Below, piece after piece: positions 1 through 33,601 of a DNA stretch of 33,601 bases (its first letter is position 1; each line of letters opens with the position of its first letter). Source of the DNA: an uncultured Clostridia bacterium (lineage in GTDB: Bacteria > Bacillota > Clostridia > Oscillospirales > Acutalibacteraceae). The translations under genes were made by a program, and so were the position numbers. Below the pieces are notes generated by a model, which searched no databases, was not told the origin of the DNA, and worked only from the letters and a program-made list of their open reading frames with translations. Where the stretch lies: assembly GCA_945874765.1 (NCBI GenBank), contig CAMCHQ010000019.1, positions 1 through 33,601 on the forward strand, given 5' to 3'.

Positions 1-47
1 TAGGCGGCCCTTATAGGGCCTGTGCAAACCACCAGTTCAACTGGTGG
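1..47. mobile_element. Probable end of an IS200/IS605-type element
   Basis: Two hairpins lie at the window edge: GGCCC/GGGCC around TTATA (7-20), and a perfect one with ACCACCAGT and ACTGGTGGT arms around TCA (about 28-48). Terminal and subterminal hairpins of this kind, especially AACCACC...GGTGGTT, are typical of IS200/IS605-type elements. The thioredoxin reading frame collapses exactly at this hairpin, which supports an insertion boundary. No transposase or TnpB gene is in view, so the family assignment is inference. Confidence 0.5.
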
Positions 48-227
48 TTATGATTTGACCTTGCCCACTTTGAGCGTACCGCTTTTTTCTTCGGCAAGCT
101 CATGCAGTATAGGAGAGAGCATTTTGCAAGGTCCGCACCAGTCGGCGTAGAAGTTCGGCAGGACGGGTTTGTCGGAACGCAGCACCTCATTTTCAAAATT
201 CGCAGCAGTAATTTTCAGTTCAGCCAT
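48..227 (-). pseudogene. trxA: Thioredoxin, 3' truncated
   Basis: The frame encodes 59 residues starting MAELKITAANF and containing YADWCGPCKM, the thioredoxin active-site CGPC near residues 31-34. A normal thioredoxin is about 105 residues; this one ends GKVKS-stop where the beta-3 strand should continue, right at the hairpin of the putative IS end. It therefore lacks the cis-proline and the C-terminal half of the fold and is almost certainly non-functional. The start at 227 is preceded by AGGAGT at good spacing, so the 5' end is original. It lies downstream of a ferredoxin:thioredoxin reductase-like gene and an Fe-S protein remnant, an association that suggests a ferredoxin-driven thioredoxin system before decay. 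Confidence 0.85.
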
Positions 228-255
228 GAGAATGACTCCTTTCTGTTATCCTTAA

Positions 256-530
256 TTATTCTTTGTTTTTCAGCTTGCAAATCCCCTGCGTCATGGTTCC
301 CATCGGGCAAAACGCACACCATGTGCGGGGCTTGTAGAACACCATAACGATCATGCCCAGCCACTCGAACAGGATATTGAAAAAGCCCAGTGCAAAATAG
401 ATGATTGCATATACCCACAGGTAATCGTACTAATGCTTTGCTTTAATGCGTCAGCTCTCACTTTCACCTCAATGCAACCGACGGGACAGAGCTTTGCGCA
501 CTTGCCACAGCCTACGCAGCGTTCCTCCCT
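256..530 (-). pseudogene. Fe-S membrane protein remnant, frame broken
   Basis: Two pieces in different frames appear to belong to one product. The upstream piece (about 530-430) reads ERCVGCGKCAKLCPVGCIE, a textbook 4Fe-4S ferredoxin motif. The downstream piece (about 428-256) reads a hydrophobic segment YAIIYFALGFFNILFEW and then TWCAFCPMGTMTQGICKLK, resembling the membrane and cysteine segments of NapH-like electron-transfer proteins. The frames do not join, and no start codon lies where the GGGAGG site next to the preceding stop would need one, so the N-terminus seems lost as well. Between the FTR-like and thioredoxin genes, it was probably the electron feed for thioredoxin reduction. Exact original boundaries cannot be set. 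Confidence 0.65.
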
Positions 531-733
531 TAATCCTGCAAGGATTTGTAATAGAGCATAAAGTGGCAGAATCCCTCGAAGCCGGGATCTGCAATTTGAT
601 CCTTAAACTCCTGGCACATACATTTGGTCGCCTCTGTGCGCTCCCTGCGGCAGGGACAGTATCCTCCGGTGCGCTTGAGTTCTTCTCTGATAGTATTGAC
701 AATCTCCTGATCGGGGATGAGCTTGATTTTCAT
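530..733 (-). CDS. Ferredoxin:thioredoxin reductase catalytic-like protein
   Basis: Small protein of 67 residues from ATG 733, which has AGAGGTGG about 6 bases upstream; an in-frame GTG at 742 overlaps that site and is less likely. It contains GYCPCRRERTEATKCMC and then EGFCHFMLYYK. The catalytic subunit of ferredoxin:thioredoxin reductase has three Cys pairs, CPC-CxC-CHC, that bind a 4Fe-4S cluster and form the redox disulfide. Here the third pair reads CHF: the codon at 560-562 is TTT (Phe) where TGT/TGC is expected. The cysteine missing is the one that pairs with the active disulfide in the plant enzyme, so this copy is probably catalytically dead. It has its own promoter with a Crp-type palindrome. 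Confidence 0.75.
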   Translation of the reverse strand: MKIKLIPDQEIVNTIREELKRTGGYCPCRRERTEATKCMCQEFKDQIADPGFEGFCHFMLYYKSLQD

Positions 734-763
734 GTTCGCCACCTCTTTCTTGATTGTGGCTTT

Positions 764-805
764 ATCATACCGCAGGACATAGCATTTTTCTGTGACGAGG
801 TCATG
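764..805 (-). promoter_or_regulatory. Promoter with Crp/Fnr-type palindrome for the FTR-like gene
   Basis: TGTGACGAGGTCATG at 791-805 is a near-palindrome with TGTGAC/GTCAYR arms. A TATGAT -10 box (minus strand) lies at 764-769, placing the palindrome centre near -41, the usual class II activator position. The palindrome centre is 65 bases from the ATG at 733, the same distance as for the related site in front of rubrerythrin. Confidence 0.6.
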
Positions 806-831
806 TTACGGCAAATTTTTATATAAGCGAG

Positions 832-880
832 AAAGAGCCGTGAAGTGGTATCTTACATACTGCTTCACGGCTCTTTGTTT
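832..880. terminator. Terminator downstream of rubredoxin
   Basis: A 14-bp arm AAAGAGCCGTGAAG (832-845) pairs with CTTCACGGCTCTTT (863-876). It is followed by a T-rich stretch on either strand, so it ends the rubredoxin transcript and separates it from the FTR-like transcription unit. Confidence 0.75.
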
Positions 881-900
881 ATAGGTTTTGTTGTACTTCC

Positions 901-1059
901 TTACTCAACTACAGAAAACTGGTCTTTGCCAACTGAACATAAGGGGCATTCAAAATCATCCGGAATATCTTCCCATTTTGTACCCGGTGCAATGCCGCCT
1001 TCCGGATAGCCCTTTTCTTCGTCGTATTCCCAACCACACACATCGCATACATATTTCAT
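901..1059 (-). CDS. Rubredoxin
   Basis: Protein of 52 residues starting [13 protein letters not shown]. The two CxxC iron knots are visible as CDVCGWEYD near residues 5-13 and [11 protein letters not shown] near 39-49, with the aromatic core WEDIPDDF between them, giving the single Fe(SCys)4 centre of an ordinary rubredoxin. Length is normal for the family. Start at 1059 has AGGAGA upstream. It is an electron carrier to desulfoferrodoxin and rubrerythrin, both encoded just upstream on the same strand, and a hairpin terminator follows its stop. It looks intact, unlike the thioredoxin genes further downstream. Confidence 0.95.
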
Positions 1060-1145
1060 AATGAAATTCTCCTTTCTTTTTTTGTATCATGATATGTCTA
1101 TTTTAATAATATTCGGTTAACTTGTCGCTTTTTTACCAGAAACGA

Positions 1146-1520
1146 TCACGCTTTCCACAGACTGTGGAGGTTGCAATAGGCGTAGACCGCTTCGACCTCA
1201 TCGCCCTCGCATAGAGCGAAGCAGACCTCCGGTTTTTCGCCGGGATGCAGTTCCTTACGCTGATTGCCCTGCTTGGTCTGGAGAGATACCCATTCGATGT
1301 AGTGCTCCGGCAGCATGGGATGCTCCACAGAGCCAACCTTGACATGAACGATGCCGTTTTCCACCGTCCAGACAGGGACGTGCTTTTCCACGGCGGCATC
1401 GGTGGTGCCGGGAACGATCTCGCTCATCGGCTCGCCGCAGCAGACGACAGGGACGCCTGCGTCCTTAACTTTGGCAATGATGTTACCGCAATGCTTGCAA
1501 ATGTAAAACTTCTGCTCCAT
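1146..1520 (-). CDS. dfx: Desulfoferrodoxin (superoxide reductase)
   Basis: Protein of 124 residues. The N-terminal desulforedoxin-like domain carries CKHC near residues 8-11 and the adjacent pair VVCCGE near 26-29, which bind the rubredoxin-type iron. The C-terminal domain shows EKHVPVW, SVEHPMLPEHYIEW and AYCNLHSLWKA, supplying the His4Cys ligands of the square-pyramidal iron that reduces superoxide to hydrogen peroxide. Length matches two-iron desulfoferrodoxins. It starts 21 bases after the rubrerythrin stop, so the two are probably co-transcribed; rubrerythrin would then remove the peroxide formed. The ribosome site (AAAGAAGAA) is weaker than its neighbours'. Confidence 0.95.
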   Translation of the reverse strand: MEQKFYICKHCGNIIAKVKDAGVPVVCCGEPMSEIVPGTTDAAVEKHVPVWTVENGIVHVKVGSVEHPMLPEHYIEWVSLQTKQGNQRKELHPGEKPEVCFALCEGDEVEAVYAYCNLHSLWKA

Positions 1521-1541
1521 GATAATTCTTCTTTTCTTTCT

Positions 1542-2084
1542 TTAATAGTTTTCTGCGTGAATTTCAAAATAGCTCTGGGGGTGGTTGCAGGTAGGGCAAA
1601 CCTCCGGGGCCTTCTCGCCAATCACGATATGCCCGCAGTTGCGGCACTCCCACACCTTGACCTCGCTCTTGGCAAAGACCTCCGCCATCTCCACATTGTG
1701 CAGCAGGGCACGGTAGCGCTCCTCGTGGTGCTTTTCAATGGCGGCAACCAGGCGGAAACGCTGGGCCAGCTCATGGAAACCTTCCTCATCGGCTGTTTTG
1801 GCAAAGCCATCGTACATATCCGTCCACTCGTAGTTCTCGCCCTCAGCGGCGGAGAGAAGGTTTTCGGCGGTGTCACTAATGCCATTCAGCTCTTTGAACC
1901 ACAGCTTGGCGTGTTCCTTCTCATTATCAGCGGTTTTGAGGAACAGCGCCGCGATCTGCTCGTAGCCTTCCTTCTTGGCCTTGGATGCAAAATAGGTGTA
2001 CTTGTTGCGCGCCTCGGACTCACCGGCAAAGGCAGCCATCAGGTTTTTTTCGGTTTGAGTCCCTGCGTATTTCGTTTCTTTCAT
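1542..2084 (-). CDS. rbr: Rubrerythrin
   Basis: Protein of 180 residues. The N-terminal four-helix diiron domain has the E..ExxH motifs: [12 protein letters not shown] near residue 19, [11 protein letters not shown] near 52-62, and the second set in [10 protein letters not shown] near 115-124. The C-terminal rubredoxin domain has CRNCGH and CPTCNHP near residues 147-168. This is the classical NADH/rubredoxin-linked peroxidase of anaerobes, reducing hydrogen peroxide to water. The start at 2084 is preceded by AAAGGAGT, and the promoter has TACAAT with a TGTGAC-GAA-GTCACA palindrome centred 65 bases upstream of the ATG. First gene of the rbr-dfx-rubredoxin block. G+C content is well above the surrounding chromosome. 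Confidence 0.96.
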
Positions 2085-2115
2085 GGTAGATACTCCTTTC
2101 TGTTTTTTTGCTTTT

Positions 2116-2156
2116 ATTGTAGCAAATCTATGATTTTCTTCTGTGACGAAGTCACA
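2116..2156 (-). promoter_or_regulatory. Rubrerythrin promoter with perfect Crp-type palindrome
   Basis: TGTGACGAAGTCACA at 2142-2156 has perfect 6-bp arms. A TACAAT -10 box (minus strand) is at 2116-2121, putting the palindrome centre near -41, where Crp/Fnr activators contact RNA polymerase. The same motif at the same distance precedes the FTR-like gene. The cognate regulator may once have been the broken gene next to it. Confidence 0.7.
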
Positions 2157-2163
2157 TTCTTTT

Positions 2164-2456
2164 TTATTTTAGACGATTTAGTCTGTTCTTATCCCGCAGC
2201 GTGATTGCATCACGCTTCAGCTCCACCGGTCCGTCCTCCGAGAAGCTTTTGAGCATCCGTGCCACTGCCTCCCGTGCCAAGCTGATGTGCTGGGCGATCT
2301 GCTCATGGGTCTGCTGCTCCAAGTCAACCAGCCGAATGACCTCGTACTCGTCCAGTGTCAGCAGGATTGGCTCGGTATTCTCGCCCCCCCGTTGGAGCAA
2401 AATGTCTCGACTTGTGTTGCGCCACAAATCCGACGGCACCGTGGCGGTCTTGGCAT
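2164..2456 (-). pseudogene. Chimeric DUF134/Crp-type regulator, frameshifted
   Basis: From ATG 2456 (AAGGAG upstream) the product starts MPRPPRCRRICGATQ, the typical start of DUF134 DNA-binding proteins. The frame breaks in a run of seven C (about 2384-2390, G on the coding strand). In the next frame it resumes EPILLTLDEYEVIRLVDLE, still DUF134. From about THEQIAQHI onward it instead reads SLAREAVARMLKSFSEDG and VELKRDAITLRDKNRL, the winged-helix end of a Crp/Fnr regulator. The gene therefore looks like a deletion fusion of neighbouring DUF134 and Crp genes at their similar helix-turn-helix segments, plus a homopolymer frameshift. If the frameshift is a sequencing error, a fused DNA-binding protein of about 96 residues is possible. 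Confidence 0.7.
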
Positions 2457-2492
2457 GGACGCTTTTCTCCTTCTGTTTTCAGTATATACCAA

Positions 2493-2521
2493 ATTATAGC
2501 ACTTTATACAGGAAAAAGCAA
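2493..2521 (-). promoter_or_regulatory. Sigma-A promoter of the chimeric regulator gene
   Basis: On the minus strand TTGCTT (2516-2521), a 17-base spacer and TATAAT (2493-2498) form a strong vegetative promoter about 37 bases upstream of the ATG at 2456. Between here and about 2670 I see no gene. Confidence 0.8.
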
Positions 2522-2672
2522 TATTCTTTTCAAAAGCTGCTACAATTTCTGTCCTCATATAGATGCTGGCTGATATTCGGAGTCAAAAGCTACATATAAG
2601 CCATAATCGTATTATCAGATTATCTACATTTGACAGAACTTCGCAGGGCATGATGAATTTGCTTCCACTCAT

Positions 2673-3052
2673 CGAAAGAACGATGAAAAATGCAAATCCC
2701 ACTACATCCGTGCAGTCGTTTTGGAGGATATGGTGTGGATGCACATGGAAACTGTCATCAGCTATATTCTCCACTATGAAGATCACTTCCGTGCAGTTGT
2801 GCAGAACAGCTAAAAATAGAAAGTGATGAAAAGATACAGGCACGGAGAAAGCAGCTGACACAGGCTGAAAAACGTATTGCTGAGTTGGACAGACTGTTTG
2901 TGAAGATTTATGAGGACAATGCCAAAGAAAAATTGTCTGACGAGCGTTTTTCTATGATGAGTGGAAACTATGTAGGTGCGCCGGACAAGTCTTCCGGCAA
3001 ATGTCAGCAGAAAATCGGAATTGCTACGATGGTACAGGATTTATTCCGCTAA
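2673..3052 (+). pseudogene. Large serine recombinase remnant (TnpX/TndX type)
   Basis: Frame one reads THRKNDEKCKSHYIRAVVLED and on to about 2805. After a 1-base shift it continues EKIQARRKQLTQAEKRIAELDR, then LFVKIYEDNAKEKLSDERF to about 2965. This is the zinc-binding/recombinase region followed by the long coiled coil of large serine recombinases from conjugative transposons such as Tn5397 and Tn4451. The catalytic N-terminal resolvase domain is absent, and downstream sequence loses similarity after MMSGNY. It is debris from an integrative element, lying between the GC-rich stress block and the following AT-rich debris. Confidence 0.75.
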
Positions 3053-3147
3053 ACTTATTGATGCAAAGAGAAAAGGCGTGACCGAAGTCACGCTGTACTC
3101 TCCCTTGAAAATCGGGATTTTTAATTTTTTCCTGTTTTATGGGCACC

Positions 3148-3168
3148 GCCCGAATTGTCGGGCTTTTC
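3148..3168 (+). terminator. Short intrinsic terminator
   Basis: GCCCGA (3148-3153), loop ATTG, TCGGGC (3158-3163), then TTTTCTC. It probably ended the transcript of the recombinase element. A second hairpin with arms GCGTGAC/GTCACGC and a CGAA loop lies just upstream at 3076-3093. Confidence 0.6.
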
Positions 3169-3330
3169 TCTTGGATAAAACAAGGTACAAGCCACCGGGA
3201 ATTATTCTTTTGCTATAATTGCAACATATTTTGCAACATGAGTGATGATAAAGAGAATAAGACAAAGAAAAACAACGCTAAAACAGCACTAAAATGGCTT
3301 GAAATAGAGATAAAATAGTACAAATTATAA

Positions 3331-3435
3331 TCTCGAAAAAGAGTGGGAGTGAGAAATCAACAAGGTTGATTTCGAGACCGTTGCTCCAAATCTATGATTT
3401 GGGAGAAACAGTCCGGTGGACTGTTTCGTAGCAAC
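3331..3435. repeat. Multi-hairpin structured repeat, copy A
   Basis: Gene-free stretch of consecutive perfect hairpins: GAAATCAAC/GTTGATTTC (3353-3373), CTCCAAATC/GATTTGGGAG (3384-3405) and GAAACAGTCC-GGT-GGACTGTTTC (3405-3427). The last two are enclosed by GTTGCT (3380-3385) and AGCAAC (3430-3435), giving a three-way junction. The last hairpin recurs near 33481 with compensatory base changes. The rest of 3170-3580 is AT-rich, with TTGCAACA repeats near 3221-3240 and no gene that I can support. Confidence 0.65.
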
Positions 3436-3581
3436 TTGATAATAAATTTCAACGCCATATTTATAAGGGTTTTGAGGGTTTTGCAACAAAAATGGCAACA
3501 CTTTTTTTCAAAAACGTGTTTTCGGGCAGATGAAATAGTCCCCCTTGGCTTGCAACTAAACCTAAAAATCGCATAAATTTT

Positions 3582-3615
3582 AAGGCTTTTATCCTTTTTG
3601 GATGGAAGCCTTTTT
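3582..3615 (+). terminator. Intrinsic terminator
   Basis: AAGGCTT (3582-3588) pairs with AAGCCTT (3606-3612) and runs into five T. No intact gene upstream on the plus strand explains it, so it is a leftover of the debris region. Confidence 0.55.
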
Positions 3616-4061
3616 GCATATTTAGAATATTATAAAAGTAAAGAATTAAATCGCTTTTTTAAAGAGTTAAATGACAAGAAAAGATATAAATTTCGTTCAA
3701 TAGGGTTCAAAAAATTGAAAAAAACAGTAATTCTATATTAGAAGAATTATTAAAATCTATTAACATTGCTTCAATAGAAAATGAATTGGAAATTTTGCAA
3801 AAGTTAAGGAACAGTGAAACGCATTTTTATATTTCTTCCGACTATTTATCAGAAGATAATTTTGTTAAATTGCATAATATGATGATTGTTATATATAAGG
3901 CACTTCATTATTACAAGTTGTTACCTTATTGGGGTAGAGTGTCAAATTCTAGCGAGTATTACCATCTTAGTTTTAACGAAAAAGAGATTACTACATATTC
4001 TTATAAAACAGCTGTAACTAACTCATCAATTGCAAAAAGTCTAAAAAAGTCTTTTCAGTAA
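3616..4061 (+). pseudogene. Hypothetical protein, frameshifted, no clear start
   Basis: I do not recognise the family. One open frame (3616 to about 3710) reads AYLEYYKSKELNRFFKELN. It breaks near the A-runs at 3708-3724. A second frame continues IEKNSNSILEELLKSIN and then to 4061, with KLRNSETHFYISSDYLSED and YWGRVSNSSEYYHLSF. The join reads naturally as one lysine- and aromatic-rich protein of about 150 residues, so a small indel in the A-run is likely. No methionine start with a ribosome site is present, so the 5' end is probably missing. It sits in mobile-element debris; the function is unknown. Confidence 0.45.
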
Positions 4062-4089
4062 AATTATATGATTTTAGCTGTAATTCATT

Positions 4090-4164
4090 TTATATAACAG
4101 AACAGTATTTTAATGAAATAAAAAACAATTGCCCATTTTGGTTTCTGAATTCCTTGATTTTCAT
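4090..4164 (-). pseudogene. Truncated 5' end of a gene divergent from tetR
   Basis: A strong AAGGAGG site precedes ATG 4164, followed by MKIKEFRNQNGQL and then an apparently unrelated run to a stop at 4090, 24 residues in all. The excellent translation signals and the shared palindromic operator indicate that this was the regulated partner of the TetR gene on the other side. The coding sequence was cut off by a rearrangement near 4125. The original product cannot be identified from 13 residues. Confidence 0.5.
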
Positions 4165-4191
4165 ATTTTCCTCCTTGTTTCTTGCCGAATA

Positions 4192-4214
4192 ATATGATAC
4201 AATTTGTATCATAT
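4192..4214. promoter_or_regulatory. TetR-type palindromic operator
   Basis: A perfect palindrome with 11-bp arms ATATGATACAA and TTGTATCATAT around one central T. It lies between the divergent truncated gene (ATG 4164) and the tetR remnant (ATG 4282). Its size, symmetry and position match TetR-family operators that repress both the regulator and its neighbour. Confidence 0.75.
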
Positions 4215-4281
4215 AGAATATAGCATCTTGCAATATTGAGGTCAATATTTCAATCTGCAACAAAAGAAGGAATTTTGTGTC

Positions 4282-4548
4282 ATGAAGAAATATCTCCAAA
4301 AAACAGACAAACGAAAAATTGCAAATGAACAGGTAAAAGCAAAAATACGATTAACATTGCTTGAATTATTAAAAGAGAAAAATGCCCTGGATATCTCTGT
4401 CTCCGAACTGACACAAAGAGCCGGCGTATCCCGTTCCTCTTTTTATAGAAATTACAGTTCTTTTGAGGGAATCATACAGGAGATCATTGACGGAATGGCA
4501 ACATTTTGGCAACAATATAATATTCACATAAAACTAAGAGCTATCTGA
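4282..4548 (+). pseudogene. TetR-family regulator, C-terminally truncated
   Basis: 88 residues. It starts MKKYLQKTDKRKIANEQ and has the TetR helix-turn-helix as ISVSELTQRAGVSRSSFYRNYSS near residues 37-60. TetR proteins are about 180-220 residues; here the ligand-binding domain is gone after about residue 79, and the frame runs into KLRAI-stop inside the terminator hairpin at 4536. The DNA-binding half with its operator at 4192-4214 remains, but without the dimerisation domain it is unlikely to repress. GAAGGA lies upstream of the ATG. Both partners of the divergent pair are cut, so the region was rearranged on both sides. Confidence 0.8.
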
Positions 4549-4571
4549 CACTAAGTCCGATAGCTCTTTAC
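4536..4571. terminator. Bidirectional terminator
   Basis: AAGAGCTATC (4536-4545) pairs with GATAGCTCTT (4559-4568), followed by T on the plus strand and preceded by A. It ends the minus-strand GIY-YIG gene, whose stop is at 4574. Confidence 0.75.
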
Positions 4572-4573
4572 TT

Positions 4574-5416
4574 TTATGATTCTTCTATATCTTTGATTGT
4601 TTTATGTTGTTCATTTTTCCACTCTGTTCGCCCATTCGCATTTCTACCCATTACTATTGTTGCCGCAAGGGAAGGGCTTGTAAATATATAATCTTGTGTG
4701 AACTTAAAATTTTTATCTATTATGCCTTTTTCGATTAGAGAATTGCGCAATTTCACAATATTGTCCGACATGCTTGGTACGGTAGAAGATGCAATAACTG
4801 AACCTTTCATCACAGCAAAGCCATCTGATACTATCAAACCTTTTGCATCAGCCCCTCTGGCGGCTTTTATGAAAAAGTATGACTGCATGTCATTATGCCT
4901 TACAATGACGTCTTCAACTGTATCAAAAACTTTATATCCAAGTGTATTTACAAGCAATTTGGTATTGCTAATAAATTCCTGTAGCATTGCTTCATCATAT
5001 TCGGATATGGAAGAACAGGTTGGAACTGTTTTATTTATGACAATAGATCTACCTGCGCTTTTTGCTAACAAATAGAACTTGTTTTCAAGATATTTGGCAT
5101 GTGCTTTGTTAAGTAAATTATCTTTGCTGACAACAGCGATGCAATCATTCCAATATTTTGAGTCCTTTAAATGCTGTTGAAGTCTTGAAAACATCCTTTC
5201 GGCTTCACCAATGTAAACAGTATCATTATTATCATCACTTTTCCCAAAGAGAAAGTATACTCCTGTATTATCCGAATCATCTCTTTGCGAAAATTCAGAT
5301 AACTCACTTCTTGAAATCTTATATACACGACCGTTCCAGTTTGAAAGTTCACACATAATACGTCCGTTTGGATTTCCGTCAAATATGAACATTTGAATTG
5401 TTTTACTAAATGACAT
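4574..5416 (-). CDS. GIY-YIG nuclease family protein with DUF4357 domain
   Basis: 280 residues. The N-terminal half carries a GIY-YIG-like core: TGVYFLFGKSDDNNDTVYIGEAE near residues 51-73, then RLQQHLKDSKYW with the conserved Arg and downstream acidic residues. The C-terminal 100 residues match DUF4357: AARGADAKGLIVSDGFAVMKGS, then SPSLAATIVMGRNANGRTEWK. This two-domain architecture is common in Firmicutes, and I know no established role; a DNA-cutting or DNA-binding accessory function is inferred. Start 5416 has AGGTGATAATAT upstream. It is the only clearly intact gene between the recombinase and relaxase debris. No signal peptide or membrane segments. Confidence 0.8.
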   Translation of the reverse strand: MSFSKTIQMFIFDGNPNGRIMCELSNWNGRVYKISRSELSEFSQRDDSDNTGVYFLFGKSDDNNDTVYIGEAERMFSRLQQHLKDSKYWNDCIAVVSKDNLLNKAHAKYLENKFYLLAKSAGRSIVINKTVPTCSSISEYDEAMLQEFISNTKLLVNTLGYKVFDTVEDVIVRHNDMQSYFFIKAARGADAKGLIVSDGFAVMKGSVIASSTVPSMSDNIVKLRNSLIEKGIIDKNFKFTQDYIFTSPSLAATIVMGRNANGRTEWKNEQHKTIKDIEES

Positions 5417-5524
5417 ATATTATCACCTATCTGTTAGCTTGTCTTTGTAAGTTATCATCTGCTGATATAATCACAAATATTATAACCGAAAATAAAAGGT
5501 TTTGCAACTGACAAACTCTAAGGT

Positions 5525-5600
5525 TATATTTGCAGTCGCAGACTGTAGCGAGCATAGGCAATGTATTGCCGGAAGATAAGGGAGTACCCTTTAACCCCTA
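5525..5600 (+). other. Candidate oriT upstream of mobC
   Basis: The gene-free stretch before mobC holds two short inverted repeats: GCAGTC-GCA-GACTG near 5532-5545 and AAGGG-AGTA-CCCTT near 5578-5591, the latter followed by TAACCCC. In mobilisable Firmicutes elements the origin of transfer sits directly upstream of the mobC and relaxase genes, as here. No nick site has been proven. Confidence 0.45.
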
Positions 5601-5614
5601 AGAAAGGAGAACAA

Positions 5615-5866
5615 ATGAGAGAAAGAAATTTATCAATAAACATCAGAGTAACCGAAAATGAAAAATCAAATATTTGCAGAAAGGCAAAGCGTTCAGGTTT
5701 ATCGTTATCCGAGTATATTCGTAAGTGTGCGTTAGGTCAAAGCGTAAGGTCAGCACCCAATAAATATTTGAAACAGGCTTATCAATCAATTTGTCAAATG
5801 AATGACAGTAGGCTTGATAAAATAAAAGAACTTCTGCTCAAAGCGTGTTACGGTGGTGACGGATAA
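5615..5866 (+). CDS. mobC: MobC-like relaxosome accessory protein
   Basis: 83 residues from ATG 5615, with AAAGGAGA upstream; a longer frame exists but has no ribosome site. The sequence LSINIRVTENEKSNICRKAKRSGLSLSEYIRKCALG is a ribbon-helix-helix fold, as in MobC proteins that bind oriT and help the relaxase melt the strands. The stop overlaps the relaxase ATG by one base (TAATG), so the two are translationally coupled. This gene looks intact although its partner is broken. Confidence 0.8.
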   Translation: MRERNLSINIRVTENEKSNICRKAKRSGLSLSEYIRKCALGQSVRSAPNKYLKQAYQSICQMNDSRLDKIKELLLKACYGGDG

Positions 5867-6745
5867 TGGCTGTAACAAAAATTTGGGCAATCAAAGACAG
5901 TCTGTCTCGTGTTGTTGATTATGCCGCCAATCCCGACAAAACAATTTACTCCGATTTGAAAAATGCAATTCATTATGCCGAGAACGGAGAAAAAACAATC
6001 AGTGAAGAAGCGTGCTTTGTCACAGGTATAAATTGCAATACCGATACAGCCTATGAAGAAATGAAAAATGTTCAAGTTCATTTTGGTAAAACATCCGGCA
6101 ATGTTCCCTACCACGCATATCAAAGTTTTAAGACAGGCGAAGTGACACCCGAACAATGCCATAGGCTTGGTGTTGAACTTGCAAAGCAAATGTGGAACAC
6201 AGATTATCAAGTGCTTGTAGCAACGCATTTTAATACAGGCACTTATCACAATCATTTTGTAATCAACTCTGTAAATATGTGGAACGGTAAAAAATTAAAT
6301 TGCAACAAGAAAGCGTATTACAAGTTCAGAGATTTATCCGATTCACTTTGTGAGCGTGAGCATTTAACTGTAATTGCAAATCCGCAAAACAAAATTTCAA
6401 GAACTTTGTATTATGCAGAGAAAAACGGTGAACCTACAAAATACAATTTAATGCGAGAGGCAATAGATAAGGCATTAAGTATCAGTTGTTCACCAAAAGA
6501 ATTTACCTATGTTCTCAAAAAAACAAGGCTATATTGTTAATCTCAATCCTGATTTGAAATATGCAACAATTCGTTTTGTTAATGATACTCGAAATACACG
6601 ACTTTATCGGTTGGGCGAGAAGTATGATAAAGAGCATATTTTTCAAAGACTGAAAGAAAATGACTTTTGGAAAACTGCTCCCGAATTTAACACATTCCAA
6701 AAATCAATAAAACCGAAATATATTGTTTCAAAGAAAGTTAGGTTC
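5866..6745 (+). pseudogene. MobA/VirD2-type relaxase, frameshifted and truncated
   Basis: The first frame (224 residues) carries the relaxase signature HFNTGTYHNHFVINSVN near residues 121-137 and the N-terminal VVDYAANPDKT typical of clostridial element relaxases. The frame breaks at a run of seven A (6517-6523). The other frame continues QGYIVNLNPDLKYATIRF and RLYRLGEKYDKEHI, so a 1-base indel split the gene. Similarity ends near 6740, where unrelated RhuM sequence begins; normal relaxases of this family continue for another 150-250 residues. The nicking domain could still be made as a short protein but transfer is unlikely. Confidence 0.8.
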
Positions 6746-6750
6746 AACGG

Positions 6751-7149
6751 TTGCTTGCGGTGCATGAATAAACAGCTGCTGAAGTTATTTATAACAGAGT
6801 CGATAACGAAAAACCTTTTGTCGGTATGACTAATTTTAAGGGTAATTATGTAACTTGTGATGATGTTAAAATTGCAAAAAATTATTTATCTGAAATCGAA
6901 TTTCAAAGGCTCAATTTGCTTGTGTCACAATTCTTGGATTATGCTGAATTTCAGGCATTAGAGCAAAGAAGTATGACTATGCAGGATTGGTCAAATGAAT
7001 TGGATAATCAAATCATTGCTAATCATCGAAGATTGCTTGAAGGCAAAGGCACGGTGTCGCATAAACAAGCTATTGAAAAAGCAGAAAAAGAATTTGAAGT
7101 TTATCGTGAAAGAGAAATGAAAACACTTGAAGCCTTATTTAATAGTTGA
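6751..7149 (+). pseudogene. RhuM-family protein, C-terminal fragment
   Basis: Reads LAVHE-stop-TAAEVIYNRVDNEKPF and continues open from ATG 6826 as TNFKGNYVTCDDVKIAKNYL, FLDYAEFQALEQRSMTM and GTVSHKQAIEKAEKEFEVY. These blocks match the conserved C-terminal half of RhuM (virulence-associated) proteins, which have an N-terminal DNA-binding part that is missing here. A TAA at 6769-6771 interrupts the match. RhuM genes travel on genomic islands and defence-type cassettes, so this is cargo debris of the collapsed element. The role of RhuM is not firmly known. Confidence 0.65.
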
Positions 7150-7396
7150 AAGATTAAATACAAGATATACTTTTGAGGTCGGAGAAAGTGCCGGCGGCAA
7201 TGCAATAAGACTCAGCCATTTCTTTTTGAAATTTGATAAGCAAATTAAAAAAGATGAAGAAGTTTTACAAAAAATGATAGCTAGAAAAGAGGATATAGAA
7301 AATCATAAAACCAAACCGGAATATGCGCAGAAAATTCAAACTTTAAAAAATGAATTGGCAGAAATTGAAAGCAAATTGAATTTATACAGTGCATAA
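7127..7396 (+). pseudogene. C-terminal fragment of a conjugative-element helicase/methylase
   Basis: Only the last 85 residues or so survive: TRYTFEVGESAGGNAIRLSHFF, FDKQIKKDEEVL and a coiled-coil tail QTLKNELAEIESKL. This matches the end of the very large SNF2-helicase/N6-methylase proteins carried by Tn1549-like conjugative elements in gut Firmicutes. The start overlaps the end of the RhuM fragment, so it marks a deletion junction rather than a real 5' end. A good terminator follows at 7403. Family assignment is from memory of this conserved tail. Confidence 0.55.
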
Positions 7397-7402
7397 AAGA
7401 GC

Positions 7403-7436
7403 AAAAGGAGTGAACCGAATTGATTCACTCCTTTTT
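7403..7436 (+). terminator. Intrinsic terminator at the end of the element debris
   Basis: AAAAGGAGTGAA (7403-7414), loop, TTCACTCCTTTTT (7424-7436). It marks the end of the mobile debris. The following 200 bases are AT-rich with many GAAAAAT repeats and no gene. Confidence 0.8.
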
Positions 7437-7636
7437 GTTAAACGCTTTTTTGTTAAATTGCAGCAAAGCATATATGATTTGAATTTGTGAAAATGTGTGG
7501 TGTTTTGATTGTGACAATTTTGCGAAAAATATCAAAAATCGGTGAAAAATTGCAGAAAATCGGTTAAAAAATTGAAAATTGAGGGAAATTGTTGGCAAAA
7601 ACGTGAAAAAAATTCACAAAAATAGGACAAAAACTA

Positions 7637-7665
7637 TTGAAATTCACTTACTTTTGTGATAAAAT
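7637..7665 (+). promoter_or_regulatory. Sigma-A-type promoter of spo0A
   Basis: TTGAAA (7637-7642), 17-base spacer, TAAAAT (7660-7665), about 32 bases ahead of the ATG at 7698. TTTTGCGAAAAAT near 7520 resembles a weak 0A box but is not close enough to call. Confidence 0.65.
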
Positions 7666-7697
7666 GTGGAAGAAATAACAAAAAGGAGTTTTTAATT

Positions 7698-8474
7698 ATG
7701 GAAAAGAAATTAAAAGTGCTCATTGCGGATAATTCAAACCATTTTGCCACAGAGTGTCAAAAAGAATTGGAAACGCAGGGCTATGAGGTTTCGGTGACGG
7801 ATAATGACGGTGCTAAGGTGCTCGATGCTGTTAAAAAGCAGAAATTTGACGTTGTTTTGATGGACGTTTTTATGGTAAATCAAGACGCTGCGGATGTGCT
7901 TGAATATTACCAAACTCATTGTGTTGAGAAGCCGATAATTGCTGTTTTGTCATCAATAGGCAGTGAAGAGCTTGAAAAGCAAATAATGTCTGCGGGCGCT
8001 GATTATTTCTTTATTAAGCCGATTTCGTCTAACCAAATTGCCAAAAGGATAACACGTCTTACAGCTTGGAGAAATGAGCATAAGTCGGAAAATCTAAACG
8101 GGAAGAGAATGTTTGATATGGATATGGACGTTGTGATTTCTGATATTATGAGGCAAATCGGTGTGCCTGCGCATATCAAGGGCTATCATTATTTAAGAAC
8201 TGCTATCAGATATTGCCTTGACGACAGTGAAATGCTCTCGTCTGTCACAAAAATTCTTTATCCGAGCGTTGCGAAAAAATACAAAACAACCGCTTCAAGA
8301 GTTGAAAGAGCAATTCGTCACGCAATAGAGGTTGCGTGGGATAGGGGAGATGTTGACGTTTTGTCCTCATATTTCGGCTATACAATTCAGTCCGAGAGAG
8401 GCAAGCCGACTAATTCCGAATTTATAGCAATGATTACAGATAAAATCAACCTTTCAATGAGAAATTCAATGTGA
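7698..8474 (+). CDS. spo0A: Spo0A-family sporulation master regulator
   Basis: 258 residues from ATG 7698, with AAGGAG upstream. The N-terminal receiver has the first acidic residue in LIADNS (Asp11), the phosphoacceptor region VVLMDVF (Asp56) and the lysine in FFIKPI (Lys107). The C-terminal effector is strongly Spo0A-like: [12 protein letters not shown] and [33 protein letters not shown], the recognition helix. The usual ADDN acidic pair is ADNS here, and the MPxxDG turn after the phosphorylated Asp is replaced by MVNQDA. The spoIVB gene normally found upstream of spo0A is absent, with element debris in its place. The protein would control entry into sporulation, but its phosphorylation chemistry may differ. 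Confidence 0.9.
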
Positions 8475-8637
8475 AATTGTGTGAAAAATTAATGAGCGCC
8501 ATAATTAAATCGCTTGTTTAATAGACGGACGTACATAATTTGTTTATTACTCGTTTATAAAATGTTCAAAAATATACAAATCATTACTTTTAGTAAAGTC
8601 GCTATTTGTTCAAGTTTACAAAATTAACGCAAAGTAT

Positions 8638-8666
8638 TTGACAAATGAGAATTTTAGTATTACCAT
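8638..8666 (+). promoter_or_regulatory. Promoter of the T-box leader
   Basis: Perfect TTGACA (8638-8643), 17-base spacer, TACCAT (8661-8666). The transcript would begin near 8673, just before the T-box stem I. The stretch from the spo0A stop at 8475 to here has no gene. Confidence 0.75.
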
Positions 8667-8672
8667 TAAGAC

Positions 8673-8998
8673 ATAAATTAAACAGTCAAATGCGATGAAC
8701 AGGAAATGACTTTGCGTACACCGTTTACAGAAAGCTGTCGGTTGTGCAAGACAGCAGCAAGGAACGTTTTGCCCTCACCTGCAAGCAGTTTCAGTGAAAG
8801 AAAACGAGTAATTGAAATCGGTTCTCACCGTTATATGAGTCGCTGTTAGTATCAATTGATATTTGACGGTGGTTGAGCGGTCGGCTTTTTGTCGGCAAGC
8901 AAAGTGGTAACACGAAAGCAAAAGAAAAAATTAGAGTTTATGCCTTCGCCTTTGCGGAAAATCGGAAACGGTTTTCGCTTGGCGGAGGTTTATTTTTT
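8673..8998 (+). ncRNA. T-box leader, probable leucine specifier
   Basis: Stem I hallmarks are in order: GCGATGAACAGGAAATGA (from 8693), the distal loop pair ACAGAAAGCTGTC...GGTTGTGCAAGACAGC (about 8727-8755) and the specifier region GCCCTCACCTGCAAGCAG (from 8771). By alignment with known leaders, the codon before ACC is CTC (8774-8776), leucine. The T-box sequence AAAGTGGTAACACG is at 8901-8914; its TGGT would pair with an ACCA tRNA end, matching the discriminator A of tRNA-Leu. A terminator follows (about 8943-8998; arms GGAAAATC/GGTTTTCG and GCC/GGC, then six T). Uncharged tRNA would favour antitermination and expression of cstA. Confidence 0.85.
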
Positions 8999-9045
8999 GC
9001 TCATAGTTTTGACTGCAAATTATAATTTAGAAAGAAGAGGTATTT

Positions 9046-10758
9046 ATGAACACGCTTGTAATTGTTTTAATTGCTGTTGTTGTTCTCGGTTTAGGCTATG
9101 TCCTGTACGGCAGACATATTGCTAAAAAATGGGGTATTGACCCTAAAGCCGAAACTCCTGCCGTAAAGTACAATGACGGAAAAGACTATGTTCCGACTAA
9201 CGGCTGGACGGTATTTTCTCATCAGTTTTCATCTATCGCCGGTGCCGGCCCTGTAACAGGTGCTATTCAGGCTGCTGTATTCGGTTGGCTCCCTGTTTTG
9301 CTTTGGATACTTATCGGCGGCGTATTCTTCGGTGCCGTTACAGACTTCGGTGCTCTTTACGCTTCGGTTAAAAATCAAGGTAAATCAATGGGTATGCTTA
9401 TTGAAAAGTATATCGGTAAACTCGGCAGAAAGCTTTTCCTTATTTTCTGCTGGTTATTCTCACTTTTGATTATCGCAGTTTTTGCCGATATGGTTTCAGG
9501 AACATTTACCGCATTTGACGCAACTTCAGGTGCAAAACTTCCTGCCGCCGCAACAAACGGTTCTGCCGGTATGGTATCAATTATGTTTATGCTTTTTGCA
9601 GTTGTTTTCGGTCTTATCCAAAAGAAGTTTAACTTCTCAGGCTGGAAAGAATTTGTATTGGGCGTTGTATTTATCGTCATTTCGTTTGCAATAGGTATGA
9701 AAGTACCTATCATTCTCGGTAAAGACGGTTGGAGCTATATCGTATTTGCATATATCTTTGTTGCCGCTATTTTGCCTATTTGGCTTATGAAACAGCCTCG
9801 TGACTATATGACAACTATTATGTTTGCTTGTATGATTGCAGGTGCAGCTTTAGGTCTTATCATCGGTCATCCGACAATGAATTTACCTGTATATACAGGC
9901 TTTAAGAATGAACAGCTCGGCACAATGTTCCCGATTTTGTTCGTAACAGTTGCCTGCGGTGCTGTATCAGGATTCCATTCACTTGTATCTTCCGGTACAT
10001 CATCTAAAACAATCACCAACGAAAAGGATATGCTTAAAGTCGGTTACGGCGCAATGATTCTTGAAAGTGTTCTTGCTGTTCTTGCTCTTTGCGTTGCAGG
10101 CGCTGCCGCTAAAAACGGTGTTCCGGCCGAAGGTACTCCTTTCCAAATCTTCTCAAGAGGTGTTGCAGGCTTCTTCGAAAAGATGGGACTTTCAGTTCAT
10201 TTCTCAACCGTATTTATGACAATGTGCGTTTCTGCTCTTGCTCTTACAACTCTTGACGCAGTTGCACGTATCGGCAGAATGAGCTTCCAGGAATTGTTCA
10301 GCGTTGACGATATGGAACACGCAAGTCCTTTGAGAAAACTCTTGTGCAATACATATTTCTCAACAATCGTTACTCTTGCCTGCGGTTTCGTTCTTACCAA
10401 GATCGGTTATCAGACAATTTGGCCTCTCTTCGGTTCGGCAAACCAACTTTTAAGCGCACTTGTTCTTATCACACTTTGCGTATTCCTTAAAGTAACAGGC
10501 AGAAGCAACAAGATGCTTTTCCCACCTATGATTATTATGCTTTGCGTAACATTTACAGCTCTTATCCAGCGTGTAATAGGTCTTGTTAAATCACTTGCAG
10601 CAGGACAGGAAATTTTCGCAAGCGTAATTCAGCTTGTAGTTGCAGTTTTGCTTATTGTTCTTGCTCTTATCATTGTTGTTAATTCATTCAAGAGCTATGT
10701 CAGAAGCAAAAAGGGCAGTGAGGTTGAAGAAACCGAACAAGCTACTGTAAAGGAATAA
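9046..10758 (+). CDS. cstA: CstA-family carbon starvation/peptide transporter
   Basis: 570 residues with about 15 hydrophobic membrane spans. CstA hallmarks include KDYVPTNGWTVFSHQFSSIAG near residues 45-65, GPVTGAIQAAVFGWLPVLLW near 67-86, and GVFFGAVTDFGALYASV. Family members import small peptides or pyruvate into the cytoplasm under carbon or amino-acid limitation; which substrate applies here cannot be read from sequence. Start 9046 has AGAGGT upstream. The T-box in the leader ties expression to uncharged tRNA, most likely leucine, which favours a peptide-uptake role. A terminator follows 23 bases after the stop, so it is monocistronic. Confidence 0.92.
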   Translation: MNTLVIVLIAVVVLGLGYVLYGRHIAKKWGIDPKAETPAVKYNDGKDYVPTNGWTVFSHQFSSIAGAGPVTGAIQAAVFGWLPVLLWILIGGVFFGAVTDFGALYASVKNQGKSMGMLIEKYIGKLGRKLFLIFCWLFSLLIIAVFADMVSGTFTAFDATSGAKLPAAATNGSAGMVSIMFMLFAVVFGLIQKKFNFSGWKEFVLGVVFIVISFAIGMKVPIILGKDGWSYIVFAYIFVAAILPIWLMKQPRDYMTTIMFACMIAGAALGLIIGHPTMNLPVYTGFKNEQLGTMFPILFVTVACGAVSGFHSLVSSGTSSKTITNEKDMLKVGYGAMILESVLAVLALCVAGAAAKNGVPAEGTPFQIFSRGVAGFFEKMGLSVHFSTVFMTMCVSALALTTLDAVARIGRMSFQELFSVDDMEHASPLRKLLCNTYFSTIVTLACGFVLTKIGYQTIWPLFGSANQLLSALVLITLCVFLKVTGRSNKMLFPPMIIMLCVTFTALIQRVIGLVKSLAAGQEIFASVIQLVVAVLLIVLALIIVVNSFKSYVRSKKGSEVEETEQATVKE

Positions 10759-10780
10759 ATTTAATATCAATAAAATAGTG

Positions 10781-10811
10781 AAAGCAGGACGGATTTCCGC
10801 CCTGCTTTTTT
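10781..10811 (+). terminator. cstA terminator
   Basis: AAAGCAGGACGGA, short loop, TCCGCCCTGCTTT, then T-run. Strong GC-rich hairpin directly after cstA. Confidence 0.85.
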
Positions 10812-10861
10812 ATGTTATTTGCGCTACAAAATTTTATAGATATAAAAAATGAACACTGTAG

Positions 10862-10880
10862 GGGCGAACATTGTTCGCCC
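10862..10880. repeat. Short palindrome GGGCGAAC-ATT-GTTCGCCC
   Basis: A perfect 8-bp-arm hairpin in the convergent gap between cstA and the GH112 gene. It has no flanking T-run on the minus strand that would make it a convincing terminator. I recall this short element as scattered in intergenic regions of gut Clostridia, so a dispersed REP-like repeat is the best reading. Confidence 0.5.
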
Positions 10881-10912
10881 AATTTTAATGTTAAATTGCT
10901 TTGCAGTTTTAA

Positions 10913-13105
10913 TTAAATTTCATACCACTTGATTTCGTTCGATTCAAGATGTAAATCAAATGACGAACCGTCGCCGATATAAACTGTTGTATCCTGCGGC
11001 TCGTAGGTGTTGTTTACTACGCAATATTTGCCGTTTTTAACATAAGCGTGAACCTCAACATTGTAGTTTGTTGAATACCACTTGTGAAGCTCGCTTTCGG
11101 AATTTGAACTCCAAAGAACCGCTCTGTAAAGTACACGGCTGTTTTCAAAACTGTAAGGGAGACCGCTGATATAAACGCCTCTGCCCTTGCCGAATTCCTT
11201 AACTGCCATTTGCACCTCTTCTGCGTGACGAACTGCAAAAGGAAGCGGTGTGGCATTTTGAACAAGAACGGTTGTGCCGTCAAGCGCAACAATGTTTTTC
11301 TTGCCCTCGCCGAAGTCAACGTTGCCGCCGTTTGTATCTTCAAGAATAAAGTGGTCACGGTGTTCCTCTGTATTGTAGCGACGGGTGTTTAAAGTAAGTC
11401 CGTTTTCTCTTTCAACACCTAAAATATCGTCAAGCTGGAAGAACTTGCCCTGCCATTGATGAGCAGCAGGTTCACCGACACCGATAAAGCCGCCGCCGTT
11501 ATAAACAAATTTTTTAATCGCTGTGATGATTTCCTCGTCAATCCAATATTCACCGCCGCTTTGCGCTGTGTCTGCGTCGCCGACATTGATGATAACGTCG
11601 AAATTATCAAGGAAATTTTTGTCGTTTTTGATATCGTCAAAGCTGATGAATGAAACGTCAAACGGAGCACCGCTTAAAGCTTCGATAACGCCGAAATATG
11701 AGTAGTTTTGCCTGTAGTAAAGACCGTGGTGCACCATATGGTTAGACCAGGAACGCATTTTGCCCCAGCAGTTGAGAACGGCAACTTTCTTTACGCAATA
11801 CGGTGTGACGCCCTGAATGTTGTCATAAAGAGTTCTGAACTCGTCACAAACAGACTTGATATATTCAACAAAATCCGGGAATTTAAGAGCAAGTTTAAGA
11901 TATCCGCCGTAGCCGATACGCTGAATAGGACTTCTTAAAATAGCACGTCTTGCAGTTACCCAGTTGACCTTTGCCTCTTTGATAGGGTCGCCGCCTTCGC
12001 AGAAAACGTCAGGGAAGAAGTAAGGTAAAAATCTGCCCTCTGTGTACTTAACGTTTTTAATATCGCTGAAAAGACGGAGTGTTGCGCCGTTGCCTACACT
12101 GCCTACAACAGCGTCAAGACCGATTGAGGCAAACTCGTCCATAAACGGCTCCATTCCAATCCAATGGTCGCCCATAAACATCATAGCTTCCTTGCCGTAT
12201 TCGTGAACAATGTCAACCATTTCCTTGGCAAGTGCGGCAACTTCTCTTCTTTGGAAAGCCTGAAAATCCTTAAATTCTTTTGACGGAATCCTGTAGGTGT
12301 TGTTCATATATCCCTGGTCAATGATGAATTCGGGACGGAATTTGTAGCCGACTTCTTTTTCAAACTGCTCAAGAATATACGGGCTGACGGATGCGCTGTA
12401 GCCAAACCAATCAACAAATTTTTCCCTTGCAAGCTCGTCGAAAATCAATGTAAACTGATGGAAAAATGTTGTAAATCTTACAACGTCAACGTAATCGTGA
12501 GTGTCAAGGAATTTGCGAAGTCTTTCAAGTGAATGTGCTCTTGTTTTCGGCTGACGAACGTCAAATGTAATCTGCGGTTCAACATCCCAATTGTTTACTA
12601 CTGCGTTATACATATGTACCGGGTCCCACATAATGTAAGCTAAGAAGCTGACTGTGTATTCGTGGAAAGGAGTGCAGTTTTTAATTGTTACATTTCCGCT
12701 TTCTTCGTCATAATCCCAAGAAGCAACGTCTACAATCTCGCCTGTGGTTCTGTCAATAACTTCCCACCATCTTGTGATGTCGTCACGGTTGTTTACCTTT
12801 AACATATCGGGATAAAGATTATCCATAAGATGAATTGAAAGGGTGTCGCCTGTAGCGGTGTGAAATTTAGTCATAATATACATTTGCTGAATTTCATCGG
12901 GATTAGCCTTTGCCCAAGCGTTGTCCTTTCTTGTTGTGTAATATGTTGCGTAAACTTTAGCGCCCGTGTCACGAAGCTCCTGCGGAAATTCGGTTCCGTC
13001 ACAGTCACGTATTGCGTCTGCGCCCCATTCGTCCATAATTTCAAGGGTTTCTTTAACAACGTCCGTATCTGTAGGAATTGTTACTCTGCCTTTGCTTTTT
13101 GCCAT
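10913..13105 (-). CDS. GH112 1,3-beta-galactosyl-N-acetylhexosamine phosphorylase
   Basis: 730 residues, the usual length for GH112. Hallmarks are GADAIRDCDGTEFP near residues 28-41, VVRFTTFFHQFTLIFDE near 208-223, FIIDQGYMNNTYRIPS and MMFMGDHWIGMEPF, whose Asp313 coincides with the general acid reported for the bifidobacterial enzyme. GH112 enzymes phosphorolyse lacto-N-biose or galacto-N-biose to galactose-1-phosphate plus the N-acetylhexosamine, in the cytoplasm; a few act on galactosyl-rhamnose instead. There is no signal peptide. The gene starts 15 bases after the beta-helix gene with GGAGG, forming an operon. Substrate choice is inferred from family and context. Confidence 0.93.
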   Translation of the reverse strand: MAKSKGRVTIPTDTDVVKETLEIMDEWGADAIRDCDGTEFPQELRDTGAKVYATYYTTRKDNAWAKANPDEIQQMYIMTKFHTATGDTLSIHLMDNLYPDMLKVNNRDDITRWWEVIDRTTGEIVDVASWDYDEESGNVTIKNCTPFHEYTVSFLAYIMWDPVHMYNAVVNNWDVEPQITFDVRQPKTRAHSLERLRKFLDTHDYVDVVRFTTFFHQFTLIFDELAREKFVDWFGYSASVSPYILEQFEKEVGYKFRPEFIIDQGYMNNTYRIPSKEFKDFQAFQRREVAALAKEMVDIVHEYGKEAMMFMGDHWIGMEPFMDEFASIGLDAVVGSVGNGATLRLFSDIKNVKYTEGRFLPYFFPDVFCEGGDPIKEAKVNWVTARRAILRSPIQRIGYGGYLKLALKFPDFVEYIKSVCDEFRTLYDNIQGVTPYCVKKVAVLNCWGKMRSWSNHMVHHGLYYRQNYSYFGVIEALSGAPFDVSFISFDDIKNDKNFLDNFDVIINVGDADTAQSGGEYWIDEEIITAIKKFVYNGGGFIGVGEPAAHQWQGKFFQLDDILGVERENGLTLNTRRYNTEEHRDHFILEDTNGGNVDFGEGKKNIVALDGTTVLVQNATPLPFAVRHAEEVQMAVKEFGKGRGVYISGLPYSFENSRVLYRAVLWSSNSESELHKWYSTNYNVEVHAYVKNGKYCVVNNTYEPQDTTVYIGDGSSFDLHLESNEIKWYEI

Positions 13106-13120
13106 ATTTTACCTCCGAAT

Positions 13121-14413
13121 TTATTTTTCGATTTTGATTATTTTGTTATCCTTGAGCGTCATTTTGCCGTGCATTCTCTTTCTTACAAAAGGAACACCGT
13201 CTCTGACATAAAACGTATTGTTTTTAACTAAAGCGTCGGGATTGCTCGCCGGCGTCATTGTTCCGCTTAAATCATCGAAGCTTAGATTGTTTTCAAACGT
13301 GTTGTGCACCGCTTCCTGCAAGCAAAACATCATACAGCCGCCCTCGTTAAGACGTGAGTAGTTATATTCGTATTTTGTGCCGTCGCCCGAGTCTGCGTCA
13401 TAAGCCATACCGTCTTGATTAAGTTTTGTATCAACAACGTCATTGTATCTTAAAAGCGCATTTTTGCACTTCCACGGCCAAATCGCAGCGGCAACCTTGC
13501 CGGCACGTTTTTGTGGATATTTATAATATCTGTCATTCATCTCCGTAGCGCACGAATCGGCAACATTATGCTCAACCAAAGGCTCTAACGCATACATAGG
13601 AGTTATAGCGTCACCACCGGCAAATTTAACATAATTGTTTTTAAGCGTAATGTTTTCATTGCCGTATTTTTTGAATGTTTCCTCATTCAGCTCTTTAGTC
13701 GCAAAATCCTTGTGGCGATATGAATAACCGACTGCAATTCCCCAACGGCTGACATTTTTAACAAAGCAGTTTTCAACCGTTACGCCGTCATATCTTGCAA
13801 CGCCTGTTTTTCCCTCGTCGTCGGGCTTGAAGCAGGTCATATAAATACCGCCGTTGTTCATATGCTTGTTGTAAACATTGCCGTTTACATCGTGAATAAA
13901 GAGGTTATCAAATGTAATTGAATGAAGCGTACCTCTGTTTTTCGCAACTGCGGCAACACCTGTTCTGTCCGTTTTATCGGCGGCACAGTAACTTTCCATA
14001 TCTTTAAATTCTTCTTTGTTTGTTATCTCAATGTTTTTAATAAGAATATTCTCAACGTCATAAAGAAGAATTGATGACGAAACGTTGCCTTTATAAACGT
14101 GACCGCTGTAGTCAAGTTCGTTGCCGTAGTCCTGATACCATATACCTTTGCCGTTTGTGTTGATTTTTGGTAAATCGCCGTCATCACCGTAGGCTGAAAT
14201 TTCAATTTTGTCACCGTTTATGTCACCGCAATTTTTCAAATGTAAAAATTCGTTTTCAAAAACAGAACCGTTTAAAAGAAATACCTTATCGCCGGGCATA
14301 AGTTCAAGCTCATTGATTTTATTAAGGCTTTTGAACGCAGTGTTTTCGCTTAAACCGTCGTTATCGTCATTGCCGTTAATCGAACTTACGAAGTATATTG
14401 TTGATTTCTTCAT
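13121..14413 (-). CDS. Cytoplasmic right-handed beta-helix protein, possible GH136-like glycosidase
   Basis: 430 residues beginning with YFVSSINGNDDNDGLSENTAF, the usual N-terminal cap of pectate-lyase-like beta-helix glycosidases, followed by many Asn-rich rungs (VENILIKNIEITN, NALLRYNDVVD). NQDGMAYDADSGDGTKYEYN contains two Asp seven residues apart, the spacing reported for the catalytic pair of GH136 lacto-N-biosidases. There is no signal peptide, whereas characterised GH136 enzymes are secreted, so this one would act on imported oligosaccharide. Co-transcription with GH112 suggests that it releases lacto-N-biose or a related unit. Start 14413 has GGGAGG and overlaps the upstream small gene by 38 bases. 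GH136 membership is inference; other beta-helix families remain possible. Confidence 0.6.
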   Translation of the reverse strand: MKKSTIYFVSSINGNDDNDGLSENTAFKSLNKINELELMPGDKVFLLNGSVFENEFLHLKNCGDINGDKIEISAYGDDGDLPKINTNGKGIWYQDYGNELDYSGHVYKGNVSSSILLYDVENILIKNIEITNKEEFKDMESYCAADKTDRTGVAAVAKNRGTLHSITFDNLFIHDVNGNVYNKHMNNGGIYMTCFKPDDEGKTGVARYDGVTVENCFVKNVSRWGIAVGYSYRHKDFATKELNEETFKKYGNENITLKNNYVKFAGGDAITPMYALEPLVEHNVADSCATEMNDRYYKYPQKRAGKVAAAIWPWKCKNALLRYNDVVDTKLNQDGMAYDADSGDGTKYEYNYSRLNEGGCMMFCLQEAVHNTFENNLSFDDLSGTMTPASNPDALVKNNTFYVRDGVPFVRKRMHGKMTLKDNKIIKIEK

Positions 14414-14828
14414 CGTACTGCGCCTCCCTTATCTTTTTATAAATAACCGTTTTAACCTCAAAAAAGAAAAAGCGGTCGTTGTTGTACCTTGTAAAAAGGT
14501 CCTTGTTTTCCTTATAGTAAGCTTTCATCTGCTTTCTTGTAATTTCAGTGAAATTATATGCCTTTTTAATCTTTTCGCTTTCGCCTGCAAAGTCGAGTTT
14601 TAATCTTGTAAGCTCGAAATTGAGATATGCGGGATATGAAAAATGAGTAAGACCGTACACGGTTTCACCCTTTTCAAGCTGTGCTTTTCTCTTTTCGTTT
14701 TCTTTGTCGCATCTCTTTTTTACACCGTCAAGGCTGTCATCATCAATAAGCCCGAGTGTTTTTGAAAATGCAAGGCAGGCAAGAGCATACTTTTTTTCTT
14801 CTTCGTTTTCAAAAAGAAATGTATTCAT
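14376..14828 (-). CDS. Small all-helical protein coupled to the beta-helix gene
   Basis: 150 residues, highly charged and predicted helical, without signal peptide or membrane span. Sequence such as NFTEITRKQMKAYYKENKDLFTRY and IREAQYDEEINNILRK recalls the SurA/trigger-factor-like helical domains of foldases. Characterised GH136 enzymes depend on a helical partner (LnbY in bifidobacteria, or a separate or fused helical N-terminal part in Clostridia), so a dedicated folding subunit for the overlapping beta-helix gene is the attractive reading. The 38-base overlap implies translational coupling and balanced amounts. It is first in the operon; AAGGAGA precedes ATG 14828. I cannot name the family with certainty. 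Confidence 0.55.
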   Translation of the reverse strand: MNTFLFENEEEKKYALACLAFSKTLGLIDDDSLDGVKKRCDKENEKRKAQLEKGETVYGLTHFSYPAYLNFELTRLKLDFAGESEKIKKAYNFTEITRKQMKAYYKENKDLFTRYNNDRFFFFEVKTVIYKKIREAQYDEEINNILRKFD

Positions 14829-14876
14829 AGCCGTTCTCCTTTTGATTTAAAAAGTAAATTTTGTATCATTTGTTAT

Positions 14877-14905
14877 ATAATACTTATTTTTAGATATTAT
14901 TGCAA
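14877..14905 (-). promoter_or_regulatory. Promoter of the glycan operon
   Basis: On the minus strand TTGCAA (14900-14905), 17-base spacer, TATTAT (14877-14882), about 49 bases before ATG 14828. It would drive the helical protein, beta-helix protein and GH112 genes together. Confidence 0.65.
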
Positions 14906-14969
14906 GCGTATTTGAATTTTTGATTATTTTGTACTATAAAAAGTGAATATTGTAGTCTTGAAAAATGTA

Positions 14970-14999
14970 TTCGACTTTTATATCGATTTGCTATATAAT
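14970..14999 (+). promoter_or_regulatory. Promoter of sbcDC
   Basis: TTCGAC (14970-14975), 18-base spacer, TATAAT (14994-14999), about 30 bases upstream of the sbcD ATG. Confidence 0.6.
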
Positions 15000-15028
15000 G
15001 GAATTATCAAAATTAATGGGGTAATGAT

Positions 15029-16168
15029 ATGAAATTTATTCATCTTTCCGATTTGCATATAGGCAAGCGTGTAAACGAGTTTTCAATGCTTGAAGAACAA
15101 CGTTATATTTTGCTTAAAATTCTTGAAATAATAGAAGAAGAAAAGCCCGACGCAGTGCTTATTGCAGGTGACGTTTACGATAAATCTCAGCCGTCGGGTG
15201 AAGCGGTTAAACTGCTTGACGAGTTTATTTTCAGGCTCTCAAATATGCCTCTTTCCGCTTTTATTATCAGCGGTAATCACGACAGCGCCGAGCGCCTTGC
15301 ATTTGGGTCGAGAATTATGGAAAAGGCCAATATTTTTATATCTCCCGTCTATGACGGAAATGTTCAAAAGCATACACTTGATGACGAGTGGGGAGAGGTG
15401 AATATATTTATGCTCCCGTTTATTAAACCCGTTAATGTAAGGCAGGCTTTTCCCGAAGAGGAAATAAATTCTTATACGGATGCAATAACAACGGCAATTT
15501 CAAAAATGGACGTTGACGAAAGCAAGAGAAATATTATTTTATCCCACCAATTCGTTACCGGTGCAATTAAGTGCGACAGCGAGGAAATCAGTCTCGGCGG
15601 TACGGATAATGTGGATGTAAGCGCTTATGATAAGTTTGATTATGTCGCTTTGGGTCATATTCATTCTCCGCAAAAACTTATACGGGATACTGTCAGGTAT
15701 TCGGGCACTCCGCTTAAATATTCTTTTTCCGAATGCAGGCATAAAAAGAGTGTTACCGTTGTTGAAATGGGTGAAAAAGGCGACGTTCAAATCAGGCTTA
15801 TTCCGCTTGTTCCAAGGCGTGATTTGGTTGAAATTGAGGGCAAATACGATGAACTTATGAGTAAAGATTTTTATGATAAACTAAATCATAAAGAGGACTA
15901 CTATCATATCACCCTGACTGATGAAAACGACGTTGTCGACGCTCTTTCAAAACTGAGATGCGTTTATACAAATATTATGAAACTCGACTATAACAACACC
16001 CGAACGAGAAATGCGCTTACTGTCGAAAAGGCAGAAAATGTTAAGGATAAATCCCCGTTAGAAATTTTTGAGGAACTTTACTGTAAGCAAAACGGCAGTG
16101 AAATGGGCGAAGAACAGACACGGTATATGCAAAACGTTATTGAAAATATTTGGGAGGGTGAGCAATGA
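15029..16168 (+). CDS. sbcD: SbcD nuclease subunit
   Basis: 379 residues. Calcineurin-like phosphoesterase motifs appear in order: DLHIG (Asp8, His10), GDVYD (Asp48), GNHDS (Asn83-His84-Asp85), ILSHQF and ALGHIHSPQ. These coordinate two Mn ions in the Mre11-type nuclease that cuts hairpins and protein-blocked DNA ends. Length is normal. The stop overlaps the sbcC start by four bases (ATGA), so the two subunits are coupled. A hairpin-processing nuclease is relevant in a window rich in palindromic repeats, though the neighbourhood is probably coincidence. Confidence 0.95.
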   Translation: MKFIHLSDLHIGKRVNEFSMLEEQRYILLKILEIIEEEKPDAVLIAGDVYDKSQPSGEAVKLLDEFIFRLSNMPLSAFIISGNHDSAERLAFGSRIMEKANIFISPVYDGNVQKHTLDDEWGEVNIFMLPFIKPVNVRQAFPEEEINSYTDAITTAISKMDVDESKRNIILSHQFVTGAIKCDSEEISLGGTDNVDVSAYDKFDYVALGHIHSPQKLIRDTVRYSGTPLKYSFSECRHKKSVTVVEMGEKGDVQIRLIPLVPRRDLVEIEGKYDELMSKDFYDKLNHKEDYYHITLTDENDVVDALSKLRCVYTNIMKLDYNNTRTRNALTVEKAENVKDKSPLEIFEELYCKQNGSEMGEEQTRYMQNVIENIWEGEQ

Positions 16169-18927
16169 GACCTTTAAAAATCACAATGTCGGCATTCGGC
16201 CCGTATGCTAAAGAAGTCACTCTTGATATGCAAAAACTCGGCAAAAGCGGAATATATCTTATCACGGGTGATACCGGCGCAGGCAAGACTACGATTTTTG
16301 ACGCAATTTCCTATGCTCTTTACGGTGAAGCCAGCGGAAATTACAGGGAAAATACAACTCTTCGTTCAAAATATGCAAGTGCAGACACACCCACTTTTGT
16401 AGAACTTGAATTTGAATATAATAACGAGATTTATAAAATTAACCGCAACCCCGAATATTTAAGACCGACTAAAAGGGGTGAGGGATTTACCAAGCAGGGT
16501 GCAAATGCCGAACTTATTATGCCCGACGGTACGGTTATAACCAAAATCAAAGAGGTAACGGCAAAGGTTGAGGAGATAATCGGCGTTGATAAAAACCAAT
16601 TTTCTCAAATTGCAATGATTGCGCAGGGGGATTTCAGGAAACTTCTCAACTGCGAAACAAGCGAACGTGGCAAAATATTCAGAAAGATTTTCAAAACTGA
16701 GCCTTATCATAATATTGAGCTTAAACTTTCAAGCCTTTTTAATGAGTTGAGGCGAAACCGTGATGAGGAAAAGAGGGGGATTGAGCAGTATATCGATCAG
16801 CTTACGTGCTCAAAAAACGATACGCTTTCTCTTGAACTTGAAAAGGCGAAAAAAGGCGAGATGCTTTGCGATGACGTTATAAAACTTGCAAATGACATTA
16901 TCGATAAGGATAAGTCTGAATATGACAAGGTTCAATCAAGTCTTGGAGATTTAAACGAAGAAATCAAGAAAATAAATTCAAGTATTGACCTTTATGAAAA
17001 TCAAGAGCAAACGAAGAAAAAATACGCCGAAGCCTGTGCAAATTTTGAAAAGCTGAAAGCAAAGCGTGACGAGTGTGAAAAAGCGTACGCTTCAGCCGAG
17101 GCGCAAAGGGGAAAACTTGACGGATTAACAAATAAAATCAATCTGATAAATTCAAAAATGCCAAAGTTTGACGAACTTAAAAATCTTGAAAAAGATATTA
17201 AAGAAAAGACGTTAAGCGTAGAAAAATGCAGTAAATCACTTGAATATCTGACGCAGGAAAAAGAAAGACTTGAAAAGGAAATTGATGAAAAATCAAAGAC
17301 TTTTGAAAAGGTAAAGGGTGCAGACGTACTTGTTCAAAAACTGTCAACTCAAAAGGTTGAATTAAATGATAAATCGCAGTCACTTAAAGAACTTAAAGCC
17401 GAGATTGACAGGTGCATAGATGAAAAAAACAAGCTGAAAAAGGCGCAGGATTTTGCAAAGTCTGCTTTGGATGAATATAACGCTTTTGAAAATGAATATA
17501 ACAAAAAATATACAGCATTTTTCAACGAGCAGGCAGGAATAATCGCAGATGAATTAAAAGACGGCGAGCCTTGTCCTGTTTGCGGTTCTACCTCTCATCC
17601 CGCTTTGGCGAAAAAAAGCGAAAATGCACCTAGTCAGGCGGACGTCGATAATGCGCAGAAAATTGCTAAAAAAGCGCAGGATAAAGCAAACGAGGCAAGG
17701 GATAATGCGTCGGCGCTCAATTCAAAAGTCGCTGAAATTGCCGCTAATGTTAAGCTGAAAGCAAAAAAGCTTTTCGGCACCGACGCAGATATTCGTGAAA
17801 ATTACAACAGCCATATTAATGCTTTGAAAAAGGAGTATCAAGATACTGTATCTTCGCTTGAAAAAGCAAACGAAAATCTTGCCGTTTATCAAAAATTAGA
17901 TGAGGAAATTCCGAAACTTAGGGAAAAGCAGAAATCTCTTTCAGATGAAATATCAACGCTCAACACCCAAAAAGCGAGTGACAAATCGGCTTTGAAAGAA
18001 AATACAAAACGCTTAACCTCTCTTAAAAGTGAGCTTGATTTTGAAAATCGTGACCTTGCAATTGATAAGATAAAAGAATATACAGCTCTTTCAAATGATA
18101 TCAAAGATACCATTGATAAAAGCAAAAAGGCTTTTGATGATATTAAATCAAGATTCGATACATTAAACGGCACAAAATCAAGCCTTGAAAATGCGCTTAA
18201 AGAGTTTAAGGAAATAGATATTGCCATTCTTAAAGAAAAATCTAAAAAGTTTGATGAGGATAAAACAGAACTGGACGAAAAGGCAAAAGTTCTTTATTCC
18301 CGCATTGATAACAATAAGTTGCTTTACGATAATATTTGTGAAAAAAGCGATACTTTAAACGAATACGATAAGAAATTTGTTTGGCTTAAATCACTCAGCG
18401 AAACGGCGAACGGCGATATATCCGGCAAGGAAAAAATCACGCTTGAAACTTTCGTTCAAATGACTTATTTTGATTCCATTATAAGAAAAGCCAATATCAG
18501 ACTTTTGACTATGAGTGACGGTCAATATGAGCTGGTGCGCAGAAGTGACGCCGAAACGCTGAAGAAAAACGAGGGCTTGGCTCTTGATGTTATCGACCAT
18601 TTCAATGCCTCTTCAAGAAGCGTCAGCACGCTCTCGGGCGGTGAATCGTTTATGGCTTCTCTCTGCCTTGCACTCGGTCTTTCGGATGAAATTCAGTCCT
18701 CAAACGGCGGAATTAAACTTGATACAATGTTTGTTGACGAGGGCTTCGGCTCTCTTGACGGTGAGGCGCTTGACCGTGCCCTTTCCGCTTTAACTTCTCT
18801 TTCTCAGGGCAACCGCCTTGTGGGTATAATTTCTCACGTTGACGCATTGAGCGACAGGATAGACAATAAAATCGTTATCACTAAGGACAGAATAAGCGGC
18901 AGTCACGCACAAATTGTTTGCGAATAA
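16165..18927 (+). CDS. sbcC: SbcC ATPase subunit
   Basis: 920 residues. The N-terminal Walker A is GDTGAGKTT near residues 35-43. Two very long coiled coils flank a zinc hook CPVC near residue 470. The C-terminal half has the ABC signature STLSGGESF near 820 and Walker B with FVDEGFGSLD near 855. This is the Rad50-type partner of SbcD; ATP binding opens and closes the complex and admits DNA ends to the nuclease. Slightly shorter than E. coli SbcC (1048) because the coiled coils are shorter. Coupled to sbcD by the ATGA overlap. Confidence 0.96.
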   Translation: MRPLKITMSAFGPYAKEVTLDMQKLGKSGIYLITGDTGAGKTTIFDAISYALYGEASGNYRENTTLRSKYASADTPTFVELEFEYNNEIYKINRNPEYLRPTKRGEGFTKQGANAELIMPDGTVITKIKEVTAKVEEIIGVDKNQFSQIAMIAQGDFRKLLNCETSERGKIFRKIFKTEPYHNIELKLSSLFNELRRNRDEEKRGIEQYIDQLTCSKNDTLSLELEKAKKGEMLCDDVIKLANDIIDKDKSEYDKVQSSLGDLNEEIKKINSSIDLYENQEQTKKKYAEACANFEKLKAKRDECEKAYASAEAQRGKLDGLTNKINLINSKMPKFDELKNLEKDIKEKTLSVEKCSKSLEYLTQEKERLEKEIDEKSKTFEKVKGADVLVQKLSTQKVELNDKSQSLKELKAEIDRCIDEKNKLKKAQDFAKSALDEYNAFENEYNKKYTAFFNEQAGIIADELKDGEPCPVCGSTSHPALAKKSENAPSQADVDNAQKIAKKAQDKANEARDNASALNSKVAEIAANVKLKAKKLFGTDADIRENYNSHINALKKEYQDTVSSLEKANENLAVYQKLDEEIPKLREKQKSLSDEISTLNTQKASDKSALKENTKRLTSLKSELDFENRDLAIDKIKEYTALSNDIKDTIDKSKKAFDDIKSRFDTLNGTKSSLENALKEFKEIDIAILKEKSKKFDEDKTELDEKAKVLYSRIDNNKLLYDNICEKSDTLNEYDKKFVWLKSLSETANGDISGKEKITLETFVQMTYFDSIIRKANIRLLTMSDGQYELVRRSDAETLKKNEGLALDVIDHFNASSRSVSTLSGGESFMASLCLALGLSDEIQSSNGGIKLDTMFVDEGFGSLDGEALDRALSALTSLSQGNRLVGIISHVDALSDRIDNKIVITKDRISGSHAQIVCE

Positions 18928-18960
18928 TTTTAACGCAGTTTGCAACTACTGCGATTTTGC

Positions 18961-18989
18961 TTTACTTTATTTTCCCAAAGTGCTAATAT
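18961..18989 (+). promoter_or_regulatory. Promoter placing the MATE start at +1
   Basis: TTTACT (18961-18966), 17-base spacer, extended -10 TGC-TAATAT (18984-18989). The expected transcription start, about seven bases on, falls at the ATG at 18997, suggesting a leaderless mRNA. No Shine-Dalgarno motif lies between the -10 and the ATG. Confidence 0.5.
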
Positions 18990-18996
18990 ATCCCTT

Positions 18997-20334
18997 ATGA
19001 AACAGGTAGATTTAACAACAGGAAAAATTAAAAATAAACTTTGGGCTTTTGCGCTTCCTTTAATGTTTTCAAATCTTTTGCAGCAGCTTTATAACCTTGT
19101 CGATACGTGGGTAGTGGGACGTTTCGTAGGCTCAAATGCTCTTGCGGCGGTCGGTTCGGCTTATACGCTTATGACCTTTTTGACGTCGATTATTATAGGC
19201 CTTTGCCTCGGTGCAAGCGCTTTTTTCTCAATGGCTTACGGTCAAAAGGATATTGAAAAATTAAAAAATGCGAAATTTTTGTCCGTGTCGCTTATAGCTT
19301 TTGTGAGTGTGATTATTTTCGCCGTTGTCTTTTGGCAGTGTGATAATATCATTTCTCTTTTGCAGGTGCCAAAGGAAATAGCAGGGGATGAACGTGTATA
19401 TTTGATGTGCGTTTTCTTCGGCATTTTTGCAACGTTTATATATAATTACTATTCAAATTTTCTTCGTGCAATAGGCAACAGCAGTGCGGGTCTTGTCTTT
19501 TTGGCGGTCAGCGTGGTGTTGAATGTTGTGCTTGATTTGTATTTTGTCGCATTTCTTAAATTGGGAATTAAGGGGGCGGCGCAGGCAACCGTTATTTCTC
19601 AATATGTGTCGGCTTTTTGCATAGCGCTTTATTCGTATTTAAAATATCCTTTATTGCGAATTAAAAGAAATAATATTAAATTTGATAAGCCTGTTTTGAA
19701 AAATATTTTGTCGCTTTCCGTTTTCACTTGCTTGCAGCAATCCGTTATGAATTTGGGCATTTTGGCAGTGTCGGGTATCGTCAACAGTTTCGGTGCAAGC
19801 GTTATGTCCGCCTTTGCCGTTGCGGTTAAAATCGATACACTCGCATATATGCCCGTGCAGGATTTCGGAAATGCTTTTTCCACCTTCGTTGCGCAAAATT
19901 ACGGCGCCGGTAAAAGGGAAAGAATTAAAGACGGAATAAAGGTATCTTTATTAAACGTTGCAATTTTCTGCGTCGCAATAAGTGTGATTGTGTGTGCGCT
20001 TGCACCCGAGTTTATGAAGATATTTATTAATTCAAATGAACTCGAAATTATAAATATCGGCACTCGGTATTTGAGAATTGAGGGCGCTTTTTATATCGGT
20101 ATCGGCATTTTGTTTATGCTTTACGGATACTTTCGTGCAGTCAATAAACCGCTTATGTCCGTTTGGCTTACGGTCATTTCTTTGGGACTTAGGGTTTTGC
20201 TCTCCGCTTTTCTTTCAAAGATTGCTTCAATAGGCGTTTTGGGCATTTGGATAAGTATTCCTATAGGCTGGTTCGTTGCCGATTTTGTCGGAATAATATA
20301 TTATCTTTTAAGCGAAAAAAGACGAGTTGAGTAG
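18997..20334 (+). CDS. MATE-family multidrug/metabolite exporter
   Basis: 445 residues from ATG 18997 (MKQVDLTTGKIKNKLWAFALPLMFSNLLQQLYNLVDTWVVGRFVG), the standard N-terminus of the clostridial MATE/NorM-DinF branch. Twelve membrane spans are recognisable in two homologous halves, the second beginning near the segment with QNYGAGKRERI. MATE proteins export cationic drugs or metabolites with Na+ or H+ antiport. A frame opens earlier at a TTG (18940), but those residues do not resemble the family. Unlike almost all neighbours it has no ribosome site. Its stop lies inside the following terminator hairpin. Confidence 0.9.
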   Translation: MKQVDLTTGKIKNKLWAFALPLMFSNLLQQLYNLVDTWVVGRFVGSNALAAVGSAYTLMTFLTSIIIGLCLGASAFFSMAYGQKDIEKLKNAKFLSVSLIAFVSVIIFAVVFWQCDNIISLLQVPKEIAGDERVYLMCVFFGIFATFIYNYYSNFLRAIGNSSAGLVFLAVSVVLNVVLDLYFVAFLKLGIKGAAQATVISQYVSAFCIALYSYLKYPLLRIKRNNIKFDKPVLKNILSLSVFTCLQQSVMNLGILAVSGIVNSFGASVMSAFAVAVKIDTLAYMPVQDFGNAFSTFVAQNYGAGKRERIKDGIKVSLLNVAIFCVAISVIVCALAPEFMKIFINSNELEIINIGTRYLRIEGAFYIGIGILFMLYGYFRAVNKPLMSVWLTVISLGLRVLLSAFLSKIASIGVLGIWISIPIGWFVADFVGIIYYLLSEKRRVE

Positions 20335-20350
20335 CCTCAACCCGTCTTTC
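20318..20350. terminator. Bidirectional terminator between the MATE gene and the kinase gene
   Basis: AAAGACG and GTTGAG arms pair with CTCAAC and CCGTCTTT around TAGC. The loop carries the MATE stop codon. It serves the convergent kinase gene, which ends at 20352. Confidence 0.75.
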
Positions 20351-20351
20351 T

Positions 20352-21701
20352 TTATGCGTTTGTTTCGATATTTCTAAGCGTTGTGTGCGTGGTATAAATT
20401 CCGTTTTCACCGCTTGCGTTGTAGTCACCGCCGTGCTTTTGGGCAATTTCTTTAATTATTTTTGTGCCGTTGCCGTGACCTTTTCTTATTTCCTTTTTCT
20501 TGTTTAAAAACGGATTTTTCGTATCAATTCTGATTTGCTTGTCGCTTACGGTTATCGAAAAATCAATTTCTTTTTCATCACATTCCTTTGTTGCGTTGAT
20601 TGCATTGTCGCAAAGGTTTAAAAGTATTCTTGCAAGGTCGATATCTTGAATTTTAACGTCATTTTGAATATCGATATCAATGTTAAAGCTAATTTTTTCC
20701 GCCTTTGCTTCTTTTGATTTTATGTAAAATACGGTGTTTATAATGTCGTTGTTGCAAAGCCTTAAACCGTCAATGTTTGCAAGCTCGTTGTTTGACTGGT
20801 TTAAAATCTCAAGCGCCTGTTCGGTTTTGCCCGATAAAATAAGCTCTTTAGCCGTCAGGTGAATATTTTTGATGTCGTGCTTTACGTGCCTTAAACTTTC
20901 TCTTTCGGCTTTGATTAATTCAATGTTTTGATATTCAATCTCGTTTTTAGTCGATAATACCAAAAGTTCGTCATTTTTTTCATCTGTTTTCCTGATTGCG
21001 TCAACAATGAATATGCTTGCAAAATCGATTATCGCAACTACTGCAAACGTAATGCAAATCAAAATGTTTTGATAAAGCAAATTTGTACTGCTTTTCTCCC
21101 AAAATGCTTTTTGCGTTGCGCTGATAATGATTGGCAAAATATTTGTGATAGGGAATATGTAAAAATAAAGATATTTTGCTTTGAAATCTTTTGCCTTTAT
21201 TTTGAAAAGCCTTAGGAAAAACGATACCGTATATCCTCCGACAAGATATGTCAATGCATTTGAAAGGGTAAGTGCTATTGTCGATTTGTATATCGGTAAA
21301 TTGTCAATTAAATTTTGATATCCCAATTTGCTCCAAATAAAGCTTAAAAATGCGCTTGTGCCAATCCAAATAAGAATATAAATTACGAATATTAAAAGCG
21401 AACCGGTAATTTTGTTTTTCGTTTTCGTATCAATGCTTATTGCAAAAATAACAAATATAAATAAAATCAACAGCGCATAGCTTAATAATGTGAAAATTCC
21501 GTTTTGCTCAGCCAATATTTTGACATATTGATTGATTATGTTCCAAGCCGATACGGATATAAGCGTTGTGATAAGCGTTATAAATGAATTGAATTTGTCT
21601 TTATAAAGCGTGTGAATAATTGTAAAAAGTGCAAAGCCCTTGCAAGTTGAAAGAATTAAAATCCAGATTGAAAAATGGCTTAAATCTATTATTTGTCCCA
21701 T
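20352..21701 (-). CDS. AgrC-like sensor histidine kinase
   Basis: About 449 residues from ATG 21701 (AAAGG lies somewhat far upstream; a TTG at 21722 would add seven residues). Six or seven membrane spans fill roughly residues 10-220. These are followed by the dimerisation/phosphoacceptor helix ESLRHVKHDIKNIHL with its His, then the GHKL ATPase with N box NLCDNAINATKE and G box GHGNGTKII. This is the peptide-sensing AgrC/ComD class that signals to a LytTR regulator, encoded 12 bases upstream. No agrB or agrD peptide-maturation gene is nearby, so the ligand is unknown; the membrane domain may sense another signal. Confidence 0.9.
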   Translation of the reverse strand: MGQIIDLSHFSIWILILSTCKGFALFTIIHTLYKDKFNSFITLITTLISVSAWNIINQYVKILAEQNGIFTLLSYALLILFIFVIFAISIDTKTKNKITGSLLIFVIYILIWIGTSAFLSFIWSKLGYQNLIDNLPIYKSTIALTLSNALTYLVGGYTVSFFLRLFKIKAKDFKAKYLYFYIFPITNILPIIISATQKAFWEKSSTNLLYQNILICITFAVVAIIDFASIFIVDAIRKTDEKNDELLVLSTKNEIEYQNIELIKAERESLRHVKHDIKNIHLTAKELILSGKTEQALEILNQSNNELANIDGLRLCNNDIINTVFYIKSKEAKAEKISFNIDIDIQNDVKIQDIDLARILLNLCDNAINATKECDEKEIDFSITVSDKQIRIDTKNPFLNKKKEIRKGHGNGTKIIKEIAQKHGGDYNASGENGIYTTHTTLRNIETNA

Positions 21702-21734
21702 TTTATTACCGTTGCCTTTCAAACGAAATGTTTT

Positions 21735-22436
21735 TTATATTTCTAAATAGTTTTTGTATTTATCGGTGAGAGATTTGTAATTACTTCTTGAAATTGTAAT
21801 CTGCTCACCGCTTGATAATATGTATTTGTGCCATTTAAAGCCTAATACATAATCAAAATTCACCGCAAAACTTCGACTGCATTGCTGAAAATTAATACCG
21901 CATTTTGAAATTAAATCGGAAAATTTCATTGCCGCTTCAATGCTTTTGCCGTCTTTGAAATATAAAACACTTGATTTATTTTGCGCCTCAATATGTGTCA
22001 CGTCGCTTAAATCGATTGTTTCGTTTATTTTGTTGTGCTCAATTATGATTTTCCTCTTTCGCCGTATTCCGAGATTTTGAATACACTTTTTAAGCGCTTT
22101 TGAAAGTGCTTCTGCGTCCGACCTCGTTTTGTCAAGATAATAAGTCGGTGAGATTTTTGAAATATTGTAAATTTCACCGGGATACGAAGTGAGTATAACA
22201 AGTTCAAACGTAATCGCTATGTCCTTTTCGGCAAATTCGTTTATAGTGTTGATGTCGCCGAGTAAAACGTCAAGAAATAATATGTCTATCTTTTTCGAAT
22301 TTTTCTTGATTTCGTCAATCGTGCTTGTAAGAGTAATTGTGTAATCAACCCCGAATTCTTCGCATTTTTCCTTTAAATCATTATTTAATTTTTGCCTGAA
22401 TATATTGTCATCATCACATATGAAAATATTAATCAT
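21735..22436 (-). CDS. AgrA-like LytTR response regulator
   Basis: 233 residues. Receiver domain: acidic pair FICDDDN near residues 6-11, phosphoacceptor LFLDVLLGD (Asp56) and a conserved lysine in YYLDKTRSD. LytTR DNA-binding domain from about residue 128: KIIIEHNKINETIDLSDVTHIEAQ, CSRSFAVNFDYV and ITISRSNYKSLTDKY. LytTR proteins bind pairs of 9-bp direct repeats about 21 bases apart; exactly such a pair lies upstream of this gene at 22515-22546, so autoregulation is likely. Start 22436 has GAGGAGAAAG upstream. In one operon with the kinase. Confidence 0.93.
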   Translation of the reverse strand: MINIFICDDDNIFRQKLNNDLKEKCEEFGVDYTITLTSTIDEIKKNSKKIDILFLDVLLGDINTINEFAEKDIAITFELVILTSYPGEIYNISKISPTYYLDKTRSDAEALSKALKKCIQNLGIRRKRKIIIEHNKINETIDLSDVTHIEAQNKSSVLYFKDGKSIEAAMKFSDLISKCGINFQQCSRSFAVNFDYVLGFKWHKYILSSGEQITISRSNYKSLTDKYKNYLEI

Positions 22437-22475
22437 ATATCTTTCTCCTCAAAATATATAAAAAATACAAAGGTG

Positions 22476-22503
22476 ATTATATCATAAATACGGTAATATG
22501 TCA
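22476..22503 (-). promoter_or_regulatory. Promoter of the two-component operon
   Basis: On the minus strand TGACAT (22498-22503), 16-base spacer, TATAAT (22476-22481). The direct-repeat operator starts 11 bases upstream of the -35 box. Confidence 0.65.
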
Positions 22504-22514
22504 TCAAATTTCTG

Positions 22515-22546
22515 CATTTCACACCGAAAAACAGTCATTTCACACC
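22515..22546. promoter_or_regulatory. LytTR-type direct-repeat operator
   Basis: CATTTCACACC occurs at 22515-22525 and again at 22536-22546, an exact 11-base direct repeat with a 21-base period. One helical-turn pair spacing of this kind is the hallmark of AgrA/ComE/LytTR sites. It lies between the regulator promoter and a possible promoter pointing the other way. Confidence 0.7.
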
Positions 22547-22588
22547 AAAACTATTTACTTTTTTTCGAAATAATGATAATTTAAAGTA

Positions 22589-22670
22589 GCATTATAAATA
22601 AAAAGAATTGAATGAAGGAAATTCTGGCAAAGAAAAAGAACAGTGAGAATAAAATCTCGCTGTTCTTTTT
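22589..22670 (+). ncRNA. Candidate small transcript divergent from the Agr-like pair
   Basis: Seven bases beyond the operator lies TTTACT (22554-22559), a 17-base spacer and TAATTT (22577-22582) on the plus strand. About 50 bases further a strong hairpin with T-run ends it (22635-22670). No convincing open frame fits; TTG 22609 would give only 12 residues. It may be a regulated small RNA or a tiny signal peptide. The hairpin alternatively just terminates the SDR gene on the minus strand. Confidence 0.3.
22635..22670. terminator. Bidirectional hairpin terminator
   Basis: AAAGAACAGTGAGA (22635-22648) pairs with TCTCGCTGTTCTTT (22655-22668) with one G-T pair, flanked by T and A runs. It can end the minus-strand SDR transcript. 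Confidence 0.75.
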
Positions 22671-22724
22671 TGTGCTGCGGTTTTTAAGATTTATTTCAAA
22701 TTCGTCTTTCGTTTTACTTATTAT

Positions 22725-23393
22725 CTATATTATTCCGCCGTTTACGCCGAGAATTTGAGCGGTGATATATTTGTTTTGCGTAAGATAATAAATCGCTTCG
22801 GCAACCTCTTCGCTTGTTCCGAGCCTGCCCAAAGGTACTTCCTCTTCAAGCTCTTTTTTGTCAAACATACCGTTCATTCTCGTGTCGATTATTCCGGGGC
22901 ATACGCAGTTTACCGTTATTTTGCTCGGTGCAAGTTCTTCTGCAAGCGAACGTGTCAAGCCGATAACTGCCGCCTTGCTCATTGAATATGCAATCTCGCA
23001 CGAAGCACCCGTCTGCCCCCACATTGACGATACGTTGACTATTGCGCCCTCGTGCTTTTTGAGCATAAGCTTAACCGCTTCTCTCGAACAAAGAAAATAC
23101 GACCTTGCGTTGACGCTCATTATTTTGTCATATTCCTTTGCCGTTGTATCGTTAATCTGCTTGATAAGGCTTATACCGGCATTGTTTACAAGAATGTCGA
23201 TATTTTTCACCTTTTCAAAAAGATTTAATATGTCTTCCTCGTTTTCCAAGTTGCATTTTATTTTTGTGACATTGTCAAAATCAGGCTCGGTTTGGTTATA
23301 TGTTACAAAAACATCATATCCTTTTTGTGCAAAAAGCATAGCCGTTGCCTTTCCTATACCTGTTGCACCGCCTGTTATTAAAACCTTTTTCAC
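22725..23393 (-). CDS. Short-chain dehydrogenase/reductase (FabG-like)
   Basis: 222 residues, classical SDR length but on the short side. Rossmann cofactor loop TGGATGIGKAT near residues 7-17, NNAG near 71-74, catalytic Ser in VNVSSMWG, and the YSMSK motif giving Tyr and Lys near 134-138, then the PGIIDTRM loop. The enzyme should reduce a carbonyl with NAD(P)H. FabG-like enzymes serve fatty-acid synthesis, but this one stands alone outside a fab cluster, so the substrate is open. Translation starts at GTG 23393 with AGGAG upstream. Confidence 0.88.
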   Translation of the reverse strand: MKKVLITGGATGIGKATAMLFAQKGYDVFVTYNQTEPDFDNVTKIKCNLENEEDILNLFEKVKNIDILVNNAGISLIKQINDTTAKEYDKIMSVNARSYFLCSREAVKLMLKKHEGAIVNVSSMWGQTGASCEIAYSMSKAAVIGLTRSLAEELAPSKITVNCVCPGIIDTRMNGMFDKKELEEEVPLGRLGTSEEVAEAIYYLTQNKYITAQILGVNGGII

Positions 23394-23454
23394 GCTGACA
23401 CTCCTAAGTTTTTTCTTTGATTATATCATTATAAACCCTCTTTTTCAAATAAAG

Positions 23455-23483
23455 TTGTAATTTTACTTAAATTATTGTATAAT
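23455..23483 (+). promoter_or_regulatory. Promoter of the 23514 operon
   Basis: TTGTAA (23455-23460), 17-base spacer, TATAAT (23478-23483), 30 bases upstream of ATG 23514. It would drive three close-packed genes up to 25429. Confidence 0.75.
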
Positions 23484-23513
23484 ATCTTCACTAATTTTTA
23501 CAGAGGTATAAAT

Positions 23514-24029
23514 ATGAGCGAGACAAAAAGAGATTTTTCTACAATCAGCATATATATTGACGATGACGAAAATATGATAGGTATTCCCTGCGGTGAAAGC
23601 GATAAGTACGGAATTGCCGATATTGATAAGGTTGTTCTTCTTAAAGCGCCTTATTCGGATAATCAGATTGAAAACTTTGTTGAAGAGGTTATTTCATATT
23701 GCTACACAAAAAAGCATAATGACGCCTCTCCGCTTTCGACTATTGAAAAGTACACTAAAAAAACAGGCTTTGTAAACGCAACCGCCGACTATACTCTTAT
23801 TTCGATTGTCAAAACCAATGATACATATTCTCTTATGCCTACTTTTAACGATTTTGAAAGAGGTCCGCTTGTTATTGATGATGACGAGAGAATACTTCTT
23901 GCAAATTACCAAAAGGGCGAACTTGCCGAGGTTATGAAAGATTTTATCCAAATTTACGTTAAGGCAAATATCTTTTATAAGGAAAAGCAGGAACTTGAAG
24001 AGGAAAAGAAAAACAGAAAGAAAAACTGA
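23514..24029 (+). CDS. Hypothetical acidic protein
   Basis: 171 residues from ATG 23514, with AGAGGT upstream; the frame extends further 5' but without a start signal. I do not recognise the family. The protein is soluble and acidic, with YIDDDENMIGIPCGESDKYG near the start and VIDDDERILLANYQKGELAEVMKDF toward the end, then a lysine/glutamate-rich helical tail EKQELEEEKKNRKKN. It sits six bases ahead of the RluA-type pseudouridine synthase gene, so it is co-expressed with an RNA-modifying enzyme. No catalytic motif is visible. Confidence 0.75.
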   Translation: MSETKRDFSTISIYIDDDENMIGIPCGESDKYGIADIDKVVLLKAPYSDNQIENFVEEVISYCYTKKHNDASPLSTIEKYTKKTGFVNATADYTLISIVKTNDTYSLMPTFNDFERGPLVIDDDERILLANYQKGELAEVMKDFIQIYVKANIFYKEKQELEEEKKNRKKN

Positions 24030-24035
24030 TTATTA

Positions 24036-24980
24036 ATGAAAAGCTTTGTTATATCCAAGCGTGATTCAGGTGTGAGAGTTGACAGATTTATTGAAAAAAC
24101 TTTTGACTCTCTTCCGAAATCGCTTATGTATAAGGAAATAAGAAAAAAGAATATTAAGGTTAATAAAAAGCGCTGTACCAATGACCAACGGCTCAACGAG
24201 GGCGATTTGCTCGAACTTTATCTTAAAGACGACGTGCTCAAATTAAAGGTCAGGCACCTTGATTTTATGAAAGCGTCGGATGAAATCGATATTGTTTATG
24301 AGGATGAAAATATTATCATAATCAATAAAAAAGTCGGCATTTTGTGCCACCCCGACGGTAAAGATTATATCGATAACCTTGTTGCAAGGCTTAAAAAATA
24401 TCTTTATAAAAAAGGGGAATGGTCACCCGATACGTCAAGTTTTACTCCGTCGCTTGCAAACAGGATTGACAGGAATACGGGCGGTCTTGTAATCGGAGCT
24501 AAAAATCTTGAAGCACTTAAAATTCTCAATGCAAAGATTAAATCGAGAGAAATCGAAAAATATTACCTTACCGTGGTTTACGGGAAAATGCCTAAAAGCG
24601 AAGAAACGTTGACTGCTTTTCTCACAAAAGACGAGAGGCAAAATCTTGTTAAGGTTACAGATAATCAGGTTGAGGGGTCTAAAAAGATTATCACTAAATA
24701 TAAAGTGCTTGATTACTACGATAACGCCTCTTTGCTTGAAATTGAACTTTTGACAGGCAGAACCCATCAAATAAGAGCGCACCTTGCACATATCGGTCAC
24801 CCTCTTTACGGCGACGGCAAGTACGGCAGGGAAGAGGGAAGATACCGTCAGGCGCTTTACAGTTATAAACTTAAATTTGCGTTTGACGATGATAATATGC
24901 TGTCTTATTTGAGCGGCAGGGTCTTTCAGGCAAAGGATATCAAACTTCTTGATGATTATAAGGAGAGAAAATTCAAATGA
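24036..24980 (+). CDS. RluA-family pseudouridine synthase with S4 domain
   Basis: 314 residues. An N-terminal S4 RNA-binding domain (RVDRFIEKTFDSLPKSLMYKEIRKKNIKVN, then LNEGDLLELY) is followed by the synthase core: IVYEDENIIIINKKVGILCHPDG, NRIDRNTGGLVIGAKN with the catalytic Asp near residue 145, YLTVVYGKMP and LTGRTHQIRAHLAHIGHPLYGDGKYG. It isomerises uridines in rRNA or tRNA. The active-site loop is usually RLDRDTSG; here it is RIDRNTGG, with the catalytic Asp kept. Which RNA site is modified (RluC/RluD/TruC type) cannot be read. Overlaps the next gene by four bases. Confidence 0.92.
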   Translation: MKSFVISKRDSGVRVDRFIEKTFDSLPKSLMYKEIRKKNIKVNKKRCTNDQRLNEGDLLELYLKDDVLKLKVRHLDFMKASDEIDIVYEDENIIIINKKVGILCHPDGKDYIDNLVARLKKYLYKKGEWSPDTSSFTPSLANRIDRNTGGLVIGAKNLEALKILNAKIKSREIEKYYLTVVYGKMPKSEETLTAFLTKDERQNLVKVTDNQVEGSKKIITKYKVLDYYDNASLLEIELLTGRTHQIRAHLAHIGHPLYGDGKYGREEGRYRQALYSYKLKFAFDDDNMLSYLSGRVFQAKDIKLLDDYKERKFK

Positions 24981-25429
24981 AAAATAAATTCTATCGTATA
25001 ATTTCACCTGTTACGCTTCTTGTGGTTATTGCTCTTGATGCGGCTGTTGCGGCTTACGCTGTTTTCGCAGTTAAAAAACTCATTCAAAATGTGAGCGTTT
25101 ATTCAGTCCTTTTTGCGATTATCGACCTTTTTGCAATAGTCGTTGCCGTGTTTGTGAGCAAATATGTTGTAAGTCAGGGTATTGTTTTCGGTGATAATTC
25201 ATTTGAATTTACCGCTCTTGATGAAAATAATGTTTTTAATTATGACGATGTCGAAAATATTAAAATCAATAAGGATACAAAGGCAAGCCTTAAAAAGAAT
25301 TTTAATGACAGGCAGTCGCAGGTAATAATCACGCTTAAAGACGGCACTGTTGTTACAGTCGATATCGGGCTTACTTCAATGAAAAAGCTTAAAAAAATCG
25401 AAAATGAAATAAATTCTCATTTGAATTAA
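24977..25429 (+). CDS. Small membrane protein with PH-like cytoplasmic domain
   Basis: 150 residues. Two hydrophobic spans (residues about 9-33 and 44-66) are followed by a soluble domain IVFGDNSFEFTALDENNVFNYDDVENIKINKD...VIITLKDGTVVTVDIG, which has the strand pattern of bacterial PH-like domains found after two membrane helices. The function is not known. The start overlaps the pseudouridine synthase stop by ATGA, so the two are co-translated. A terminator ends the operon just after it. Confidence 0.75.
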   Translation: MKNKFYRIISPVTLLVVIALDAAVAAYAVFAVKKLIQNVSVYSVLFAIIDLFAIVVAVFVSKYVVSQGIVFGDNSFEFTALDENNVFNYDDVENIKINKDTKASLKKNFNDRQSQVIITLKDGTVVTVDIGLTSMKKLKKIENEINSHLN

Positions 25430-25450
25430 AAATTGATAAAAAATTATATG

Positions 25451-25506
25451 GCAACAGAAACTTGTATAGTATTAATAATATTTTTCAAGTTTTCTGTTGC
25501 TTTTTT
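25451..25506 (+). terminator. Terminator of the rluA-type operon
   Basis: GCAACAGAAACTTG (from 25451) pairs with CAAGTTTTCTGTTGC (ending 25500) around a long AT loop, followed by six T. Confidence 0.8.
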
Positions 25507-25577
25507 GTTTATAAATTGTTATTATATATACATTCAATTAAAAACGATTTGTTTCGTTTAGCAAGGGAGAGAAATTT

Positions 25578-27149
25578 ATGGGCGAAAAACGCACCTATAC
25601 GGGTAAAGAACTCGGCGGATATCTTGTGGGTATGTTCGGTCAGAACTTGATTTACAATATCGTTGCCACAGGTCTTTACTTCTACTTTCAAAACGTAATC
25701 TGCCTGCCTGCTATGGCACTCGGCTGGATTATGACAATCGCAAGAATCTGGGACGCTGTCAATGATCCTATGATGGGTACAATCGTTGATAAGACTAAGA
25801 CTAAATGGGGTAAGTGCAGACCTTATCTTATTATTTTTCCGGGTATTATCGGCGTAGTAACAATTTTAACATTCATTAACGGCAACTATGCAGCAGCAAG
25901 TTCAACTGCTCAAAAGGTACTTATTGTAGCTTGGGCAGGTATTTCGTATATTGCTTGGGGTATGTGCTTCACTGTTTGCGATATTCCTCTTTGGGGTATC
26001 ACCTCTCTTATGACAGAGGATGAAAACGACAGAGGTAAAATCCTCGGTCTTGCACGTATGGTAGCAGGTGTCGGCGGTATCAGCGTTCTCGTTGTTCAAA
26101 TTGCGCAGGCTCTCGGCTCTGCTTTTGTTAATAAGATTGATAAAAATGCTGCCGATTATGACACACTCGTTCAAAAGGCAAACCAAAAAGGCTTTATCGT
26201 AACAGTTATTATTATGACTGTTATTGCATCAGTTCTTTTTGAATTTGCAGGTCTCTTCACAAGAGAAAGAGTTGAAAAGAGTGAGAAGAGCTATACATTT
26301 AAGGAAAACTTCCAGATTATGTTCAGAAATAAGCCTTTCAGACAGATTCTTATTTCAGGCATTTTGAGAAGCCCTATTCAGCTTCTTATGATTGTTGCAA
26401 TGACACTCGTTACATACTATTATGCTAACGGTAATATTATGAATATCCTTAAAACAGACGCTTCGGGTAAGATTACAGGTATCGATTTCCAAATTCTTAT
26501 CGGTCTCGGCTGTGTTGCAGTAGGTCTTTTTGTCGGCCAGTTCGTTGCAATGGGCGTTACTCCTCTTATTATTAAGAAGGTTGAAAAGAAAAAGCTTTAT
26601 AACATTTATTCAATCGCAGGTGCCGTTCCTTTCGCACTTATCTTTGTATTCTTCAAAGTATCGGGCGGCGACTTGACTTCTACTTTATGGTCAATCGTTA
26701 TCGGTGTATGTATGCTCGTTGCAAGTGCTTCATTCGGCGGTATCAACGTACTTCAGTCAGTAATGATTGCCGACTGCGTAGACTATGAGGAATATCATAA
26801 CGGCGTTCGTACAGACGGTGTATTCTTCTCGGGTCAGAGCTTTATCACTAAGCTTGCAGCAGGTATTTCAACTATCATCTCATCAGCAGTTTATGCCGCA
26901 GTAGGCTATAGCGGTGCTAATGTCGATAAACTTAACCGTGCTATTGAAAAAGGCGCAAGCTTCATTACATATGACGGCGGCACCGGTGCAGGTAAATATG
27001 CAGAGGCTATGTTCTTCCTCATTTCTATTCCGCCTGCAATCGGTATGCTCCTTTCGGCTATCCCTACTCTTAAATATGCAATGACAGATAAGGAACACGA
27101 TGAAATCCTTAAGTCACTTGTTGATAAGAGAAATGCACAAACAAAGTAA
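25578..27149 (+). CDS. GPH-family sugar:cation symporter
   Basis: 523 residues with twelve membrane spans. GPH (glycoside-pentoside-hexuronide) hallmarks: IWDAVNDPMMGTIVDKTKTKWGKCRPYL near residues 56-83, and the central ADCVDYEEYHNGVRTDG near 396-412. Transporters of this family import disaccharides or glycosides with Na+ or H+. The next gene on the strand is a GH2 beta-mannosidase, so beta-mannosides or mannose-containing disaccharides are the likely cargo. Start 25578 has AAGGGAG upstream. A terminator follows, so the two are separate transcription units. Confidence 0.92.
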   Translation: MGEKRTYTGKELGGYLVGMFGQNLIYNIVATGLYFYFQNVICLPAMALGWIMTIARIWDAVNDPMMGTIVDKTKTKWGKCRPYLIIFPGIIGVVTILTFINGNYAAASSTAQKVLIVAWAGISYIAWGMCFTVCDIPLWGITSLMTEDENDRGKILGLARMVAGVGGISVLVVQIAQALGSAFVNKIDKNAADYDTLVQKANQKGFIVTVIIMTVIASVLFEFAGLFTRERVEKSEKSYTFKENFQIMFRNKPFRQILISGILRSPIQLLMIVAMTLVTYYYANGNIMNILKTDASGKITGIDFQILIGLGCVAVGLFVGQFVAMGVTPLIIKKVEKKKLYNIYSIAGAVPFALIFVFFKVSGGDLTSTLWSIVIGVCMLVASASFGGINVLQSVMIADCVDYEEYHNGVRTDGVFFSGQSFITKLAAGISTIISSAVYAAVGYSGANVDKLNRAIEKGASFITYDGGTGAGKYAEAMFFLISIPPAIGMLLSAIPTLKYAMTDKEHDEILKSLVDKRNAQTK

Positions 27150-27164
27150 ATACATTGCTTTTAT

Positions 27165-27198
27165 AAGGTGTACCCTCGCTTGAGAGTGCACCTTTTGT
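27165..27198 (+). terminator. Terminator of the GPH symporter gene
   Basis: AAGGTG(T)AC(C)CTC pairs with GAG(A)GT-GCACCTT around GCTT, then TTTTGTTTT. Confidence 0.75.
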
Positions 27199-27220
27199 TT
27201 TGAATATGAATTTATACCCG

Positions 27221-27343
27221 TGACAAAATGTCATAAGTGGTGACAAAATGTCATAGGGGTAGTGACAAAATGTCATAGGGGTACTGACAAAATGTCATAG
27301 GGGGTACTGACAAAATGTCATAGGGGGTACTGACAAAATGTCA
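27221..27343. repeat. Six-copy tandem array of TGACAAAATGTCA palindromes
   Basis: Six exact copies of TGACA-AAA-TGTCA start at 27221, 27241, 27263, 27285, 27308 and 27331, spaced 20, 22, 22, 23 and 23 bases. The linkers grow from TAAGTGG to TAGGGGGTAC. Every copy is palindromic and the spacing is near two helical turns. It lies between the GPH and beta-mannosidase genes, about 70 bases upstream of the mannosidase promoter. The array may be an operator or iteron set, or the remnant of a repeat-bearing gene. The gap 27344-27412 is very AT-rich. Confidence 0.85.
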
Positions 27344-27412
27344 CCCAATAATAAAGATAATAATAAATATATATTAAATAATATAATAAAGGGGACTAAC
27401 CCTTATTATTCA

Positions 27413-27441
27413 TTGATTAATAAATTTATATGATGTATAAT
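27413..27441 (+). promoter_or_regulatory. Promoter of the beta-mannosidase gene
   Basis: TTGATT (27413-27418), 17-base spacer, TATAAT (27436-27441), 34 bases upstream of the ATG at 27476. Confidence 0.75.
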
Positions 27442-27475
27442 AAAATCAACGTACTTAATTTTTAAGGGGAAAATT

Positions 27476-30031
27476 ATGATTAAAACATTAAACGGAGATT
27501 GGCTTTTTAAGTCAACTGACCAAAACGAATGGAAAAAGGCGACTGTTCCCGGCTGCAATTTTCTTGATTTAATGAGAAACGGCGATATACCCGACCCTTT
27601 CATTTCTACATATGAAAAAGATGTGCGTTTTGTAGGGGAAAAGGATTGGGAATATAAAAGGTGTTTTGAAATTGATGAGAGTGAACTTGAATGTGACGAT
27701 ATTCTTTTAAATTGCAAAATGCTTGATACAATTTGCGAGGTGTATATTAATTCACGTCTTTTATTTGTGGGGGATAACTGCTTTGTCGGCTATTCAAAAA
27801 GTGTAAAATCGCTTTTAAAAGAGGGTGAAAATGAAATCAGAATTGTTTTTAAATCACCTGTAAATTATGTGTCGGATAAGTATAAAAAATGCCTTACTCC
27901 GATGAATTCAAACGGTCAAAACGGTATTGTCCATATCCGCAAGCCTCAATCGCATTTCGGATGGGACTGGGGCCCCGTATTGCCGTCTTCGGGTATTACC
28001 AAGGATATTGAGCTTCAATTCGTAAATGCCGTTAAAATCGACTGCTTCACGGTTACGCAGAGACTTGAAAACGGTAAGGCTTATGTGAATGTTAAGGCTG
28101 ATTTAAGCGAATACGGAGATTATAAATATAAGTGCGAACTCAGTATTACCTCACCGAACGGAGATACTTTGATTTCAAATGAGAAAAGTGCCGAATTTGT
28201 TATCGATAATCCCGAACTTTGGTGGACATATGAACTTTCAGGCAAGAAAAAGCAACCGCTTTATACAGTATCTGTTTTTCTTCAGTATAAGGGCAAAATA
28301 GTTGACGTTAAAAGTAAGAAAATCGGATTGAGAACGGTTGAACTTAACAGGCAGCGTGATAAATACGGCAGGAATTTCCAATTTGTTTTAAACGGTGTTC
28401 CTCTCTTTATCAAAGGCTCTAACTATATTCCGCCCGACAGTTTTATTACCCGATTTGATAAGAAAAAACTTGATTATATGCTCGACGCCGTTCAGTTTTC
28501 CAATATGAATATGATTAGAGTGTGGGGCGGCGGATATTATGAAAGCGACGAATTTTATAATGCGTGTGACGAACGTGGTATTCTCGTTTGGCAGGATTTT
28601 CAATTTGCCTGTCAGGCATATCCGTTTTTTGACGATGAATTTCTTGAAAATGTAAAAAGGGAAGTTGCGTATAACGTCAAAAGACTTTGTCATCACCCGT
28701 CTCTTGCCGTTTGGAACGGTAATAATGAGATTGAGGATATGCACGCCGCTTGGGCTTATATGACTAAGTATGTCGACTGGACCGAAAAGTTTTTCTATCA
28801 TATTCTTGAGGACGAAATCAGGAAATATGATAAATCGACGCCTTATACACCTACTTCTCCCGTAGGCGAAAAGCATAACTACGGTGTAGGAAGCGATAAT
28901 GTAGGCGATACTCACTTGTGGGCTGTTTGGCACGGTCTTAAACCTATGAATTATTACCGCAAGCGCCTTACACGTTTTTGCAGTGAATTCGGTTTTGAAA
29001 GTCTGCCCGATATGAAAACTATTGACATTTTTGCCGAGCATAAGGGTAATTATTCGCTTGACGATAAAGTGTTTAATGCTCATCAAAAGTGTGAAAACGG
29101 TAACGATAAAATGGTCTATTACGTTGCCTCTCGCTTTAATTTGCCTAAGAAATTTAAAAATATGGTTTATCTTTCTCAAGTTACGCAAAACGAGTGTATT
29201 GCCGACGCTACGGAGCACTGGAGAAGAAATAAGGGCAGATGTAACGGCTCAATGTATTGGCAGTTAAACGATTGCTGGGGCGTTTGCTCTTGGTCGAGTA
29301 TCGACTATTACGGTAATTACAAGGCGCTTCAATACGGCGCAAGGCATTTTAACGCACCTTTGAGTGTTTCGGTTGAGGACACAAAAGACTATGTCAAAAT
29401 TTATGTGCTTAACGATTTGAATACTTCGCAGGATATAGCCGTATCTTATGAAATTTTTGATTTTTTGAGCGGTACAAAAGAAGCCGACGAAAAGCATATT
29501 ACAATTGACGGGATTAAAAACGAATGTGTTTTTGACCTTGATGTAAACGAGCTTTCAAAAGTCTATGATTTAAAGCGTACCGGCATTGCGGTAAGACTTA
29601 TCCAAAACGGCGAAGTTTTACAGCAAAAGACAGTCCTTTTTGATAAGGAAAAAAATCTTTCGCTTCCTAAAGCAAGCCTTAAAACGAGGATTGAGATAGG
29701 GGAAAGCGAACTTAAAATCACAGTCAAAAGCGACGCATTTGCCCGCCTTGTCAGGCTTGAAAGCAATAAATCCGTTTTGCCTTTCAGTGATAATTTCTTC
29801 GACCTTTTGCCAAACGAGAGCAGGAGTGTGACAATGCAAAAGGATGAAAATATGACCTTGCGTGAGCTTGCAGAGAGTATATCAGTTTACAGTCTTTCCG
29901 ATGTAAGATTTAATAATGATAAAATTTATACCCTTTTAAAGCAGGCAAAGGTTTTTCTTTCTCCCGTCAATATTTCAAATGCGATTTATCACGGCAAACT
30001 TGCAAAAGATGTCGAATTAAGTGACAAATAG
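27476..30031 (+). CDS. GH2 beta-mannosidase
   Basis: 851 residues, family-typical length, with no signal peptide, so cytoplasmic. The N-terminal sugar-binding domain opens with LNGDWLFKSTDQNEWKKATVPG. The central barrel shows NMNMIRVWGGGYYESDEFYNACDERGILVWQDFQFAC, the acid/base glutamate in WNGNNEIED near residue 419, the nucleophile glutamate in FCSEFGFESLP near 504, and YWQLNDCWGVCSWSSIDYYG. The enzyme removes beta-linked mannose from oligosaccharide ends such as N-glycan core or mannan fragments. AAGGGGA precedes ATG 27476. Downstream of a GPH symporter, it makes a simple uptake-and-cleavage module. Confidence 0.94.
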   Translation: MIKTLNGDWLFKSTDQNEWKKATVPGCNFLDLMRNGDIPDPFISTYEKDVRFVGEKDWEYKRCFEIDESELECDDILLNCKMLDTICEVYINSRLLFVGDNCFVGYSKSVKSLLKEGENEIRIVFKSPVNYVSDKYKKCLTPMNSNGQNGIVHIRKPQSHFGWDWGPVLPSSGITKDIELQFVNAVKIDCFTVTQRLENGKAYVNVKADLSEYGDYKYKCELSITSPNGDTLISNEKSAEFVIDNPELWWTYELSGKKKQPLYTVSVFLQYKGKIVDVKSKKIGLRTVELNRQRDKYGRNFQFVLNGVPLFIKGSNYIPPDSFITRFDKKKLDYMLDAVQFSNMNMIRVWGGGYYESDEFYNACDERGILVWQDFQFACQAYPFFDDEFLENVKREVAYNVKRLCHHPSLAVWNGNNEIEDMHAAWAYMTKYVDWTEKFFYHILEDEIRKYDKSTPYTPTSPVGEKHNYGVGSDNVGDTHLWAVWHGLKPMNYYRKRLTRFCSEFGFESLPDMKTIDIFAEHKGNYSLDDKVFNAHQKCENGNDKMVYYVASRFNLPKKFKNMVYLSQVTQNECIADATEHWRRNKGRCNGSMYWQLNDCWGVCSWSSIDYYGNYKALQYGARHFNAPLSVSVEDTKDYVKIYVLNDLNTSQDIAVSYEIFDFLSGTKEADEKHITIDGIKNECVFDLDVNELSKVYDLKRTGIAVRLIQNGEVLQQKTVLFDKEKNLSLPKASLKTRIEIGESELKITVKSDAFARLVRLESNKSVLPFSDNFFDLLPNESRSVTMQKDENMTLRELAESISVYSLSDVRFNNDKIYTLLKQAKVFLSPVNISNAIYHGKLAKDVELSDK

Positions 30032-30037
30032 AAATAC

Positions 30038-30075
30038 AAAATCCGCTAATCGTTATGATTAGCGGATTTGTTTTT
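30038..30075 (+). terminator. Terminator of the beta-mannosidase gene
   Basis: AAATCCGCTAATC pairs with GATTAGCGGATTT around GTTAT, then G and five T. It also meets the convergent MerR gene, which ends at 30078. Confidence 0.85.
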
Positions 30076-30077
30076 AA

Positions 30078-30518
30078 TCAGTCTTTATGTGAATAATTGT
30101 ATAATTCCTGAATGTCGGGTGGCAGCTTGTCGGGGAGCATTGCGTGAATGCCGTTTTCGTTTCCGTCTTTTATAGCCGTGTCATACTACCAGCATTTGAA
30201 GTTGAGCATTGCAAGCGTTTTGTTAAGCTTTTCAATTTCCGCTTCCACCTGCGCTTTTTGCTTTTCTAACATTTCCTTTCTTTGCGGATATGTTTTGCTT
30301 CCCTCCTGACACCAAGCCATATACTGCTTAATGTCCTTGATTTCAAGCCCTGATTTTTTAAGACATTCAATCATTCTGAGTGATTCGAGTGCCTTGTCGC
30401 TGAATTTTCTTATTCCCGATTCTCTTTGAACATCGTTGAATAAACCCTCTTTATCGTAATATCTCAATGTTGAAACGGGCAAATCAAACATTTGCGAAAC
30501 CTGTCCTATTGAATACAT
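30078..30518 (-). pseudogene. MerR-family regulator interrupted by one amber codon
   Basis: The annotated-length product (110 residues) starts MYSIGQVSQMFDLPVSTLRYYDKEGLF, the MerR winged-helix DNA-binding domain, then a coiled coil, and stops at MLNFKCW-TAG (30186-30188). The same frame continues without further stops as YDTAIKDGNENGIHAML, then PDKLPPDIQELYNYSHKD to 30078. Related MerR proteins continue directly from KCW into YY..AIKDGNEDGIHAMLPDKLP, so TAG replaces a tyrosine codon. Either a recent nonsense mutation or a base error is present. Without the tail the DNA-binding domain and dimer helix remain, so partial function is possible. AAGGAG precedes ATG 30518. Confidence 0.8.
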
Positions 30519-30553
30519 AATGATCTCCTTCTTATTTGCCGATGCTGTATTTT

Positions 30554-31183
30554 TTATACCTCTCTACCGTTTGAATCTATTTCGTCGTCGCTGTTTACTT
30601 CTCTTGCGTCGGCGTCAACAATCGGCGGCTCAATATTCTTAAATTCCTCTTTGATTTCTTTGGCTGCTTTTTTAACCTGAATGAACGTTACCAAATCAAC
30701 AACCGCATAAACAAGAAGTCCTGCGCCTGCAAGCCTTACAAGTGCCTGACTTGTGTGAAGAGGATTTACCATAATAACAACGCCCAAAACGAGAACGGCG
30801 ATTGATAGAATTGTCGAAACTCCCCAAGTGCCGAGACCGCTTGCTTTTGAATAAAACGAAGTAATTAAGTCAACTGCACCGCTTATCGTGATGAATACGC
30901 CGAATAAAAACAGTAAAATTGCAATAATGCTTTGATATTTAATGCAGATAATTAAGCCGACGATAATGCAAACCGTTCCTCCGGTTGCAAGTACAACGCT
31001 TTTTTCTTTTGCGAAATACGATATCCAAGCACTTACACCGAGCAAAATTGTTGTAACGCCCGTTAAAATGCTTACCGCAGTTATCGACTCGTCGGGCCAA
31101 ATAAGAAGCACCAAGCCGATTACAAATGACGCAATGATTGTAATTATTGAAAAGTTTTTAATTTTAATTAATAAATCTTTCAT
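30554..31183 (-). CDS. DUF308 (HdeD-like) membrane protein
   Basis: 209 residues with six hydrophobic helices in three similar hairpins, for example IITIIASFVIGLVLLIWP, VVLATGGTVCIIVGLIICIK and ILSIAVLVLGVVIMVNPLHT. This is the repeated DUF308 pattern of HdeD-type inner-membrane proteins; P residues after helices (WPDES, NPLHT) are characteristic. The C-terminal 40 residues are charged and cytoplasmic. The function is unknown; in enterobacteria HdeD is linked to acid stress. GAGGGTG precedes the start. It is 12 bases after dnaI and probably co-transcribed with it. Confidence 0.85.
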   Translation of the reverse strand: MKDLLIKIKNFSIITIIASFVIGLVLLIWPDESITAVSILTGVTTILLGVSAWISYFAKEKSVVLATGGTVCIIVGLIICIKYQSIIAILLFLFGVFITISGAVDLITSFYSKASGLGTWGVSTILSIAVLVLGVVIMVNPLHTSQALVRLAGAGLLVYAVVDLVTFIQVKKAAKEIKEEFKNIEPPIVDADAREVNSDDEIDSNGREV

Positions 31184-31195
31184 AATGACACCCTC

Positions 31196-32170
31196 TTATT
31201 TTTTTATGTATCTTATGTCGTTTCCCGTAAGCATAAGGGTTGAATAGCCGCCGATAATTCTCGACGTCGTTCTTTGGTCGTAAATTTTCTCGATTTCGTC
31301 AATGCCGTAGTTCGTTGAAATGATAGTAGGCAATTTTGCCGAAAGTCGGGTGTTTATAATGTTATATAAGCACGAAACGGTGTATGCGCTTTTAAACTCC
31401 GTTCCCAAATCGTCAAGAATAAGCAAATCAACGTCTAAAATCTCGTTTTCCCTGTATCTTAAATTGTCAAGTCTGCCAAAATTCTCGTTTTGCAAATCGC
31501 CTAAAATATTCTGCGCCGTGCCGTAAATAACACTGTAACCCTTGTTGATTACAACGTTTGCGATTGCAAGGGATAAATGAGTTTTGCCAAGCCCCGTGCC
31601 TCCCATAAAGAATAAATTTTTTGCTTCTTTATTGAAATTAGTCGCATATCTGATACAGCTTTCTTTAATTCTCTCGGCTCTTTGTCTCGGCGATATCTCA
31701 CCGTTTTTTGCAATTTCAGGATAGTAGTCTGTATTAAACGTTTCAAATGTGCACTCTTTAAGCGGTGCGATTTTTTCAATCTTTTCACGCTCGATATCCT
31801 TTAAAAGATTAATGAAACATTTGCACCTTCTGCCGTTGATAAATCCCGTGTCCTCGCACGCAGGGCAGGTGTATTTTGTCGCAAGTGCATTTTCGTCATA
31901 TCCGTTTTTCTTTAAAAGATTTTTCTTTTCTTCCTGAAGTGCAAGACTTTCCACTCTCAGCTTGTCGATATCCTCTTTCGGATTTTTACTCGTAAAAAAG
32001 GTTTTTGAAATGTTAAGCCCGATTTGCGCAAGCTTTCTGTTAATCGTGTTAAGCTCCGGTATTTTTGCACAAAGCTCGTCCACTCTGTCCTGCGCTTCAA
32101 GCGTTGCTCTTTCTCTTCTCCTGTCGAGTATCGACTGCGCCTTGTCATAACTTTCTATTGAATAAGACAT
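31196..32170 (-). CDS. dnaI: DnaI/DnaC-like helicase loader
   Basis: 324 residues. The N-terminal helical part is followed by a zinc-type cluster CPACEDTGFINGRRCKC near residues 101-117, then an AAA+ ATPase: Walker A GGTGLGKTHL near 190-199, Walker B LLILDDLGTE near 254-263, sensor 1 IISTNYG and arginine finger DQRTTSRI. The loader opens and places the replicative helicase DnaB/DnaC on DNA at the origin and restart sites. The strong ribosome site AAGGAGGTG precedes ATG 32170. It starts 12 bases after dnaD, the usual Firmicutes pair. Confidence 0.93.
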   Translation of the reverse strand: MSYSIESYDKAQSILDRRRERATLEAQDRVDELCAKIPELNTINRKLAQIGLNISKTFFTSKNPKEDIDKLRVESLALQEEKKNLLKKNGYDENALATKYTCPACEDTGFINGRRCKCFINLLKDIEREKIEKIAPLKECTFETFNTDYYPEIAKNGEISPRQRAERIKESCIRYATNFNKEAKNLFFMGGTGLGKTHLSLAIANVVINKGYSVIYGTAQNILGDLQNENFGRLDNLRYRENEILDVDLLILDDLGTEFKSAYTVSCLYNIINTRLSAKLPTIISTNYGIDEIEKIYDQRTTSRIIGGYSTLMLTGNDIRYIKK

Positions 32171-32182
32171 TTTTGCACCTCC

Positions 32183-33190
32183 TTAAATTTCCGTATTGTT
32201 CAAAGCGTCACGCTTAAACTGCTCTAAATCATATGTAGGCTTGCCTGAAAGTCTGTCGCCGTTTTTGCCTCGGCTTTCCTTTTCGGCTTTTGCCTTTTCA
32301 AATTCCGCCTGCTCTTTTTCAACGTCGGCAGGTGTTTTGATATTTGACTTTTTCCATTTTTTGAGAATTGAATTTATATAGCTGAGCTTCGGCTCTGGTA
32401 TGTTTTCTTTCATAATATCTGCGGCAATGGTTATCATAGTTATGTCAAAATCGTTGAACCAACCAAGCACCATTTCCCTCTGCTTAACAGTCGGTTTTCT
32501 GTGCCTTATACCCGTGATAGCGACAATCTCGTTCCAAATTCTGTTGCCACGTTCAATCTCCTGAAGCTTTTCTTCCGCCTCGCCGATACTGCTTATCCCC
32601 TCATCGCTCCAGTTTTTAGCCATAGCGTTGATGTATGCAAAACTTATCGACATACCTTTTTGCTTCTCGTTTCTGTAATATTCAAGTATCATCAAAACAA
32701 CTTCGGGTTTTAAGCCGTAGTAGTTGACCATATTGATTATTATTGCCTGCTCCGCCGTGCTTATTGTCCTGCCGAGCACTTTTTGCGCCTCGTTTACAAG
32801 CGATTGAAGCTCACGGCTTTCACGCAAAACGGTAACTATATCCTTTGGCGACAGGGTAGGGGCTGAAATTGCCTCTTTAACCACAACGACATTTTTCTCT
32901 TTCGGCTCATTGCTTTTAGGCAGATTCTCTTGTGTCACAACGTTTCCGTTTGCTGAAAGTATGCCCTCTTCAACCCAAAATTCAAGCAAATTGTCGGTAT
33001 CGCTTACTGTTTGACCGAGCGCCTTTGCAACAGCGTTTGTGTCTGCCTGTCCGTTATTTCTGAAAATGTATAAAAGCGCTTTTAGCTGATATTCACTTGC
33101 AAGTTTTAAATATTCGTCTACGAGTTTGGTAGGTAAATTGAAAATTCCGTTTTCCCAAACAGATGAAAACGGCAATGCTTTATATTCCAT
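32183..33190 (-). CDS. dnaD: DnaD-domain primosome protein
   Basis: 335 residues. The N-terminal winged helix carries PTKLVDEYLKLASEYQLKALLYIFRN near residues 20-45. Two copies of the DnaD/DnaB C-terminal domain follow: TISTAEQAIIINMVNYYGLKPEVVLMILEYY, with SFAYINAMAKNWSDEGI, and KPTVKQREMVLGWFNDF, with LSYINSILKKWKKSNI; the YxxxILxxW-type signature is visible in each. These proteins remodel DNA at the origin and at restart sites and recruit the helicase loader encoded next. Ends in a charged, flexible tail. AGAGGA precedes ATG 33190. Confidence 0.93.
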   Translation of the reverse strand: MEYKALPFSSVWENGIFNLPTKLVDEYLKLASEYQLKALLYIFRNNGQADTNAVAKALGQTVSDTDNLLEFWVEEGILSANGNVVTQENLPKSNEPKEKNVVVVKEAISAPTLSPKDIVTVLRESRELQSLVNEAQKVLGRTISTAEQAIIINMVNYYGLKPEVVLMILEYYRNEKQKGMSISFAYINAMAKNWSDEGISSIGEAEEKLQEIERGNRIWNEIVAITGIRHRKPTVKQREMVLGWFNDFDITMITIAADIMKENIPEPKLSYINSILKKWKKSNIKTPADVEKEQAEFEKAKAEKESRGKNGDRLSGKPTYDLEQFKRDALNNTEI

Positions 33191-33278
33191 ATATTTGTCC
33201 TCTTTCTTATATTATATGATATCAAAAAATAATGATATTGTAAACAGATAAATAGTTACAATTTTTTCAAAAAAAGTC

Positions 33279-33307
33279 TTGACAAAGCCACACACTTTGT
33301 GTATAAT
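33279..33307 (+). promoter_or_regulatory. Consensus promoter of tRNA-Gly
   Basis: TTGACA (33279-33284), 17-base spacer, TATAAT (33302-33307): both boxes match consensus exactly, as expected for a stable RNA gene starting at 33321. Confidence 0.9.
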
Positions 33308-33320
33308 TTGACTTGCACTT

Positions 33321-33396
33321 GCGGATGTAGCTCACCCGGTAGAGCGCAACCTTGCCAAGGTTGAGGTAGCGAGTTCGAGCCTCGTCATCCGCTCCA
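33321..33396 (+). tRNA. tRNA-Gly (anticodon GCC)
   Basis: A 76-base cloverleaf with encoded CCA. Acceptor arms GCGGATG/CATCCGC with T discriminator, D arm with CCCGGTAGA loop, anticodon stem CAACC/GGTTG around TTGCCAA, and T arm with GTTCGAG loop. Anticodon GCC reads GGC/GGT glycine codons. A strong promoter precedes it and a hairpin terminator follows directly. The 3' 21 bases and the terminator are repeated at 33547. Confidence 0.96.
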
Positions 33397-33400
33397 TAGA

Positions 33401-33432
33401 AAAAGACACCATTTTTAATGGTGTCTTTTTTT
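33401..33432 (+). terminator. tRNA terminator
   Basis: AAAAGACACCATT pairs with AATGGTGTCTTTT around TTT, followed by a T-run. A second identical copy ends at the window edge. Confidence 0.85.
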
Positions 33433-33448
33433 ATCGTTGTATATTGCA

Positions 33449-33553
33449 AGGCTCGAACAAGGCAATTTGCGAAGCAAATAGAAACAATCCGGTGGATTGT
33501 TTCGGTGCCTGCGTGCGTGCCGGCGAAAGCTTTAGCTTTTGACGGGCGAGCCT
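33449..33553. repeat. Multi-hairpin structured repeat, copy B
   Basis: Outer arms AGGCTCG (33449-33455) and CGAGCCT (33547-33553) enclose hairpins ATTTGC-GAA-GCAAAT (33465-33479), GAAACAATCC-GGT-GGATTGTTTC (33481-33503), GGC-rich GCCTGCGTGCGTGCCGGC, and AAAGC-TTTA-GCTTT (about 33526-33539). The architecture matches copy A at 3331-3435. The 5' arm is antisense to the tRNA T-loop. Confidence 0.65.
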
Positions 33554-33601
33554 CGTCATCCGCTCCATAGAAAAAGACACCATTTTTAATGGTGTCTTTT
33601 T
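33547..33601 (+). repeat. Direct duplicate of tRNA-Gly 3' end plus terminator
   Basis: The 55 bases from CGAGCC to the end of the window are identical to 33376-33430: the tRNA T-arm half, the acceptor strand, CCA and the whole terminator hairpin. The repeat period is 171 bases. It has no 5' tRNA half, so it is not a functional tRNA. The window stops inside the T-run, so the copy may extend further. Confidence 0.9.

Follow-up and report, generated by a model that had tools for sequence, protein, structure and literature searches.

Three tightly packed genes in the gut-type genome of an uncultured Clostridia bacterium raise the question of which sugar their products degrade, where in the cell this takes place and how the sugar gets in. 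A sequence-only reading of the window (the whole stretch of 33,601 nucleotides analysed) had described them as a minimal intracellular unit of a helical partner, a GH136-like beta-helix and a GH112 phosphorylase. The open reading frames were found on the minus strand as that reading had placed them, with GH136 subunit I (the helical partner, 150 aa) at 14376-14828, GH136 subunit II (the beta-helix, 430 aa) at 13121-14413 and GH112 (730 aa) at 10913-13105.

Gene arrangement and identity of the products

The two subunit genes overlap by 38 bases (14376..14413), and a 15-base gap separates the subunit II gene from the GH112 gene. Both the start of subunit II and the purine-rich stretch preceding it lie inside the subunit I gene, and from this overlap we infer that translation of subunit II may be coupled to that of subunit I. 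Overlaps of 32-50 bases were found in the 15 relative loci listing both subunit genes, with start codons assigned mechanically. Other genomes show the same gene order with an overlap of the partner gene, so that the arrangement is more than chance. A possible intrinsic terminator on the minus strand (10781..10808, 12-pair stem) lies about 100 bases past GH112, as called by a consensus scan only, which gave 7 sites in the window versus 4.0 ± 2.5 in shuffles. The cassette is flanked by CstA, convergent on the opposite strand, and by the divergent SbcD, which adjoins SbcC, and no transcriptional regulator gene is present among these adjoining neighbours. The Spo0A gene (7656-8474) is located 2.4 kb away, past CstA; the distance to a LytTR/GHKL pair is 5.5 kb.

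The third protein exceeded the cut-offs of Pfam PF09508, PF17385 and PF17386, the three GH112 domains, and scored 952 bits against the NCBIfam equivalog TIGR02336 (cut-off 560). These matches bear out the earlier assignment and identify the gene, at the level of sequence models, as that of a GH112 1,3-beta-galactosyl-N-acetylhexosamine phosphorylase.

For the beta-helix protein, phmmer comparison gave E 1.5e-168 over residues 6-425 against 6kqs, the solved lacto-N-biosidase ErLnb136, and E 4.6e-94 against 5gqc, which we take to be LnbX of Bifidobacterium longum; further matches were 7v6m, 24mr and 7v6i. NCBIfam LnbX matched with E 9.5e-95 and 319 bits (cut-off 2500, for a model of 1498 positions), and the Pfam Beta_helix match stayed below its cut-off. 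By homology the protein is thus a member of GH136, in agreement with the previous description. The Asp pair that had been noted in the motif QDGMAYDAD, residues 334 and 341, seven apart, is present: D334, D341 and W314 align with D568, D575 and W548 of ErLnb136 (chain numbers taken as two higher than those of the paper), and all three are invariant in a 14-row alignment that includes the window. In ErLnb136 the corresponding residues are the acid/base Asp, the nucleophile Asp and a Trp stacking on Gal, according to the available text of PMC7335108. The same text links shortened loops at ErLnb136 330-341 and 520-543 with fucosylated substrates. Both loops align gap-free in subunit II, which points to an unfucosylated substrate.

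The role of the 150-residue helical protein as partner of the beta-helix is well supported by homology. It matched the N-terminal part of 6kqs by phmmer with E 2.7e-11, and a profile of 15 rows, window included, matched the N-terminal part of ErLnb136 with E 1.4e-24. Against NCBIfam ChapLctbsdLnbY the match was E 4.4e-11 at 43 bits (cut-off 400). Its Y115 corresponds to ErLnb136 Y145, near the active site, and is invariant in the 15 rows. The protein does not reach the length of ErLnb136I (residues 7-224): it stops about 45 residues short of the end of the latter, and its first helices align weakly (2.8 and 7.8 bits). As judged from these alignments, it is the GH136I/LnbY partner. The NCBIfam matches of both subunits fall far under their cut-offs.

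Cellular location and relation to known systems

No hydrophobic N-terminal export segment was detected by hydropathy in the first 60 residues of the three cassette proteins. The best 12-residue mean in that region was 0.25 for GH112, 0.93 for the beta-helix and 1.58 for the helical protein; three binding proteins encoded by the organism itself reached 2.51, 3.11 and 3.32. The absence of a signal peptide on the beta-helix, already noted from the letters, is in line with its low N-terminal hydropathy and with a chain that begins right at the catalytic domain, residue 6 corresponding to 6kqs chain residue 246. An intracellular location of the cassette enzymes is well supported by homology.

An intracellular unit of the lacto-N-biosidase type, as previously proposed, holds by homology for both function and location; its supposed difference from the known, secreted systems does not. 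RhLnb136I/II of Roseburia hominis carry no predicted signal peptide or membrane domain and are active only after co-expression, and together with RhGLnbp112 their breakdown of lacto-N-tetraose is taken as intracellular, in the available part of Pichler et al. 2020 (PMC7335108). With two separate signal-less GH136 subunits and GH112 in one locus, the cassette is a further member of the system already described in R. hominis, a comparison that relies on the published description in its available part (PMC7335108). The R. hominis locus differs, as described there, in carrying regulators and an ABC transporter that includes a binding protein for lacto-N-biose, none of which is linked here. Of the genes by which a Roseburia-type HMO locus is defined in that source, GH112 and GH136 are present, and ABC transporter and regulator are not.

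Eubacterium ramulus ErLnb136 (PDB 6KQS/6KQT) has the same catalytic domain, partner domain and key residues, but there they form one fused chain, and its locus is described with GH42 in place of GH112 (PMC7335108, available part). LnbX/LnbY of B. longum likewise combine a GH136 catalytic domain with a partner needed for activity; unlike the present proteins they bear a signal peptide or membrane domains in the same account, and their locus is without the further CAZyme genes. The same three genes were found in Blautia sp. MSJ-9 (L026) and B. massiliensis GD8 (L027), with partners of 149-151 residues and 41-base overlaps, but in those two genomes the genes immediately upstream encode an ABC importer, namely a binding protein and two permeases (the latter recognised by eye).

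Sugar uptake and related genes in the genome

The earlier statement that the operon encodes no transporter was confirmed from open reading frames and Pfam; with CstA and SbcD as neighbours, this is a real difference from the R. hominis locus as published. Among the 18 window proteins scanned with Pfam no ABC transporter was detected, and the sole sugar transporter recognised was a GPH symporter (25578-27149). An ABC importer is present at the R. hominis locus, in its partial description, and at the two Blautia loci, and in Blautia it probably serves the intracellular GH136/GH112 pathway. No importer was seen in the flanks read at 11 related loci or at this locus.

In the organism's own 99%-complete genome, one sugar-type ABC importer and about 18 GPH-type symporters were found. 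SBP_bac_1 gave 3 matches and SBP_bac_8 gave 2. One real binding protein (L057) sits in a spermidine/putrescine-type operon, the other (L058) adjoins 4-alpha-glucanotransferase-, phosphorylase- and GH3-like genes, and the third SBP_bac_1 match (C10), which contains stops, overlies a PstSCAB-type phosphate operon (all by eye). The best solved relative of the L058 protein is maltose-binding protein (E 1.8e-35). Because its NCBIfam matches to MalE (4.4e-9) and to the galacto-oligosaccharide binder GanS (2.8e-7) are both far under cut-off, a substrate range wider than the maltose type is possible. When compared with the binding protein that belongs to the MSJ-9 cassette of Blautia, it gave 24 bits over 31 residues, no clear resemblance. 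The 8 BPD_transp_1 matches belong to the L057, L058 and PstSCAB operons and to two amino-acid-type operons, and the 4 BPD_transp_2 matches to one nucleoside-type (Bmp) and two TrpX-type operons. None of the ABC importers found in the genome looked specific for lacto-N-tetraose-type sugars. The binding protein by the B. massiliensis cassette had no Pfam match at 0.001, so that proteins of this sort might escape a search by binding-protein families; the BPD_transp_1 permease search should cover importers of this type. A PTS search for the mannose-class EIID found none in the genome.

In the three GPH neighbourhoods read (L075, L085 and part of L086; ORFs above 250 or 300 aa), no GH136- or GH112-type neighbour of the GPH genes was found. 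One GPH gene adjoins a GH31-like gene (by eye), and another lies about 8 kb from the GH95-family gene of this genome. In one relative (locus L019), an MFS gene (14820-16109) 1.3 kb past GH112 was set aside as an uptake candidate, being a single case with an opposite-strand gene between; its 43% homologue in the genome studied here lies at L075, 4809-6185. B. breve LntP, as an MFS-type lacto-N-tetraose permease, was dropped as a precedent for symporter uptake, since lntP1/lntP2 are ABC permeases in the available part of PMC5144078, where the galactoside symporter lacS is mentioned for lactose and galacto-oligosaccharides.

Uptake of the substrate may proceed by a secondary transporter or by the maltose-like ABC importer, with no single candidate. 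That the genus imports intact lacto-N-tetraose-type oligosaccharides through a GPH- or MFS-type symporter whose gene lies apart from the cassette, and not through an ABC importer, is a tentative proposal to which we give less than even weight.

Proposed pathway and alternatives

We consider it very probable from homology that the cassette specifies a cytoplasmic two-subunit GH136 lacto-N-biosidase together with a GH112 that would degrade the released lacto-N-biose. The intact oligosaccharide would be imported by a transporter encoded elsewhere. Co-occurrence speaks for this reading: among 25 genomes of the genus, this one included, subunit II was found in 6 and GH112 in 5, and no genome had GH112 alone. 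In the sixth genome (G009) the subunit II match begins 11 bases from the end of its contig, in the direction in which GH112 is expected. The helical subunit I is expected to pack against the subunit II beta-helix and to contribute a Tyr to the active site, and the pair would cleave lacto-N-tetraose or related type-1 chains at the reducing-side bond of GlcNAc, so that lacto-N-biose is set free from milk- or mucin-type sugars. GH112 would then phosphorolyse lacto-N-biose to galactose-1-phosphate and GlcNAc. The lactose released might be handled by GH2, for which the genome holds 5 PF02836 matches, one of them LacZ-like (L085, 1441-4536; by eye); GH42 was not found in it.

The specificity could be another one, the product being a fucosylated Lewis-type sugar or other host-glycan fragment that reaches GH112 after trimming. 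Variation of specificity within GH136 is illustrated by RiLea/b136 (PMC7335108, available part), elsewhere the genome has a gene of the GH95 family whose product lacks an evident signal peptide (L057, 2530-4611), and GH95 adjoins the cassette in Blautia L027. Against this, both specificity loops have the length of those in ErLnb136, which is the best match and is described as a lacto-N-tetraose enzyme, and we regard such a deviation as unlikely.

The lack of a linked importer would also suit an enzyme exported by a non-classical pathway and working extracellularly, with no need of an oligosaccharide importer. This seems hardly probable at all: GH112 requires phosphate and yields galactose-1-phosphate, which is used intracellularly. 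An importer would still be required for lacto-N-biose, and in a secreted Clostridium relative (L033) N-terminal hydrophobic segments were recognised by eye on partner and enzyme. Very improbable, too, is an acquired relic without working substrate supply, for which one could cite the same missing importer and a patchy occurrence, with the cassette present in 6 of the 25 genus members. A relic is opposed by three open frames with invariant catalytic residues, by relatives' partner subunits 48-65% identical to that of the window, and by the same importer-free order in other genomes, including the isolate E. coprostanoligenes ATCC 51222, whose subunit II is 73% identical.

The cytoplasmic lacto-N-biosidase reading would extend the intracellular pathway of two-subunit GH136 and GH112 from Roseburia to Eubacterium coprostanoligenes-like Clostridia, including a cultured strain. 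Its three genes form a tight cluster to which no importer is linked, which makes uptake the missing, testable piece. If a symporter does carry such a tetrasaccharide, this would widen the known roles of secondary transporters in feeding on host glycans.

Organization and identity of the GH136-GH112 cassette

The cassette is composed of three open reading frames on the minus strand, coding for a 150-residue helical partner of GH136I/LnbY type (subunit I; 14376-14828), a 430-residue GH136 beta-helix protein (subunit II; 13121-14413), and a 730-residue GH112 phosphorylase (10913-13105). As the sequence-only reading had described, the subunit I and II genes overlap by 38 bases, and a 15-base gap separates subunit II from GH112. 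The start codon of subunit II, preceded by a purine-rich stretch, is located inside the subunit I gene. The flanking genes encode CstA (9046-10758), convergent to the cassette, and SbcD (15029-16168), divergent from it and followed by an SbcC-like gene assigned by eye (16165-18927). Behind GH112, a candidate transcription-ending stem-loop (10808-10781, minus strand) was detected by a consensus scan only, which gave 7 terminator-like sites in the window against 4.0 +/- 2.5 in shuffles. A GHKL sensor-type protein adjoining a LytTR-domain protein, with no known link to the cassette, was also observed on the minus strand at 20352-22436.

The GH136-like nature proposed for the beta-helix was borne out by comparison with GH136 enzymes of known structure. 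Subunit II matched 6kqs/6kqt, the PDB entries for ErLnb136, the fused lacto-N-biosidase of Eubacterium ramulus (PMC7335108), with E 1.5e-168, and four further structures (7v6m, 8.7e-123; 5gqc, 4.6e-94; 24mr, 3.8e-93; 7v6i, 7.3e-85). Its sole Pfam match was a sub-threshold Beta_helix. For subunit I, the N-terminal part of 6kqs was matched with E 2.7e-11 as a single sequence and 1.4e-24 as a profile (15 rows, window included). The HMM comparison suggested earlier gave matches for both subunits, LnbX for subunit II (E 9.5e-95; 1498-position model) and LnbY for subunit I (E 4.4e-11), each far under its NCBIfam cut-off. All Pfam matches of subunit I were weak and under cut-off, one of them to a peptidyl-prolyl isomerase domain (0.035); ErLnb136I is described in PMC7335108 as weakly resembling such an isomerase. 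The 730-residue protein was identified as GH112 by both Pfam and the NCBIfam equivalog TIGR02336, over cut-off.

Active-site residues, specificity and location

In ErLnb136, PMC7335108 assigns W548 to stacking, D568 as acid/base and D575 as nucleophile, and places Y145 of the partner domain near the active site. After correction for PDB chain numbering, which in the 6kqs alignments is the published numbering +2, these residues correspond to W314, D334, D341 and Y115 in the window proteins. The former three are invariant in the subunit II alignment (14 rows, window included), and Y115 in that of subunit I (15 rows, window included). As judged from homology and catalytic residues, the lacto-N-biosidase-type function initially proposed is very likely right. 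Two ErLnb136 loops, 330-341 and 520-543, are tied to specificity and are shorter in the fucosyl-tolerant RiLea/b136, according to the same source. Because subunit II aligns without gap across both loops, we infer that the substrate would be unfucosylated lacto-N-tetraose or similar. A GH95-family gene (PF22124, over cut-off), far from the cassette in the same genome (contig C4; positions 2530-4611 of locus L057) and with no evident signal peptide, could serve in fucose removal ahead of the GH136 step.

Hydropathy analysis of the first 60 residues indicated no export segment in subunit I, subunit II or GH112, the peak 12-residue mean being 0.25-1.58, as compared with 2.51-3.32 for three binding proteins from this genome. 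The N-terminus of subunit II is the start of the catalytic domain itself. In a relative of the secreted kind, Clostridium sp. D53t1_180928_C8 (L033), N-terminal hydrophobic segments were seen by eye in both the partner and the adjoining GH136 protein.

Conservation in relatives

A scan of genome contigs yielded 52 loci, and flanks were read in 14 of these (L003, L004, L005, L009, L011, L015, L019, L020, L021, L023, L026, L027, L031 and L033). GH136II is directly followed by GH112 in 13 of the 14, L033 being the exception. Both subunits were found in 15 relative loci (L003, L004, L005, L009, L011, L015, L019, L020, L026, L027, L031, L064, L065, L067 and L071, with L065 a repeat of L015), in which subunit I is 149-164 residues long and its gene shares 32-50 bases with that of subunit II, as judged from mechanical starts. 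The partner for L021 and L023 was seen via L067 and L071, which carry identical GH136II sequences. From record titles and identities, we read the 11 GH112-bearing loci outside Blautia as one lineage.

In a search of 40 genomes, which overlaps the locus set and is not independent of it (G005 and L015 proteins are identical), GH136II was matched in eight: six of the 25 genomes of the genus, own genome included and one with two copies, and two outside, both weakly (E 2.9e-12 and 6.6e-6). GH112 was detected in five of the 40, all within the genus and with GH136II; in the sixth such member (G009), its position would lie past the contig end. Two cassette copies reside on separate contigs (C11 and C12; L064 and L071) of one relative, G013. 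Long repetitive reading frames, open at the locus start, were noted upstream of the cassette in L015, from the isolate Eubacterium coprostanoligenes ATCC 51222 (4-5706; 1900 residues), and L004 (18-5339; 1773 residues).

Comparison with Roseburia and the route of uptake

The central claim of the sequence-only reading, that a wholly intracellular unit would be set apart from the secreted systems already known, does not hold, because RhLnb136I/II of Roseburia hominis and its GH112 have already been described (PMC7335108). According to Pichler et al. (2020; PMC7335108), neither a signal peptide nor a membrane domain is predicted for RhLnb136I or RhLnb136II, and the two are active only upon co-expression and share a locus with GH112; intracellular degradation of lacto-N-tetraose was inferred by these authors. 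The Roseburia HMO locus signature is given there as GH112, GH136, ABC transporter and regulator. GH112 and GH136 are shared by the window, whereas the ABC transporter and regulator are missing from its locus.

In both Blautia loci (sp. MSJ-9, L026; B. massiliensis GD8, L027), an ABC-type binding protein and two permeases, the latter assigned by eye, are located directly upstream; the binding protein of L026 was confirmed by Pfam, and that of L027 matched no Pfam family. No sugar-type ABC importer was found in the window or in the flanks read of 11 other GH112 loci, covering whole loci for L004, L015 and L031 and, for the others, reading frames of >200 or >250 residues between about 4-6.5 kb and about 17 kb of the locus, or its end. 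These flanks also include a TrpX-type ABC operon 4 kb past GH112 in L004 and an upstream BioY-like gene in L011, both assigned by eye; in L019 alone of the 11, GH112 is followed at 1.3 kb by an MFS gene.

The own genome (2.27 Mb, 31 contigs, 99.14% complete) carries two true SBP_bac_1/8 binding proteins, one polyamine-type and the other closest to maltose-binding proteins, with a weaker NCBIfam match to a galacto-oligosaccharide binder. Its permease matches, 8 BPD_transp_1 and 4 BPD_transp_2, sort to phosphate, polyamine, maltose-like, amino-acid, nucleoside and TrpX-type systems (operon types by eye). In this search, which covered the SBP_bac_1/8, BPD_transp_1, BPD_transp_2 and MFS_2 families and the mannose-class PTS EIID (no match), 20 MFS_2 rows were counted as 18 GPH-type proteins, since two rows were one frame and one was a weak match in an MFS_1 protein. 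Sugar transport in this genome is GPH-rich, with about 18 such proteins to a single sugar-type ABC importer found. In the window, a GPH-type symporter (25578-27149) precedes a GH2 protein with mannosidase-type domains, the two (25578-30031) perhaps forming a mannoside-use pair.

Within the open-licence literature, we found no report of GH136 in coprostanoligenes, mentions inside papers being possible; only dairy cattle metagenome work for coprostanoligenes with lacto-N-biose; only bifidobacterial work for GH136 with a symporter and lacto-N-tetraose; and only B. breve work for a galacto-N-biose symporter with GH112. The maltose-like importer may carry the substrate into the cell, but we consider a secondary transporter the likelier route; uptake is the one point separating this system from its model.
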